64,000 bases of DNA from positions 1 to 64,000 of IMG/VR virus record IMGVR_UViG_3300037517_003820; one strand, written 5' to 3'. The stretch's first letter is position 1. Each line of letters begins with the position of its first letter. The translations under genes were made by a program, and so were the position numbers. Source of the stretch: a virus. The notes beneath the pieces were generated by a model, which saw only the letters and a program-made list of their open reading frames with translations, had not been told where the DNA came from and ran no database searches. Shown here piece after piece: positions 1-64,000 of the stretch.

Positions 1-2
1 CT

Positions 3-149
3 TGTAAAATGTATGAGGATCTAAAACTTGATTATGAAATAGGTAATACTAGCTTACTACGGGGTATTCTTAGTCCGTTTGTTGGTAATAATTTTGATCC
101 GAGTTATTTACGATATCCTGGTGATCATGCTAGAGACCTTTATAGTTAA
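3..149 (+). CDS. C-terminal end of a truncated unidentified phage protein
   Basis: An open frame enters from the left edge and ends at TAA 147-149, giving the last 48 residues of a protein that ends in HARDLYS. The stretch is too short to identify a family. It lies 12 bases upstream of the next start, on the same strand as the whole virion gene block, so it is probably another structural gene of that operon (inference). No start codon can be assigned because the beginning is outside the window. Confidence 0.6.
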   Translation, partial: CKMYEDLKLDYEIGNTSLLRGILSPFVGNNFDPSYLRYPGDHARDLYS

Positions 150-161
150 TGGAATAATTCT

Positions 162-1160
162 ATGGTAGCTGTTAATTATAATTTTCCAATAGAAAAAGGA
201 TCTGATTTTCAGATTAATTTTGTATATAATAACAGTTCCGGCGACCCGATAAATCTTAGTAATAAGTGTGTCGAATTTGGCATACTAGGCGACGACGGAT
301 CTATTAGAAAATATTCTAGTCAAGCATTAGCTAATTATGATGTTGATGGATGGAGCATAACAGGAGATAATCTCGGAACTATAGTAATAAAATTTAGTGC
401 GGATCATACAAAATCTTTTAATTTTTTAACAGCGGTTTATGATCTTGATGTTAAAAATGTCGGAACCATTAAACTTAATAATGTTAGATTGTCTCAAGGA
501 AGTATCAATCTAATAGATAGAAATTTAACTATTGATCCTAATTGTGCAATTAGTTTGGATCCTTTGGTTGTACAAACAACCAATTTACCAACAACCACAG
601 GCAGCAATATACCAACACCAACACCAACTGTTACAGAACAAACAGATTTTTGTTTACCATATGATTGTGGTCCACTAGATCTATTTTCTGTAGTTTATAA
701 TGGCAGTGGTTTAACTATTAATGATTTGTCTACAACAAGCGGTTCTGTTAATGTTACGAATACAGGAATCATATCTAATATAGAACTGGCTATTAACAAA
801 CTAAATCACTCCAACGTAACAGACTTGGTTTTGTTGTTGTCTCCACCAAGCGGAGATAAAATACTACTATCTGCTAATCACAAAATACCGAATTATTCCA
901 ATAATTTTAGTTTTATGTTTAGTAACAAAGCTGATAGTAATAAATATTTACATAATATATCTAATGGTCAAACTTGTAGAATTTATGATAAAACATCCAT
1001 TGTTAACTATAATAATGAATCTCTAAATAGTAATTTTGATCATTTATTTAATAGTTCTGTAACCGGTGTATGGAATCTTATTATAAAAGATACTGATCCA
1101 ACTAGTAGTGGAAATATTGATTCTTGGAAACTAGTTATAACATATGATAGTAATATTTAA
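162..1160 (+). CDS. Virion adhesin-like protein with C-terminal P-type (proprotein convertase) domain
   Basis: 332 residues. The first ~120 residues look like the beta-rich domain ([11 protein letters not shown] ... DPINLSN) seen in many phage head/baseplate accessory proteins. A short Pro/Thr linker ([10 protein letters not shown], near residue 150) leads to a C-terminal beta domain of about 150 residues. That domain has the hallmarks of the P/Homo-B domain of subtilisin-like convertases: the pair [18 protein letters not shown] and [12 protein letters not shown] with a final SWKLVITY. P domains normally follow a protease; no protease is present here, so a binding role is more likely (inference). 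The gene precedes neck-type genes, which suggests a head or neck decoration. The start ATG at 162 follows GGAATAA; no signal peptide is visible. Confidence 0.75.
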
Positions 1161-1183
1161 TCCTTTCAAAGAAATATAATACA

Positions 1184-2509
1184 ATGAATATAGACAAATC
1201 TATAAACACTAATCCTATTAATAATGGTCGTACCACTATTAAAATAGCAAATTCTTTTCAAGTATTAGATACTAGCAAAGACACAGATCCAGAATTAGCA
1301 AGTATACAAAATTTATATAGTAATAATTTTAATGATCCTAATTATTATTGGTTATGTTGCAATAGCGGAGTCGTTGTTTCTCAAACACCAACCGTAACAC
1401 CATCAAACACACAAACACCAACTGTAACACCATCCGTTACTCCTACTAACACAGAAACACCGACGGTAACACCTTCAAACACACAAACTCTCACAATAAC
1501 ACCGTCTAGTACAGAAACACCAACAGTAACACCATCTAATACAGAAACACCTACGCCAACACCGTCAATTACTCCTTCTAATACAGAAACGCCTACTCCT
1601 ACTCCAACAAATACTCCAACTCTTACCTCAACACTGACACCCACCCCAACACCATCGGTAACACCGATTGGTCCTTTATTCGTGGCTTCGGCTGGTACCA
1701 CAACCGCTAATGCTAGAAGTAGTGACGGAGCATCATGGACCAGTGGTAGTTTCAGCAATAATAGAAATTGGATAAGTTTATCATATAGTAATAATGGTTA
1801 TTTTGCATTAGCTAGTAATAGTTCAAATTATGATACGTCTAGCAATGGAATTAATTGGTCAGATAATACATATAATATTGTTCATCCAAATAATCAATTT
1901 ACTAAAACCATCTATGGCGATGGTAAATATCTTGTGTTTGCAAACAGTTCAACAGGACTATATAGTTATGATCTAATATCATGGAGTTCTTTTATCTTAC
2001 CAAATGCTAATTGGATAACAGCAGCATATGGTAATAGTACATATGTAGCCATATCTAGCAATTCTTCTGTGATAGCCACATCATCAGATGGAATAACATG
2101 GACTCAAAGAGCACTTCCTGAAACAAAAGATTGGACCGATATTATTTATGCTAATGGTAAATTTATTCTTGTTGGCAATAATACAACAACCATGTTATAT
2201 AGTTCTGATGGTATTAATTGGAGTACCGGAACACTACCAGATTCATTATTATGGAAATGTGTATCATATGGAAATGGAACATATGTCGTTTTGGTAACAA
2301 ACAGCGCATTAACAGCGTATTCTACAGATGGTATAAATTGGACCCAAGGATTAGCTATTAATGCATCTTGGACAGATATTGCTTATGGAAATAATAATTT
2401 TGTTGCTATTAGTAGCGGTGCTATAGTTATAACATCCACAAACGGTACAACATGGACACAAAGATCCATTAGTAATAATAACTGGAATAGTATAGTTTTT
2501 AACTCTTAA
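1184..2509 (+). CDS. Pro/Thr-stalk protein with seven-repeat BNR-like beta-propeller
   Basis: 441 residues in three parts. Residues 1-65 form a short N-terminal anchor. Residues ~66-160 are a low-complexity stalk of TPTVTPSNT-type repeats. Residues ~165-441 contain seven repeats of about 40 residues, each with an S-x-D/N-G-x-x-W-(T/S) turn ([49 protein letters not shown]). Seven such repeats suggest a complete seven-bladed propeller of the BNR/Asp-box type. Asp-box propellers occur in sialidases and in many non-enzymatic binding proteins; no sialidase Arg triad was recognised, so a ligand-binding appendage is inferred. A second protein with the same architecture lies at 38159-40687. Confidence 0.75.
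1381..1665 (+). repeat. Degenerate Pro/Thr-coding stalk repeat
   Basis: A run of short imperfect repeats built from codons for Thr, Pro, Ser, Val and Asn (acaccaacagtaacacc-like units) encodes the stalk of the propeller protein. The reverse strand gives an artefactual open frame rich in Val and Gly here, as expected for a biased repeat. The region is a likely site of length variation between relatives (inference). Confidence 0.7.
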
Positions 2510-2523
2510 TAAAAGGCTAAATT

Positions 2524-2751
2524 ATGAATCTAACTTATACAATAAATAATAATTCTTTTGCTGTCAGTATATATGTGTCTGGCAATAATACTCCTGTTAT
2601 ATACCAACCCAATTGGCCCAACGGCACATCATGGAGTACCCATGCAGAGGCGGTTAATTGGGCAGAACTATGTATAGCTTCTATACTTGATCCTTTAGCC
2701 CCTTATGCTCCTTCTGGTCCTGGTTTAGCCGGTGAGCCAAAATCAGTATGA
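2524..2751 (+). CDS. Small hypothetical virion-operon protein (75 aa)
   Basis: 75 residues, family not recognised. It has a short beta-type N-terminus followed by PNWPNGTSWSTHAEAVNWAE, a Trp-rich stretch and helix resembling segments of small phage tail-fibre or connector accessory proteins. The start is preceded by AAAGG, and the stop TGA overlaps the next ATG (ATGA), implying translational coupling. It sits between the propeller protein and the neck-type genes, so a small structural or assembly role is inferred only from position. Confidence 0.6.
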   Translation: MNLTYTINNNSFAVSIYVSGNNTPVIYQPNWPNGTSWSTHAEAVNWAELCIASILDPLAPYAPSGPGLAGEPKSV

Positions 2752-2945
2752 TAATCAATCTTTTGGATGAAACTAGCAGCAATGTTCTTAATATAGTATA
2801 TAAAACATTAAATATTAATAATGTTAATAATATTTCTCACACCATAACCGTTAACGAATCTAATAGTATTAATAATTTTTTGTTAATAAAATCTATTTTA
2901 ACAATAAACGATAGCGCAATTGAGACCCTAGTGATACAATCATGA
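2748..2945 (+). CDS. Small hypothetical protein (65 aa)
   Basis: 65 residues, Asn/Ile-rich, with no recognisable domain. Support is mostly contextual: ATGA overlaps at both ends (start 2748 inside the previous stop, stop 2943-2945 inside the next start) and the same strand and composition as its neighbours. It probably belongs to the neck or appendage group. A spurious ORF in AT-rich DNA would be unlikely to be coupled precisely at both ends. Confidence 0.5.
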   Translation: MIINLLDETSSNVLNIVYKTLNINNVNNISHTITVNESNSINNFLLIKSILTINDSAIETLVIQS

Positions 2946-3475
2946 CAAATCCTTTTAGTGGTATTATTTCTAAAGAACTGAAAAATACTTTTAATAATGC
3001 CATAGATAGTTTACTAGAAAACAATGCTCTATCTCTACCATGCAAAATATTTTTTGATAATCAGATAACAACCACATACTGTAATAATTGTATTTTTGAT
3101 CCTATTTCATTATTATCTAGTAATATTTATAATGGTACTGGACCAGCAAGCTTTCCGGAAGGTGGTGTTTGTCCTGTTTGTGTTGGTCAAGGAACACTTA
3201 AAGGTTCTAGCTCTAGCGAAACTATTTATTTAGCTTTTATCTTTGATAGCAAATATTTCTTAAATATTAATTCTAAAGTTGTAAATATTCCAGATGGATC
3301 AATACAAAGCTTATGTAATATTAATTTATTAAGCAAAATAAAGAATGCTAGTGAAATAGCATTTGATAATAATTTATCTAATATTGGTCATTTTAAGTAC
3401 GAAAGAGCAAGCGATCCAGAGCCTTTGGGATTTGGTGATAATAGATATATTTTAACATTATGGAAAAAGAAATGA
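2942..3475 (+). CDS. Probable neck/head-tail connector protein with zinc-ribbon-like cysteines
   Basis: 177 residues. The central part has two Cys pairs, TTYCNNC (near residue 40) and GVCPVCVGQG (near residue 75), spaced like a treble-clef or DnaJ-type zinc ribbon. Predicted beta and alpha segments follow, ending in ILTLWKKK. Small proteins with such a Cys insertion are common upstream of the tail genes in environmental siphophages. Assignment to the connector/neck group rests on its place two genes before a probable tail terminator and three before the tail tube (inference). It is coupled to both neighbours by ATGA overlaps if the next gene starts at 3472. Confidence 0.55.
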   Translation: MTNPFSGIISKELKNTFNNAIDSLLENNALSLPCKIFFDNQITTTYCNNCIFDPISLLSSNIYNGTGPASFPEGGVCPVCVGQGTLKGSSSSETIYLAFIFDSKYFLNINSKVVNIPDGSIQSLCNINLLSKIKNASEIAFDNNLSNIGHFKYERASDPEPLGFGDNRYILTLWKKK

Positions 3476-4116
3476 AATTTTCCTTGGATCTAATTGATAA
3501 AAATATAGATATTACTAAAGTTATTCTTGAAAATTTAAAAGATCAAATTTCTAAACACATACAAAAAATTTTGCCTAAAATTACTCTGGAAATTAAAAAT
3601 TTGGTTAAAGAAGCTCTTATCGGTGAACCAGAATATGCTTCATTAAAAGCTGGTACATTACGAGCAGAGCTTGGTATAAGCGACCCAGAATCTGTTGATA
3701 AAGTTATAGAAGCAATGGTTAATACTATTCAGATAAAAGAAAACCCTATTAAAACTACTGGTAATGGTTTATCTGGTGGTTTTATTTTTACAATGATTAA
3801 AAGTGATGATATTAATGGAATTATATATACAGATATTGCTAGTGTAGTAGATAGAAAAGGAGACTATTCTTTACCGTGGCTAGAATGGTTATTATTAAAA
3901 GGAAACGAGTCTTTAGTACAAAATTATAGTGTAAACTATAGTAGTAGTTCTAGATCTCGTAGTGGATTAGCGATCATGATTAAGTCCGATTCTAGTTGGA
4001 GAGTACCATCAAATTTTAGTGGCACACCAGAAAATAACTGGACAACAAGAGCAATCAGCAAAATAGAAAAAGCTATAGGTCAAATTATTCAATCTAATTT
4101 AGAAAATAGTTTATGA
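3472..4116 (+). CDS. Putative neck/tail-completion protein
   Basis: About 214 residues. The frame also has an ATG at 3460, but ATG 3472 forms the ATGA overlap with the preceding stop (3473-3475) that several gene pairs here use, with GGAAAAAG upstream, so 3472 is preferred. The N-terminal half is helical and Lys-rich. The middle contains GEPEYASLKAGTLRAELG, and the C-terminal half is beta-rich with a Ser/Arg run (SSSSRSRSG) before a final helix. The layout resembles HK97-gp10-type tail-completion proteins, which are basic and sit just before the tail tube, but no family could be confirmed by eye. Confidence 0.5.
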   Translation: MKFSLDLIDKNIDITKVILENLKDQISKHIQKILPKITLEIKNLVKEALIGEPEYASLKAGTLRAELGISDPESVDKVIEAMVNTIQIKENPIKTTGNGLSGGFIFTMIKSDDINGIIYTDIASVVDRKGDYSLPWLEWLLLKGNESLVQNYSVNYSSSSRSRSGLAIMIKSDSSWRVPSNFSGTPENNWTTRAISKIEKAIGQIIQSNLENSL

Positions 4117-5039
4117 CAACTTTTCATAATGTATCATCCATTACCAATAAACATCGTATATCATTATTAGAAGATAATGTAAAAAGTTTTTTAGATTGGT
4201 CGTTTTTACATATTGGAGGATTTGTTAATGTTAATATTCCAACAAGTGGAATCTCAGGTGGATCTTTTCATATTCTAAAAAACGCTGAGGATCCATCGTT
4301 AAAAGATAAAGTATGGCAATCGCCGCGCAAAGACTGGATATACGAAAGCGGTATTGTTTATGAAAGTGGTAGTCCTATAGCATTTTCTGGTATTTATCTA
4401 AATAATACTTTTTTGCCCGCCCCAACAGGCAGCGGAAATTACGGATACAATGTTAATTATCCTCTTGGTCAAATAGTTTTTAATAATCCTGTATCACCTA
4501 AAAGTTCTATTTTGGCCAATTATTCGTATAGATATGTTCAAGTATATAAAAGTAGTGATAATATTTGGTGGAAAGAAGTACAAAAAGAAACCTATAATCC
4601 ATCTAATTTTAATAAACAAGACTTTAGCATAACCAGTGTTCATAGAGTTCAACTTCCAGCCATAATAGTAGAATTAATACCAAGAACTGTTCAGATTCCT
4701 AGACAATTAGGTACATATGATAATATAATTATACAAGATGTATTTTTACACGTTTATAGTGAAAATGCTAATCAGCGCAATACCTTAATAGATATTTTAA
4801 TTCACCAAAAAGACAAAACATTAAGTTTATATGATATTTCTGAAGTAGTTAAAAATAATCGCTATGCTCTAAATAGATTTGGTAATATCAATCCTAGCGG
4901 ATATAATTATTCATTTATCTCACAGAATTTTTCTAACTATTGGTGTACTATAAAGGATAGTACCATTGGAGAATTAAATAGTTTGAGCAGCTCATTATAC
5001 AATGGCATAGTTAGATGGTCAATAGAAATTTTTCCCTAG
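4113..5039 (+). CDS. Putative tail terminator or tail-completion structural protein
   Basis: 308 residues, mostly beta-rich (LPAPTGSGNYGYNVNYPLGQ and similar segments). It contains a conserved-looking strand pair around RVQLPAIIVELIPRTVQIPR and a helix with NQRNTLIDILIHQKD. The fold is not recognised. The start overlaps the previous stop (ATGA), and the stop TAG at 5037-5039 closes the coupled group that began at 2748. It lies directly before the tail tube gene, where tail terminator or neck genes usually lie, and this is the only basis for the assignment. A 64-base AT-rich gap follows. Confidence 0.45.
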   Translation: MTTFHNVSSITNKHRISLLEDNVKSFLDWSFLHIGGFVNVNIPTSGISGGSFHILKNAEDPSLKDKVWQSPRKDWIYESGIVYESGSPIAFSGIYLNNTFLPAPTGSGNYGYNVNYPLGQIVFNNPVSPKSSILANYSYRYVQVYKSSDNIWWKEVQKETYNPSNFNKQDFSITSVHRVQLPAIIVELIPRTVQIPRQLGTYDNIIIQDVFLHVYSENANQRNTLIDILIHQKDKTLSLYDISEVVKNNRYALNRFGNINPSGYNYSFISQNFSNYWCTIKDSTIGELNSLSSSLYNGIVRWSIEIFP

Positions 5040-5103
5040 TTTAATTAAAAAAAGGTGTATTACTTAATACCAATACAATATCCCATATAATGGAGATTCT
5101 TCA

Positions 5104-6213
5104 ATGGCACAAAATAGAATTTTTTATGCAACTCAAGCCGTGGCCCTAAAACCTCAAAATGACACGGGGTCTCTTGTTTATAGTAACTGGTATTTTCCAA
5201 GAGGCGTACAAAGTGCCGGAATCACAACAAATTTCGGTTTGGAACAAGTTTTTCAACTAGGCCAAATCGAACTATATGAAAACGTTGAAGATGTTCCAGA
5301 AGTAGAAGTAACTATGAATAAGGTTATTGATGGAACACCACCTTTGTATCTTCTTTGTATGGGTGGTAATGGCGGAATAGACTCTGCTGTCAACAAAGAG
5401 CTTGTTGCCTTAGCCAATAACAGAGTTAATTTTAGATTGAGTATATTTGATGATACTCAAGCGTCTGCCACAGGAACTCCATCAGCTTATGTGGATTGCT
5501 CTGGTATGTATCTTAGTAGTGTTAGTTTTACCATTCCGGTAGACGGTAATGCTACAGAAGATGTTACTCTTGTTGGTAATAACAAATATTGGAATAGTGG
5601 TACTAGTGTTCTCGGCGGAGCTGTTGATGCATTTGCCCAAACATCTTTTGCAACCGGCAGTATGACAGCACCAGCTATTGGTCGTCGTTACAAGTTTAAC
5701 AGCGAAGCAAGCGTTGTTCCAACAGGTGCTGGTGGAGGTATTCCAATTCCAGCAGGCAGAACAATGCCATACCTACAAAATGTTACTATTAGTATGGATC
5801 TTGGTCGCGAAGCTATTAACGAACTTGGTGCTATGGCTCCATACTATCGTTATGTAACATTTCCAGTAGAAGTAACTAGTGAATTTGAAATTGTTGCTTC
5901 TAGTGGCGATTTTGTAGAAGGCAAAGATTTTGCTGGCCAAGTTGGATGCGATGTTGTTTACAAAAATCTCCAAGATAAATCTGTTAAAATTGTTATGTGC
6001 GGTAGTGGTATTAATGATGCTTTAATCATTGATATTGGTAATAAAAATAAACTTACTAGTGTTAACTATACTGGTGGAGAAGCTGGTGGAGATAATGCTA
6101 CCGTAACCTATAGTTATCAGACTTTTAACAAGTTTGTTGTTGATGCTAGTGGTTCGTTTAAAGCTGCTAGTTGGGTAGATGCTGTTGATGATGCTAACAT
6201 TCTCGGTGACTGA
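5104..6213 (+). CDS. Major tail tube protein (probable)
   Basis: 369 residues. The N-terminus reads MAQNRIFYATQAVALKP, followed by GITTNFGLEQVFQLGQIEL and YENVEDVPEVEVTMNKVIDG, the strand-loop pattern typical of tail tube proteins of long-tailed phages. A C-terminal segment with small residues (GEAGGDNATVTYSYQTFNKF) completes the fold. It has a strong ribosome-binding site (TGGAGA, 5091-5096) and stands alone after a 64-base gap, fitting a protein needed in many copies. Position between neck-type genes and chaperone/tape-measure genes agrees. Its GC-ending codons appear more frequent than in the neighbours, compatible with high expression (visual impression only). Confidence 0.75.
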   Translation: MAQNRIFYATQAVALKPQNDTGSLVYSNWYFPRGVQSAGITTNFGLEQVFQLGQIELYENVEDVPEVEVTMNKVIDGTPPLYLLCMGGNGGIDSAVNKELVALANNRVNFRLSIFDDTQASATGTPSAYVDCSGMYLSSVSFTIPVDGNATEDVTLVGNNKYWNSGTSVLGGAVDAFAQTSFATGSMTAPAIGRRYKFNSEASVVPTGAGGGIPIPAGRTMPYLQNVTISMDLGREAINELGAMAPYYRYVTFPVEVTSEFEIVASSGDFVEGKDFAGQVGCDVVYKNLQDKSVKIVMCGSGINDALIIDIGNKNKLTSVNYTGGEAGGDNATVTYSYQTFNKFVVDASGSFKAASWVDAVDDANILGD

Positions 6214-6242
6214 TACGATTCGATAGTTACGGAAATGGATGT

Positions 6243-6392
6243 ATGGACGAATTGTTTAATATTATAGGTAAGTTGTATGTTGATATGTATAATACCCAAA
6301 AGGTATTAGAAATTATGCGACAGCAACTTCAGGACAAGGAAAATCAGATTCAAAATTTAAAGAATATTAGTTCAGAAAGTTCGGATGAATGA
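6243..6392 (+). CDS. Small coiled-coil protein of 49 aa, tail chaperone region
   Basis: A 49-residue ORF starts MDELFNIIGKLYVDMYNTQK and ends in SSESSDE, with stop TGA 6390-6392 overlapping the next start at 6385 by eight bases. The middle is a predicted helix rich in Gln, Glu, Lys and Leu (EIMRQQLQDKENQIQNLK), consistent with a short coiled coil. GGAAA precedes the start. It fills the otherwise empty gap between tail tube and chaperone-like genes. Function is unknown; a small assembly factor or tail chaperone partner is inferred from location. Confidence 0.55.
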   Translation: MDELFNIIGKLYVDMYNTQKVLEIMRQQLQDKENQIQNLKNISSESSDE

Positions 6393-7410
6393 GGATCTTG
6401 AATTATTACTATATAGAATTTTTAATGGATATTTAATATTTTACATCAATAATGATAAATACATATTACGATCAGCAACTATAGATTTAAAATATGAAGC
6501 TCAAATATTATACAATAATATTATTAACGATGAAAAATACAATGATTGGTTAAGAGAGGACAATTTAGACAACCTACTGATATATTTAAATTTATGGACA
6601 AAAGATACATCTATGATAATTAAGGATATTGAAAAAAAAATAGACAATGCTAAAGTAGACTACTATAGCGCATTTAAATTAACAGATAAAAGAAAAAATA
6701 TCAAAAAAAATCTAGATAGTTATAAAAAACAGTTAAATTCTATTTTAAGCAAAAAAGAAGAGCTGTATTCTAATACATTAGAAGGATATGCTAATAGTAT
6801 AAAAAACGAATTTATTATTACTCAAACGCTATATAAAAATAATAATTTAGTATTTGATAATAAGAATAATAATAATAACTATCTGTTATTTAATACTATT
6901 GTTAATGAACTAAATAAATACTCTATATCTTTAGAGGATTTTAAAAAATTAGCAAGAAGTAATATTTGGAGATCGTATTGGAATACTAAAAAAAATAACT
7001 TATTCGAAAATCAACTATCAGATGATCAAAGAACACTAATTGGTATTAGTCAAATGTATGACAGAGTTTATGAACATCCAGAATGTCCAAGTGATGAAGT
7101 TATTGAAGATAACGACGCTTTAGATGGATGGATGATAACTCAAAGACGTAAAATAGAAAAAGAAAAAAAGCAACATCAGATAGATACTTTGAATCCTAAG
7201 CTTAAAAATGCCCAGGAAGTTTTCTTATTCGCAAATAACCAACAAGAAGCAGAAGAAATTATTGGTTTAAATAATATGGAAGGATTAAATAAAATGAGAA
7301 GTAAAATATCTCATGTTAATAAGTTTGGAATAACAGAAGAAAGCAAATTACCAGATGTACAGATGGATCTAAGAAATCAACTTAATCAACAAAATAAAAA
7401 TAGGAAATAA
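6385..7410 (+). CDS. Putative tail assembly chaperone, Lys/Asn-rich helical protein
   Basis: 341 residues, strongly helical and rich in Lys and Asn. It opens with a membrane- or core-type segment LYRIFNGYLIFYINNDKYIL, followed by a long coiled-coil-like region (~60-150). The more conserved-looking half contains DFKKLARSNIWRSYW, LSDDQRTLIGISQMYDRVYE, HPECPSDEVIEDNDALDGWM and TQRRKIEKEKKQ. This acidic/Trp core resembles proteins placed between tail tube and tape measure in environmental siphophages, where tail chaperones are expected. It overlaps the 49-residue gene upstream and is followed two bases later by the next ORF. No programmed frameshift site was found. Confidence 0.5.
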   Translation: MNEDLELLLYRIFNGYLIFYINNDKYILRSATIDLKYEAQILYNNIINDEKYNDWLREDNLDNLLIYLNLWTKDTSMIIKDIEKKIDNAKVDYYSAFKLTDKRKNIKKNLDSYKKQLNSILSKKEELYSNTLEGYANSIKNEFIITQTLYKNNNLVFDNKNNNNNYLLFNTIVNELNKYSISLEDFKKLARSNIWRSYWNTKKNNLFENQLSDDQRTLIGISQMYDRVYEHPECPSDEVIEDNDALDGWMITQRRKIEKEKKQHQIDTLNPKLKNAQEVFLFANNQQEAEEIIGLNNMEGLNKMRSKISHVNKFGITEESKLPDVQMDLRNQLNQQNKNRK

Positions 7411-7412
7411 AT

Positions 7413-7700
7413 ATGACTCATGATGAACAACAATTACTAGATAATATATATAAAAGATTTCAAACCACTATGATTGGAGCATTAGCAAGATTCGAAGATA
7501 ATTTCGGTCATGTTTGGGAAAATGAACCAGACAATAGTCCGGTATGGGACGCTTGGGAATTTACCAGAAATAGCATACTAAATAATGGCAATAAACAAGC
7601 ACGAGCAGCACTAGATGATTTAAAAAAATTTTTATCACAAAATAAAACAAATAGTAAGTATACCTATAAATTTAATCTTAAACAGGAGAAGGATGTATGA
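7413..7700 (+). CDS. Small helical protein of tail chaperone cluster (95 aa)
   Basis: 95 residues, helical, with a central aromatic/acidic patch (FGHVWENEPDNSPVWDAWEF) and a Lys-rich C-terminus. The family is not recognised. It starts two bases after the preceding stop and ends in an ATGA overlap with the next start (7697), so it is translated as part of a coupled chaperone-like cluster upstream of the tape measure. Confidence 0.5.
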   Translation: MTHDEQQLLDNIYKRFQTTMIGALARFEDNFGHVWENEPDNSPVWDAWEFTRNSILNNGNKQARAALDDLKKFLSQNKTNSKYTYKFNLKQEKDV

Positions 7701-8605
7701 AGACAAAAACATTTAAATTAGAAGTAGACGGTGTTGAAAAAGAATATTTGGTTCGAAGCCCAACATTAGATAACCAGAGAGAAGCTCAAAAAATTTATAA
7801 TCAGGCTTTTACAGATGCTATTAAAAGTAAAAGTGTTGTAAGAGCTAAACTCGATGATCTATTAGAAGATCAGGGACTATGGAATGACGAAAAACAAGCT
7901 AAATTTACAGAGCTTCAACGAGAGCTTCTAGAGGGCGAAAAACGCTTGGCTAAAGGCGGTTTTAGTTTAAATGAAGCTAAAGACCTAGCTATTAAAATGA
8001 AGAGTATTCGTGATGAAATACGAGATCTTATTAGTGTTCGTACCAGCTTGGATAATCATAGCGCAGAAGGTCAAGCTGATAATAGTAGATTTAATTATTT
8101 AGTAAGTGTTTGTTTGGTGTATAATGATACTAAACAACCAGTATATAAAAATATGGAAGAGTATCTAAATAGCTCAACCGAGAAGGTTGCTATAATGGGT
8201 GCTCAAAATTTGGCTAACATGTTATATGGCTTAGATAATGACTATGAAACTAATTTACCAGAAAATAAATTTTTAAAGAAATTTAAATTTATTGATGAGA
8301 AATTACGCTTGGTAGACAAAAAGGGTAGGCTAATAGATAGAGAAGGCAGACTAATAGATGAGAGTGGTAGATTTATTGATGAAGAGGGTAACTTTGTTGA
8401 TAAGTTCGGTAACAAAGTAGACAAAGATGGAGAGTATCTTGTTGATAGTCAACCATTCCTTGATGAAAATGGAAATCCAATTATTTTAGATGAGGAACAA
8501 CCCAAAGATGATAAAGTTGAACCATCTGTTGAAGCAGTTTCCCAAGCGGTTGATACCCAACCCCAAGTTTCTGCACCAACAGAACAAACAGTTTCAACAA
8601 ATTAA
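7697..8605 (+). CDS. Putative tail assembly chaperone with tandem 7-residue repeats
   Basis: 302 residues. The first ~190 are a helical domain starting KTKTFKLEVDGVEKEYLVRS, whose N-terminal strands resemble phage tail-assembly chaperones that read the tape measure. Residues ~203-255 hold about seven tandem heptads of the form (L/F)-(V/I)-D-x-x-G-(R/N), for example RLVDKKGRLIDREGRLIDE. The tail is acidic and Gln/Pro-rich (KDDKVEPSVEAVSQAVDTQP). It has an excellent ribosome-binding site (AGGAGAAGG) and an ATGA overlap with the previous gene. The last gene before the terminator at 8636-8676 and the tape measure, it fits the usual chaperone slot. Confidence 0.55.
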   Translation: MKTKTFKLEVDGVEKEYLVRSPTLDNQREAQKIYNQAFTDAIKSKSVVRAKLDDLLEDQGLWNDEKQAKFTELQRELLEGEKRLAKGGFSLNEAKDLAIKMKSIRDEIRDLISVRTSLDNHSAEGQADNSRFNYLVSVCLVYNDTKQPVYKNMEEYLNSSTEKVAIMGAQNLANMLYGLDNDYETNLPENKFLKKFKFIDEKLRLVDKKGRLIDREGRLIDESGRFIDEEGNFVDKFGNKVDKDGEYLVDSQPFLDENGNPIILDEEQPKDDKVEPSVEAVSQAVDTQPQVSAPTEQTVSTN

Positions 8606-8635
8606 TAAATTAGTGTATATTATACTGGGTTATAT

Positions 8636-8676
8636 TATTCCCCGGCTAGAAGAAATTCTAATCGGGGAATATTTTT
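8636..8676 (+). terminator. Intrinsic terminator between chaperone cluster and tape measure
   Basis: Left arm 8636-8649 (TATTCCCCGGCTAG) pairs with right arm 8658-8671 (CTAATCGGGGAATA) with one mismatch and one G-T wobble, around an eight-base loop, and is followed by five T (8672-8676). The GC-rich core (CCCCG/CGGGG) stands out in this AT-rich DNA. It ends 26 bases before the tape-measure ATG, so it probably limits read-through from the strongly expressed tube and chaperone genes. Confidence 0.75.
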
Positions 8677-8702
8677 ATCTTTACCTAGGAATTTGATCTA
8701 TT

Positions 8703-11700
8703 ATGGCACAAGCCTTTAATCTAACCGCACAATTAAATTTGCGTGGACCATCAAATGTTAGACAGATAGTTTCGGATGTTAAAAAACAACTAGGAACTAT
8801 TACTGGTGATATAAAATTTAATATTGATCCAGCAAGCATAAATAATACTTCGAGGTTAAGTAAGTCGTTACAAGAATTAAATGCCAATCTAGCTAATGTG
8901 TCAACCAATGCCAGAGCAGCCTCTTCTGCCATAAAGAGTTTTGGTCAAAGTGTCACATCTATTAGTGGTTCTTCTAATAAATTATCATCTAATTTAGACA
9001 AAACAACAAAAAGCGCAGATAATGTTGGATCATCTCTTACTAAAACAGCTAAAAATGTTAGCGTAGCAAGAACAGAGATGGAAGAGTTTGGTCGTCAAAG
9101 CGCCTTGGCCGTTCGTCGTTTCGCAGCATTTAGTGCTGTAACAGGAGTCTTTTTTAGTCTTAATAGAGCAATTAATAATGGTTTAAAAAGCTTTATAGAG
9201 TTTGATAAAGAATTAGTAAAATTACAACAAGTAACTGGCAAAAATGCCGAAGGATTACAAGATCTACAAAATGAAATTACTAGACTATCTATCAATCTTG
9301 GTGTTAGCTCTGATAGTTTAGTTCAGGTTTCTAGCACCTTAGCACAGGCTGGTTTAAGTGCAACAGAAACTAGAGCAGCATTAGAGGCATTAGCCCGTAG
9401 TAGCCTTGCTCCAAGTTTTGACGATATTAATCAAACAGTAGAAGGTTCTATTGCATTAATGAGACAGTTTGGTATTAGTGCCAAAGAACTAGAAAAAGCA
9501 TTGGGTAGTGTTAATAGTGTTGCGGCAGCATTTGCTGTTGAGTCTAGTGATATTATTGCTGCTATTCAACGTACTGGTGGTGTGTTTGCAAATGCCAGCA
9601 AAGGAGTAAGCGAAGGAACAGATGCTCTAAATGAGTTTATTGCTGTTTTTACAAGTGTTCGTGCTACAACACGCGAAAGCGCAGAAACTATTGCTACCGG
9701 TTTAAGAACTATTTTTACTCGTATTCAAAGACAAGGAACAATAGATGCATTAAGAGACTTTGGAGTAACACTAACAGATGCCGAAGGAAAATTTGTTGGA
9801 GCATATAAAGCGGTACAATTACTTAGCGAAGGATTAAATAGAATTGATCCTAGAGATATAAAATTTAGTCAAATTGTTGAAGAGCTTGGTGGATTCAGAC
9901 AGATTGGCAAAGTTATCCCATTAATTCAACAGTTTGCAACAGCGCAGGAGGCCCTAAAAGTCGCACAAGCTGGTCAGGGTAGTTTAGCAGCAGACGCATT
10001 AAAAGCTCAATTAAGTCTTGCTAATCAAATAGCTAAAGTAAGAGAAGAATTTTTAAGTTTAATTAGAAGTTTAGGTCAAAGCGACACATTCCAAACTCTT
10101 GCTAGAGGCGCTTTAGGATTTGCAAGTGGTTTAATAAAAATTACTAGCGCATTAAAAGGAGTACTACCAGCATTAGCAATATTAGGAGCAGGGGCTAGCT
10201 TACGAGGTATTACTCAATTTGCTGGTGGTTTTATAGGAGGATTAAAGAAAGTACCAAAAGGACAAGAGGGAGAAGAACAACCCGGAATAGCAAGATCTAT
10301 AGGCAGTAATTTGGGTAGTAGTTTAGTTGGAGCTAAAACAGAACAAACTAGTAGAGATATTGAAAAGAATACAGAAGCTTTGAATGGTATTTCTGATAAG
10401 CTTACGTCTCTTACTACAACAATACAATCCTTAATTGATCTAAGTTCAAAAGAAAAAGAACAAGTTATAGATCCATCATTAGTTACTAATTTGATATCGT
10501 CTATATCAACTTTAAATGATACTATTAATAATCAAAAGTTAACATCGACAGATTCTGGTCAGGATCCTACACAAAGAAAAATTCAAGCCCAACAAATTAG
10601 AAATATTAGAACTGATAAAACACTAAATAGTACAGAAAAAAAAATAAGAATTCAACAAATACAAAATGAAAAAAACAAATCTTCCGGAATAGATACTACC
10701 GCTATACAGGAATTGTCTGCTGGTATCAATACTTTTAATACTAATTTTAATGCTATTAGTAATAGTTTATCTACCTATAATACAACACTACAAAATAATA
10801 CGAATACTTTATCTAGTAATAATAGTTCTCTAGAAAATGTTTATGCTGCTTTGGTTAATTTAGATGCTACTTTAGATAGAAAAGATTTCGGCGGAGGCGG
10901 TGGACCAACTACTGCTAGTGGCGGTGGTCGTATTTTGGGTTTCTCTAAAGGAGGAAGTGTTCCTGGTAACGGAAGAGGAGACAAAGTTCCAGCATTGTTA
11001 GAGCCGGGCGAAGTAGTAATGAGCAATCGTGCTGTTAATAAGTATGGAAGAGGTAATTTGGTAAGAATGAATAGATATGCTAAAGGAGATCAAGTTAGAA
11101 AAATCGTTCCGCAAAATAATACTCTTAATAAATCTCATATAGGATCTGATATACAAATAAGTAAAAAAAATCTACAAAATTATGCAAGAAATTATAGAAG
11201 TAAAGAGTTTTTCGCTTCTGCATACGACAATGCCGGAGTAACAAAACAACAATTAGAATCAGGAGATTTTGATTTTAATAATTTGATTAAAAAAATGCAA
11301 CTTAGAATTAAAGATAGAGTTATATTAAATTTACCATCAAATTGGAATCAAGCTCTTAGAGCCAATAATCCTAATTTAGTTAGTCAAAATGATTTAGCTA
11401 ATTTTATAGCAACATCAGAAGATTCTTTGTTTGTTGGGCAATATGGTAGATTGCCTAAAAATGATAAAAAAGATACAAGACAACAACTCGTTACTGCTAT
11501 AAAATCTTTACCAACAAAACAATATACAAATAAAAATAATCCACCGCCATCAGAATTTCCAAGTATTTCTAGTTTTGATATTGATAGTGAGCTAGACAGC
11601 TTAAAGAGGATTATAACTCAAGATAATTTAGAGGAATCTAGTTATATCGATCTATTATTCAAACCATCAAAATTTGGATCGTCATATGTAAGCGGTGCAA

Positions 11701-14700
11701 CAGGACTACAGAGGACTAGAACACAGTCTAGATCCGGAGCATATAAAGAACTATTAAATTCTGGTGGATTAATTAAAAAATTTGCTGGCGGAGGAGAAGC
11801 GCTACAATCTAAATTATCAACTATAAGAACTCTTTTGGGCGAATTTTATGGGAGCGATGAACAACTTATATCAAAATCAATTTCTAATTCTATGATAATT
11901 GATGAGGCTCGTGCTGATAAAATTATTGCTAATTTAGAATCATCTAGATCACAGTTGCCATTATTTAAAAAACTATTTTCAGAAAAATCATCTTCTGTTG
12001 GTGTTTTAAATGGATTTCCAGTTGCTAGATATGATGCTATCGGCGGTCTTCAGAGTATGAGATTTGATGAACTCAAAGATGAAGAAACTATTAGAGAGTT
12101 TATAAAAAGAGGAAAATTAGCAACACAAGCTTCGCGTGGTCCGGTTGGTAAACGCATGGTTTATGGTGATCAAAAAGCAGCAAGACGAAGGTTTGCGGTT
12201 GGCGGAACAGTAGAAAACATAGCTGCTAAAGAAAAAAAATCTATTGAAACTGTAATTTTAGAACAATTATCCAGTTTTGGAGATGCTAGCGGAGTTAAAA
12301 AAATACTAGGATTAGGAGCTGGAGAAAGAGAGATTAGCTCTATATTGAATGCTAGTAATATTAGAGCCGGTAAAAACATAGAAAAAGCTATTAAATTTAT
12401 AAATAGGGCGCTAGCTAAGACAGGAAAAACAGATGCTGCTAGAGAAGCAAAAGAAGCAGCCATGAGAAAAGTTGCAATTGCCGGATTATTTCCATTAGAT
12501 TATAATAAAGATTTTTCAGACTGGAAGTTGGAAGATGGTAGAGAAATTTATGGTTATGTTAGAGGATTTCAATCTAGCTTTTTACCACAAATAGAAGCTA
12601 TGCAAGAGGCTAATAGAGCTACTCGTCAAAAATTTGCTGAAGATATTCAAGATACGGCAGCATTAGGCGGATTAGGTAATAGAAATATTCAGGGGCCAAT
12701 TCAACCATTAGCAATAGATTTTGATGAAACATTAGCTCTTGGAACAAAAATGCTAGATGAAAATGGTAAAGAAGATTTACCAGCCTATTCGGATAGAAAA
12801 AAAGTTATGGAAAGTCTAGCCCAAGCTAGACCAACCTCACTAGCTAAAAGATTGGCTAGTATAGAACAAAAAAATCCTGGATATGTTAGGATGTATAGTC
12901 GCATCTTAACGGCTCGTCCTCAAAGTACAGCAGATATTATAGCATCTACTCTTAATAGATTTGGATTACCCTATTTAGAACAAGATGTTACTGGAGTTAG
13001 TCAAGGATTAGGAACAAATATAGCAAAAGCTAAAGCTGCTAATGTTGCAGCAGCCGAAAAATTAATCGATGATAGTGAAGAAAATATTAGAGCAACAATG
13101 GCTGCTGGTAAAAGCACTTTTCGTTATGGTGAAGTTCCAGAACTTAAAGGACCAGCAGAAGAAAAATTTGGACAATCTAATATTGAAGGAGGTATGTTAG
13201 AAGCGGCACTATCACAATTATTGGGCTATAATATAAATGTTGATGCTTTACAAAGAAATAGGGCGATTGATTTTCCACAAGGACTAGGTAGAGGTGCTCA
13301 ACTTTTTGGATTACCTCCGAATATTGAAACAGAAGTAAAAAGAACTTTGGATGGAGACAGTTTTTCAAAAGCCAGAGAAGAATTTAGTAGATACTTTACA
13401 GAAAATCCACAAGCCTATGCTAAAGGAGGAGCAGCAACAATTGGCTCTGGATCATTTAAATTTCCCAAAAGAATAAGTAATGCTTATGTTCGGGAAATGG
13501 AAAAATTATTAGAACAAGAACAAATGGAGAAGGTTTTTTCAACGTATCCTGGTAATGAAAGAATGATTGTAGACGAAGAGGCTGTACAAAAAGGATACGA
13601 ATCTCCTTTTAGTAGAGAACTATTCATAAATTCGTTTAAGGATAAAATAAGTAGAAATACAGTTTTTGAAAGAATGGGACAATTTGCACGAGTCATAGGA
13701 TTACCACCCACAGACTTCTTGTCTGCTATACCAACTCAGTTAGATTTTGGTGTTAATTATCCTGCTACAGCACTATTTAACAAGGATCCTTCTGGCCCAG
13801 GAACCAGAGGACTACAAGGAGTGGACCTGACACCATATGGTTATACTGAACAAGATAAACAAGATTTATTTGGATATACTAAACTAATAGAAGAAAAAAA
13901 GAAACAAATATTAAAAACAATCAAAACTTCTGTTACAACATATGAAGATGGTAGTTTTGGTTATGATGTGGCTCTAACAGAAAAACTAAGAGCAGAATTA
14001 GAAGATTTACAAAAACAACAAAGATCTCTTATTGATAAAAATAATGTGGCTATTAAAGCTGCAAAAGAATCTAGATTACAATCTGCAAACCAGAGTGGTC
14101 GTGGTAGCGTTGGTATAGCGACTAATCCGTTTAATACAAGTCAACGTCAAGATTATAGTATTTTATATCATGAATTAACTCATCAACTTTTTAATAGTCT
14201 TAGAACTAAAAATGCTCAATCATTTGAAGCATACAAGGCCAAAGTTGCTAGTTTATTTAGTGGAAATAATGATGATGTGGCCGATGCTTTTGATGCTTTG
14301 GTGGGAAATACTGGATATAATAGTGCTGATGTTGCTTATGGAAGAAGTTATAAACTTAGTGGACTAAGCAGTTTAATGATAGGCTCCGCTAAAAAAGAGT
14401 CATTTGAAAAATATGTTAATAGTGATCCGGAATATGTTCCAGAATTAAGAAAAACTTGGGCCGAAACACAGTCCACCACAAATGCTAAAGCTTTCAAGCC
14501 ACTGAATCCTAGAGTTAATGATATTTTATTAAGAGGTAAAATAAGTCAAGATGTTATAGATAAATATGAAGATAATGGTAAAGAAGAATTTTTAACAACA
14601 CTAGTACAAAAATTACCATTGTTGGATGAAAATTTAAGTGGAATTTTGGATAGTACTCTGGATGACTTATTGGGAGGCGCCGGAATAAGTAGACAAAAAC

Positions 14701-17700
14701 TATCAGTTGGTGGATTAATTAGCAAACTTAAAGGCGGAGGATCAGTTCCTGCTCTAGTCAGTAACGGAGAGGCTTTTGTGCCACCCAAACTTGCTAAACA
14801 AATTGGCTATGGAAAATTAGAACGTATGAATCAAGCTGATAAAAATGGTATGACAGAGTTCAGTGAAGGAGGTATTAGCGTATTTAAGGGCCCCGGAAAC
14901 GGAACCAGTGATAGTATACCAACAAATCTGCCTGTAGGTAGTTTTGTTATAAGAGAAAAGGCAACTAAAGCATTAGGTTTAAATAGTGGTGGTGCTGTTG
15001 GAGTAAGAAAATTCAAAGATGGTGACAAGGTTTCTTATAGAAAACATGCAACTGGTATTCAGGCGCCAGTGCCCGATCTTGGATTTCTAAAGACAAGCGC
15101 AATATTATTAGCAGACAGTTTTAGAACCACAGAACAAATCATAAGTAATGGTTATTCGGCCTGGCAAGAGATAGACAAAGTGGCTCCGGTTTTAGCAAAC
15201 GCTTTAGATAGATATTTTAGTACTATCAATGGAACAGTAGAAGATGCTAGTTTGATGATGCAAAGCTATCGTGCAGTAGCCGTGTCTTTGGCTAAACAAG
15301 GAAAAAGCGCGGCAGAAATTGATGCTATTATGACGAATTATATTGATGCTTTAAATAAAGGAATAGACGCATACCAAAATTCTGCTCCTATAGAGCCGCC
15401 AAAATCAGCCACAACATATGCGGTTACTCCACCGAGTCCTCAAATCCCGCCCGATCCCGACGACACTTCAACAACCCCCAAAACTTCTTTACCAAGAACG
15501 CCGCCTCCCGTACCAAAATCTGCCGAGCAAAAACTAGCAGCAGCAGAAAACGAAGCAATTGCTCAAAGAATAGAAACTAAACAAAATATTAAATCCGAAT
15601 ACGATCCAGTATATAGAGGAGCATCGTCTAAAGAAGATAAACAGGCTATTCAGGATGACGCCAGATCAAAATTTCAGGCTGCTGATGCTACCATACAGGC
15701 TAATAAAGCTGCTCAACAACAAGCAATATTACAAGAATTATTAGCACAAAAAGCTAAAGAAGCTAATCAGTCTACAGCAGAATATATATCCGGACTACAA
15801 CAAGAAATTGATGCTAGATCAGTTGATATTATGGAACAAGATTTTAGCAATGCTTTAGGGCCAGAAGCTCCGTCAGCACCAGAAGCAAGACAACAAGCAC
15901 TTAATGAAACAATTAGTTCCAGAGGACTACAAGCATTTAATGTTCCGGGCTTAGGAGAAGGTACTGATTTAAATAGTATTATTGCACAAGTATCAAAAAA
16001 CAATGATCTTGCCGCCGAGGCAGACAAAGCCAAAGCAGCAGCTGCTACAAGAGCGGCTGACGCATTAGAACTCATGAGACTCAAAGCAGAACAAAACGGA
16101 CAAACACTATCACAGTATCAAAGTAATCTTAAACAAAATATTTTGAATCTTGCTAAAGATCTACAAAAATCAGCTCCTGGTAAAATTAGTAAGTTTAATG
16201 AAACTGCTGTTAGTTTACGAGGAGATATTAACAGTGGAGATGAAGATAAAATTACTAAAGCTAAAGAACAATTAGCTAAACAATTAGCTGATCTTGGAAC
16301 AAATCTTGAATCGTCTCAAATAACAACTATAATTGATGATTTAGCAGCAAGTATGGGGGATACCGATAAAACATTTGTTGATATTATTAATAATTCGCAA
16401 GAATTACAAGAAGCATTCAAACAATCATCAACAGATGCAACAGCTTTACAATCAGCAACCCAAAAACTTAGCGTTAGTTTGGGTATTCCTGAGGAAGCTT
16501 TGCAAAAACTAGCAAGTTCTGCCGAATTAGCAGCAAGTAATCTTTACGACAAGAACGTAGCAGCTGCTCAAAAAATGGCGTCTACATTGGCTAAAACTAG
16601 TTTAGCTATTGGTGGAATAGGATCTGTCATATCGTCTACTATCAAATCATTAGGAGGGTCGGAAAATAAAGATACTGCTGTTCTTAGTACTGGTATAAGT
16701 AGCGTAGCTAGTACCGTCAGTACATTAGGAGCTTCTCTAAGTCAATTACCAGGAGGTATAAAATTTGTTTTAGATACTATGCAAGGAATGGGAGGCGGTA
16801 TAGGTAAAGTAGCCACTAGTTTAGCTCCTAAGATAATGGGTTTTATAGCAAGTCCTATGGCTTTAGTCGGAGCATCGTTAGCGGGTGGGGCAGTTGCCAT
16901 AGCAGCTGGTTTTAAAGAAGCATATAATGCTGCTAGAGAGTTTGATTTACAAACAAGTCAAAAAAGAGTAGACGAAAGTTTAAGTAGAGTAAGCGACCTA
17001 TTTGCACAATTTGAAAAAGATACTACTAATATAGATTTTCTTAGTAAAATTGATAGTGAATTAAGTTACGGATCCAAACAGTTGATGAAAAATCTTGAAA
17101 CTGATTTAAAAGTTCCAAAAGCAATGTGGGCTAATCTATTAGATCTTGATGGTGGTTCGCAGGCTGCTGGTAGAAGTATGATATTGGAAAAAGAAGGTAT
17201 TGGAAGCTATATCTCATCTGTATTTTCTAATAATGCTCAACAAGCGGCAATAGGCAGAATTGCACCAGAAAAGGCCGTTGAAACAGCTCAAAAGGTTCAG
17301 CCACAAGGCCAAAATATATTAAAACAGTTCGAAAATAAACTTCGGTCCGGTATGGACATGGATACTATTCTTGCTGAATTAAATGCTGCTGGTAATCAAT
17401 CAGCTGAAGTTCTTGCTAGAATGAATCCGAAAATCAATGAACAAATTATGTTGATAGAGAATGATAGAAACATATCAGAACAACGCAAAAGCGCTATTAT
17501 CAAAGAAATAACAACATCCGAAGCTAACAGAGTTGCTAGTGTTAATATGAAAAATAGTATGAAACAAATTGAGTTTGAGAAACTAGGTAGACAAACCAAT
17601 AATTTTGCAACAAGTTTGGAAAGAATGTTTAATGGGATGGAACAGGCCATAAATAAAACAGACTTTGAATTAAGTAAACTTTCTCGTTCAGCAGAATTAT

Positions 17701-20700
17701 CAGCAGCAGCTTTAAGCGGAAATGCTAAGGCTGGAGATGTTATGCTCGACAGTATTAATGTGTTACAAAATCCAAGAGCATATTCAGGACAAGAGCAAGG
17801 AGCAGCTTTTGATCAAGCAGCAGGATTTTTTGGATCTCAAGCTGATCTTGTTAGGCCACTATTGGGACTTGGAGATAAGTTAGAAAGTACGGTAATGAGT
17901 ACTATCAATCGTTCTGTTCAGGCTAATCCAACAGGTAGCACAGAAGGAATAGCGTCAAATATTAGAAATGCTCTAGATGCTCAATTAAAAGATTTAGGAT
18001 TACCTCCTAATATAGCAGATAAGTTAGCAGGACAAACTAAATTAGCTTTTGAAAAGATAAGAAGCGAAAGAGGCGGAGAAGATACAAGATTAAACTTTGA
18101 TCAGATAACAGAAGAAGTTCCCGCTTTTGCAAAAGCTATTAGCTCAGCACAAAGAGCACAAGAATTAGCTGTTAAAGCTATGGAATTTTATCAAAAGAAT
18201 CTTAATGAGTATGCTCAAGCTATGAATCAAATGGTTGATTTTCAGATAGAAGCTAATAATAGGATGAGAAAAGCTAGCGAGGTTCAAGCTAAAGGAGCTA
18301 TGGAACTAGCTAAAACATTAGGGCAAACAGTATCTTTAACAGAAACAAGAAATGTAACAGAAGCGCCAATAAGATCTATGACAGGAGGATTAACAAATCC
18401 TGGTGATATTGGTAGAAACGTTGTGAATTTAGAAGCTCAAAGACGAACATTACAAACAGCTGCTGATAATGCTGGCAATAGAGGTCCGGCCGCAAAAGAC
18501 GAATTCGCCGTTATGCAAAATCGACTAAGAAACACTAACGTGGCTCTTAGAGAAAATATTGATGCATTAAAACAAATGGCGGACAGTACCGATTTAGCAC
18601 AAGCAGCTTTAGCTAAAATTCAAGAGGTACAAGCTAGAAGACAAGCCGGAGCTAATCTTATAGAAAAAATGGTAACTTCTAATCCGGAAGAATTAGCCAG
18701 ATTAAATGCTTCAATAGGACGATTAAATAATAATATGAGAGGCGGATTAAATGTTGGTAGCACAGCAGAACAAAGAGGTGAAAGTTTACAGGCTTTTAAT
18801 ATGCTTGCTCCACTATTAGGAGATGGACAGCAACAAAATGAATTAAAAGCTAATGTGTTAGAAAGTATGCTTAAAGAAAGCGGTGTTGGTATAGATAGTA
18901 CTTTTCAATCAGTTTTGGATAGTTTAAGAAATCCCGAAGGGGATCCTCAAATGGCAGAAGCTATTAGTGTTTATAGAGAAAGTTTGGCTAAACAAACACA
19001 AGCTAATGATATATTAGGTGAACTACAAAGGATGATGAGCGAGAATACCGCAGAAATAGCAGCAACAAAACTAGCAACAGCAATTAGTAGTGTTCCTTTA
19101 ACTTTCGATCAACAAGTATTTAATGATATAAGAGACAATATACAAAAATTGGTCGAGATCGTAGGTAAAAGAGACGAAGAAGGAAAAGACCCTATTCCTG
19201 CTCAAAACAAACGCAAAGGAGGCGTAATATACGCATCAATGGGCAGAGCTATTGATTTTGCTCCAAAAGGAACTGATACTGTTCCTGCAATGTTGACTCC
19301 CGGAGAGTTTGTGGTTAATCGAGCAGCAACAAAAGCTAATCTTCCATTATTACAAAATATTAATAGTAAAAAATATAGTAATGGTGGAAAAGTAAGATAC
19401 TACAATGAGGGAGGATATGTTTTAGCTGGAGGAGTAGCAACCGCCGGAACCGGAAAAGATGACGATGCGCCTAAATTACAAGAAGCCGTTAGCCAATCAA
19501 CAGAAAAACAAAAAACAGCTAAAAATGCAGAACAGGCTACTAAATTAAAACTACCTATTTTAGAACAATATGGTGATAAAGACTTTAAAAAATTAGGAAC
19601 AATTCAAACAGATAATTTTATTGCTGTTGGAAATAGAGGCAAGTCCGGCATTGGTGAATCTTTTGAAAGAATATATCTTGGAGAAAAAATTGGTACATTA
19701 TATAATAATTATGGTTCAATCACTGGAACTAAAAAAGCTGAATTACCAAAATATCAAAAAAGTTTATTTTGGGGAATACAAGATATTGATAGTATTATCG
19801 GATCAGAAAAACAATTAACCAAATCTGACATATATAAAAATGGAAAAGATGGTGAGTTTACAGACCTGATCTTGGGCTATCAATCATTATATACTAAACT
19901 TATGGAAGGACCATCCGGAAATACCAAAATAGAAACATTTATTAAAGAGATCAATACGGAGCCATTGCCAAATATTTCTCCTAATTTTTCAAGAAAACCA
20001 AAAAGACGTACTCGTCGCGACGGAGACTATAAGGGATACTCCTATCTAAAGGTAGTTGAAGATCTTATACAAGACAATGAGAAATCCTATTGGGGTATAT
20101 TTGATGAAATACCACGTATCCTTAAACAAGGAGGTGTTGGCTTTGAGGGAGTGTCGCCATTTACATTAGCGGATTCACCAGCAAAGTTTGCAGCGTATGT
20201 AAATACTCCTCCTCGAGTATTAGCTGGTAAAGATTTACAACAAGATAATTTAGACTCTCATAATAAAGTTGATTTAGTCAATAATACGATACAAGTTATA
20301 CAAAAAACTCGACAGGCTCTTAAGGCTCTTAGTCTTTTTGATGATAAGATACTAGATCCTGGAGAAGGAGCCGGTGAGAAAGTTGATACTTCTACCGTAG
20401 AGTCCGATGCCTCTATTTATAACAAAGAAACACTAGCCTCATTAGATGCTTTGTATAAGAATAGAATATTTCATACGTCTATCGGCGATCCGGATTTTGT
20501 TAAGAAGCCAATAACATTATATAATATGGCAGAAGAAAAATGGAATACCATTCAATCAGATCCGAATTATCAGAAAGCAGTAGAAGATAACACAGCCATG
20601 TCCAATTGGAATGATACAATAAGTATTATCCCTATAGTCAATAATCAACCAAACACTGACAACAAACGTCAATTTCCATGGATTACAAATGATACAAAAT

Positions 20701-22943
20701 TAGATGTGAGTAATTTAAAATTAGCACAAAAAGAATTTAACACAGAAGCTGGAGATGCTTTATTTAAGGTAACAGAAACACCCATTGGATCTGCTGGTGG
20801 TCGATTTTTTATTCCAGCAAAAACTATAACAGGTAACCTATTAAATACAACATCGCGAAACTATGGTAGCCCTTATGAATATACTTATATTCCACCAAAA
20901 GCTGGAGATCCAAAATTAAATCCATTATACAATACAGAGAAGCCGATACTGTATGCTGGAACAAGTCTTAATGAATATTTAGGTGCTAGATTACCATCAT
21001 GGAATACTGATACAGGAGAGATGCCTCCAGTTAATGAAGAATTTGGATCTTTATCAAGCTTAAAATTGAATGGACAATATATAGGAGGTATCAGCAGTGT
21101 TGATCCAAGCGAATTTAGAGTAATTAAAGATTTACCAGAAGATATTAAACCATATATTATACCGTCTAGTGATGGCACGAATCCTATTTTAGAAAGTATG
21201 ACTATTGATGCTACAGAATACCAAAAAGCAAGAGACGAAAGAATAAAAGCTAAAGAAATGGAGTTGACTAAAGAAAGAGCCTCAAAAGTCACAGGAGATA
21301 GATTCAAAAAATTATCAACAGCAGAAAGCGCATTTACAACAGCAACAAGAACAAAATTAGCACAAGAAATACAGAGAATTGCATCTACTACATTGAGCGC
21401 CTACGGAATCGGAGTTCCTAGTATAACAAAGATAGAAGACGTTGGAGGTGTTGCTGGATATTTAAATAATTATCTCAAAAAAATAGATAATAAATCTCCT
21501 CAATGGGCAGAAATTAACGCTTGGAGAGCACTATTTAGCGAATTATATCAACCAGGAGGTATAGGTAAAGATGCAGAAAGCAGAATACCGGCTACTGTGG
21601 CATATTTGAAAACTTTTGGTGTTGATGTTGAAAAGGGAACAGTTGATGCAGATGGAATTAAACAAATTATAGCAAGAGAAAAGGCTATAGCTATTAGTAA
21701 AAATGCCAGTGGAGAAATACCAGAAGATTCATTAAAAAGTTTAGATCTGGAAGCATCAAAAACAAAGCTGTATACTGTTGATAAAGATGGTAATAAAACA
21801 GAAATAAAATCTGATAATATAAAAAATCCTAAAACTATTCAGGATGTTGAACGTATAGGATTAGCTCCAGAAAATTTATTTGAAAATAGCGAAAAACGAC
21901 AGAGCTATCTTAAGGTTTTATCCGATTATTTTACTAAAAATAATTTATCAGAATTTGCAGCAGCAGCAGAGGGTCTTAAACCATGGTACACGGCGCAAGA
22001 CACTTTATTAAATGCTGGATTAAATAATGATATGTTACAAGGCAGTTTAGATGCTCTCAATGGTAATGCCCCCAAACCAAATACTACAGCTGGTGGTGAT
22101 AGGAATTTAGAAGATCCTGTTACAACTATTGGGAATAAAGATAATTATATTCAGCATCATAAGTTATTAACCGCAGATAAATATGGCGAATTACCAGACA
22201 CTAACAGAATGAAAGATTTAATAACAGTTAGAATACAAGAGTCTAAAACAGAAGAACAAAAACCAGAAAACCAACAAGCTCTTGCTCGTGGAGGTATAGT
22301 ATACGCTAGCAATGGGAGCTTTATTAATTTTAGACCAAAAGGAACAGATACTGTTCCGGCCATGCTAACTCCTGGTGAATTTGTTATTAACAGAGCTTCG
22401 ACTCAAAAATACAGACCAGTCCTTGAAGCTATTAATAATGGGAATTATAGCAGAGGAGGTATTGTAAACTATCTTAGCGGTGGTGGCTATTTGCCACTAT
22501 ACAGAGAAGGCGGAGGAGGAACACCGGCCGGATCCGGTTTCGATTTTACCTCTTTTATGAACAATATTATGGTATCTGTTTCTAGTAGTATAACAGAAGC
22601 TTTCAATAAAGCTGTTTCGGCACTAAAACAACCAAACAATAGCTCTGGTGGTGTATCTAACAGTGGCGGTGATATTTCTAGTATTGATAATTTTGTTAAT
22701 AGATTAAATAATATCGCCAATATACTTAGTAATATTTATATACCTCCACAAATTACTATCACAGGAAAACACGATGTTGTTGTTACTATCAACGGAGACA
22801 CAGTTTTGAATCAATTACGACCAGACATGGCAGGAATAGCCATATCTGCTATAAGATCCGCTTTCCAAGATCTAAAAGCTAAAAATCCAGAAAATAATAC
22901 TATCAACTTTGATATAGATATTAACCCTAATGATATTGCATAG
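8703..22943 (+). CDS. Giant tail tape-measure protein (4746 aa) with embedded enzyme-like segments
   Basis: Residues ~125-510 match the TP901-type tape-measure core (ALAVRRFAAFSAVTGVF, TRLSINLGVSSDSLVQVSS, AFAVESSDIIAAIQRTGGVF, ESAETIATGLRTIFTRIQ). Five VPAL/PGE-type modules lie near residues 762, 2015, 2072, 3527 and 4551. Between the first and second are a HAD-like segment (DFDET at 1339-1343) and HELTH at 1823-1827. A hydrophobic segment near 2710-2735 could be the membrane-inserting part. Other parts are helical coiled coils and a Pro-rich linker near 2240. At roughly 1.5 angstrom per residue, the known tape-measure rule, an all-helical protein would give a tail near 700 nm; folded insertions would shorten it. 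The protein is close in size to the ~5000-residue tape measure of phage P74-26. AGGA precedes ATG 8703. Confidence 0.93.
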   Translation: MAQAFNLTAQLNLRGPSNVRQIVSDVKKQLGTITGDIKFNIDPASINNTSRLSKSLQELNANLANVSTNARAASSAIKSFGQSVTSISGSSNKLSSNLDKTTKSADNVGSSLTKTAKNVSVARTEMEEFGRQSALAVRRFAAFSAVTGVFFSLNRAINNGLKSFIEFDKELVKLQQVTGKNAEGLQDLQNEITRLSINLGVSSDSLVQVSSTLAQAGLSATETRAALEALARSSLAPSFDDINQTVEGSIALMRQFGISAKELEKALGSVNSVAAAFAVESSDIIAAIQRTGGVFANASKGVSEGTDALNEFIAVFTSVRATTRESAETIATGLRTIFTRIQRQGTIDALRDFGVTLTDAEGKFVGAYKAVQLLSEGLNRIDPRDIKFSQIVEELGGFRQIGKVIPLIQQFATAQEALKVAQAGQGSLAADALKAQLSLANQIAKVREEFLSLIRSLGQSDTFQTLARGALGFASGLIKITSALKGVLPALAILGAGASLRGITQFAGGFIGGLKKVPKGQEGEEQPGIARSIGSNLGSSLVGAKTEQTSRDIEKNTEALNGISDKLTSLTTTIQSLIDLSSKEKEQVIDPSLVTNLISSISTLNDTINNQKLTSTDSGQDPTQRKIQAQQIRNIRTDKTLNSTEKKIRIQQIQNEKNKSSGIDTTAIQELSAGINTFNTNFNAISNSLSTYNTTLQNNTNTLSSNNSSLENVYAALVNLDATLDRKDFGGGGGPTTASGGGRILGFSKGGSVPGNGRGDKVPALLEPGEVVMSNRAVNKYGRGNLVRMNRYAKGDQVRKIVPQNNTLNKSHIGSDIQISKKNLQNYARNYRSKEFFASAYDNAGVTKQQLESGDFDFNNLIKKMQLRIKDRVILNLPSNWNQALRANNPNLVSQNDLANFIATSEDSLFVGQYGRLPKNDKKDTRQQLVTAIKSLPTKQYTNKNNPPPSEFPSISSFDIDSELDSLKRIITQDNLEESSYIDLLFKPSKFGSSYVSGATGLQRTRTQSRSGAYKELLNSGGLIKKFAGGGEALQSKLSTIRTLLGEFYGSDEQLISKSISNSMIIDEARADKIIANLESSRSQLPLFKKLFSEKSSSVGVLNGFPVARYDAIGGLQSMRFDELKDEETIREFIKRGKLATQASRGPVGKRMVYGDQKAARRRFAVGGTVENIAAKEKKSIETVILEQLSSFGDASGVKKILGLGAGEREISSILNASNIRAGKNIEKAIKFINRALAKTGKTDAAREAKEAAMRKVAIAGLFPLDYNKDFSDWKLEDGREIYGYVRGFQSSFLPQIEAMQEANRATRQKFAEDIQDTAALGGLGNRNIQGPIQPLAIDFDETLALGTKMLDENGKEDLPAYSDRKKVMESLAQARPTSLAKRLASIEQKNPGYVRMYSRILTARPQSTADIIASTLNRFGLPYLEQDVTGVSQGLGTNIAKAKAANVAAAEKLIDDSEENIRATMAAGKSTFRYGEVPELKGPAEEKFGQSNIEGGMLEAALSQLLGYNINVDALQRNRAIDFPQGLGRGAQLFGLPPNIETEVKRTLDGDSFSKAREEFSRYFTENPQAYAKGGAATIGSGSFKFPKRISNAYVREMEKLLEQEQMEKVFSTYPGNERMIVDEEAVQKGYESPFSRELFINSFKDKISRNTVFERMGQFARVIGLPPTDFLSAIPTQLDFGVNYPATALFNKDPSGPGTRGLQGVDLTPYGYTEQDKQDLFGYTKLIEEKKKQILKTIKTSVTTYEDGSFGYDVALTEKLRAELEDLQKQQRSLIDKNNVAIKAAKESRLQSANQSGRGSVGIATNPFNTSQRQDYSILYHELTHQLFNSLRTKNAQSFEAYKAKVASLFSGNNDDVADAFDALVGNTGYNSADVAYGRSYKLSGLSSLMIGSAKKESFEKYVNSDPEYVPELRKTWAETQSTTNAKAFKPLNPRVNDILLRGKISQDVIDKYEDNGKEEFLTTLVQKLPLLDENLSGILDSTLDDLLGGAGISRQKLSVGGLISKLKGGGSVPALVSNGEAFVPPKLAKQIGYGKLERMNQADKNGMTEFSEGGISVFKGPGNGTSDSIPTNLPVGSFVIREKATKALGLNSGGAVGVRKFKDGDKVSYRKHATGIQAPVPDLGFLKTSAILLADSFRTTEQIISNGYSAWQEIDKVAPVLANALDRYFSTINGTVEDASLMMQSYRAVAVSLAKQGKSAAEIDAIMTNYIDALNKGIDAYQNSAPIEPPKSATTYAVTPPSPQIPPDPDDTSTTPKTSLPRTPPPVPKSAEQKLAAAENEAIAQRIETKQNIKSEYDPVYRGASSKEDKQAIQDDARSKFQAADATIQANKAAQQQAILQELLAQKAKEANQSTAEYISGLQQEIDARSVDIMEQDFSNALGPEAPSAPEARQQALNETISSRGLQAFNVPGLGEGTDLNSIIAQVSKNNDLAAEADKAKAAAATRAADALELMRLKAEQNGQTLSQYQSNLKQNILNLAKDLQKSAPGKISKFNETAVSLRGDINSGDEDKITKAKEQLAKQLADLGTNLESSQITTIIDDLAASMGDTDKTFVDIINNSQELQEAFKQSSTDATALQSATQKLSVSLGIPEEALQKLASSAELAASNLYDKNVAAAQKMASTLAKTSLAIGGIGSVISSTIKSLGGSENKDTAVLSTGISSVASTVSTLGASLSQLPGGIKFVLDTMQGMGGGIGKVATSLAPKIMGFIASPMALVGASLAGGAVAIAAGFKEAYNAAREFDLQTSQKRVDESLSRVSDLFAQFEKDTTNIDFLSKIDSELSYGSKQLMKNLETDLKVPKAMWANLLDLDGGSQAAGRSMILEKEGIGSYISSVFSNNAQQAAIGRIAPEKAVETAQKVQPQGQNILKQFENKLRSGMDMDTILAELNAAGNQSAEVLARMNPKINEQIMLIENDRNISEQRKSAIIKEITTSEANRVASVNMKNSMKQIEFEKLGRQTNNFATSLERMFNGMEQAINKTDFELSKLSRSAELSAAALSGNAKAGDVMLDSINVLQNPRAYSGQEQGAAFDQAAGFFGSQADLVRPLLGLGDKLESTVMSTINRSVQANPTGSTEGIASNIRNALDAQLKDLGLPPNIADKLAGQTKLAFEKIRSERGGEDTRLNFDQITEEVPAFAKAISSAQRAQELAVKAMEFYQKNLNEYAQAMNQMVDFQIEANNRMRKASEVQAKGAMELAKTLGQTVSLTETRNVTEAPIRSMTGGLTNPGDIGRNVVNLEAQRRTLQTAADNAGNRGPAAKDEFAVMQNRLRNTNVALRENIDALKQMADSTDLAQAALAKIQEVQARRQAGANLIEKMVTSNPEELARLNASIGRLNNNMRGGLNVGSTAEQRGESLQAFNMLAPLLGDGQQQNELKANVLESMLKESGVGIDSTFQSVLDSLRNPEGDPQMAEAISVYRESLAKQTQANDILGELQRMMSENTAEIAATKLATAISSVPLTFDQQVFNDIRDNIQKLVEIVGKRDEEGKDPIPAQNKRKGGVIYASMGRAIDFAPKGTDTVPAMLTPGEFVVNRAATKANLPLLQNINSKKYSNGGKVRYYNEGGYVLAGGVATAGTGKDDDAPKLQEAVSQSTEKQKTAKNAEQATKLKLPILEQYGDKDFKKLGTIQTDNFIAVGNRGKSGIGESFERIYLGEKIGTLYNNYGSITGTKKAELPKYQKSLFWGIQDIDSIIGSEKQLTKSDIYKNGKDGEFTDLILGYQSLYTKLMEGPSGNTKIETFIKEINTEPLPNISPNFSRKPKRRTRRDGDYKGYSYLKVVEDLIQDNEKSYWGIFDEIPRILKQGGVGFEGVSPFTLADSPAKFAAYVNTPPRVLAGKDLQQDNLDSHNKVDLVNNTIQVIQKTRQALKALSLFDDKILDPGEGAGEKVDTSTVESDASIYNKETLASLDALYKNRIFHTSIGDPDFVKKPITLYNMAEEKWNTIQSDPNYQKAVEDNTAMSNWNDTISIIPIVNNQPNTDNKRQFPWITNDTKLDVSNLKLAQKEFNTEAGDALFKVTETPIGSAGGRFFIPAKTITGNLLNTTSRNYGSPYEYTYIPPKAGDPKLNPLYNTEKPILYAGTSLNEYLGARLPSWNTDTGEMPPVNEEFGSLSSLKLNGQYIGGISSVDPSEFRVIKDLPEDIKPYIIPSSDGTNPILESMTIDATEYQKARDERIKAKEMELTKERASKVTGDRFKKLSTAESAFTTATRTKLAQEIQRIASTTLSAYGIGVPSITKIEDVGGVAGYLNNYLKKIDNKSPQWAEINAWRALFSELYQPGGIGKDAESRIPATVAYLKTFGVDVEKGTVDADGIKQIIAREKAIAISKNASGEIPEDSLKSLDLEASKTKLYTVDKDGNKTEIKSDNIKNPKTIQDVERIGLAPENLFENSEKRQSYLKVLSDYFTKNNLSEFAAAAEGLKPWYTAQDTLLNAGLNNDMLQGSLDALNGNAPKPNTTAGGDRNLEDPVTTIGNKDNYIQHHKLLTADKYGELPDTNRMKDLITVRIQESKTEEQKPENQQALARGGIVYASNGSFINFRPKGTDTVPAMLTPGEFVINRASTQKYRPVLEAINNGNYSRGGIVNYLSGGGYLPLYREGGGGTPAGSGFDFTSFMNNIMVSVSSSITEAFNKAVSALKQPNNSSGGVSNSGGDISSIDNFVNRLNNIANILSNIYIPPQITITGKHDVVVTINGDTVLNQLRPDMAGIAISAIRSAFQDLKAKNPENNTINFDIDINPNDIA
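12700..13160 (+). other. HAD-phosphatase-like segment inside the tape measure
   Basis: Coding for residues ~1334-1486 of the tape measure. The order of motifs matches HAD hydrolases: motif I DFDET at 1339-1343 (nucleophile-type Asp1339 and Asp1341), motif II Thr at 1403 in ILTARPQ, a Lys-containing stretch around 1440, and motif IV KLIDDSEEN with Asp1456-Asp1457. The acidic residues needed for catalysis appear present, so activity is possible. Phage HAD proteins of this type are usually free-standing nucleotide or polynucleotide phosphatases; presence inside a tape measure is unusual. The assignment is by motif only. Confidence 0.6.
14080..14640 (+). other. Zincin-like (HExxH) segment inside the tape measure
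   Basis: Coding for residues ~1793-1979. HELTH at 1823-1827 follows the hydrophobic strand YSILY, as in zinc metallopeptidases. Candidate third ligands are Glu residues in EYVPEL and KEEFLTTLV downstream. If active, it could process the tape measure, other virion proteins or host proteins on entry. HExxH occurs by chance, so the preceding strand, the downstream acidic helices and the position next to the HAD segment are the supporting points. Confidence 0.5.
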
Positions 22944-22949
22944 GCTAAT

Positions 22950-25900
22950 ATGAATAAAATTACTAAAATATTTAATAACATAGGATTTCTTTGTTCTGTT
23001 AGTAATAACACTTTTATTCAGCATAATGCTATTAATGGCTATAAAGCATTAGAACAAGATACTATTGGATATTTTATTCCATACTTAATTCGTAATATTA
23101 AAGATGGATACAAATGGGAAACCGGAGTTGGCGAAATACAGTATAGTGATGGTTTATTAGTAGTTAAAAGAATAGAGGTTACAAATTCATCAAATAATAA
23201 CAAACCAGTTAATTTTATTGGTAATGAAAATGAGTTTTATCTTTTTGTAAATAATAATAATTTTAATAGTAGTTTTAATAATGTTATTGTTAAGAACGAT
23301 CATTTTACTATCGATAATGTAACAAGCATTTATTTGGTAGATAACAATGATAAAAATATTGATTGTGTATTACCAGACCCTAAAAAAGCTAGAAATATTG
23401 TTATAGATATCAAAGCACTGTCTTCTGCTCACAACATAATAATTAGAGATTGTGATGGTTTAATTTTTGAGTCAACAAGCACATCAACCAGGCTGGTTTG
23501 CGATGGACAAGCATGGTACTCTCTTAATCAAAATGATCAATTAAATTTTGCTTCGTTATCAGATGACTCTTTTTCGTCGTTAAGTAATCCTGGTGGAGCA
23601 GCATATTCTTTTCAATATAATGATGGATCCAATGGCTTATTAGGCTCAGAATTGTATTGGAGTTCTGGAAATACTAATAAATTATTATTAGGATCAAGCT
23701 CAGAATCTTTGGCCCATACTGTTATACCAACATCCGGTTCAGCAAACACAATATTTAATCAAGATTTGCAACCGAGTGATTTTATAGTTTATGGCAGTGG
23801 ACAACCGTATCGAAATCTTTTCTTTAGTTATGATGGTAGGGTTGGTATAAATATTCCATCAGGATCCAGACCACAAACTATTTTTCATGTTGTAAATTAT
23901 AGTTGCAGTGAAATATTAAGACTGGAAAATAGAACAACTTGTCAACCAGCAAAATTAACAGTTTATCACAAACCATCATCACTTAGTAATGGTGGAGTAT
24001 GTTCTATATTAAACTTAGCTGGAAGAGATGTTAATAATAATCAAAAAGATTATGCAACCATATATAGTATAGCATCTGACACTACCAACGGTAATGGTGG
24101 GTTGGTATTGACTGTTAGTTCTGGTTCGAGTCAACAGCCACTAGTGTCCGGAAGCTTAGATAGTATTAATCTTGGTTATAGTAACAATAAAAGAATAAAT
24201 ATTAATAATAATGGTAATATAAATATTTCTGGTGATAATATTGATATTAGATCATCTACTCTAAGTACTATTGGAACATCTAATACATATATAACGCTTA
24301 ATAATACCAATAGAAGCATATCTTTAGACTATAATTCACTACTTTTGGGTACGGGATCCATCACCAGTAACGGCACTTTATCTGCTAATAATATTAGTTC
24401 TAATACCATAACACTACCCAATATAGCAACTAGTAGTTTGTTGACCATATCTAATAATAAGACTATTGTTCCGATTAATGGTATAACAGTTAATAGTGGA
24501 AATAATGGCTTAATCTTCAATAATATATCTGGCAATAAATTTTTAACCACAGACAGTACCAACAATCTTGTTGGATTATATGATTTAGATGATTATTTTC
24601 TAACAGAAAAAGATATAACCTGGAACAAATATACTCCAAAAATAGCTAGTGTGTGTTTAAAACAAGTTATTTTATCTGAGGATACTCCAATAGAAGAATT
24701 TAGTGTTGGAGATCAGGTAGAAATTATTACTAGTAATAGTTCTATATATAGGAATATAACATCCTTAGTAACCAACGAAGCTTTCATAACAGAAATAATT
24801 TTAGATCAAAATGTTTCTACCAATGAAATTAATAATATTACTATTGCTTCAGTAACAAAGGGTGGCTATTTAACAATTCAAAAATTTTCTTCTGAATCTT
24901 CATCGGATAGCACATCGAATATTCTTAGCGTAAGACCAAAAACGGAGACAGTCTTTAATACTGCTCAAAAAGATATTGATTTTACAGTTTATGGTGCTGA
25001 TATTAGACCAGCACTAAAAGTACATGCTAGTGTAGGATCTATCACAACGGTTTCTGGAACATATTATAATTTTGCCACTAAAGACGATAATATAAAACCT
25101 ATTGTAATAAATACTGTTGGTAGCGGTTTAACTAATAATTTTAGCACAGCTAATTATAACTATAGCTTAACTAATAATTTATTTAGTGGTATACTATCTT
25201 CTGTTGGTACTAATGGTAAGAGTAGTTATTATGGAACATATGATCAAAATGGTAATGTTGCAGAGTGGATAGAGTCCGATATTACGGATGGTATAGTAAC
25301 ATTAGAATATGCTGCTGGCGGATCCTACAGAACACCTGTTACTGGCAGCGTATCTCCGGATGCTGATTCTATCTATTTAAGAGGAATACAGCAATTTCCG
25401 ATTATTTCCGGATACGATTACGTTGGTTTTAGAGTAGCTAGCATTAGTAATCTAGTTGATAATGCCAATATATCAAATAGTTCAAGTTTAAATTTAAGTT
25501 TTGTAAATATTATTAATGAGAATAATATAGCAGATACAAAGGATCTGTACTTACAATTTTCTAACAATACTTATCAAAATATTATTATTCCAAATCTTGG
25601 TGTTGTGGATAAAAATTATCGTATAGGCAGATACGAGGTTACTAATAAGCAATATGTTCAATTCTTAAATAGTGTAGCAACCACTGTTGGAGATCCTGTT
25701 ACTACCGGATTATATAATCCAAATATGACAAATGCTCAAAATGGGGGTATACTAAGATCTACTAATGGTTTAGTATTTGAATATTCAATAAAACCAAATA
25801 TGGAAGATAAACCTGTTAATTATGTTAATTATATTAATAGCTTGCAATTTATTAATTGGTTACATAATGACGCTCCGGAAGAAGTTAGTTCAAATGATGC

Positions 25901-26519
25901 AAATAGTATTATTAATGATGGTGCATATACAATACTATTAGCTGGTAGTACTTATTATATAACAGCTAATAATAATAGAAAGTATTTCTTACCCAGCTTT
26001 AACCAATGGCATAAAGCTGCGTATTTCGAATACCAGGAATCAATCTTTGTTAGTGGTTCACCAGCTATTACAATGGGTACTTTTGAGCCGTATGTTGTAG
26101 CAACAGAATTGTTATCTGAAAACAGTACCGATCCACCAAAACAAGTTTTAGCTAATTTAACTGTTAGTGGTTGGTTGGTGGTTGATAAGATTTTTGTAAG
26201 AGACGGCACCGTTAGATCCTCATTGAAAGATATTGGATTCGTACCAGATCTTACCGCCGACACTATAGAACAACAAGCGGCTGGCGTAATACCTCCGTTA
26301 AGCACAGATGTCGGAGGTATCAATAGCGATACATTCTGGAATAATAATACTTCATCGAGTTGGGGTGGTGGAGGTGGTATATATGGCGAAACTAATCCGC
26401 CTCCCATTGTTAATGCGGATGGAACAGAAAACGAAGCAGATTGTGAAGATGAAAATTTAATTGCTACAAATAATATTCCGCATTGGTGTCGAGACGATGG
26501 TAGACCCGGTTTATTCTAA
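22950..26519 (+). CDS. Tail fibre/distal tail protein with a circularly permuted FGE-like domain
   Basis: 1189 residues. The N-terminal ~170 residues end in a strand-rich domain (ARNIVIDIKALSSAHNIII ... LVCDGQAWYSL) typical of phage appendage proteins. Residues ~220-620 are beta-rich and Gly/Ser/Asn-rich fibre. Residues ~625-700 (ITIASVTKGGYLTIQ, SVRPKTETVFNTAQKDIDF) are shared with the next gene. Residues ~720-1060 form an FGE/SUMF1-like domain with swapped halves: NVAEW 769-773, GGSYR 790-794 and GFRVAS 826-831 come before YEVTN 895-899, PVNYVNY 955-961 and FLPSFNQW 1013-1020. No Cys is present around GGSYR, so a catalytic FGE is unlikely and ligand binding is inferred. The start is six bases after the tape-measure stop; the ribosome-binding site is weak. 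Confidence 0.8.
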   Translation: MNKITKIFNNIGFLCSVSNNTFIQHNAINGYKALEQDTIGYFIPYLIRNIKDGYKWETGVGEIQYSDGLLVVKRIEVTNSSNNNKPVNFIGNENEFYLFVNNNNFNSSFNNVIVKNDHFTIDNVTSIYLVDNNDKNIDCVLPDPKKARNIVIDIKALSSAHNIIIRDCDGLIFESTSTSTRLVCDGQAWYSLNQNDQLNFASLSDDSFSSLSNPGGAAYSFQYNDGSNGLLGSELYWSSGNTNKLLLGSSSESLAHTVIPTSGSANTIFNQDLQPSDFIVYGSGQPYRNLFFSYDGRVGINIPSGSRPQTIFHVVNYSCSEILRLENRTTCQPAKLTVYHKPSSLSNGGVCSILNLAGRDVNNNQKDYATIYSIASDTTNGNGGLVLTVSSGSSQQPLVSGSLDSINLGYSNNKRININNNGNINISGDNIDIRSSTLSTIGTSNTYITLNNTNRSISLDYNSLLLGTGSITSNGTLSANNISSNTITLPNIATSSLLTISNNKTIVPINGITVNSGNNGLIFNNISGNKFLTTDSTNNLVGLYDLDDYFLTEKDITWNKYTPKIASVCLKQVILSEDTPIEEFSVGDQVEIITSNSSIYRNITSLVTNEAFITEIILDQNVSTNEINNITIASVTKGGYLTIQKFSSESSSDSTSNILSVRPKTETVFNTAQKDIDFTVYGADIRPALKVHASVGSITTVSGTYYNFATKDDNIKPIVINTVGSGLTNNFSTANYNYSLTNNLFSGILSSVGTNGKSSYYGTYDQNGNVAEWIESDITDGIVTLEYAAGGSYRTPVTGSVSPDADSIYLRGIQQFPIISGYDYVGFRVASISNLVDNANISNSSSLNLSFVNIINENNIADTKDLYLQFSNNTYQNIIIPNLGVVDKNYRIGRYEVTNKQYVQFLNSVATTVGDPVTTGLYNPNMTNAQNGGILRSTNGLVFEYSIKPNMEDKPVNYVNYINSLQFINWLHNDAPEEVSSNDANSIINDGAYTILLAGSTYYITANNNRKYFLPSFNQWHKAAYFEYQESIFVSGSPAITMGTFEPYVVATELLSENSTDPPKQVLANLTVSGWLVVDKIFVRDGTVRSSLKDIGFVPDLTADTIEQQAAGVIPPLSTDVGGINSDTFWNNNTSSSWGGGGGIYGETNPPPIVNADGTENEADCEDENLIATNNIPHWCRDDGRPGLF
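25098..26070 (+). other. Permuted FGE-sulfatase/C-type-lectin-fold domain
   Basis: The standard bacterial FGE-like order is YRIGxYEVTN - PVNYV(S/N)W - FLPSxxxW - (S)ANY - YGTYDxxGNVxEW - GGS(W/Y) - YVGFRVA. Here the second half, from FSTANYNYS and YGTYDQNGNVAEW (25230-25268) to YVGFRVAS (25419-25442), precedes the first half, from YRIGRYEVTNKQYVQFL (~25620-25670) to FLPSFNQWHKAAYF (25986-26030). The break lies in the usual loop between KAAY and ANY. The joining linker contains NENNIADTK and VVDKNYRIG, which resemble the usual region just before the first motif. This is a true permutation of motif order, visible in one uninterrupted frame. Confidence 0.8.
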
Positions 26520-26532
26520 GTGAGGAGTTTAT

Positions 26533-29085
26533 ATGTTATGGTATAATATTCTTAGTCCCAGAAACTGGTCTGGAGTAAGATTACAAACAGGAAATAAAAA
26601 AGTAGATGGAGTATATTATAATCTATTAAGTAGTAAAGATGTTAGTCTAGCTGCTAGTGGAACAATGTACTTAGTAGCAAATAGTGGAATTAGATTAATA
26701 AGTCCATCTTTTGTTGATGTTAGCGGACTAAGAAGTATAAATCTTAGTTCTGTAGAATATTCCAAAATAGATAATTTAGGTAATCCTTTGCCTTTCTATC
26801 CGGGTGTGACTGGCGGTATAGCTGTAAAAATTGACGATGATAATATTTTGGCAACAGATATCATAACATATGATAGTGGAAATAATATTTTAAAATTCCC
26901 ATCCGCTAATCCTGGCGGTCCTTTATATGTTGTTCCGCCACATTATGAAGCCGGAGAAATAGTTGATTTGGCAAATCTTTCTTCATTTGATGGGCTTATA
27001 CTAAAACCAGAAGAAACAGACGCTTCTGAACCGCCAGTCATAACACCAGCAACCATAACAGCAAATACTATTATTTATGCTAATTCTGGAATAAATCTTG
27101 GACCAAATAATAATTTGGATTCTTATAGAGGATTCATACTCACACATGCTGGCTCAGGAGAACCAGCCGAATGGAAACCGGCAGTTTATCTAAGAGAAAA
27201 TTATAGTGTCGATGCACCACTAGAAGGATTAGAAAGAATAGGTATAAACTGGATTAGATATCCTAAAAGACCGGCTTTAATAAGAAATGGTCGGCTATAT
27301 ATTTATAAGACAAACAGATCATGGTCGCCGTATCCGGCGATAGGATCTGATACAGAAATTCTTGCGAATGAATTGGGTACCGGTTCAGACACTTTATGTG
27401 TTGAAACTGCTATAGGAGATATTATTGTAGGATATACCAAATTTGCTTTCGTAGCGAAAGCTTCTAGCCAAGAAAAGATCGAAGCAGAATTTAATTTTGA
27501 GGAAAGTTTAAAAACCGTAAGCATTATCGATCCAAATGGTCCTGCTAACGAAGGCGCGGTACCAGCCTATGAAATAGAGATAGCTCCCGAAGAACCAGAA
27601 GGAATAGGCTCAGGGGCGATAGGAGCAAATGTGCTACTATTTTCTGTTACAAAAGGCGGTTATTTTCCTATGCAATTGGAACCAAATGCTACAGATAATA
27701 TAACATATACTAACAACCAAAATGAAGAAATAGATGCTATTGGTACAATAGAAACACAAGACGATGGAACTCTGTTAGAAACACCTATTACTATTCCATT
27801 AAGATTTAAACCTTCTACAATTAATAATCTTAGTATAAGACCAAGTATCCATACTGCTTTTAATATGCTAGGAGAGGATATAGATTTTGTTATTTATGGA
27901 AAAGAAAATACAAACTTTAATAACTATAATAGTATCTTTGATCTTAATGATAATTTTCTACCACAAGGACTAACACCTGTTTTCCGTGTGGACGCTAGTG
28001 TTCCTAATAGCGTTAGTGGATCACCGAGTGGCGTAATATATAGTAAGTTTATAGATAGAGCCAAAACACATCCGATAGGCTGGGGTTTTGATCGCGCCGG
28101 TAAGGTTTGTATAAAAACTAATGATCCGTATAAAATGGGATCAATACCAAGTGGTAATGGAGAATTGATAGCTTATGCCGATGTGACGATTAGTGGTCAT
28201 ACATATAGTAAAAGTATTATTACAGAGGATATATTTCTTAGACCAAAACCAGCTGTAGATAATAAAGGGAAATATATAAGAAATGCTTTATTAACAGTAA
28301 ATTCGGAAGGTCAGATAGTATCAAGAACTCCAAGAGTTAATCCTATTATACCAGACGCTCCGTCCGGCGTGGCCGGAATAGCTAATGGTTATGGTGGAGT
28401 TGGAAATAATGAGCACTCTATTCGCTGGGACGCGCCAGTTAGTGATGGTAGATCAGCAATACTTAATTATCTAATACAACTATCTCATAATAATGGAGAA
28501 AACTGGATAGATGTACCTAACGAAACAATCGGTGTTCTTAGGGGTTTTAATACTCAAACATCGGCTACAATAACACAGGTTGCTGCCCCAGCTATTTTTA
28601 GAGTAGCTGCACAAAATGGAGTTGGTATTGGTCCTTATTCTGAGGCTACCGATATCACTTTTGTGAGCAACACGGGTCTTCCTCAGAGTCCAACAAATTT
28701 TACTGTTACTAGAAAAATAGATACTCTTACAATATCTGATGTTGATCTATCTTGGACACCGACTAATTCATGGGGATCATATGGTGCTAGTGGATATCTA
28801 ATAGAAGAATCAACAGATGGTGGATCTAGTTGGTTTAATATAGCGTTTATTCCGTACAATGAAGATAGCTCTCATAATGAAACAGGCCTGGATGGTATTA
28901 CAAATTATCTGTATAGAATTAGCGCTATTAACACTAATAATGGTAAAAGTGCGTATAATTATGTATATACTACAGGTGTTTTATTAGAAGATCCAGACTT
29001 AGAAGAAGAAGAGAATAAGAAAAATGATGAATTGACTAATTTTGATTTTGGTGTTATATTATTTACTGGAATATGTGCTGTTTAG
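26533..29085 (+). CDS. Tail fibre/baseplate-associated protein with two FN3-like domains
   Basis: 850 residues with a strong ribosome-binding site (GAGGAG). The N-terminal and central parts are beta-rich. The segment VLLFSVTKGGYFPMQ ... NLSIRPSIHTAFN ... EDIDFVIYG ... VFRVDASV (residues ~365-500) parallels the upstream gene, showing paralogy. In place of the FGE domain, this copy continues directly to YADVTISGHTYSKSIITEDI, which parallels LANLTVSGWLVVDKIFV of the other. Residues ~606-710 and ~715-820 are two fibronectin type III-like domains (APSGVAGIANG ... FRVAAQNGVGIGPYSEA; LPQSPTNFTV ... YLYRISAINTNNG). The C-terminus ends in a hydrophobic stretch. Such Ig-like domains on phage tails usually help weak surface binding. 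Confidence 0.7.
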   Translation: MLWYNILSPRNWSGVRLQTGNKKVDGVYYNLLSSKDVSLAASGTMYLVANSGIRLISPSFVDVSGLRSINLSSVEYSKIDNLGNPLPFYPGVTGGIAVKIDDDNILATDIITYDSGNNILKFPSANPGGPLYVVPPHYEAGEIVDLANLSSFDGLILKPEETDASEPPVITPATITANTIIYANSGINLGPNNNLDSYRGFILTHAGSGEPAEWKPAVYLRENYSVDAPLEGLERIGINWIRYPKRPALIRNGRLYIYKTNRSWSPYPAIGSDTEILANELGTGSDTLCVETAIGDIIVGYTKFAFVAKASSQEKIEAEFNFEESLKTVSIIDPNGPANEGAVPAYEIEIAPEEPEGIGSGAIGANVLLFSVTKGGYFPMQLEPNATDNITYTNNQNEEIDAIGTIETQDDGTLLETPITIPLRFKPSTINNLSIRPSIHTAFNMLGEDIDFVIYGKENTNFNNYNSIFDLNDNFLPQGLTPVFRVDASVPNSVSGSPSGVIYSKFIDRAKTHPIGWGFDRAGKVCIKTNDPYKMGSIPSGNGELIAYADVTISGHTYSKSIITEDIFLRPKPAVDNKGKYIRNALLTVNSEGQIVSRTPRVNPIIPDAPSGVAGIANGYGGVGNNEHSIRWDAPVSDGRSAILNYLIQLSHNNGENWIDVPNETIGVLRGFNTQTSATITQVAAPAIFRVAAQNGVGIGPYSEATDITFVSNTGLPQSPTNFTVTRKIDTLTISDVDLSWTPTNSWGSYGASGYLIEESTDGGSSWFNIAFIPYNEDSSHNETGLDGITNYLYRISAINTNNGKSAYNYVYTTGVLLEDPDLEEEENKKNDELTNFDFGVILFTGICAV

Positions 29086-29097
29086 AGGAGAATTTAA

Positions 29098-29661
29098 ATG
29101 AAATTATTACTGAAAAGAGATATAGAAGAATCAGGATTCCCGGCCGCAGATCAGGTTGATGTCGGAGAATTGGTTATTAATAGCACTACTGGTAGATTAT
29201 ACACAAAGTTAACAGATGGTAGTATTGTGGAGTTTATAAGTCAAAAAATTTGTTTTGAACCAATACCAGAAATTTTATTTTTTTATGAAAATACAGCAGT
29301 GGTTCCACCCAACTATCTTATAAACAACTTCTGTTGTGCGGGTGGATTATTTACAATAACAGTGGACAAACTTAAACCAGCACCATTTGATTATAATTTT
29401 GTCTTAACAGAATTAACTCAAAATACATTACCTCAAAATATCTCTTTATCATCTCCAAGTTTTGTAACATACACAGAAACCGAAAATGGAGAAGAACGAA
29501 CATATAGAAGAGCTACAATACCAGCTACTATTTCTATAACTGATACTAATTATAATAGCATAAGTTTATTTCAATTCGCAGTATATGATAATTTAAGTAA
29601 TAAAATTATACGCGGTGGCGAAAAGATATTAACAATCAAGTGCCTCGAAGGTAATATATGA
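29098..29661 (+). CDS. Tail appendage protein with fibre-type N-terminal motif
   Basis: 187 residues. The N-terminus has the pattern VDVGELVINSTTGRLYTKLTDGSI, commonly seen in phage tail-fibre proteins as an attachment or trimerisation segment; here it spans residues ~20-43. The rest is a beta-sandwich-like segment with LKPAPFDYNFVLTEL near residue 95 and a terminal ILTIKCLEGN. This arrangement echoes the later NWP-type modules (the 'L-K-P-x-x-x-Y-x-F' strand and a closing Cys), so it may be a degenerate module. A strong AGAGGAGAA site precedes ATG 29098, and its stop overlaps the next start. Confidence 0.6.
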   Translation: MKLLLKRDIEESGFPAADQVDVGELVINSTTGRLYTKLTDGSIVEFISQKICFEPIPEILFFYENTAVVPPNYLINNFCCAGGLFTITVDKLKPAPFDYNFVLTELTQNTLPQNISLSSPSFVTYTETENGEERTYRRATIPATISITDTNYNSISLFQFAVYDNLSNKIIRGGEKILTIKCLEGNI

Positions 29662-30587
29662 GTAATGATATTAAAAAAATCAATGTTAGTTTGGAAGAGG
29701 GAGATAAAGGATTTTTATTAACATTTCCTCCACCTCCAGAAACATCCGTACCCATATTAGATAGATATATAGTTAGTTTTGATGTTGCCGCACGATTGCC
29801 TCTTCATCCCCCGGCTGAAATAATATTCACACCAGACTCGAATAATAATCCAGCTCAAGAATCTTATCTAAAATCATCTATTAAAGATAGTATTCAAATA
29901 GGAATTAGTATTAAATCTATCCATAAAGCAGAAACTCAGAGTTTGATTAGATTAAATGTTAAAGATATATATAACAATATATTATATACTGATTATATCT
30001 TAGTTATTTGTTCACCAAATAAAGTAGTAAAATTAAATGGATCTATATTATCTAGCTTAGAAAAAAGAGGACCAAATAATGGAAGAGTTTTAAGAATTCG
30101 CACCGATGAGTCTGTGGATGCCGTAAGTTTGTTATTAACCAGAATGTCTGTTACTGGACCAGGCATACCAGCAGATCAACAAGTTAGTATCTATGGTTTT
30201 ATAGATGGCAACAGAGCAGAAATGGAGCTTTTTCCTTTTGATTTTGTTCTCAGTTCTAATCTTTCCTACGATTCCGCAGCAGGACAGTATACGTTTACTC
30301 AAATAGTAAGTTGTCCTACACCAGCTGATCTTGCCGAGATAGAATTCAATAACAGGTTTTTGGTTCTCGATAAGGACAACAATTGGACCTTCTCCTTTAG
30401 AGATAGAGTTGTTGCTCAATTTATTAAATATAGTGGTATAAATGACGACAATATTTCTATATTGCTCAATATTAAAAATTTTGATGCACTAGTTGGCGAA
30501 AACTCTCCTGTTCCGATTCCTGGATTAGTAGATATTTATGGAGCAAATAGAGTTGTAAATGACTCTATATGTTTGTCAACTATATAA
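29658..30587 (+). CDS. Beta-rich tail appendage protein, unidentified family
   Basis: 309 residues without a recognised family. It begins with charged residues and a Pro-rich turn (FPPPPETSVPILD). A first beta-sandwich-like segment then follows, closing with YILVICSPNK (~110-120), again resembling the module end of the following genes. The second half has RGPNNGRVLRIRTDESVDA and a beta region with FRDRVVAQFIKYSG. It is coupled to the previous gene by an ATGA overlap at 29658. A virion appendage role is inferred from location and from the module-like ending. Confidence 0.5.
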   Translation: MSNDIKKINVSLEEGDKGFLLTFPPPPETSVPILDRYIVSFDVAARLPLHPPAEIIFTPDSNNNPAQESYLKSSIKDSIQIGISIKSIHKAETQSLIRLNVKDIYNNILYTDYILVICSPNKVVKLNGSILSSLEKRGPNNGRVLRIRTDESVDAVSLLLTRMSVTGPGIPADQQVSIYGFIDGNRAEMELFPFDFVLSSNLSYDSAAGQYTFTQIVSCPTPADLAEIEFNNRFLVLDKDNNWTFSFRDRVVAQFIKYSGINDDNISILLNIKNFDALVGENSPVPIPGLVDIYGANRVVNDSICLSTI

Positions 30588-30590
30588 ATA
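30583..30590 (+). promoter_or_regulatory. Possible T4-type late promoter -10 element (TATAAATA)
   Basis: TATAAATA lies at the end of the preceding gene, about 50 bases before ATG 30640, in one of the few intergenic gaps of the fibre region. The octamer is identical to the T4 late promoter element. In DNA this AT-rich such octamers arise by chance, and one also occurs at 38150 where it cannot serve its neighbour. Treat as weak evidence for a promoter of the module array. Confidence 0.2.
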
Positions 30591-30639
30591 ATGATTTGGT
30601 GTATATTTATATGAAACACTTAAATTTAGAGAATAAATA

Positions 30640-31836
30640 ATGATTATTGATAAAAAATTTTCTATAGTCATATATGCGGGTTCTAAACCATTGAATCTAA
30701 TGGAAAAAGATACCGAAATTGCTAACAATCCGATTAAATCCAACGAGTGGGATCAGATTATGCAGGCTATAGACAGTATTCATGGGGCGCAACAGAACGA
30801 CGAATCTATTCCTATTTTTTGGACAACAAGATATCCTTTAAATGATAAATTTGGAAATATATTATATAGATATGCTCCAAATCCAGCCAGCACACTTAAA
30901 AAACTCGAATCCAAATCAGCATATTATATAGTTCTTAGAGATTCATCTTTAGCTCCTCTTAAAATACCTTCTCATGGTACATTGGTTCTAGGTTTTGGAG
31001 ACGCAGAAGATCTACCTAGTGTTGATCCACCTATAGCAGATAAGGTTCTTAAAGATTCGTTTCAATATAATTTTAGGCCACAAATTGTTAATTTAAGACC
31101 ATACGAAACATATTCTTACGAATGGAAAGTTGTTGCTAGTAATTGGCCAGTTGTAGCAACTCCATCTTCTGGAGAACTTAAACCAGCCACATCTACCGGA
31201 TTTATCAATGCGTCTATATCATTTTGCCCAACTACCGGAGTATGTTCAGATAATACGCTTTCTTTCGTGCTGCCAGAAGAAGGAACAATAGAAAAATTAG
31301 AGGATCCTTATGCAACACTACAACTATCTGTTAGATCCAAATCTTTCGAAGGTGCAGAATCTTTGAGTGATCAATTCACCGTAAGATGTGATGATTGTTT
31401 ACCAAAACCAAGATTAGTGCTTGAAGGTATTGGAGAGCCTTATATAGAAGAGCAAGACAGCGACAATGCTCCAATACCCTCGTATTCTTTTAATCTTTCA
31501 TTTACTAATTTAGAATTAGGTCAAACATATAGTTATGTTATTAATACCATAAAAAATGAGTGGCCTTTCTATTTTGCGACTCCGACCTCCGGAACTTTTA
31601 CTGTAACATCTACTAAAATTGAAGATAATACAATTAAAAATACTATGTATTTTTGCCCGACTACAGGATTATGTCCACCAAACAATACTAGTATCCCAGC
31701 TTACAATATTCCAACATATCCAAAGTTTTTATCAGATGAACCAATATTTACTACTTATAATATAATTTTACAAGCCTCATTAATTAATTATGATTATGTT
31801 AGTGATCCGTTCGAAATCTCATACAAGAGAGTATAA
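30640..31836 (+). CDS. NWP-module adhesin, first ORF of the array (2 modules)
   Basis: 398 residues. The N-terminal ~130 residues are a distinct domain (NNPIKSNEWDQIMQAIDSIH, IPIFWTTRYPLNDKFGNILY). Two Ig-like modules follow. The first reads LRPYETYSYEW, SNWPVVATPSSGEL, FCPTTGVC and closes with VRCDDCLPKP. The second reads LELGQTYSYVI, NEWPFYFATPTSGTF, FCPTTGLC and lacks the closing Cys pair. Each module is about 110-130 residues. The distinct N-terminal domain suggests this ORF anchors the following array to the virion (inference). It has the longest leader of the four array ORFs (52 bases after the previous stop). Confidence 0.65.
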   Translation: MIIDKKFSIVIYAGSKPLNLMEKDTEIANNPIKSNEWDQIMQAIDSIHGAQQNDESIPIFWTTRYPLNDKFGNILYRYAPNPASTLKKLESKSAYYIVLRDSSLAPLKIPSHGTLVLGFGDAEDLPSVDPPIADKVLKDSFQYNFRPQIVNLRPYETYSYEWKVVASNWPVVATPSSGELKPATSTGFINASISFCPTTGVCSDNTLSFVLPEEGTIEKLEDPYATLQLSVRSKSFEGAESLSDQFTVRCDDCLPKPRLVLEGIGEPYIEEQDSDNAPIPSYSFNLSFTNLELGQTYSYVINTIKNEWPFYFATPTSGTFTVTSTKIEDNTIKNTMYFCPTTGLCPPNNTSIPAYNIPTYPKFLSDEPIFTTYNIILQASLINYDYVSDPFEISYKRV

Positions 31837-31865
31837 TTCCGTAAACACTTATAAGAAATATTAAC

Positions 31866-33143
31866 ATGATAAACCATTCAATATATTCAACAGAGCCATC
31901 AGCACAAACACCGGCTCCTCCAGCTTCTTATAATGTTCCAACAAAATTTACTATTAATAAGCTTATAAAAACAATAATATACGAATACGAAATAGAATTA
32001 GACGGCAATCCTGGTAACTGGCCTGTGGTTGTTGTTCCTAGAAGCGGAGAATTTATAGCAACATCCAGAACAAAAGAAATAGATGCATTGGTAATTTTTT
32101 GTCCAAATACTGGGGTTTGTGATTCTGGCAATCCGGATGTTTTACCATTTAATCTAGATTATAGTTGTGGACTACAAAATAATTTATTGTTTACTAATCT
32201 TAGAGTTAAGGTTAATGAAAAAAATAGTAATGAATATATATATAGCAATACCAGACATATAGAATGTACAGATTGTTTGAAACCTATCGATATGTCTTTG
32301 CTAGGTGTTAATCTAAAGAATAATGAAAATAATAATTCTTTAATGTTAACAGAAGCTACTGAGAATGTTATTAAGTTACAAACAAAATTTTTAAATGTTA
32401 TGCCAGGACAGCAATACTCATGGTCTTTTAGTAGAGTTACTTCTAATTGGCCAGTTACGGTGACTCCGGCGTCCGGAACTTTTACAGCTTCTAATCACGA
32501 GTATGTTGCGGATAGTGTTTTAACTTTTTGTAGAGATTCTTCATGCTCTGGTATTAATGGATATATGACATATAATACTAGCAATTTTTCAAATGACTAT
32601 AAGTTTATTACCTTAAATGTTACAATAAATAATAATGATCGTTGTCATTTTAATAACAACACTAAAACATTATCAGTATATTGTAATGATTGCATACCAA
32701 CACCAAAAGTCTCATTCGGATCAGAAAATATTCTAACAACAAAACCTTGCACAGACATTAGTGTGTCGCTTTCTGGACTAGAGTCATACAAAACATACTT
32801 GTATAATTTTAGCACATACCGAGCAAATTGGCCAACATTGATTAGCCCAATATCTGGTTCATTTGCTACTTCTTATAACCATGATACGTCATTACCGTTT
32901 AAGCTATCTTTTTGTGGTTCAGAAGCTATTTGTTCTGGAGATGCTAATTTATTGAGCTATAATATAGATTATAATAAACTATATACTAATACAGAATGTG
33001 ATAAATTTGCTTATATTAAATTCAATCTCAGTACCCAAAACGAGCCCGGAACAAATCTGCTAGTCAATAATTTACTCAAAATACACTGTGATGATTGTAT
33101 TAATACAAGCACTAATAATTTACCAACAATCTCTAAGAATTAA
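31866..33143 (+). CDS. NWP-module adhesin, second ORF (3 modules)
   Basis: 425 residues made almost entirely of three modules. Module starts are recognisable by NKLIKTIIYEYEI, NVMPGQQYSWSFS and SGLESYKTYLYNF. Each is followed by NWP(V/T), a (T)P-x-SGxF turn, and F-C-x-(N)-x-C, and closed by ECTDC, YCNDCIP and HCDDC. The conserved Cys could form two disulfides or bind metal; both are known in secreted Ig-like folds. The ORF starts 29 bases after the previous stop with no overlap, unlike the coupled genes upstream. Confidence 0.65.
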   Translation: MINHSIYSTEPSAQTPAPPASYNVPTKFTINKLIKTIIYEYEIELDGNPGNWPVVVVPRSGEFIATSRTKEIDALVIFCPNTGVCDSGNPDVLPFNLDYSCGLQNNLLFTNLRVKVNEKNSNEYIYSNTRHIECTDCLKPIDMSLLGVNLKNNENNNSLMLTEATENVIKLQTKFLNVMPGQQYSWSFSRVTSNWPVTVTPASGTFTASNHEYVADSVLTFCRDSSCSGINGYMTYNTSNFSNDYKFITLNVTINNNDRCHFNNNTKTLSVYCNDCIPTPKVSFGSENILTTKPCTDISVSLSGLESYKTYLYNFSTYRANWPTLISPISGSFATSYNHDTSLPFKLSFCGSEAICSGDANLLSYNIDYNKLYTNTECDKFAYIKFNLSTQNEPGTNLLVNNLLKIHCDDCINTSTNNLPTISKN

Positions 33144-33157
33144 CCTGGAATTTTATT

Positions 33158-35089
33158 ATGAAAAATCATAAATTTATTACATCACTAAAAAATCTATTAC
33201 CACTAACCACCTATTCTTACAGTATCGAATCTGTTAACGGAAATTGGCCAGTAGTAGCATCTCCTGCAAGCGGATCATTTTATACTTTAAAAGATTCTTA
33301 CGACATAGAAACAACATTACGTTTTTGTGCATCTTCTGGAACATGTTCTGGAATAACAAAATTAGCATATAGTCCAACTACGTGTTCCTCTGGAATTATT
33401 CCATTTGTAGATGCTAGAATAGTTTTAAATCTACCATACTCTAATATAAAATTATATGGAGATGTTGAACATGTGGAATGTCTAGAATGTTTGATAGAGC
33501 CTTCAATAGAAACAGTAGATAATATAGAACTAAATAATGATACTGGTAATGTTGTTAACTTAGATATATCATTTAATAATTTAAATAATAATTCAACATA
33601 TAATTATACTATAGAATTATTAGAAGGTAATACATTACTAGGATCAAATAATTTATCCGGAACAATTATTACAACAAACAACTATATAGATACAATACAA
33701 TCTAGAATAGCTCTGTGTGAAACAACAGGAGAATGCGCAGCGTACACAACAACATTAGGATCCATATTTTCATGCGATACCAATCCTTATGCTAAATTAA
33801 GAGTAAAACTAGAATCAGATTGTTTAGATAATCCTATATATAGTAATCCTACTACTATAAATTGTGATTATTGTTGGCCAAGGATTATTTTTGAAACAGA
33901 AAATAATGTAACTCTTACTAATTCTAATGAATATGATATTGGTATAAATTTAATAAATCTTAAACCATATTCTACTTATCAATATAGTATAGAAAATATA
34001 CAATCGAATAGTATTATTGGTTTTGACAGTATTTCTGGTTCGTTCACAACAAACGAAACTGTTGATACATCTATTATTCCTAAATTAGTCTTTTGTGATA
34101 TAAGTGGATATTATAATAATTATACTATAATAAATAATCATAACATTTGTGATATTAATAAATATGTTAAATTTAATGTGATAATAAACTCTGATTGTTT
34201 AGAAAATCCGATTTCTAGTCAGTCGATTACTATTGTTTGCGAAGACTGCTTACCAAATAGACATTCTGTTGTTTTAGATACTGTGAATATATACCAAGCT
34301 GATTCAGCTATTGATTTAACAGGGAATCTTTCAAACTTATTATCGGAGCATACTTATTCGTATCAGTTCGAATCAAAGGGAGGCAATTGGCCTATTAAAA
34401 TATATCCGGTCTCGGGATCTTTTGTTGCAAAAACACAAACAAAAGAAATTTTATCTCAGGCATGGTTTTGTTGTCCATCAGGATCTTGTGGATCAACGCC
34501 GTTTACTAAAACATATGATTCTTTAAGATATAAGACCAATTACTTAACACAAGATATAAGATTGAAAGTAACAGACACATGTGCTAATCATTTAGTATAT
34601 GATGATAGAACAATTTTTATTCAATTAGCTGATTTGGAAATTACTCCAGTAAATGATACATATAATGTTATCTTAGATAGCCAAACAAAAGGATGCTATG
34701 ATTTCTCAATGAAAGTTAATAACTGCATAAATACACACTCTTATACGTATCAATATCATGCTATTGATGGAAATTGGCCAGTTATTTTGAGCAATGTGTC
34801 TGGTTCTTTTACAAATCAACCGTTAATTCATAATATTAAAACACAATTAACATTCTGTCCTTCAACGGGCGTGTGCAATAATCAATCCAATGTTCTAACG
34901 CCTCCTAGTGTATTAAGTTATAATTCTTTACTAAATAGTACCTGTAATAATAGTAAATTTATTAGTTTGCAATTATCTGTTACTAGCAATTGCTATCCTA
35001 ATCAGAAAGCATTTTTCAGTGAGCCCATTACGGTGTATTGTGAAGATTGCATACCTCTACCTTCTATCACGTTAGATATTGAAAAATAA
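33158..35089 (+). CDS. NWP-module adhesin, third ORF (5 modules)
   Basis: 643 residues containing five modules. They close at VECLECLIEP, INCDYCWPRI, IVCEDCLPNR, a fourth boundary where the Cys pair is replaced by IFIQLADLEI, and VYCEDCIPLP. The strand signature (P-x-T-x-Y-S-Y, SGSF) is kept in most; two modules have lost NWP and carry an Asn-rich substitute. The protein starts directly with the first strand of a module (LKNLLPLTTYSYSI) and has no anchor of its own, so it probably depends on neighbouring ORFs for attachment. The start is 14 bases after the previous stop. Confidence 0.65.
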   Translation: MKNHKFITSLKNLLPLTTYSYSIESVNGNWPVVASPASGSFYTLKDSYDIETTLRFCASSGTCSGITKLAYSPTTCSSGIIPFVDARIVLNLPYSNIKLYGDVEHVECLECLIEPSIETVDNIELNNDTGNVVNLDISFNNLNNNSTYNYTIELLEGNTLLGSNNLSGTIITTNNYIDTIQSRIALCETTGECAAYTTTLGSIFSCDTNPYAKLRVKLESDCLDNPIYSNPTTINCDYCWPRIIFETENNVTLTNSNEYDIGINLINLKPYSTYQYSIENIQSNSIIGFDSISGSFTTNETVDTSIIPKLVFCDISGYYNNYTIINNHNICDINKYVKFNVIINSDCLENPISSQSITIVCEDCLPNRHSVVLDTVNIYQADSAIDLTGNLSNLLSEHTYSYQFESKGGNWPIKIYPVSGSFVAKTQTKEILSQAWFCCPSGSCGSTPFTKTYDSLRYKTNYLTQDIRLKVTDTCANHLVYDDRTIFIQLADLEITPVNDTYNVILDSQTKGCYDFSMKVNNCINTHSYTYQYHAIDGNWPVILSNVSGSFTNQPLIHNIKTQLTFCPSTGVCNNQSNVLTPPSVLSYNSLLNSTCNNSKFISLQLSVTSNCYPNQKAFFSEPITVYCEDCIPLPSITLDIEK

Positions 35090-35098
35090 GGAATTAAA

Positions 35099-38000
35099 AT
35101 GTATCATCATAATTTAAAAACTAATATTGCTGGCATATTACCAAATCAATTATATAATTTTGTTGTAGAGGGAGTCAATAGTAATTGGCCCGTTAAAGCT
35201 TTTCCAGCAAGTGGATCGATTTCTTCTTTAACCAATACAGCAATTATAAATACGGATATTTATTTTTGCGAAGATCTTAACTGTTCAAATTATATTGTTT
35301 ATAATTCTGGCACTTATCAAGTTGGTTATGATCCATTTGCAGATATTAGGCTTCGTATAACATCTGATGTTCTTAATGCCCCAATATATACAAATGTTAC
35401 TAAAGTAATCTGTTCTGGATGTGCAGCTATCCCAACGATATCTCCACAATTAAGCTGGTTTGAACTTAAAGGCACCAACGAATCAACAATCAATGTAGAT
35501 ATTTCTGGATTAAAACCATATACAACTTATTCGTATAGATTTTTAGATATTGGATCTAATTATCCTATAGATTTACAATTAGTATCCGGTACTTTTACCA
35601 CATCAAACAACAAATCATACTCACTAAGAACAGACTTCGCATTTTGCGGATATGAAGATTGTGATAATGTGGTAATAGGATCCGGATATTCCAATAAAAT
35701 TGGACAAGAGCAATGTGATAAATATTACACTAATCTTCAAATGTCTTTAGATAGTTCATATTTTATTGAACCTATCATAGGACCTAAGATAACTGTTGAA
35801 TGCGACAATTGTTTACCAAAACCTGTAATAACTTTACCAGACAGCATAGATCTAGACTCTGTTACTTTGAATAACTTTAATTTGATTACAAATATTACTG
35901 GTTTAAAACCAAACAGTCGTTATGATTATAGTTTTCAACACATGGGAGGCAATCATTCTGTAATACTGGACAATGTGTCAGGATACTTTAACACAGACTC
36001 TGCCGGAACCGATATTGATCTTATTACACCTATGATTATGTGTGAAAGCTCAGGACTGTGTGGATCAACCAATGTGTTAGGAACTATTCAAAATGGAGAT
36101 TGTGATAAAAACAAAAATGTAAAACTAAGACTTAAATTAGATTCTGATTGTTTAGACTATAGCATATATAGTAGTATAATAACAGTAAATTGTGATAATT
36201 GTTTACCCATACCAAATTTGGTTGTTCCAACATCCAAGATTTCTTTGCTCGGAGTTGGAGATGAACCAAATATTTATAACTCTAGCATTAATATTAATAA
36301 TTTAAAACCATATTCCACATATTCTTTTGAAATAGTTGATTTCAAAAGTAATCACTTAATAGGATTCGAACAATTATCTGGCTCTTTTACTACTAATAAC
36401 GAAACAACCCATACTCTAAATAATTCGATTATTTTCTGTGAAAGTAGTGGCTATTGCAATAATTATCAAACTACTGGCACAATAAATAGTGATAGATTTG
36501 CAAATATTCTTAATACATCATTTAGAGTAAAATTAAACTCAACATGTTTACCAGCTCCTGTATATAGTGATCCTGTTCTTATCGATTGCGAATATTGTTT
36601 GCCATATATAGATATTGATATTCCATCAGAAGTTACTTTAACACAAGCTAGTGGTAATATATACTCATTAAATATACCAATTAGTCCACTCAAACCATAT
36701 TCTGATTATGAATATTCTATTAAAAATATAACAACAAATCATATGATAGGTTTTGAATCATTATCAGGATCTTTTAATACAGAAAATAGTGAGGCTTTTA
36801 ACCTTACCAACAAGGTGGTGTTTTGCGAAAGTAGCGGCTACTGCAATAGTTATGTAAAAACCGGATCAATGAATAGTGATTCATGTAATAATAAATTAAA
36901 CGCATCTTTTAAGATAGAATTAAACAATGATAATCTTTATTCGCCAGTATTAAGTAGATTAATTAAAATTAATTGTGATAACTGTATTCCTCAAATCAAT
37001 ATACAAACACCAAGTAAAGCCACATTAACTTCTACGAATATTTATCCTATGAATATAGTTTTAACAAACCTAAAACCATATTCGGAATACTCTTACTCTT
37101 TTGAAAACATTAAGAGTAATCACCTTGTGGGATTAAAAGAGTTGAGTGGCGTTATTAAAACTAAAACTAATACTACCGCAAATATTAGTAATTCGTTAGT
37201 ATTTTGTGAAAGCAGTGGTTATTGTAATACCTATTATACTAGTGGATCGATTAATAGTAATGCTTGTAATAATTTACTATCTACAAGTTTGCAAGTTAAA
37301 TTAAATAGCTCTTGTTTATCTAGTCCGGTTATTAGCGATATTGTGGAGGTTGATTGTAACAACTGTATTCCAATACTTGGTGCTTCGTTACCATCAACTA
37401 CTGTTAATTTAACATCAACTAATCTAGTATCCATCACAGGCACAGTTTCAGGATTAAGGCCACTTCAATCTTATGATTATTATTTTACTGGAGATAATAA
37501 TTGGCCAATCTTATTAGATAATATTTCTGGTTCTTTTGTTGCAAAAACATCAACAGAGAGCATAGTATCTAAAGTATTATTCTGCTATCCATCGGGCAAT
37601 TGCTCTAATGAAAATGGTCTTCTACCATACTCACTCAGCTCTGCTGCTCAAAAAATCTTGAATAATAATGTTTTATTTGGTAAATTAAAATTGAATGTAA
37701 AATCTTCATCTTGCAATAGCACAGTATATTCTAGTAATGTTAGTACCATTAATTGCAAAGACTGTTTACCTTGTGTAAGATATGCTGATGTACAAATTAG
37801 TGGATCTCCGGTTATAGCTCTTGATAATAGTTGCTGTATTGGTCAAAAATTACTTAGTGTTAATGTTACAAATGCTGTACCATCCGAGAGATATATATAT
37901 TCCTTTAGTTCAACATCAGGAGTTGGTGTTAATCTATTACAGTTTAATCCTCAAACTGGCGAAATGTATTTTGGTAGCGGCGGAGCCGGAACAATTAATA

Positions 38001-38125
38001 GTATATGTGCAATAGACCTAATTGATTATACTCAAACATTAATTAATTTTGAATTGACACACACTAATACCAACTTTAAAGTTTATGATAGTATAGGATT
38101 AGTATGCAACACAGGATCATGTTAA
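35099..38125 (+). CDS. NWP-module adhesin, fourth ORF (about 8 modules)
   Basis: 1008 residues with seven full modules and a terminal partial one. Closing motifs are VICSGC, VECDNCLP, VNCDNCLP, IDCEYCLP, INCDNCIP, VDCNNCIP and INCKDCLPC, ending with VCNTGSC. Modules 3-6 are closely alike (LKPYSTYSFEI / LKPYSDYEYSI / LKPYSEYSYSF, FCESSGYCN, SNHLIGF or SNHLVGL), pointing to recent tandem duplication, whereas modules 1, 2 and 7 are more diverged. The start is nine bases after the previous stop. It is the longest ORF of the array. Confidence 0.7.
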   Translation: MYHHNLKTNIAGILPNQLYNFVVEGVNSNWPVKAFPASGSISSLTNTAIINTDIYFCEDLNCSNYIVYNSGTYQVGYDPFADIRLRITSDVLNAPIYTNVTKVICSGCAAIPTISPQLSWFELKGTNESTINVDISGLKPYTTYSYRFLDIGSNYPIDLQLVSGTFTTSNNKSYSLRTDFAFCGYEDCDNVVIGSGYSNKIGQEQCDKYYTNLQMSLDSSYFIEPIIGPKITVECDNCLPKPVITLPDSIDLDSVTLNNFNLITNITGLKPNSRYDYSFQHMGGNHSVILDNVSGYFNTDSAGTDIDLITPMIMCESSGLCGSTNVLGTIQNGDCDKNKNVKLRLKLDSDCLDYSIYSSIITVNCDNCLPIPNLVVPTSKISLLGVGDEPNIYNSSININNLKPYSTYSFEIVDFKSNHLIGFEQLSGSFTTNNETTHTLNNSIIFCESSGYCNNYQTTGTINSDRFANILNTSFRVKLNSTCLPAPVYSDPVLIDCEYCLPYIDIDIPSEVTLTQASGNIYSLNIPISPLKPYSDYEYSIKNITTNHMIGFESLSGSFNTENSEAFNLTNKVVFCESSGYCNSYVKTGSMNSDSCNNKLNASFKIELNNDNLYSPVLSRLIKINCDNCIPQINIQTPSKATLTSTNIYPMNIVLTNLKPYSEYSYSFENIKSNHLVGLKELSGVIKTKTNTTANISNSLVFCESSGYCNTYYTSGSINSNACNNLLSTSLQVKLNSSCLSSPVISDIVEVDCNNCIPILGASLPSTTVNLTSTNLVSITGTVSGLRPLQSYDYYFTGDNNWPILLDNISGSFVAKTSTESIVSKVLFCYPSGNCSNENGLLPYSLSSAAQKILNNNVLFGKLKLNVKSSSCNSTVYSSNVSTINCKDCLPCVRYADVQISGSPVIALDNSCCIGQKLLSVNVTNAVPSERYIYSFSSTSGVGVNLLQFNPQTGEMYFGSGGAGTINSICAIDLIDYTQTLINFELTHTNTNFKVYDSIGLVCNTGSC

Positions 38126-38158
38126 TACATTTTTTGGTAAAGGATAAAATATAAATAT

Positions 38159-40687
38159 ATGAGCAATCCAGTATACACAACAGATATTATTAAAGCGCAA
38201 TTACAAAACTTAATAGTTTGTCACAACTACAAAGTGTCTTATACTTTGCATTATACAAATAAAAATTTTGAAGCATATCTTGATAAAAATACTTTAGAGT
38301 TTAGAGCAAATAATACTATTCAGAATGTTTTTGTGGTACTAACCAAAGATATTAGAATTAATGGAGTTTTATTAGAAATTAAAGCTGTGGATTTAGATAA
38401 TGAATCTACTCTTGTTCATAGTAGTTTTGTGGTTTGTGATAATTTTGATAGTTGCGAACCAGCATATCCTAGTCCGACTCCAACACCATCCGTAACAGCT
38501 ACTCCTACTGTTACTCCTACTGTTACTCCAAGCTTTACTCCAACTGTTACAACAACGCCGACTGTTACTCCTAGTAATACTGTTACTCCTAGCATAACCC
38601 CCAGTAATACTGTTACACCTAGTGTAACACCTAGTAATACTGCTACTCCTAGCGTAACTCCTAGCATAACACCAACAACTACTGTTACACCAACAAATAC
38701 TCCGACACAAACAACCACACCAACAAATACTCCGACACAAACAACCACACCCACAAATACTCCGACACAAACAACCACACCCACAAATACTCCGACACAA
38801 ACAACCACACCCACAAATACTCCAACACAAACAAGAACTTCTGCGGCTACTCCGACACCGACAAGAACTTCTGCGGCTACTCCGACACCGACAACCACCC
38901 CAACAATCACTCCGACACCCACAAGTATTGCTCCTGGTACATTTTCTATCACGCATGATTCAACTTCACCAATTCAAATAGAAATATTGAGCAATAGTGT
39001 TGGAACTATAGATTTTGGAGATAATGATCAACGGGTATTTTCTTCAAATACAGTAGTAACTAAAAATTATTCTTATAACGAAGCCAGAATAGCTAGTGCT
39101 CATGCTCAAATTGGTGGCTTTAGTACATTCGTGATTAAGGATTCTGAAAATTATTCGGATGCATGTATGAGTAGTGATGGATCTAATATTTTTGTGTCAT
39201 GCAGAAAACGTAGCAATCTTGTTACTTACGAAGGAATAGGCGTCATCAATGGAGGACTTTTTAAGAATGGATCTTTAGCTTCTAGTCTACCGGTTTCTAA
39301 TCCAGATGTTTCCTCAGTAACTTGTTCTAATGATGGTATAATAGTCCTTGTTTCCATTTTTAATGGAGGAATTTATTATAGTAATAATAATGGTATTTCT
39401 TTTAGTTTGGTTGATGCTACTAATAGAAATTGGAGAAAGGTGCGCTTATCTAACGATGGATCCTTTGCTGTTGGAATAGTCGAAAATGGAAATATATACG
39501 TTAGTCAAAATGGAAATTATAGTAGTTGGACACCAAAAGAATCAAGTAGATTCTGGACAGACATAGCCATAGCTTCGCAGACAAATAAAATAGTTGCAGT
39601 TGGAGATAATACTAATATATATATATCGACTGATTCAGGATCGACTTGGACCACAACAGAATCAATTAGGGATTGGAAGAGTATAGCTATCTCTGATGAT
39701 GGATTACGAATAGTAGCTTGTGATTCTAATCTAGTATATTTAAGTAATGATGGAGGTGTAAGTTGGACAAATCCCTATTTAAGGGATAATAACAACTACA
39801 ACTCAGTATCTATTTCTAGTGATGGTAGCACCATAACCTGTTCTACAGGGCATGGTGTTTTTGTTAGCTATGATGGTGGAATTAGTTGGTCTAATAAACC
39901 ACTAACAAACTGGATTCAAAAAAACAGTTATCAACAATCCTCGGGGTTTGTTAAAAGTTTGATATCTAAGAATAAAAATAAGTTATTAGTTTTACTACAA
40001 TCTAGTCCACTTATACAACAGATTCCACAAGGATTTGATCATAATTATCAAAGCTTCATGAATATATATACAAAAAATTATATTGTATTTGATATTAAAC
40101 TAAGGACCATAAACATACTTGCAAACAACAATTTAAGTTTAAGATTTAAAACTACTCAGAACGGATTTACAACTATTAATCAGCCCAACAATTCATATCA
40201 GCTTGCTGTTATATCTGATAGTAAAAATGCTGAAATAAATTCTGGAATTATAAAAGTAAATAATTGGGGAGCTATTACGGGTTTAGCACATATGTTTGCT
40301 AATTTAGTCTCTACTGAGGATTCACTACCAGTCGGATGCAGAGGTCTTTCGGATTCTCCAATTCCACCTAATTTAGGATCTATAAATGGTTTATTCGATG
40401 GTTGCATCTCTCTTAATAAAGATTTTACCGGTTGGAATATAAGTTCTATAACAAATGCCACACTGGATAAAATATTAAGAGGCACAAAGTTAAGTAATAC
40501 TAATTATAATAAATTATTAAATTACTTTAATAGTAATAAGAATGCTTTCTTAAATAATATTAATATAAATTTTGGTAATGCTAGATCAGATACTAATAGC
40601 GGCGGTATAAATGGAAATAGTGCAAAAATAGCTTTGGTATCTTACGGATGGAGAATAACAGATGGAGACGGTACTTTTGTCTTATAA
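38159..40687 (+). CDS. Stalk-and-propeller adhesin with DUF285/BspA-like C-terminus
   Basis: 842 residues. Residues 1-100 resemble a degenerate array module ([16 protein letters not shown]; closing VVCDNFDSC). Residues ~102-260 are a Pro/Thr stalk with exact 10-residue repeats ([10 protein letters not shown]). Residues ~265-320 look like a PKD/'WGDG'-type strand pair ([13 protein letters not shown]). Residues ~340-640 hold BNR-like repeats ([30 protein letters not shown]). The last ~130 residues ([28 protein letters not shown]) match DUF285/BspA-type surface repeats. AAAGGA precedes ATG 38159. The combination indicates a receptor-binding appendage. Confidence 0.75.
38691..38834 (+). repeat. 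30-bp tandem repeat coding [10 protein letters not shown]
   Basis: Four full copies of a 30-base unit (38691, 38721, 38751, 38781) and most of a fifth (38811). Copies 1 and 2 are identical; copies 3 and 4 are identical and differ from them by one base. The unit is a multiple of three, so copy number can change without breaking the frame. It encodes the stalk of the adhesin. Confidence 0.9.
38831..38890 (+). repeat. Exact 2x30-bp tandem repeat in the stalk
   Basis: Bases 38831-38860 and 38861-38890 are identical copies of a second 30-base unit coding [10 protein letters not shown]. It follows the first tandem block directly and also keeps frame. Confidence 0.9.
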
Positions 40688-40696
40688 GGAAAATAT

Positions 40697-40885
40697 ATGA
40701 TACTAATATTTAACTATGAAAATAATTTAATTAAATTTATTCCAAATAAAAATATAGATCTAGTACAATATGCAAAAGAAAATTTATTAAGTGGTACTAA
40801 ATATAAAATTTTTGATGATAATAGTATAAATTTAAATATAGATGAATTAAAACTACTATTTGAAGATGCGAACATAGTACCATAG
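40697..40885 (+). CDS. Small hypothetical protein (62 aa)
   Basis: 62 residues, beta-alpha pattern (MILIFNYENNLIKFI ... NIDELKLLFEDANIV), no recognised family. AAGGAAAATAT precedes the start, nine bases after the adhesin stop. Small genes following tail-fibre genes often encode fibre-assembly factors; this is only a positional suggestion. Confidence 0.5.
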   Translation: MILIFNYENNLIKFIPNKNIDLVQYAKENLLSGTKYKIFDDNSINLNIDELKLLFEDANIVP

Positions 40886-40913
40886 TTACTATTTAGGATT
40901 TTAAAGTACAGAT

Positions 40914-42875
40914 ATGATTTATAATCAATTAAATTTACAGGATAACAATTTTACTAATCAAAGTATTGGTAGTAATCCAAAAATAATTATTGAATATAAT
41001 GGAATAGATATTCATACCATAACCGGACCAGTTCCTGTTGTAGATATTGGATATAGTTTTAATAATAATGGTAATGATCTGCCTGAGAGCGTAACCACAA
41101 GCATTAATCTTGTGGGCAAAATTTTAAGACGTCCAGACAATGGTAATTTACCAGGAGTAAATTTAAATGCTGCTATGCCAGGATTTAGTGGAATAATAGC
41201 TGGCGTTAGCGGATTAAGAAATCTTTTTACACAAGAACCTTACGGAGTTCTTAAATTTAAGTGTGATGGTACGGTATTGCACGAAGTAAGTGGACTAAGG
41301 GTGCGAGATATACAAATTAGTAACACAGAAGATAATTGGGTACAAACAGCAGATTATACTATTAATTTAGAAGGATCTCAAAGATTATGGTCAGGAGATC
41401 CAGTAGAAGCATTTGTTACAGAAAGACAGGACAGTTGGAGCATAGAGCCGCTGGACGATGCTGTATTTACAGATTTTAATAGAAACGTACTTGGTAAATA
41501 TGAATATAGTAATCCAAAAATCAATAGATCGTCATCATCAAATACTCCGCCTACCGAAACTAATGTTCTAAAAATTTTAAATATTCCACAATTCAGAATA
41601 ACTCGTAGATTATCAGCTAAAGGATCGGTTAGACCAAACGATCCGAGCGGAAAAATATCCAGATCAGAATTATATAATGAAAATACAAAACCTTATGTTT
41701 TTGCTAAAGCATGGGTTGAATATATGTCCAAAAAAGGATTTCAAACATCCGATACGACCAATAATAGCTCTCCGTATTTTAAATCACCATTTGATCAAAA
41801 TTTATTTGCTTTTAATCATAATAGAACTGTTAATATTGATATTTTTAATGGAACATACGAAGTTAATGATACTTGGCTAGCTATGCCTAGTGGGGTACCG
41901 TACACAGAAACGTATACGCTAGAAACATCAACAGGAGAAGATTATATCAGAACAGTAAGAGTTGCTGGCAATATTGCTGGTTTATCAATATCTAATCAAG
42001 GATTAATGACGGATAGCGGAGTATTGCCGAGTGGAACAGGCAATGGTGGAGACATTGATTCACAACTAAAATTAAATACATATATGGTAAATGGACAGAC
42101 TAATTCTCAAACTTATAATACTTTAGATATGACAACACCTAGCACAACAATATTTCCACCCTCTCAATCTATTGCTAATAATAAATATCAGAATGCTCTT
42201 AATGCCTGGCTAAACCATATTAAACCAATGTTATATAGAAGAGCTTGTTTAGCAGTAAATAGCGAAGATAGAACATTAAATTATACGCCTGCATATACTA
42301 CTACGCCACCAACAGTTCCTAATAATCCTATATATAGTAGGGAAACATTGTTGAGTACCATACCAATTGGTACTAGTGAAGGTCATGATCCACGAAAAGG
42401 AACCATCAACTATAGTTATGAATATACAACCAGATTAACTATTATAAGCGGTGTTATTAGTGAAAATATTAGTATTAGTTATGACAATCCTGTTGATAAT
42501 ACTAGTGAACTACAAATTATTGGTCGAGCATTAGGTCCCATAATACAAAGAACAGGCAGATCAACACCTAAAAAAACCATAAGCGTTGAAATCGGTATTC
42601 CGCCGGTAACATCAGTACTCCAATCGTCATTAAATCACCCATCATGTCCATTGCATAAAAATGGATATTTATTTAGCACAATTGAGCAGCTTATAGAGGC
42701 TCATAGACCATATTCTCCTAGTTCTTTTTTAAACGAACCCTCAATGTCAATAAATGGTGTAGTATACACATCTAGTGATAGCGAACAATGGAGTCCCACA
42801 ACAGGAAAATATTCTCGTAATGTTAGTTGGACATATCAGCAAGCTAATATAGGTGTTGATTTTAGGGATCATTAA
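40914..42875 (+). CDS. Large baseplate/distal tail protein, unidentified family (653 aa)
   Basis: 653 residues, beta-rich. The N-terminal half has a conserved-looking core (VVDIGYSFNNNGNDLPESV, INLVGKILRRPDNG, GLRVRDIQISNTEDNWVQT, YTINLEGSQRLW) suggesting a tail-tube-like or distal-tail fold made of long strands. The middle is linker-like. The C-terminal part (YSYEYTTRLTIISGVISENI; HPSCPLHKNGYLFSTIEQLI; SWTYQQANIGVDF) looks like a second beta domain. It ends two bases before the putative hub gene, so a baseplate role is likely (inference). Confidence 0.55.
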   Translation: MIYNQLNLQDNNFTNQSIGSNPKIIIEYNGIDIHTITGPVPVVDIGYSFNNNGNDLPESVTTSINLVGKILRRPDNGNLPGVNLNAAMPGFSGIIAGVSGLRNLFTQEPYGVLKFKCDGTVLHEVSGLRVRDIQISNTEDNWVQTADYTINLEGSQRLWSGDPVEAFVTERQDSWSIEPLDDAVFTDFNRNVLGKYEYSNPKINRSSSSNTPPTETNVLKILNIPQFRITRRLSAKGSVRPNDPSGKISRSELYNENTKPYVFAKAWVEYMSKKGFQTSDTTNNSSPYFKSPFDQNLFAFNHNRTVNIDIFNGTYEVNDTWLAMPSGVPYTETYTLETSTGEDYIRTVRVAGNIAGLSISNQGLMTDSGVLPSGTGNGGDIDSQLKLNTYMVNGQTNSQTYNTLDMTTPSTTIFPPSQSIANNKYQNALNAWLNHIKPMLYRRACLAVNSEDRTLNYTPAYTTTPPTVPNNPIYSRETLLSTIPIGTSEGHDPRKGTINYSYEYTTRLTIISGVISENISISYDNPVDNTSELQIIGRALGPIIQRTGRSTPKKTISVEIGIPPVTSVLQSSLNHPSCPLHKNGYLFSTIEQLIEAHRPYSPSSFLNEPSMSINGVVYTSSDSEQWSPTTGKYSRNVSWTYQQANIGVDFRDH

Positions 42876-42877
42876 TT

Positions 42878-45800
42878 ATGAAAATTGTAGGACAAACATT
42901 ATTTTTAGGAGCTAGTGTTAGTAGTTTTAGTAGCAATATTGGATGGGGTGGAACTAGTAGTTCTATTACCGTAGAATTAGTAGAAGATTTTCAACCTTTT
43001 GGAAAATTTCCTTTTAGAAAATTTAATCAAAATAAAACTGCTGATTATGGTGAATTGATTGTGGATGGAACTAATACTTTGCCGAGGGGCCATGCCGCCA
43101 CTCCCGGACGATCAATAGGAGACGATGCTTATACCGTTCCTCATTATATTCCAAGCTCCTATCCTAATGATCATTATTATACTTGTGGTGGAACGGATAG
43201 TTGTTATGTGGACGAACTAGGAAGACCATATAGTAGTAGTCCAACAAAAAAAGAAAAGAATGTTCCCGGTAAAATATTTTATGAATGGGTCAATGGTAAA
43301 TTTGTTTCTAAGTATTGGTATGCAGAAGATCCTGGTTTTTTTGCTACTGGAACACGAATTAATCATAATGGCATATACGTCCCTTCTTTGGGTCGCGGTG
43401 GATCAAGCTCCGATTTATTTATTTATGATATAATAAACACACCAGTTTATTTTAAGTTCGATAATTTTGAATTTATAGGATTAGTAAAAAATTGGGAAAG
43501 AAACAATAGGCCTGGTGGCATATCGTATACTGTTACTATAGAAAGTTTTGATGAGATATTAGATAATTGTCATGTTATTTTACAATCTTTTAATGGAGCT
43601 ATTTTTAATGTTAACTCCTCTGTTCTTCAAAGCATATTAGATGGTCTTGGAGATGCTGGAATAGCATCTACAACCAATCTACAACCAAACCAAATAGGAG
43701 GACCAGTTAATTTTCCATTAGCTAACACTGCGCCTGGTACTATTCCAAGATTTGATGAAAAAATAAAAAGAGGAAATTTACCGAATGTATTTAATGTATA
43801 TGGATTTTTGGAAAGTATGGGTAATAGTGGTTTCGGAGGATCCAAATTAAATAGCGAGGGTTTAAAAGCAAGTGATATTATAGACGCATTACAAGCATTA
43901 ACATCAAGTATTAATTTCAATAGTAGAACAACAGTATCTGATAAAGCATTTTCACCATTTGGTAGAATTATTACAAAAACAATATCTAATGCAAGAACCG
44001 GATCTGTGGTGAATAGTCTTGGATCTTTTGGTATTATTGGGCCAACAATACCACAAAGAACACAAGCGGACCCATCAACAGGCTATAATAGCTTTAGACT
44101 AGATTTGAGTAGTTTGCCAAGACCTCCGGATTTGTATAGAATTCAGGGAAATCCCAGCTTAAGCATACTATCTTTGATTAGACAAATAACAGACGATACT
44201 GGAGTAGATTTTTTATCAATAGTTGTTCCTGTACAAAATGGTACTTATACAGACTTTATCATAAAAATTCTAACCGTTGATCGAAGAAACTATAATCCTC
44301 TTTATCAAATACCAAATGTTATTTTAACTTTGGAGCAAAATAACTACGAGATAGAAAATAGTAGTTTTGGTCAAGAAAAAAATAATAATTTTACTCGTAA
44401 ATTAATTTTTGGAGGAAATCAACAAAGACTATACCAAGTCAAAAATTATAGATTATCTTATCATCAAAATAATTTAGTATATAATCCTATTACTAAACAA
44501 TTTATGAATTTAAATTCTAATAATCCAAAAAATAGAATTAATAAAATTCGTAATCCTGATTTATCTTCTACTAGAAATAGAATAGTATCAGACTTTGTTC
44601 ATCCGGTAGAAAGCCCGATCTTTTTAAGAGATGATAACGATGCAAGTACCAGATTTACTTCTCCGATACCTGAGTGGTCAGACATAGAGCTAGGAAGAGC
44701 AGAGAATATAGTACGAGGTAACTATAAACCAACAATTATCGACCCACAACCAACCGCTCCCGTTACTGTACAAACCAGATTTGTGTCCTTATCAAATGAT
44801 GTAATTAGTCCATATTTTGGTTTAAAATCAGAAACTAGAGCGCCTATAGGAGATAATACTAACGAATTTAGATCGCCAAGACCAGTATTATTTGATACAT
44901 GGACTCACCAGATTACTGTATTATTTAGTTTAGATGAATTACCAATTTTATCAGTTGGCGAACCACTAAGCATATACAACCCTAATCTTTTTCCTCAACA
45001 ATCAGGAGCAAATCAAACAGGAGGGGGTGTCCAAGGAGCATCTTCAGAGATCACAGCTGGTGGTACCCCACCAGTACCTCCCGCAACAAATTTTGGAGGT
45101 CCAGCATCTAGTGGTATTAATCCAACAAGAACCTTAAATTATACTTTTCCTGGTTTTACTATTAAAGAATCAGAATTTAGATGTCCAAATTTTGATAGTT
45201 ATTTGACATATTGTTTAGGTAAATCAAAGTATAGTAAGCCTGATTTGTTTGTAATGTTAGTTAATGCCTATAAAGCTAAAGGTCTTTTTACAACAGCTCC
45301 ATCACCTATGCCTTCTGTTGATACTGGAGGAGGCATTAGTGGCATCGATGGAAAACTAACCTCAAATAGTAGCACTTCTCAAAATGGTGTTCCGTCAAGT
45401 CCAGTGCCGGGATTAAGAACAAAAATGGATATGAATTGGGATATATGGCTAAATCATAATTTTATTAAAGATTTACAAATAATATTTGCTTTTATTAAGA
45501 ATATCAGTGATACATATTATGGTAAAAAATATGCTATTAAATCTCCTGCTTTGTATTCCTATAAGGATACTCAATATGCTAATATCCAATTACCGTCTAC
45601 GGTTGGAAATATTTCTGTGTTTCAAGGAAGCAATCAAATCTTTTATGACTATGAAATTGTTGACGGAGCATGGGAGGAGTATGGAAACTATATAGACGAC
45701 AGTATTGTTTGTGGAGATCCCAACTGGCATGTGTTGAGAAACGAAGACGGTTTGATTCCAACAATCCTAGGCTATAATAATAGCTCTAATATTGATGATC

Positions 45801-48754
45801 TTACCAGATATTGGTGTTCTCTAGATGCTGCTGCAAAAAGAGATCTTATATCTCAAGCTGGTTTTACAATAACGAATAACGCTAATAAGCCAGAAGAATT
45901 AAGGAGACTGATCAGAGACAACATAGCTTGCTCTGATCCGACTAAAATATATATTCCTTCATTGGATATATCTAGCATAGAACCAGGATCATATGTTAAT
46001 ATCCAAAAAAATATACTAAATACGGATAGTTTTAACAGACCCGTTCCATCAAATAAACTGTATACAAAAACTAATTCAGATAAGATTGTTTTTATCAATC
46101 CAATTAATCTTTCTGGTCCTAGAATTATTGTTGATGCACCTGGAATTACTTTGGCAAATGCTAGCTATAGTTATTCTACAGATCCTAATTTATCTGTTAT
46201 AAGCAATATTGCTTTAGAAGATTATTGTATGTTTATAAATCTAGAAAATCTTATAAGATCTGATCGTACAATACAAGCCACAATAGAACCGATAGAACTA
46301 CAATATCTAGAATATTTATTAAGTTTTATTTCACCACTAGCTATTGATATTAGAAGATTAGTACCTCAAGGACCAACCGCTAATTCATCTCCTGGTAATC
46401 AATCACTAAATCCCAAAATGGCCACTCCGTTTTTTGCTGCTGTTCCTCTAAAAAGTAACAGGGCTGTTTACGGCCCTTGGACCAATTATCCGGGCCTTGC
46501 TATGAATCCTAGTTTAGCAGACAATTTAATTGGAAATATTAAAGTTGAACAAAATAATGATTATGTACCGTGGAATTATGGTGGAATGAGTCAATTAGAT
46601 AAAGTAATCTCTTATAGTATGAATGTGGATGTTAATTATCAAAGCATAATAGAAAATGGTAGAGTTTCAATAGTTGGACCTCCTATTTTTGGCATAGGCG
46701 GAGCTTTTTCTTATGAAAGAGTATCTTCAGTAAATAGTTATAGAGGAAATGCTGCTTATATAGTTTATGATAATAGTTTCTATAGTAAAACTGATTATTC
46801 TGTTATTTTTATAGATAATAATAACTCTAGTCCAAGTCCAATATCGTATCAAACCGTACAATTACAACAACAAAGTTATGGGGTAAGCGCATTAATAAGT
46901 AATATTAGTATACAAACATCATCTGATGGAATAAGAACCAGTTATAGCTTTCAGACATATAGTCCAAAAACAGGATTATTTAATAAAGAATTTAGTGACA
47001 ATATTAAAAAACAAAATTCTCAAGCATTAAAATTTAATAAATTACTTTTTGGTAAATCTAACCAAATAGGAAATAAACAACTTAAAAACATTTTGGATAT
47101 TAAAGAAACAGCAAAAACATCTAGAGAGCCATATAGTATAGGAAAAAACGCTACGCAACTATTCGGAACAAGTCCTGTAGAATTAATAGTTGGTCAAGCA
47201 ACAGAATTTGCTCCGTCTCCGCCTTCTGGGGCTCGCACACTACAGTCATTTAATAAAAGTAGAAGAAACCATCATTGGGCCGGTATAATTCCAGGAGTTG
47301 AAACCGGTGCCGAATTAATGAATGACTACGATAGTAAATCAGCCATGAGTCTTGATGGATTATTATCTCCTGTTTCTTTCTATCCAACCAGATTAAATAC
47401 AACATATAGTCTTAGTGATCATTCTATAAAAATATCTGGCTATCCTATTACTCCAATATGTCCAAGGTGTGGAAATACTAGATTTATTACTATGAGTTAT
47501 GTTGACTATAATAGTAATCGAAGAACAAAAACCGATTTACAAATTGCTTGTCCAGTTTGTTCCAAGTCTCAAACAACTATTGTTAAAACAGACAAGAATC
47601 CCACCAGAGAAACTGGTTTACCAGACATAAATCTATATAGTTTGAATCCGATCATAGTATCAAGTGGAGAATTTGCAAATCCTTATTGTCCATCTGGACA
47701 TATTGGCAAACACAGTGTTTTAGCAATATCAAGGGGATCTTCTTTACCAACTGGAAATAAAAACTTTTTAGTATATGCTAATAGTGGCGAATTCGATTAT
47801 GGTCAATTCGATACTAGTTTTCCTGTCAACAATAGCGGAATATTGATGAATCAAAGATTTTTTTCTCTTAGGGGACCAATCATGTTACATGGTTGGGGCT
47901 TTGATATTGATGGATATCCCGTACCTAATGCGACAGGACAACCTTTACAATTTGATAATTATAATAGACCTTTAAGATTTGTGTTAGACACAGGAACTAT
48001 GAAAAATGATCTAACTAAAGCTGGACAATATGTACCATCTGCTGGAACGAGACTAGGAGATATTATTCCAGTTAATTACCAATTTATTAATAATAGATGG
48101 AGTAAAATATCAAATAAAAAATCTAAATTTTTTCATCCAAAATGGGGAGAAAGACCGGATCTTTGGCCAGTAGGACCCATAGATCTAAGATGGGATAGCG
48201 AAAGAAGAGTTTGGGACGCTAGTGGCGGATGTAAAGAAGAGGCACTGCCACCGTTCATAGTCAGTAATAAAAGCGATATAAATACATTACAAGAATTTTT
48301 AGATAATAGAACAACAAATAGATGTCCATATAGAATGATAAATGTTGTATTAGAACAAGATATGGTTAAAGAAGATAATTTTGATAGTACATATCCTACA
48401 AGAGCTTTTATAGACGATTTAGAGTATAGCAAAGAACCTTTACAAAATAATTATAGAAGATTAGTATATGTTATAGATACTGCCGGATATACAGCTCCAA
48501 GAGGAGCAAAACTATTATGTCGATACAACAAAACTACAGGGTTTTATGAACCGATAGCAAAACCAATATTAACAGCTATAGGAACAATAAGTAATAATCA
48601 AGTTAGTATAGAAATGTCTTATGTACAAGGTCGTAGATCTAGCATTGTACCAACATATGTTTCATCTTTTGTTAATCCATTAAATTTATCATTAGGAACA
48701 CGAGGATTATTTAATTATATTAATGGGAAATGGACTCTTATATCCACAGGATAG
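42878..48754 (+). CDS. Putative baseplate hub/tail-associated protein with zinc ribbon (1958 aa)
   Basis: 1958 residues. The N-terminal ~650 residues have a hub-like layout: strands such as IGWGGTSSSITVELVEDF, VYFKFDNFEFIGLVKNWERN, YTVTIESFDEILDNC, then SILSLIRQITDDTGVDFLSI and FTRKLIFGGNQQRLY. This resembles gp27/Tal-type hub proteins, although homology is not proven. The region near residue 1330-1420 ends in IQTSSDGIRTSYSFQTYSPK, also frequent in hub proteins. A zinc ribbon is formed by C1528-x2-C1531 and C1558-x2-C1561 (CPRCGN ... CPVCSK). The C-terminal ~350 residues are beta-rich and carry RGPIMLHGWGFDIDGYPVP. The gene is flanked by 2- and 3-base gaps. Confidence 0.6.
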   Translation: MKIVGQTLFLGASVSSFSSNIGWGGTSSSITVELVEDFQPFGKFPFRKFNQNKTADYGELIVDGTNTLPRGHAATPGRSIGDDAYTVPHYIPSSYPNDHYYTCGGTDSCYVDELGRPYSSSPTKKEKNVPGKIFYEWVNGKFVSKYWYAEDPGFFATGTRINHNGIYVPSLGRGGSSSDLFIYDIINTPVYFKFDNFEFIGLVKNWERNNRPGGISYTVTIESFDEILDNCHVILQSFNGAIFNVNSSVLQSILDGLGDAGIASTTNLQPNQIGGPVNFPLANTAPGTIPRFDEKIKRGNLPNVFNVYGFLESMGNSGFGGSKLNSEGLKASDIIDALQALTSSINFNSRTTVSDKAFSPFGRIITKTISNARTGSVVNSLGSFGIIGPTIPQRTQADPSTGYNSFRLDLSSLPRPPDLYRIQGNPSLSILSLIRQITDDTGVDFLSIVVPVQNGTYTDFIIKILTVDRRNYNPLYQIPNVILTLEQNNYEIENSSFGQEKNNNFTRKLIFGGNQQRLYQVKNYRLSYHQNNLVYNPITKQFMNLNSNNPKNRINKIRNPDLSSTRNRIVSDFVHPVESPIFLRDDNDASTRFTSPIPEWSDIELGRAENIVRGNYKPTIIDPQPTAPVTVQTRFVSLSNDVISPYFGLKSETRAPIGDNTNEFRSPRPVLFDTWTHQITVLFSLDELPILSVGEPLSIYNPNLFPQQSGANQTGGGVQGASSEITAGGTPPVPPATNFGGPASSGINPTRTLNYTFPGFTIKESEFRCPNFDSYLTYCLGKSKYSKPDLFVMLVNAYKAKGLFTTAPSPMPSVDTGGGISGIDGKLTSNSSTSQNGVPSSPVPGLRTKMDMNWDIWLNHNFIKDLQIIFAFIKNISDTYYGKKYAIKSPALYSYKDTQYANIQLPSTVGNISVFQGSNQIFYDYEIVDGAWEEYGNYIDDSIVCGDPNWHVLRNEDGLIPTILGYNNSSNIDDLTRYWCSLDAAAKRDLISQAGFTITNNANKPEELRRLIRDNIACSDPTKIYIPSLDISSIEPGSYVNIQKNILNTDSFNRPVPSNKLYTKTNSDKIVFINPINLSGPRIIVDAPGITLANASYSYSTDPNLSVISNIALEDYCMFINLENLIRSDRTIQATIEPIELQYLEYLLSFISPLAIDIRRLVPQGPTANSSPGNQSLNPKMATPFFAAVPLKSNRAVYGPWTNYPGLAMNPSLADNLIGNIKVEQNNDYVPWNYGGMSQLDKVISYSMNVDVNYQSIIENGRVSIVGPPIFGIGGAFSYERVSSVNSYRGNAAYIVYDNSFYSKTDYSVIFIDNNNSSPSPISYQTVQLQQQSYGVSALISNISIQTSSDGIRTSYSFQTYSPKTGLFNKEFSDNIKKQNSQALKFNKLLFGKSNQIGNKQLKNILDIKETAKTSREPYSIGKNATQLFGTSPVELIVGQATEFAPSPPSGARTLQSFNKSRRNHHWAGIIPGVETGAELMNDYDSKSAMSLDGLLSPVSFYPTRLNTTYSLSDHSIKISGYPITPICPRCGNTRFITMSYVDYNSNRRTKTDLQIACPVCSKSQTTIVKTDKNPTRETGLPDINLYSLNPIIVSSGEFANPYCPSGHIGKHSVLAISRGSSLPTGNKNFLVYANSGEFDYGQFDTSFPVNNSGILMNQRFFSLRGPIMLHGWGFDIDGYPVPNATGQPLQFDNYNRPLRFVLDTGTMKNDLTKAGQYVPSAGTRLGDIIPVNYQFINNRWSKISNKKSKFFHPKWGERPDLWPVGPIDLRWDSERRVWDASGGCKEEALPPFIVSNKSDINTLQEFLDNRTTNRCPYRMINVVLEQDMVKEDNFDSTYPTRAFIDDLEYSKEPLQNNYRRLVYVIDTAGYTAPRGAKLLCRYNKTTGFYEPIAKPILTAIGTISNNQVSIEMSYVQGRRSSIVPTYVSSFVNPLNLSLGTRGLFNYINGKWTLISTG

Positions 48755-48757
48755 TTT

Positions 48758-51700
48758 ATGTCTCTATTAGACTTATCTCAAAATTGTAATATCACAAATA
48801 ATACTTTTCAACAAGATTTATTTTCTTATTCTGTTTCGGGTGATAATATAGTCTGGTCAGATAATTCGACAACCCCATATTCTGTTCGATTAATTAATGG
48901 ACAATCAATATTTGATATTGTTGCAACAACAGGGCATTGGACACCTTATATTATCGATTCGGACACTCAGGTATTATATAAGACTATTAGCCATTATGGA
49001 TCAATATGGAATAATAAAGACTTTACTACAAATAGACTAGGAATAGATGATTTTATAACTTTTGCGCCAAAATTTAGAAATTGGACCTCCAACGGAACAA
49101 TGACTATAGACTGGATAACAAACAGAGCAAGATCGCCATATACTGTGTATGGAGGATTATCTTGTTGGGGCAAAATTATACCACCTAAAACAGGTAGTAT
49201 AGATAAATTTCCTATTTATAGCAAACTAGAATACAATAATAATACTTATATTAAAATAGACTCTAATATTGTTAGGCGTATAACTCCGGACAGAGGATCT
49301 TCTTACACTTTTTTATCAAATAATATTACATTCAATTATGATAATTATGGAGATATTCTTCTTAAAGAACCACCGGCCACAAACGCAGAAGGATTAACAA
49401 TAAGAACAATCTTTTCTTTATATGGCTCAGGAAAAAAAGTTCTTTGGATCCCTGATGGAGATCAGATTTTTTACTTCTATAATAATGTGGAAAAAGAAGC
49501 AAATCTGAGAAAAGATATAGGACCACGATCATACATATCAGCATCCTTGTATCAGTATTATACTAATATATATAATGCTTTAACGATAGATGCTCCTTTA
49601 ATAAGTGTTAATCAAAGCAGATCGCTAAGAAAACTAAGATTATTTAAAAAGCTTTCTCATTCATTAGCTACTAGTCCATTTATATCTGAATTTTTTATTA
49701 ATGCTTTATTGGATCCATCAAATACGCTAAAAACAGCCGTTAATACATATTTAAATTCAACATCATCTTCTATATCTATCGATTTTAATAACCTAAGAAC
49801 TGTTTTGGACGCTATAGCGATAGAGTTTAATGCTTATGAAATATCTTCTTTTAATAATATTATTAATAATAATTCAGAATTATTTCAAAAATTTATTAAT
49901 AAATATGGAGCTAAATTAAAACTTACGGGAAATGCTTCGGTATCATATCAAGGACTTAAATATGGAGATAGTGTTCTATATAATGAAGTTGGAGATATGT
50001 TTGTACCGAAAGAATTAACGAACACAACGGTTATAAATAATAAGACTGTTAGAGTCGGTCAATTAAGTTATGAAACTAATTTTTCTGAAGAAACAGCAAC
50101 AATACTATTAAAAGTTAATAATGTAACTAAAAATACAATATATCTTAATAATCATATAAAACCAAATATTGTTAATACAATAGATCCTTATTACGATATT
50201 AGAGGAAGGCTTGCTAGATATGGATCTAGTCTTGGTATTGTTTTAAATACTAATTATATTGATGGTATCTCTAATACTCCTCGAATTATTGAGGGCGCAA
50301 CAGGACCTGTTGATTATAGTCCTTCATCGTGGCAAGGTAATGGTTCAGTATTATACTGGAATTATACTGCTCCATTAGTACAGAATATAGTAGATGGTCA
50401 AAGAACAAGCACTATACAAAAGCCTCCTATTAGAATATATCCAAGATTAAGGGTTTTAGACTTAGCTGTTGATCTAAGATTAAGTCCTGTTGATGCTGCC
50501 ATATATGGCAGGGGAAATAATGCATACAATCTTATTGCTAATCAATTTATTTGTCAGTGGGAAAAAGTAGAAGGCCCAGAATTAAGATTTGTGGATTTTA
50601 ATAAAAAACCTAATCTAAATCAGCCTTTGGGTATTAGTCCGGACACAGACGTATACGGAGAACCTATTGGCAATAGTAATACTACTGCTTTAGGTTTTAC
50701 AGCGAATGGACCCGAAGTAATAATGATACCATCTAATTTAGGTAAATATACTATAAAATGCACTGTAAATAGTCCTTACGGATCCTATGTTTTGTACCGT
50801 ACCATTTTTGTTGTAGATGGTAGGCCAGGCATATTCTATAATCGATATTATGAAGTTACTGACGATATGATGCCTATTTATACTAGACAAGAAGGTGATG
50901 ACCCTATTTTAGCTTTAGATTATTATGCTATTGGAATGAATTTTGTTTATCAAAGAGATAATAATACAGGACAGGAAATTGTTCCAAACGATATATTTCC
51001 TTTGGTAACTCAAGATATAATTAATGAATTTTCTTTACAAAATCGTAGAATACGAATTAATCAAGATAATCTTAAAATACATGGAGCTAATTTAGGATCA
51101 TACGCTATTCATCGTAATGGATTATTTACAGGTATAGATAGTGAATACTATATTGAAACAGTCTATCAGAATGAAAGACCAATAGAGAAATTATCTAATA
51201 ATAATTTTCAGTTTCTGTTTTCCGAATCAGAGCCTATACAACCTAGAACACAAGATTCAAGTTTCACCATAGACTATATATTAAATAATACAGTAGTAAA
51301 ACTAGATAGTATTATTTTAGAAAATATTAGGCAAGACAACGAGGAATGCTCTCAGTGCTATAGTCTGTACAATCCAAAATTTAGAGCTTACATTACTAAG
51401 AAAAATTCTGCTGATACTGGACGAACAATTTTCGAAAGATCAAGAAAAGCCCCAGACGATTTTGGTGTTCAAAAATATAATTATAATCTTCAGACAAATT
51501 CTGTTACAACTTCTGATATTATATATTACCAATATCCAATAATTAGCACAGATATTGCTCCTCCTATTAAATCATACGGCGGTTATGGATACAAAGTATT
51601 AAATAAAATAGGAATTACAGGAATACCAAATCATACTAAGCCAACAACCACCAGAAATAATGTTGGTATTATTGCAGAAAGTCCGTATGTATTACCATCT

Positions 51701-54700
51701 GTTACTGGGCATAAATTAGACTATGAAGATGATTATGAAAATCAAATGACCCCAGGACCATTGGGCGGTGGAAAGATAGGTTATAAGTTTTGTTATCAAA
51801 AATATATTGATCAAACAAATAATTCTATAGAATTTACTAAAGGTGTTTTTAATCCCAATAGTGGATGGATAATGAATAGTAATGATAATTTATCGAGTGT
51901 ATTAAAATTTAATCCTGGAGCAAGAGATTCTTTTAGTTTTGTTGGACCGTCGATTGATAGATTATCTACATTTACCAGCACAGATATGCTAAAGCCTTCG
52001 ATTTATAGTAGTTCAATTAGTATTAAAATAAATCCATTAATAGTGTGGAGCCCAGGACCAGAGATTATGGGCGATTCGAATAAATGTTGTGGGGCTCCAT
52101 GCGTACCAGGAGCTAAGGCCGAATATTATTGGGGTAATGATATCGGCTTAGATATTTCTGATCAATTCCAAGCTACAGTACCAGACGAGGCCGGTGCTGG
52201 ATATCATCATGGATATAGAATACTGGGAGGTGGTTTATCTAAAACGGCGGAGACTAATTATAAAGATCAACAGGATCCATCCAATGATGAATTTAAGCTT
52301 TTTACAGATAAAATAAAAAATAAACATTCGTATTATTTTAATACTGTTGGATATAACAAAAAAATAACACCGCCACCAAGTTTTATAAATATCTTTTCTC
52401 TTGATCCTAGCCAACAAGATCCATTGTTACGAAACCAAGCTATCGAAGAGTTGAACTCTCCCAATAGATGGGGTCTGAGGAATCCAAAAATATTATCTTT
52501 AAATGCTTCTGATATTGAGGTTAAATTAAATTTTCTAAATAGTATCAACACAAAAAATTTAGCCATATGGATCGAAATGAAACCGTCGGCAGGATCTCTA
52601 TTGCCACCTTTGGCGCAAGATAACAGAAGACCACAATCTCAATCTCCAATAGTTACTACAAATAATTTTATTGATCAAATTTTTGATCCAAAAACATATA
52701 TGGGTGATTATTTGAATTATGCTGATCCAAATTTTCCATCATCATACTCTATAGATGTATTAAACCAGGATCTTAATCGATTTTTAATTGATCTAACCAA
52801 CCACAATTCTGTTAGTGGTTCGTATGAGACTATGAAATTATTCTTATTGAATCAAGAAACTGTTCAAAATCAACAATATAATTTTTCATTAACTTTTTCT
52901 GATAGAGCCAATGCTTCTAGTTGTTTATTTGATATCAACTCGTATTCTAATTCTAAGATTAAGCCTAATCAAGAAATTTTATTAAATAATGGAAGATGTA
53001 GACCCTCTTATTCTAGTCCTGGATACTCAACAAAACAAAATAGCTATTATCGTAATCTTATTCAATACCATAAATTAAATATTACAAATAATACATTGAG
53101 TAAGTTTTGTTCCAAATCCTTATTTATTGGAGTTTTACAATCTGATAGTTGTCAACCAATATTTCCTATTCATAATTCTTCTACAGAATTTGTTCTTAAA
53201 GTAGCTATTTTGGATGAAGAAGATGAGATGTTTCCTATAGATACTATTATTTCGAGTGATTTATATACTAATTTAGTTGGTTCTACTAAATTAAGCCCAA
53301 ATAATATTTTTAATAATTTATGTAATTGGGAAATTATAATTCATGGAGGAAAAACACCAAAACCTTATGTTCAATCAGTAAATAATATAGACACATACGG
53401 CTCAACAGATGCTCTAAGCTTAATAAGCTACGGTGATCATCCTCAATATCCAGGCTATAGTTTTATTGCTGATCTTAGTGATAGTTTATTTTTATTACCA
53501 TATATTAATCAAAATGCTCCTAATACATTTTTTCAAAATTGTGATCTATGTAATAATTTATCCGTAGATCCTATTATTCGTAATCAACCATTTATAGAAA
53601 GACCAAGATTTCCAAGCGAGGCAATTTTAGCGATCACAGCAAATAGAGTTGGAGCCTTAGTTTTGGGCAGAGGTGGTCCGTATCAGGCTTTGGTTGATTA
53701 TTTTAATGCATCTTCTGCAATTTATAATTTAGAATTTGCACAAAGAGAAGCCTATGATATAGAGTATGATTCTTATACAAATGGCGGATCGGACAAAGTA
53801 TTGTTGAATGTTAGTGACGATGGTTGTTTTTGGTATAAGTTGGAGGCTAGTATCTTTAAATTAGACAATACTCCGGCTCTTCCTCTTCAAAAATACCAGT
53901 TTCATAAGGGATCTGGCGATTTGTTTAAGTTTGATTTTGAAATTATAAATCAGAAAAAAGATTTGATAGATGAAAGTTTTATAGATAATTTTATTGATGA
54001 ACAATCGTGTCAAGACAGCACGTCTGTAGAATGTAATCCGAATAATATTCCAACCATAGATCTATTAAATAATAATGAATATATATCATACAATAAAGTA
54101 TTAGCTTTTAATAATATTTTTCAATATTTAAATAATACATCATATGAAATTATATCAATAGATAATTCTATAGCATATGATCTATTCGATAGAAACGATA
54201 TAGTAAGATTAACAAATTGTTCTCTAGAAAATGATAACTCTGATATACCTATTAGAGTAGTTGCAAAATCTTTAATTTATAAAGACAATTCTTATAAAAC
54301 TATTTTAGTTCTATACAAAGGATCTGCTGTGATACCATGTGGTCAAATAAGAGTACCAAATAATATTATTATTGTTTATGCAAGCAATAATACACATTAT
54401 AGTTTAAATAAAATTAGTCCAATTTCTGATATAGGATTACATGTAGATAGATTTCCAAAACCGGATCAAATGAATACGTTTTCCACTAACAGTATCGGAT
54501 CTTATGGCGACGGTTCTGTTGTTAAAGCAAAAAATATATTATCAGACACAATTAGTTTATATAGCCTGGAGCCACTATATGAATTGTTAAATAATCATAA
54601 GCACGATAAATTCTTTTATAATTCCTTATTTTTAAATGGATCCGGGATTAATCCGTCCTCTATAAAAGCGTATCCTACATACTACAATACATCTAATATT

Positions 54701-56560
54701 AATAGTAATAGTGTTAAGAATTCTTTTTATTATATTCAACAAGATAGTGTGCAAAACATTGAAAATCTTTTAGATAATAATCATAATACATTAAATGATA
54801 ATAAAACCTATTTAAAAGATAAATCATATAATATGCTATATCTTAAAATTTCTGATACTAATAATTTTATATCTAGTTTACCAATAGGTATAGTAGGAGA
54901 TATACAAATAGAAAATAGCTATACTTATAAAGAAACAATAGAAAAATTAACAGATACGGAATTCTCAACATTAACTAGTAGACTAGCGGTGATAAATATG
55001 GAAAAGATACAATCTTTGGACAATCTAGTTGGAAATACAAGAAGCACAGCATCTATTTTGAATAGTGATTCTATTAAATACATACAAGATCATTACTCTG
55101 CTATAGAAGACGATCCAGCAAATTGTGGTAATTTATGTTATAAAAAACAAACACTTAATAAATTAACAAAATTATACACAGAACGTAGCGAGATACTGAA
55201 ACTATTAGAAGATCAAGGAATTAAAAAAGCCAAAATTTATGTTAGAGAAAATGATGGACCCATAGAGGGCGAAATATTATATGATGATTTTGGTAGTCAA
55301 AAAATTAAGCTCAATAATAGTCAAGAATTTGATAAAAATTCTATTTTTAAGATAGAATATTTCTATATACCTAATCCAGAAAAAAATATATATACGACAA
55401 CTAGTGGTGGTATTTTACCGAATCAAAAAGCTATTATTACATCTAATATAGATGGATCGATTAATATAGTATATAATAATTTAACTAAAAATAAATACTG
55501 GATTAATATCGATCCTAGACAATCATGCAGTATAGCAGAAGAACTTAGACCGAAGGTTCTAAAAGCAACCTATTATAGAGTAGACTTAACCAATCCTCCA
55601 TCGGAGACGAGAAGAAACTTAAATGCCAACAATAATATTTCTCCAGATTTCTTATATAAGGGTGGAAACGTATTTTTTGGCGATGTCAAAGTCTATAACG
55701 GCCCTTTTAGTTTTACTTATTTGGAGAAGGGGGCTGATTTGAACTTGGCCGGTCAGGCTAATGCTTATGCTGGTATTCCTGTTAAAAGCAACACAATAGA
55801 ATTAGACACCTCTGGTCCAATAGCAACAAAAAAAACAGAAATAGAAAATCAATTTGCTGGTAAAATTTATGGATGGAAAGAAAAATTTGTTGAAAGAAGA
55901 TTTAGAATTCATAACGATAAAGCCATCGATAGTATTCTTGATGATAATGAATTTATAATTAGGGTTTTAGAAGTGTATGATGTTGCTATAACTAGATTAG
56001 AATTTTTTTCCGATCTTAGTATTTCGGATTTGGTTTCACAAAATATTGTTCAAAATGATTTTTCAGCAGATGTTGGTGGTGGCCTATTGAATGGCTTATC
56101 CACCGACACAAAAAATAGAAGACCGACGAGAGTGTATAACATATTTAATATGAATAATCTATCAAGTCTTAAAGTACAATTTCGTAAAACTCCTAGATTA
56201 ATTAGAGGTGTAGATCTTGCTGGTACCGTACTGAGATATGGAAGCAACACAAGCTACAGGCCACAATCTATTGTTCCGGCAGAAGCTCCAGATGATATAT
56301 TCAGTATGGCTAATTTGAATCAACCATCATTAATAAATAATATGTATTGTTGGCATTGCTATCAGTTAGAACCAGAGACATATCGTATTATTTCGGCAGA
56401 AATACCACCTATTTTTCAGCATATGAACGAAATGTGGTTTAGATCATTTTATGGAAGTGCAGATAATATTGAAGTCAAAGGAAAGGTTATGAAGAGTCAA
56501 TATGACTGGGAAACAATTCCTTTCGAATACTTCACCAAAAGGATAGAAAATTCCGAATAA
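48758..56560 (+). CDS. Giant baseplate/tail-tip structural protein (2600 aa)
   Basis: 2600 residues, the largest virion protein here after the tape measure. Residues ~560-690 look like a PKD/REJ-type Ig fold (FICQWEKVEGPELRF ... LGKYTIKCTVNSPYGSYVLY). The rest is a patchwork of beta-rich segments with scattered Cys pairs (ECSQCYS, KCCGAPC, NCDLCNN, MYCWHCY). Near residues 2060-2150 there is a helical, coiled-coil-like stretch (LNKLTKLYTERSEILKLLED). The C-terminus (FQHMNEMWFRSFYGSADNIE) is aromatic. No enzyme motif was recognised. Directly downstream of the putative hub and last of the + strand block, it is best read as a tail-tip or receptor-binding complex component. Confidence 0.6.
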   Translation: MSLLDLSQNCNITNNTFQQDLFSYSVSGDNIVWSDNSTTPYSVRLINGQSIFDIVATTGHWTPYIIDSDTQVLYKTISHYGSIWNNKDFTTNRLGIDDFITFAPKFRNWTSNGTMTIDWITNRARSPYTVYGGLSCWGKIIPPKTGSIDKFPIYSKLEYNNNTYIKIDSNIVRRITPDRGSSYTFLSNNITFNYDNYGDILLKEPPATNAEGLTIRTIFSLYGSGKKVLWIPDGDQIFYFYNNVEKEANLRKDIGPRSYISASLYQYYTNIYNALTIDAPLISVNQSRSLRKLRLFKKLSHSLATSPFISEFFINALLDPSNTLKTAVNTYLNSTSSSISIDFNNLRTVLDAIAIEFNAYEISSFNNIINNNSELFQKFINKYGAKLKLTGNASVSYQGLKYGDSVLYNEVGDMFVPKELTNTTVINNKTVRVGQLSYETNFSEETATILLKVNNVTKNTIYLNNHIKPNIVNTIDPYYDIRGRLARYGSSLGIVLNTNYIDGISNTPRIIEGATGPVDYSPSSWQGNGSVLYWNYTAPLVQNIVDGQRTSTIQKPPIRIYPRLRVLDLAVDLRLSPVDAAIYGRGNNAYNLIANQFICQWEKVEGPELRFVDFNKKPNLNQPLGISPDTDVYGEPIGNSNTTALGFTANGPEVIMIPSNLGKYTIKCTVNSPYGSYVLYRTIFVVDGRPGIFYNRYYEVTDDMMPIYTRQEGDDPILALDYYAIGMNFVYQRDNNTGQEIVPNDIFPLVTQDIINEFSLQNRRIRINQDNLKIHGANLGSYAIHRNGLFTGIDSEYYIETVYQNERPIEKLSNNNFQFLFSESEPIQPRTQDSSFTIDYILNNTVVKLDSIILENIRQDNEECSQCYSLYNPKFRAYITKKNSADTGRTIFERSRKAPDDFGVQKYNYNLQTNSVTTSDIIYYQYPIISTDIAPPIKSYGGYGYKVLNKIGITGIPNHTKPTTTRNNVGIIAESPYVLPSVTGHKLDYEDDYENQMTPGPLGGGKIGYKFCYQKYIDQTNNSIEFTKGVFNPNSGWIMNSNDNLSSVLKFNPGARDSFSFVGPSIDRLSTFTSTDMLKPSIYSSSISIKINPLIVWSPGPEIMGDSNKCCGAPCVPGAKAEYYWGNDIGLDISDQFQATVPDEAGAGYHHGYRILGGGLSKTAETNYKDQQDPSNDEFKLFTDKIKNKHSYYFNTVGYNKKITPPPSFINIFSLDPSQQDPLLRNQAIEELNSPNRWGLRNPKILSLNASDIEVKLNFLNSINTKNLAIWIEMKPSAGSLLPPLAQDNRRPQSQSPIVTTNNFIDQIFDPKTYMGDYLNYADPNFPSSYSIDVLNQDLNRFLIDLTNHNSVSGSYETMKLFLLNQETVQNQQYNFSLTFSDRANASSCLFDINSYSNSKIKPNQEILLNNGRCRPSYSSPGYSTKQNSYYRNLIQYHKLNITNNTLSKFCSKSLFIGVLQSDSCQPIFPIHNSSTEFVLKVAILDEEDEMFPIDTIISSDLYTNLVGSTKLSPNNIFNNLCNWEIIIHGGKTPKPYVQSVNNIDTYGSTDALSLISYGDHPQYPGYSFIADLSDSLFLLPYINQNAPNTFFQNCDLCNNLSVDPIIRNQPFIERPRFPSEAILAITANRVGALVLGRGGPYQALVDYFNASSAIYNLEFAQREAYDIEYDSYTNGGSDKVLLNVSDDGCFWYKLEASIFKLDNTPALPLQKYQFHKGSGDLFKFDFEIINQKKDLIDESFIDNFIDEQSCQDSTSVECNPNNIPTIDLLNNNEYISYNKVLAFNNIFQYLNNTSYEIISIDNSIAYDLFDRNDIVRLTNCSLENDNSDIPIRVVAKSLIYKDNSYKTILVLYKGSAVIPCGQIRVPNNIIIVYASNNTHYSLNKISPISDIGLHVDRFPKPDQMNTFSTNSIGSYGDGSVVKAKNILSDTISLYSLEPLYELLNNHKHDKFFYNSLFLNGSGINPSSIKAYPTYYNTSNINSNSVKNSFYYIQQDSVQNIENLLDNNHNTLNDNKTYLKDKSYNMLYLKISDTNNFISSLPIGIVGDIQIENSYTYKETIEKLTDTEFSTLTSRLAVINMEKIQSLDNLVGNTRSTASILNSDSIKYIQDHYSAIEDDPANCGNLCYKKQTLNKLTKLYTERSEILKLLEDQGIKKAKIYVRENDGPIEGEILYDDFGSQKIKLNNSQEFDKNSIFKIEYFYIPNPEKNIYTTTSGGILPNQKAIITSNIDGSINIVYNNLTKNKYWINIDPRQSCSIAEELRPKVLKATYYRVDLTNPPSETRRNLNANNNISPDFLYKGGNVFFGDVKVYNGPFSFTYLEKGADLNLAGQANAYAGIPVKSNTIELDTSGPIATKKTEIENQFAGKIYGWKEKFVERRFRIHNDKAIDSILDDNEFIIRVLEVYDVAITRLEFFSDLSISDLVSQNIVQNDFSADVGGGLLNGLSTDTKNRRPTRVYNIFNMNNLSSLKVQFRKTPRLIRGVDLAGTVLRYGSNTSYRPQSIVPAEAPDDIFSMANLNQPSLINNMYCWHCYQLEPETYRIISAEIPPIFQHMNEMWFRSFYGSADNIEVKGKVMKSQYDWETIPFEYFTKRIENSE

Positions 56561-56563
56561 GTA

Positions 56564-56887
56564 CTATTCTTTATCTTTAGTCCACTTATGCCATCCACTG
56601 TGTGGCAAATAATTGCCGTTATCGTCTTTACGTTTGGGAAATAAAGTACCACCCTTTTTGTGTTGACCAAAGGCTAAAACTGCTCCACAATCAGAGCATC
56701 TTAATTCATAATAATCATTTCCATCAACATTTCTAACAACAAATTTAATATTAGTACTACCACACATTCCACACTTGGCTTCTCCAAAAATTTCTTGGAT
56801 TAAAGCAAGCTCTTTGAATATTTCTTTTTGTCCGCTGCCTTCTAATTCAAATTGTAATTTATCATTAGCTTTATATAGTACTTTCAT
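56564..56887 (-). CDS. Zinc-ribbon protein, function unknown (107 aa)
   Basis: 107 residues. The N-terminal strand-helix segment (DKLQFELEGSGQKEIFKELA) is followed by a zinc ribbon: CGMCGSTN near residue 39 and LRCSDCGA near residue 64. The C-terminus reads FGQHKKGGTLFPKRKDDNG and ends with a Trp-rich tail. The complete CxxC...CxxC set suggests a working zinc site, so nucleic-acid or protein binding is plausible. The gene is last in the - strand block, three bases after the preceding gene's stop. Its stop faces the + strand stop at 56560 across three bases. Confidence 0.7.
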   Translation of the reverse strand: MKVLYKANDKLQFELEGSGQKEIFKELALIQEIFGEAKCGMCGSTNIKFVVRNVDGNDYYELRCSDCGAVLAFGQHKKGGTLFPKRKDDNGNYLPHSGWHKWTKDKE

Positions 56888-56890
56888 AAA

Positions 56891-57619
56891 TTATTTCCAT
56901 TCGTTAGAGTAGCCTAAAATATCTTGTGGTATACTATCAATATTTTGTTGGTATTTTGATAATAATCTTATTATATCAACAGCGCTCTCGTGTGTCAAAC
57001 TATAAATATTCTTAGTTTCCATATTATTTTGTTCTAATAATTTGACAACATTAATATTTAATCTCTGAGCTAAAACATCTATGAAATTAATTTGTTGATT
57101 ACTAATCTTATTTACTGTGTTTTGATCAGGATGATCTTCTATATCTTTTGATAGCTCTTCGGCTGCTACTACTTTGCGTAATCTTAATGCTCTTCTTAAG
57201 GCTCTTCCTTCTGCTCTAGTTTCCGCAACTGCCACTGGATGATTGCGGTATATTTTGTCGCAGTTGCCCCAATAAACGTCTGCGGAGCCGTCCACAGACA
57301 CAATATTTAAACCGTTTAAGTCCTGAACGGTTGGATTTAAACAGTACGCTAGAGAGTGTATAACTGTTGCTCTTTTTTCATTTTCTGGACTAGGAGATTG
57401 AACAACCGAGCTTGTTGACGATATTAATCTACAATTTAGTACAGTTTCGAAAATACGTCTTAAACCATCAGTTGTTGGATTACCAGCAATCTTTTCGTCA
57501 TCCGATAAAAGTCCAAGAACATAATCTGTCCAATCTAAGTCAGCAATAGTTGGAATTTTCTTTTCAACGATATTATCTTCAGTAGTCTCAATCGTTTCGT
57601 TCTTATCTTTTTTAGCCAT
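56891..57619 (-). CDS. Possible ssDNA-annealing/recombination protein (242 aa)
   Basis: 242 residues. After a charged N-terminus, residues ~30-150 contain TTDGLRRIFETVLNCRLI, VIHSLAYCLNP and a striking helix HPVAVAETRAEGRALRRALR followed by KVVAAEEL. An E-T-(K/R)-A-x-G-R-A-L-R helix is characteristic of several phage ssDNA-annealing (Rad52/Erf-like) families, so such a role is suggested, not established. The C-terminal half (ISNQQINFIDVLAQRL) looks like the dimerising or SSB-interacting tail of such proteins. The start overlaps the upstream endonuclease gene by eight bases. Confidence 0.5.
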   Translation of the reverse strand: MAKKDKNETIETTEDNIVEKKIPTIADLDWTDYVLGLLSDDEKIAGNPTTDGLRRIFETVLNCRLISSTSSVVQSPSPENEKRATVIHSLAYCLNPTVQDLNGLNIVSVDGSADVYWGNCDKIYRNHPVAVAETRAEGRALRRALRLRKVVAAEELSKDIEDHPDQNTVNKISNQQINFIDVLAQRLNINVVKLLEQNNMETKNIYSLTHESAVDIIRLLSKYQQNIDSIPQDILGYSNEWK

Positions 57620-58424
57620 TGGTGTCCTTTATAGTAAATTTCTGTTGCCCAGAAATAAGGTTGGAATGATTTGTTTTTATAATTTGGACTATTTGATCAT
57701 AAATTAAGAAGGCGCGAGCATCAGAATAATCTTTGGTTTGTATGATCCTCAATAAATTCCATCCTTTACCAATTATTAGTCCTTCTTTTTTATTATCGTA
57801 ATTTTTATTTCTTTTTAATGATTCTTGGCCCCAAACAGGGGTGAAGTGAGACGGACCATCGACCTCTATCGCTAGGTTTATACTAGGAACGAACAGATCA
57901 ATCTGCAACCTCGTATTCACCAGAGTTTGTTCTTTATGAAATTCTACTTTATATCCGTCGTTTAATAGTCTTTTATGTAGATATTTTTCTAGTTTTGATC
58001 CCACTTTACTAGTGGCTCTGACCGCGGTATTAGCAGATTTAAGGATGTTCTCTTTTGTATTATCGTCTAAGTTTTCCCAATTTTGTTTAGCTTGAAGTTT
58101 TCTTTTTTGTATTTCATCATCTTCTAGATTTTCCCATGCATTCAATACGCCCATACCTATCTTTTGTTTTGTGTCTTGAGATCTTTCTTTACCTTTTGTC
58201 GGATGTGAGTGTTTACCAGTTTTTAGAGCATTTTTTTGAGCTTCGCTTTTATCTCGTATTTTAATATTTAATTTTTTAGCATCCCTCCTTATTCTATTAG
58301 CGTACGTATCATACATAACAGCTATATCTGCAAAACTTTTTCCCTGTTCAGAATATAGGGACAGAATTAAGTCTTTTTTGTCTTGGTCAGACAAATTATC
58401 ATAAGATGTGTTGTATTTTTTCAT
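57612..58424 (-). CDS. PD-(D/E)XK nuclease with NUMOD3-like repeats, homing-endonuclease type
   Basis: 270 residues. Residues ~10-60 form a helix-turn-helix-like segment (LILSLYSEQGKSFADIAVMY). Residues ~65-95 carry a NUMOD3-like DNA-binding motif (HSHPTKGKERSQDTKQKIG), typical of phage homing endonucleases. Residues ~145-255 form a Vsr/DUF559-like nuclease: LEKYLHKRLLNDGYKVEFHK, then IDLFVPSINLAIEVDGPSHF with catalytic-type Asp and E-x-D, then NYDNKKEGLIIGKGWNLLRI. This order fits a free-standing mobile nuclease. Overlaps of 8 and 26 bases with the neighbours show it is knitted into the operon. Specificity cannot be read. Confidence 0.7.
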   Translation of the reverse strand: MKKYNTSYDNLSDQDKKDLILSLYSEQGKSFADIAVMYDTYANRIRRDAKKLNIKIRDKSEAQKNALKTGKHSHPTKGKERSQDTKQKIGMGVLNAWENLEDDEIQKRKLQAKQNWENLDDNTKENILKSANTAVRATSKVGSKLEKYLHKRLLNDGYKVEFHKEQTLVNTRLQIDLFVPSINLAIEVDGPSHFTPVWGQESLKRNKNYDNKKEGLIIGKGWNLLRIIQTKDYSDARAFLIYDQIVQIIKTNHSNLISGQQKFTIKDTNG

Positions 58425-58857
58425 AATCGAAATGCTCCATAATATCTAATGGTTTTTTCCAACATATTTCATATATATCATATAGGTATTTGTTTGTTGT
58501 TACAAAATCCAACTTATTATCATAAATTTTTGACCATTCGCTATAAAAATTTTCTCTATTTTTAATCCAAGGCATATCATTACAATATAGTACCTTTTTA
58601 TCAATATTTGTAAAGTTTTTGCTAACTATAATTCCTATAAGATCGAACAGCCATAAATCTCCACTAAAAAATTTTGCATGACTTAGATGAAGAATTGGTA
58701 TGTTATATGTTATGATTTTATCACAAGTACTATTAAATATTACTATATTTTTATAGGGATTATTTTTTATCAATAGAGAAATTTGCTTTAATATACTATC
58801 ATAATAGTCTGTATTCTCTATCGTTGTAAGAAGAAAACCTAGGTTATTTTTTATCAC
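58399..58857 (-). CDS. Hypothetical protein of glycosyltransferase cluster (152 aa, GTG start)
   Basis: 152 residues, no recognised family. It has an alternating beta/alpha pattern (YKNIVIFNSTCDKII, IPILHLSHAKFFSGDLWLFD, KVLYCNDMPWIKN) suggestive of a Rossmann-like domain, and aromatic residues near the C-terminus. A GTG at 58857 is the likely start: it lies within the end of the upstream gene (14-base overlap), and no in-frame ATG occurs before residue ~94. It overlaps the nuclease gene downstream by 26 bases. A role linked to sugar transfer is inferred from its neighbours. Confidence 0.5.
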   Translation of the reverse strand: MIKNNLGFLLTTIENTDYYDSILKQISLLIKNNPYKNIVIFNSTCDKIITYNIPILHLSHAKFFSGDLWLFDLIGIIVSKNFTNIDKKVLYCNDMPWIKNRENFYSEWSKIYDNKLDFVTTNKYLYDIYEICWKKPLDIMEHFDYEKIQHIL

Positions 58858-59560
58858 TTAACAACACCTTTAAAAAATTAGAATACGATTGAAAATTTTT
58901 GCTGCTCTTAAATTTTTTGGGTTCTAATGACACAAGATCTTCCACTGTCAAAACTTTTGATCCACATGCCCAAGCTTCCGGAACATAGTCTTCTTCCAGT
59001 GCTAAATAGTATTCTGATTGTTGCAACAAAGACGCTTTATCTTTTTCGAGAAGCAATCCAAGGTTTTGTGGATGAATAATATTTTTATTGTTAAATAGTT
59101 TAATTGGAAGATTCGAAACGGGATAAAGGAATTGGTTTAATTCCATTGGTATAGACTCCATAGAGTCTAAGAAACTTATGATCTGATAATTCTTTTGCAC
59201 AGAACTATCTATATAAAAAATTTCATTATTCACTAATTTTGGTATAGATATAATTTTGTTTTTGGATTCACTTTTTTCTTTTTGTATTACTGCTATGATA
59301 TTTTTATTATAGGGTATATTTGAATGTGTATCATTGTATATAAAAATATTTACATCTTTACTAAATTCTAAAATAAATTGATTGATTTCATTATTTAGTA
59401 ACGAAGCAATAAAAATACAATCTGTAAATTGATATTTATAGTATATTTTATATAGTTGATTATCAATATTTGTAACTAATTTAGAACAAAAATCTAGTGA
59501 CGATAAAGCTATGTTATTAATAAACTTATCATTCTTTTGTTGTACTAGTAGTTTTATCAT
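58844..59560 (-). CDS. GT-B-like glycosyltransferase, degenerate (238 aa)
   Basis: 238 residues. The C-terminal region has the GT-B acceptor/donor-site pattern YYLALEEDYVPEAWACGSKV, in which E-x-x-x-x-x-A-x-A-C-G mirrors the donor-binding loop of GT4/GT1 enzymes. Beta strands such as NIFIYNDTHS and IIAVIQKEKSES precede it. It is shorter than typical GT-B proteins (350-400 residues), and the first half is not clearly a full Rossmann domain, so it may be reduced or inactive. It is coupled to the upstream gene by an ATGA overlap. Confidence 0.6.
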   Translation of the reverse strand: MIKLLVQQKNDKFINNIALSSLDFCSKLVTNIDNQLYKIYYKYQFTDCIFIASLLNNEINQFILEFSKDVNIFIYNDTHSNIPYNKNIIAVIQKEKSESKNKIISIPKLVNNEIFYIDSSVQKNYQIISFLDSMESIPMELNQFLYPVSNLPIKLFNNKNIIHPQNLGLLLEKDKASLLQQSEYYLALEEDYVPEAWACGSKVLTVEDLVSLEPKKFKSSKNFQSYSNFLKVLLSDKK

Positions 59561-60225
59561 ATAAATACTTTAGCCTTGCTTAGATCTTTAGAATTATTTA
59601 TTTTCATAACGTTATTTTTATTAAGATATATTTTTTCAAACTTGATATTATTCTGTAGTAGAAAATTTATGGTTTCGAACAGATACATTTGATCGAACAT
59701 TCCCGTGTCTTGATTTACTAAAATATCAATTGCTTCACTATTTAAATAAACAATCTCGGCCCAGGGTTGTTCCATATCAAAAAATAGATACTCCAAGTTA
59801 TTGGATATAGAAGAACCCACAGAAAAATTATGTTTAGGTTTATTTAGCATAAAAATTTTAGAATTATCTTGCAAATATGACTTGTGAATAGTCCCGTCTT
59901 TAAGTAAAAGTCCACTCGTAAATATTAATAAATTATTAGGTCTGTGTTTCTTAATATATAGAAGTAGATTATTGGCCTGATTAGTTAGTTCATATTTTTC
60001 GTTGATTAGATACTTTAAACTTCTATACCTATATAATTTAGACATAATATTTTCTGAATCAAATCCAATATTTATTGTAATAGATGCATTTCTAGATATT
60101 TTTTGAGCCTGCATAACTTGGTATTCTATAATACTTAGATTTTTTCTTAATGGAAGTAAACATTTGGAACCAACAGATTTCATCCCTTTTGTTATTTCTG
60201 GCGTAATAATAAGAATATCAATCAT
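59557..60225 (-). CDS. Nucleotidyltransferase-like (NTP_transferase fold) protein
   Basis: 222 residues. The N-terminus IDILIITPEITKGMKSVG followed by SKCLLPL resembles the nucleotide-binding signature of sugar-nucleotidyltransferases (G-x-x-S/T-K-x-L-L-P-L) in degraded form, with the P-loop-like Gly partly replaced. The Rossmann-like strands (ITINIGFD, NLLIFTSGLLLKDG) and the closing INNSKDLSKAKV (like I-N-T-P-x-D-L of GlmU/RmlA-type enzymes) agree. It probably makes or binds a sugar-nucleotide for the neighbouring transferases (inference). Confidence 0.55.
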   Translation of the reverse strand: MIDILIITPEITKGMKSVGSKCLLPLRKNLSIIEYQVMQAQKISRNASITINIGFDSENIMSKLYRYRSLKYLINEKYELTNQANNLLLYIKKHRPNNLLIFTSGLLLKDGTIHKSYLQDNSKIFMLNKPKHNFSVGSSISNNLEYLFFDMEQPWAEIVYLNSEAIDILVNQDTGMFDQMYLFETINFLLQNNIKFEKIYLNKNNVMKINNSKDLSKAKVFI

Positions 60226-60946
60226 AATTTATAGTTAATACATTAGGACTATTTTCTATTAAATAATCATTTTTAGATGATAAGTTTATATAGTTATTCA
60301 TATTAATAAATATACCATAAAACTGAGAGTCTATAGATGAACACTTATAATAGTGAGCTGGTTTTTGTTCTACATTAATTATATAGTTAATATTTTGAAT
60401 ACTATCATTTTCTACAACTTTAGTTAAACTATCATAATTTAATAACCATATAAGATTACCAACTTTATTTTTATTGGTCTCCAAAGCAATATGCAAAGAT
60501 CTTGGCCCAGAAATGTTCTCTAAAAAATTATGTACTTTATAATCTATATCAAATTTTAGATTAGATTTCAATAAGTCATATAGTTTATTACCATCGGCAT
60601 AACAAATAATAGTTATATATGACGGTTTAATAGATAGTCTATTTATAGAATCTACACATGATTCGAAACTGTCTTCCGTTTCTACTATTAGTCCAATCGA
60701 ATATTTTACTATATTTTGTTGTTTAACATATTCTTGCATATCCAAAGAACTTAGTTTATCAATATGCTCATTATATATTTTTTTACTAAAACCATATCTA
60801 CAATTATAGTTTTTAATTATATTATATCCCTGATAGGTTTCTATATTTTTATATTCTTGAACAATATTTGGTATATTAAATACACATGGTTTATCTGAGG
60901 TTGTTGGTTGTGCAAAATAGCAGTCCTTGCATATGGTGTTGATCAT
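60218..60946 (-). CDS. GT-A-like protein with N-terminal Cys cluster
   Basis: 242 residues. Residues 1-55 have a Cys set (CKDCYFA, CVFN, YNCRYGF) of a kind found in large phages next to glycosyltransferases, possibly metal-binding. Residues ~80-240 follow a GT-A-like order: YSIGLIVETEDSFESCVDSI, then YITIICYADGNKL, and a later LIWLLNYDSL in place of the canonical DxD site. The absence of a clear DxD makes catalysis doubtful. Overlaps of 4 and 8 bases link it to its neighbours. Confidence 0.5.
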   Translation of the reverse strand: MINTICKDCYFAQPTTSDKPCVFNIPNIVQEYKNIETYQGYNIIKNYNCRYGFSKKIYNEHIDKLSSLDMQEYVKQQNIVKYSIGLIVETEDSFESCVDSINRLSIKPSYITIICYADGNKLYDLLKSNLKFDIDYKVHNFLENISGPRSLHIALETNKNKVGNLIWLLNYDSLTKVVENDSIQNINYIINVEQKPAHYYKCSSIDSQFYGIFINMNNYINLSSKNDYLIENSPNVLTINYD

Positions 60947-61350
60947 AGTTCTTTTCTCTCGAAAACGATGGTTATAAAAGTGTTGGTAATATCTAAATCG
61001 ATCATATCAAATAATGCAAAATCCATAAAAGTATATAATGATTCGACTGAAATAAGGCTCTGCTTATTTGCAAAGAAATTGAGAAAACTATCATTGGATA
61101 TAGCGCTCTTTATGTATTGTTGAGCTATGCTTTTGGCATTGCTTATAATGATACTCAACCTACCACTCTGTCTAAGTTTCTCCAAAAGAATCCTAATAAT
61201 AACCTGATGATCGCTTTCTTTAAGATATTCTAATATATCTATTGTTATAGAATCACAAGAATGATTAACTATAGAATTTAGATTATTTATATGTACATGA
61301 GAACCGTCTTCTTTTGATGGATCTATCACTATGGTTATATTACGTTTCAT
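60943..61350 (-). CDS. Methyltransferase-like fragment (135 aa)
   Basis: 135 residues. ITIDILEYLKESDHQVIIRI followed by LRQSGRLSIIISNAKSIAQ resembles the second half of class I SAM methyltransferases (the 'D-x-L-E-H-L ... L-k-p-G-G-x-L' segment), followed by helices and a closing strand TNTFITIVFERK. The glycine-rich SAM-binding motif I that should lie upstream is absent, and the N-terminus is too short for it. It could be a truncated or non-catalytic relic, or a partner subunit. An 11-base overlap with the upstream gene and a 4-base overlap downstream suggest it is still maintained. Confidence 0.4.
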   Translation of the reverse strand: MKRNITIVIDPSKEDGSHVHINNLNSIVNHSCDSITIDILEYLKESDHQVIIRILLEKLRQSGRLSIIISNAKSIAQQYIKSAISNDSFLNFFANKQSLISVESLYTFMDFALFDMIDLDITNTFITIVFERKEL

Positions 61351-62194
61351 ATTTAAATACTCTTTGTGAAATTTTAGAATATAAATCTGTCATATTACTA
61401 TAAAATGTGTTTAATGAATAATGTTCTGTTATATAATTTTTACTTGATTCTATTATGTGTTGTAAATTATCCCAATTATTAAGAGTATTATTAATATCAT
61501 TAATAATAGAATTATAATTATCTATATAGGATATATTAGATATATTTTTATCTATTAGTAAAGATGATGAGAACACCCATGTTCCGCAAGATGCGCTTAG
61601 AATTGTATCATATATATTATGAGGGCTAATACAAATCTTATAAAAAGATATGTTTTTAATTGGATCACTATTACTATTCGTAATCAGATCACAATTAATG
61701 TAATTATTTATATGTTGGTATAATCTATTGATTCCATCATTATTTTCAAAATTTAAAATACATACGTTTTTTTCTTTAGATACTATATCCGATTTTGGAA
61801 CACCATAAGACATAGTGAGAGTTTCGTTTGTGTCTGGTAGCGCCCAAAGAGATCTTATCTTATCGTTAAAAAATACCCTATAAGTATTATCTAGTTTTTT
61901 ATGTAGTATAATACGATCTTCTTTTTTAAGATGTGTCGGTGGACTATCCATAAACAATATGAGCGTGTTAACATGGTATGCCAATGATAACTTATTTATT
62001 ATTTGAGAATAATTTAGAGGATTATCAGCGATAATAAAAGAAAATGGTTGATTTGCTTCATAAATAAAGTTGGCATCCCTATGCTGCTCCAGAATATTGG
62101 AAAATAAATTCTTATTTCCAAGATAGTAAACAGTACTGTGTTTTCTGTTTAATGTATTGACAATAATATTTGTGATATCTAAATTATTGAGCAT
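61340..62194 (-). CDS. Putative GT-B-like glycosyltransferase (284 aa)
   Basis: 284 residues, alternating beta and alpha segments (STVYYLGNKNLFSNI, HVNTLILFMDSPP, KNVCILNFENNDGI, ISFYKICISPHNIYDTILSA). A final helix resembles the C-terminal helix of GT-B enzymes, YITEHYSLNTFYSNMTDLYS (compare the 'Y-S-x-x-x-x-x-x-x-x-Y' end of GT4). The donor-site E-x7-E is not evident; SASCGTWVFSSSLL occupies the place usually holding 'A-C-G-x-P-V'. Remote or degenerate GT-B is the best guess. Confidence 0.5.
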   Translation of the reverse strand: MLNNLDITNIIVNTLNRKHSTVYYLGNKNLFSNILEQHRDANFIYEANQPFSFIIADNPLNYSQIINKLSLAYHVNTLILFMDSPPTHLKKEDRIILHKKLDNTYRVFFNDKIRSLWALPDTNETLTMSYGVPKSDIVSKEKNVCILNFENNDGINRLYQHINNYINCDLITNSNSDPIKNISFYKICISPHNIYDTILSASCGTWVFSSSLLIDKNISNISYIDNYNSIINDINNTLNNWDNLQHIIESSKNYITEHYSLNTFYSNMTDLYSKISQRVFKYET

Positions 62195-63158
62195 GAGTTT
62201 CTAGTATTTCTTGAATATTATCTTTGGGAATTATATTAGTATATGCAATATCTTTTATATTAGAATCGTTTAAGCTAGATACACTTCCGTTCTTATTAAG
62301 ATCAAGTTGATTCCACCAAATATGATTATTAACAGATATATTAATGATGGGTCTATTCAACTTATTAGCAAATGGCGTTTGAATATTATCGCTTAATGAA
62401 AGAAAAATATCTCCAGTATTATGTGCTGTGATTACATTAGAAATAGTATTATCTATTGGAACAATAACTATATTAGTAATACTATAATTAATTTCAAATA
62501 AATTATACATATCTTTTATATATTTATTATATGTCTCTAGCGTTTGCTGAGATATATTACATATATACAAAATTAAACAAGTATTACTATTGTCCTCGAA
62601 AGTTTTTATGAAATTGATAATAACATCTTTAACAATATATTCTGGTAAATTATCAATAATAGTATAATATTTTTTATATTTTGAATATATTCCTAAGTTA
62701 TATTTACCTATATTATTTTGTGAATAAAATCTATGATTTATTGTATATGTTAGTTCTTTTTTATTTTTAATATCAATATTATCTAGTATGAATTTAGTAG
62801 TATTATTACTATACAAATAATTTATTTTTTCATCTAATATAGCATATTTTTGTTTTTGCTCATAAGATGGCATTATATTATGTGTTATTGGCCAAAATAT
62901 ATGATATGGTATTTTTGATGTGTAACAGTAATTCAAAATCGAGACATTCTGTATAATAACATCAAATGAATTTATCTGTTTATTTTCTGTTATTTCTAAT
63001 ATATCTGTAAATTTTTTATCTTTTATTGTTTTTGTTCCATCGAATACTGGTCTACTAACTACATCTAATCCCATATCATATAAATTACATAGTAAATTTA
63101 TAGATTCGTATCCTATACTATTTGATAATCTATATGGTGCAATATATAATATTTTCAT
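62184..63158 (-). CDS. Putative GT-B glycosyltransferase (324 aa)
   Basis: 324 residues. The N-terminus MKILYIAPYRLSNSIGYESI fits a GT4-type first strand and Gly loop. Then follow VVSRPVFDG, FDVIIQNVSILNYCY, YHIFWPITH and a second Rossmann domain (NTCLILYICNIS, TNIVIVPIDNTISNVITAHNTGDIFLSLS). The 'D-I-F-L-S-L-S-x-x' strand resembles the donor-site strand of GT4 enzymes, but the usual E-G-F-G is replaced. It overlaps both neighbours (4 and 11 bases), so it is co-translated with them. Confidence 0.6.
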   Translation of the reverse strand: MKILYIAPYRLSNSIGYESINLLCNLYDMGLDVVSRPVFDGTKTIKDKKFTDILEITENKQINSFDVIIQNVSILNYCYTSKIPYHIFWPITHNIMPSYEQKQKYAILDEKINYLYSNNTTKFILDNIDIKNKKELTYTINHRFYSQNNIGKYNLGIYSKYKKYYTIIDNLPEYIVKDVIINFIKTFEDNSNTCLILYICNISQQTLETYNKYIKDMYNLFEINYSITNIVIVPIDNTISNVITAHNTGDIFLSLSDNIQTPFANKLNRPIINISVNNHIWWNQLDLNKNGSVSSLNDSNIKDIAYTNIIPKDNIQEILETHAQ

Positions 63159-64000
63159 GTGTTATTTTTTAGATGTGCGTATTGAATAAAGTCTTCTTCG
63201 AATTTATGATTTGTTTTTCTTATATCTTCGGATCTATTATTGTTATCTATCATAACATTTATATAATCATATATATTATTAATATCATATGCGGATATTT
63301 GGGTTGGAGAATTATAGCTAAATCCATAATCAGCGTTTTGTAGCATATTCAAAAATTTAAATGAAGATAATAAATCTGCATTTCTTACATAATTATTACA
63401 AAGATTTGCTAATACGCTAAAATTATTTTTATTACCATCCGACTGGGTTTTATCGGCTTTATTTAAGATAGTTAATGGTACGTTCCAGTCTGCTCTATAT
63501 TCCAGATTATCAAAATAGTTTTCCCATACTTTGGATATATCATCCCAATTATAATATTTTTCTGTTAGTTGTCTTATTTTTAATCTTTCTGTATTTCTAA
63601 TCGGTATTGGTTTGGCTATTTGCTTGAGTATAATACCAATTAGATCTTTGTTATTTGGATATACACGAATTGCTTTTGTTTCTAACTCTTTGAAATAAGA
63701 ACTAGGATTAACTTTGAACGCCTGTAATTTTTCTATAATGTCAACCATTGCACTATAATCTACGGTAGCAATAGGTATCCCACACGCGCCTGCTTCAACT
63801 TGTGGCATACCAAAACCTTCACAAATAGCATATTGTACATAAAGATCAAACAGATTGTATATTTCACTTAATTGAGTATCTGAAACACCATTTGATACAG
63901 ATGGAAACTGACAGGTTTTATTTAGGCATTTTGAACACACTTTTAATGGACCACTAAAAACACAAGCCTCAGTATTCTGACAAGTTTTGCATAGATATGT
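63155..64000 (-). CDS. GT4-type glycosyltransferase with Cys insertion, 5' end outside window
   Basis: The frame is open to the right edge: 20 further codons lie upstream of GTG 63940 (TYLCKTCQNTEACVF...), so that GTG is internal and the gene is truncated by the window. The visible part starts with a Cys-rich stretch (CKTC, ACVF, VCSKC, KTC) that may bind zinc. It continues with GVSDTQLSEIYNLFDLYVQY and the GT4 donor-site motif CEGFGMPQVEAGACGIPIAT, the clearest glycosyltransferase signature of the island. A ~100-residue helical tail follows. The E-x7-E pair (EGFGMPQVE) is intact, so activity is likely. Confidence 0.8.
   Translation of the reverse strand, partial: TYLCKTCQNTEACVFSGPLKVCSKCLNKTCQFPSVSNGVSDTQLSEIYNLFDLYVQYAICEGFGMPQVEAGACGIPIATVDYSAMVDIIEKLQAFKVNPSSYFKELETKAIRVYPNNKDLIGIILKQIAKPIPIRNTERLKIRQLTEKYYNWDDISKVWENYFDNLEYRADWNVPLTILNKADKTQSDGNKNNFSVLANLCNNYVRNADLLSSFKFLNMLQNADYGFSYNSPTQISAYDINNIYDYINVMIDNNNRSEDIRKTNHKFEEDFIQYAHLKNNT

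Follow-up and report, generated by a model that had tools for sequence, protein, structure and literature searches.

Locus and domain layout

The window, i.e. the whole stretch of 64,000 nucleotides of viral DNA that was analysed, carries at 22950..26519 the first plus-strand ORF downstream of a 4746-aa ORF (8703-22943), which reads like a tape-measure protein, an inference made only from its length and position. The protein encoded by the former ORF contains a domain of the FGE type of the CLec fold with its two halves in reversed order. The features are as follows.

22950..26519, plus strand: ORF with the permuted domain, 1189 aa in a single unbroken frame
25143..26105, plus strand: circularly permuted FGE-type CLec domain, residues 732-1052, supported by the PF03781 profile, alignment, AF2 and motif positions
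25143..25442, plus strand: canonical C-terminal half, now first, residues 732-831 (PF03781 profile positions 156-213)
25323..25424, plus strand: loop from GG to GFR, equivalent of the DGR variable region, residues 792-825, fast-evolving in the family
25443..25493, plus strand: linker of 17 residues bridging the former C- and N-termini
25494..26027, plus strand: canonical N-terminal half, now second, residues 849-1026 (PF03781 profile positions 34-124)
26028..26105, plus strand: tail to the new C-terminus, residues 1027-1052, aligning with ATQSD..P of relatives

The C-half displays, in this order, STANY, YGTYDQNGNVAEW, GGSYR and GFRVAS, and the N-half SFVNII, YEVTN, PVNYVNY and FLPSFNQWHKAAYF. 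NCBIfam gave no match to the protein, PHROGs a weak one labelled 'kinase' in the N-half (E 0.00035), and ten other ORFs of the window received no informative name from PHROGs. A neighbouring ORF (1184-2506) has weak matches in five phages.

Reversed order of the two halves

The earlier note, made from the letters of the window alone, had placed six motifs in one frame, and a motif search of the 1189-aa protein found each of them once and exactly where claimed: YGTYDQNGNVAEW at residues 761-773, GGSYR at 790-794 and GFRVAS at 826-831, followed by YEVTN at 895-899, PVNYVNY at 955-961 and FLPSFNQW at 1013-1020. Its further claim that this order is opposite to that of ordinary FGE proteins is borne out by the PF03781 profile, which matches the whole protein with E 6.7e-9 and 36.2 bits, above the curated cut-off of 23.3. 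Scanned alone, residues 700-850 match profile positions 156-213 (E 0.0021; on their own only 18.2 bits, short of the cut-off) and residues 851-1100 match positions 34-124 (E 8.4e-6; 26.1 bits). Since positions 156-213 lie upstream of 34-124, the colinear order of the profile (N-half, then C-half) is not kept, and the order of the halves in this ORF is reversed with respect to the FGE/SUMF1 family. The match to sequences of solved FGE structures is likewise reversed: in human FGE (2aft), query positions 126-206 correspond to positions 38-138 of the chain and query positions 33-96 to 202-283.

The break had been predicted to fall between the KAAY and ANY motifs, and the alignment of the new ends of the relatives agrees: the new N-terminus begins at the (S)ANY strand, and at the new C-terminus a TQSD..P segment is kept in most of the relatives listed. 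Altogether, 109 distinct permuted domains were collected, leaving out pairs with an incomplete half, minus-strand frames and loci L018-L021; in 108 of them the linker across the old termini measures -5 to 22 residues by profile ends. We found no earlier description of a permuted FGE-type domain in the literature searched.

Predicted fold and structural comparisons

AF2 predicts a single confident domain both for residues 700-1070 of the window protein (mean pLDDT 81.0, pTM 0.85) and for a sister copy from the same record (pLDDT 95.0, pTM 0.92), in line with the initial expectation that a permuted fold is physically plausible. The models support the reading of the permuted FGE-type sequence as one domain, the contact between the halves being unmeasured.

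When the sister-copy model was compared with solved structures by VIA, 38 of the 46 rows shown aligned a single half only: 23 the N-half, mostly with the N-terminal portion of the chain (1y1e 87..279, 5aoh 2..184), and 15 the C-half, mostly with the last part (1y1h 252..372, 8vig 333..442). By name, all rows are FGE, EgtB, PorK or DGR-type proteins, the kinship of some of these names being assumed by us. Z-scores against the PDB are modest (3.2-6.3 over the 46 sister-copy rows, 4.2-6.1 for the first model), and even the best of them, 6.1 and 6.3, are values at which, as the tool cautions, a mere common arrangement may be meant; no permutation-aware aligner was used, and we attribute the modest values to the use of a sequential aligner, which matches one half. 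Foldseek at E <= 0.001 found no match, including among viral models (BFVD). Eight of the 46 VIA rows cover both halves, which is unexpected under a plain permutation.

Distribution among viral records

Homologues with the same swapped order do exist: an adjacent pair of C-half and N-half occurs in 94 of the 104 classified IMG/VR contigs, the 94 coming from 71 metagenome ids. At 17 loci of the first scan, matches in the same order cover most of the window domain, with identity down to 37%, and seven of these loci, aligned with the window and two sister copies, keep the permuted order. Such recurrence across loci rules out chance. Both orders were counted in three contigs, the upstream N-halves of L072 and L154 being mere fragments (profile positions 150-174 and 140-174). 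The viral scans took the best 80 of 219 and the best 80 of 131 relatives, with ranking by permuted queries, which makes the count of canonical viral copies too low.

Up to ten permuted copies are found per record (the copy scan covered 28 of 29 records, G013 being omitted); some contigs carry several within a single ORF, and some of the domains adjoin P/T/S-rich stalks. The record of the window holds three full-length copies, i.e. the window copy and two more, and no spare half-domains that could pair with other copies, which the earlier note had named as a finding that would refute it; the record may be a fragment. A tblastn search with the window domain and a sister copy against 50,697 INPHARED records (those very near the window possibly left out) gave no match, so no host can be assigned via a relative.

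Bacterial relatives and the origin of the permuted form

The nearest relatives among the matches listed in genome_contigs are canonical FGE-like proteins of Planctomycetota, Verrucomicrobiota and other bacteria (L178-L257). They share the motifs of the phage domain and are at times tandem, but they have the canonical order, and no lone permuted unit was present in the best 80 of at least 405 bacterial loci. No full-length permuted match was found in 1,563 bacterial genomes either, in a scan limited to six scored candidates per genome at E <= 1e-72, with the viral set as positive control. Within the best 80 of at least 405 loci, 10 of the 100 bacterial ORFs with a match are tandem canonical ORFs; the gap from C-half to N-half is phage-linker-like (-2 to 22 residues) in seven of the ten and 47 to 453 residues in the other three.

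In a tree of 94 rows, the permuted label needs 2 changes, as against a mean of 31.4 for shuffled labels. A test of the permuted rows as one clade gave p-AU 0.862, with the constrained tree 37 log units better; as far as these sequences can tell, a single origin of the permuted form is not rejected. The input of 223 rows had been reduced to 141 at 65% identity within class, and 50 of 74 permuted, 40 of 63 bacterial and 4 viral canonical rows entered the tree, sampled at random except that window rows were retained first.

A possible footprint of duplication, an xNYxxC-like strand at both ends, is suggestive only, 22 of 109 tails fitting the pattern. We do not claim that the domain was inserted into a framework common to the next ORF, which would there have left an empty site, because the downstream flank is no more similar to that ORF than shuffles are (score 33, shuffled mean 32.2); the upstream flank is paralogous to it (score 86, shuffled maximum 69).

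Cysteines at the new ends

One cysteine near each new end is found in 50 of the 109 permuted domains, in two mutually exclusive registers. In the first register the two cysteines covary across the break with phi 0.94 (next best pair 0.45), both being present in 33 domains, only the N-terminal one in 2, only the C-terminal one in 1 and neither in 73; the second register is complete in 17 of 17 and never co-occurs with the first. Counted over supported independent branches, there are five cysteine pairs, about 4.7 in the same direction and 0 in the opposite one (p 0.06). The loop opened by the phages has no cysteine in 91 of the 99 canonical bacterial relatives among the matches listed. In about half of the copies the pair is probably a disulfide staple re-closing the opened loop, an inference for which the Cys-Cys distance is unmeasured. 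The window domain has no cysteine at all, and hence none in its tail (residues 1027-1052).

The variable loop and the probable function

Each half matches the FGE/SUMF1 enzymes (PF03781; human FGE 1y1e) by profile and, taken alone, by predicted fold, but the phage halves are reversed and lack the catalytic cysteine pair after GGS(Y), which we take to be C336/C341 in human FGE. Two cysteines within 14 residues after GG occur in none of 95 rows, and one in 8 (by alignment column). With the pair missing from the window domain and the 95 rows, the oxidase reading is rejected, as anticipated by the earlier note, which had seen no cysteine near GGSYR and suggested a binder. The titles of 2aft and 2afy give the numbers C336/C341.

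Across the family, the GG...GFR loop is the fastest-changing part of the permuted domain. Of 27 loop codons compared between L100 and L064, 22 encode a different amino acid; the excess is uneven and absent in some pairs, e.g. L060/L062 with 2 amino acid and 16 silent differences. TvpA (2y3c) and TaqVP (5vf4) are likewise FGE-type CLec proteins with variation centred on this loop, and because the fastest-changing loop is the equivalent of their binding site, binding of a host-surface ligand during adsorption is the most likely role of the phage domain, both binding and virion location being inferred. The 1189-aa protein as a fibre is an inference too, the sole evidence for a tail or receptor-binding role being the position of the gene behind the tape-measure-like ORF.

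It is very improbable that the permuted domain is a DGR target protein, even though its variable loop corresponds to the region that varies in DGR proteins, TvpA is the top-ranked solved structure in two structure searches (third in VIA on the sister copy), and one of the canonical relatives from bacteria, L179, has in its vicinity an ORF that reads, by its motif, like a DGR-type reverse transcriptase. Unlike in TvpA and TaqVP, where the variable region sits at the very C-terminus, the loop falls in the first third of the phage domain, and the 29 records searched, possibly fragments, contain no RT (RVT_1 in 0 of 1 own record and 0 of 28 related ones); the change between L100 and L064, moreover, appears to exceed the limited adenine-site pattern of DGRs. 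FGE-type DGR proteins vary in the GG...GFR loop, which there lies at the very C-terminus (PMC6328139). Mtd, the receptor-binding protein of a Bordetella phage, is described in two papers as an FGE-subtype CLec ligand binder (PMC5006420, PMC6328139); it differs from the permuted domain in that its variable region is C-terminal and DGR-diversified, and it is trimeric via other domains (PMC6328139).

Proposed explanation and its alternatives

We consider it quite likely that, as a whole, the case is one of an FGE-type CLec domain that was circularly permuted, radiated in large phages and probably acts as a binder. The observed order, its distribution and the predicted fold would go back to an ancestral canonical domain (N-half, C-half) that, as we infer, was tandemly duplicated and then lost the outer halves, leaving a C-half and an N-half joined via the old inter-copy linker. 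A short linker would thereby bridge the old termini, and what was the KAAY-ANY loop would hold the new ones. As a modular surface domain, the permuted form would then have radiated within a group of large phages, placed within the protein behind the tape-measure-like ORF, as in the window, or in other proteins, in part beside P/T/S-rich stalks. To the observed cysteine covariation we would add a probable disulfide re-closing the loop, and to the observed loop variability a likely contact of GG...GFR with the host-surface ligand. With less assurance, we lean towards a fuller version in which the permutation happened once, by tandem duplication in or en route to the large-phage lineage, and gave rise to a widespread multi-copy display scaffold with at least two disulfide registers and strong DGR-free loop diversification.

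An inter-chain swap, the fold being completed by the complementary half of a neighbour, whether in a daisy chain or in a trimeric fibre, is unlikely. In its favour, fibre proteins are often trimeric, some linkers are very short (-5 to 0 by profile ends) and several copies may share an ORF. However, the single-chain AF2 model of the sister copy is confident, an ORF with a single C-half/N-half pair is present in 87 contigs, the open frame stops at most 62 residues past KAAY in 20 of the 109 domains, and P/T/S-rich stretches flank both sides in 11 of the 109. The cysteine pairs, too, join both ends of one unit, an inter-chain bond not being excluded. That each chain closes on itself is an inference.

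That the two halves are relics of a tandem array whose joint fold was lost would fit the tandem bacterial ORFs and the few single-half viral ORFs (5 N-half-only and 2 C-half-only among 219 classified ORFs, which include overlapping loci from the same contigs). Yet both halves retain their invariant residues in 95 rows, the joint AF2 models are confident and the own record lacks a spare half; conservation already disfavours this possibility, to which we give very little credence. An assembly artefact or a programmed DNA rearrangement mimicking a permutation, for which no support was found, can practically be dismissed, being refuted by the recurrence of the order in so many contigs and metagenomes and at such low identity; the cysteine covariation at the new ends speaks against it as well.

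Two papers treat the FGE-type CLec fold as a scaffold for DGR variation in the binding proteins of phages and of bacteria (PMC6328139, PMC5006420). Here the scaffold was apparently opened at a different loop and then radiated, the cysteine pairs providing a natural test. If true, this would provide a scaffold for display that is attached at other points, an example of duplication-driven permutation whose canonical tandem precursor survives in bacteria and, for uncultured large phages, a likely receptor-binding module. A survey of 224 jumbo phages reports that they have no FGS domains (PMC7824862); among the 94 contigs that carry the permuted order, 6 reach at least 200 kb.

Reversed order of the domain halves and predicted fold

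The FGE/SUMF1-type C-type-lectin (CLec) domain of the phage lies in a single open frame, with each motif named in the earlier note at its residue. That note had taken the two halves of the domain to be reversed, and this reading is borne out by the only Pfam family detected in the protein, PF03781 (FGE-sulfatase; E 6.7e-9, 36.2 bits against a cut-off of 23.3): when pieces were searched separately, residues 700-850 matched profile positions 156-213 and residues 851-1100 matched positions 34-124. Two more copies, both full length and with the canonical C-half placed first (the permuted order), occur beyond the window in the phage's own record (100,279 bases).

22950-26519, + strand: ORF with the permuted domain, 1189 aa, no interruption
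94,025-94,906, - strand: sister copy, C-half first, full length
91,949-92,872, - strand: sister copy, C-half first, full length

AlphaFold2 predicted the window residues 700-1070 (95 rows) with a mean pLDDT of 81.0 and a pTM of 0.85, stretches with pLDDT under 50 being near the ends, and one sister copy (76 rows) with values of 95.0 and 0.92. VIA returned 15 rows for the window model, by name all FGE-type proteins and with essentially the N-half aligned, and 46 rows for the sister copy, all bearing names of FGE/EgtB/PorK/DGR-type proteins (DGR, diversity-generating retroelement). In 23 of the 46 rows the N-half alone was aligned, mostly on the chain's first part, in 15 the C-half alone, mostly on the last part, and eight span both halves; for human FGE, model 115..300 falls on chain 87..279 (1y1e) and model 18..114 on chain 252..372 (1y1h). 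The Z values do not exceed 6.3, which by the tool's own warning may mean a common arrangement only, and which we attribute to just one half matching in order. Foldseek gave no strong match. The permuted-family profile, compared with PDB sequences, revealed the same reversal in human FGE, the FGE-type DGR variable protein TvpA (2y3c) and 5aoh.

The stretch ~614-685 of the protein with the permuted domain is a paralogue of ~386-458 (residue numbers) in the protein of the following ORF (26533-29085), and at the related loci L016 and L017 one ORF (1817 and 1946 aa) covers the place of both.

The permuted order is widespread in viral sequences

Homologues with the same swapped order, which the earlier note proposed to look for, exist not only in the phage's own record: the window domain, used as query against IMG/VR, first yielded 17 loci, down to 37% identity, with most of the domain matched (seven were taken into the alignment), and wider scans yielded more. 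The latter covered the best 80 of 219 and the best 80 of 131 relatives, classified with one profile HMM per half. Among the 219 viral ORFs with a match in these best-80 sets (overlapping loci counted), 169 are exactly C-half/N-half and 13 exactly canonical, the remaining 37 being repeats or mixtures of both orders, or single halves. Counted by contig (loci L022-L177 only, from the same best-80 sets), an adjacent permuted pair is present in 94 of 104, a canonical pair in 10, both orders in three and neither in three; the upstream N-half is only a fragment in two of the three both-order contigs, and 87 contigs include an ORF that carries a single permuted pair. Contigs with the permuted pair (94) represent 71 metagenome ids, and six of them are at least 200 kb long. 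Removal of incomplete pairs left 109 distinct permuted domains, in which the gap from C-half to N-half (profile ends) is -25 to 22 residues, and -5 to 22 in all except one. The permuted profile matched all of 28 virus records, one to ten times each, some matches being partial; a tblastn search of isolate phages gave no match.

One virus record (G018, 151,782 bases) carries ten full-length permuted copies, five of them within one open frame of 3754 aa. A single phage ORF in contig 3300027586_001442 (L079/L126) has a permuted domain with a canonical one directly after it. N-half fragments (within profile 132-174) stand before or after the permuted unit in the frames at 2578 (L154), 3826 (L072) and 3958 (L157/L158), and are possibly remnants of a longer tandem array. 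Two short viral contigs (L164 and L173) have canonical FGE-like ORFs ending in what we take to be a PEP-CTERM-like tail, next to ORFs that presumably encode phage head proteins.

Bacterial relatives and the origin of the permutation

A bacterial scan with the permuted-first alignment, with one genome per species, gave 100 ORFs with a match among the best 80 of 405 relatives; they have the canonical order, singly or in tandem, or contain one half, and none is a lone C-half/N-half unit. No full-length permuted match at E <= 1e-72 was found in four genome sets (0/392, 0/387, 0/386 and 0/398) drawn from the phyla to which a Lacipirellula, a Prosthecobacter-titled MAG and two further MAGs (Cyanobacteria, Neisseriaceae) belong, with at most six scored candidates per genome. 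This cut is reasonable: full-length permuted rows in the 28 viral records get no weaker than 4.8e-75, and the best row in five bacterial genomes has 1.7e-70.

In seven of ten tandem bacterial ORFs, the C-half of one copy is separated from the N-half of the next by -2 to 22 residues (47 to 453 in the other three). Since this gap is in the range of the phage linker, a canonical tandem array dropping its outer halves would give the permuted unit. In a tree built from 94 rows selected out of 223, two changes of the permuted label suffice, against a mean of 31.4 after shuffling, and the canonical rows fall in a starred group of 43, all except the weakly placed L179. Holding the permuted rows together improves the likelihood by 37 units (p-AU 0.862); a single origin of the permuted form is compatible with this result and favoured, not proved.

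The bacterial canonical FGE-like ORF of L179 lies near a possible RT ORF (ORFs near 3562 and 5383), presumably, judging from its motif, a DGR reverse transcriptase, and the region is possibly a bacterial DGR.

Cysteines at the new ends

The earlier note had pointed to a missing Cys near GGSYR, and the window copy, housed within a larger protein, indeed has no Cys in its domain; the FGE catalytic Cys pair is absent from the permuted domains. Covariation was tested in the 109 domains for all ten columns holding at least eight Cys. The column pair nearest the two new ends has a phi of 0.94 (both Cys in 33 domains, the N-terminal only in two, the C-terminal only in one, neither in 73), the next best pair 0.45. 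In 17 domains the N-terminal Cys lies a few residues earlier, in a second register, and all 17 have a Cys in the tail; the two N-terminal registers are mutually exclusive (35 domains with the first, 17 with the second, none with both). The tail pattern for the second register also matched 16 other rows, which by eye have the first-register cysteine. Each of the two sister copies has one register. In the canonical bacterial proteins, 91 of 99 loops lack Cys altogether, seven contain one and one contains two. With relatedness accounted for, only five independent pairs are left on supported branches, nearly all going the same way and none the opposite (p 0.06). We infer, from sequence alone, that the paired cysteines may form a disulfide re-closing the opened loop.

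Variable loop and possible function

Among the papers listed in searches of PMC, none concerned a permuted FGE or CLec domain (judged by titles and abstract openings; subscription papers and bioRxiv preprints mostly fell outside). The permuted domain in PMC8195603 is a transglutaminase-like peptidase, and a word search of the main text of PMC12619734 found none of sulfatase, formylglycine, lectin, FGE and permut.

The stretch from GG to GFR is the fastest-changing: in ten-residue blocks of close pairs, 0.70-0.81 of its positions differ, against 0.09-0.64 in other blocks within the domain (upstream linker excluded). Counted by codon in 26 pairs with sequences in common, there are 272 amino-acid and 115 silent changes in the 761 codons of the loop, and 857 and 1115 in the 5973 others. 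The excess is uneven among pairs: the sister copy and L064 differ by amino acid in 22 of 27 loop codons and silently in three, and the L060/L062 loops have two amino-acid and 16 silent changes. According to PMC6328139, FGE-type DGR proteins vary and bind their ligand in this loop, and have it at the very C-terminus. No RVT_1 was detected in 29 virus records.

Inferred from sequence alone, the most likely role of the permuted domain is host-surface binding. The gene stands after a tape-measure-like ORF, and P/T/S-rich stretches adjoin the 109 domains upstream in 31 cases, downstream in 45 and on both sides in 11; gene position and neighbouring stretches fit, by inference, a virion surface protein. 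Some viral loci, L018 and L019 among them, have long stalks of low complexity, rich in P and T, beside the permuted domains.
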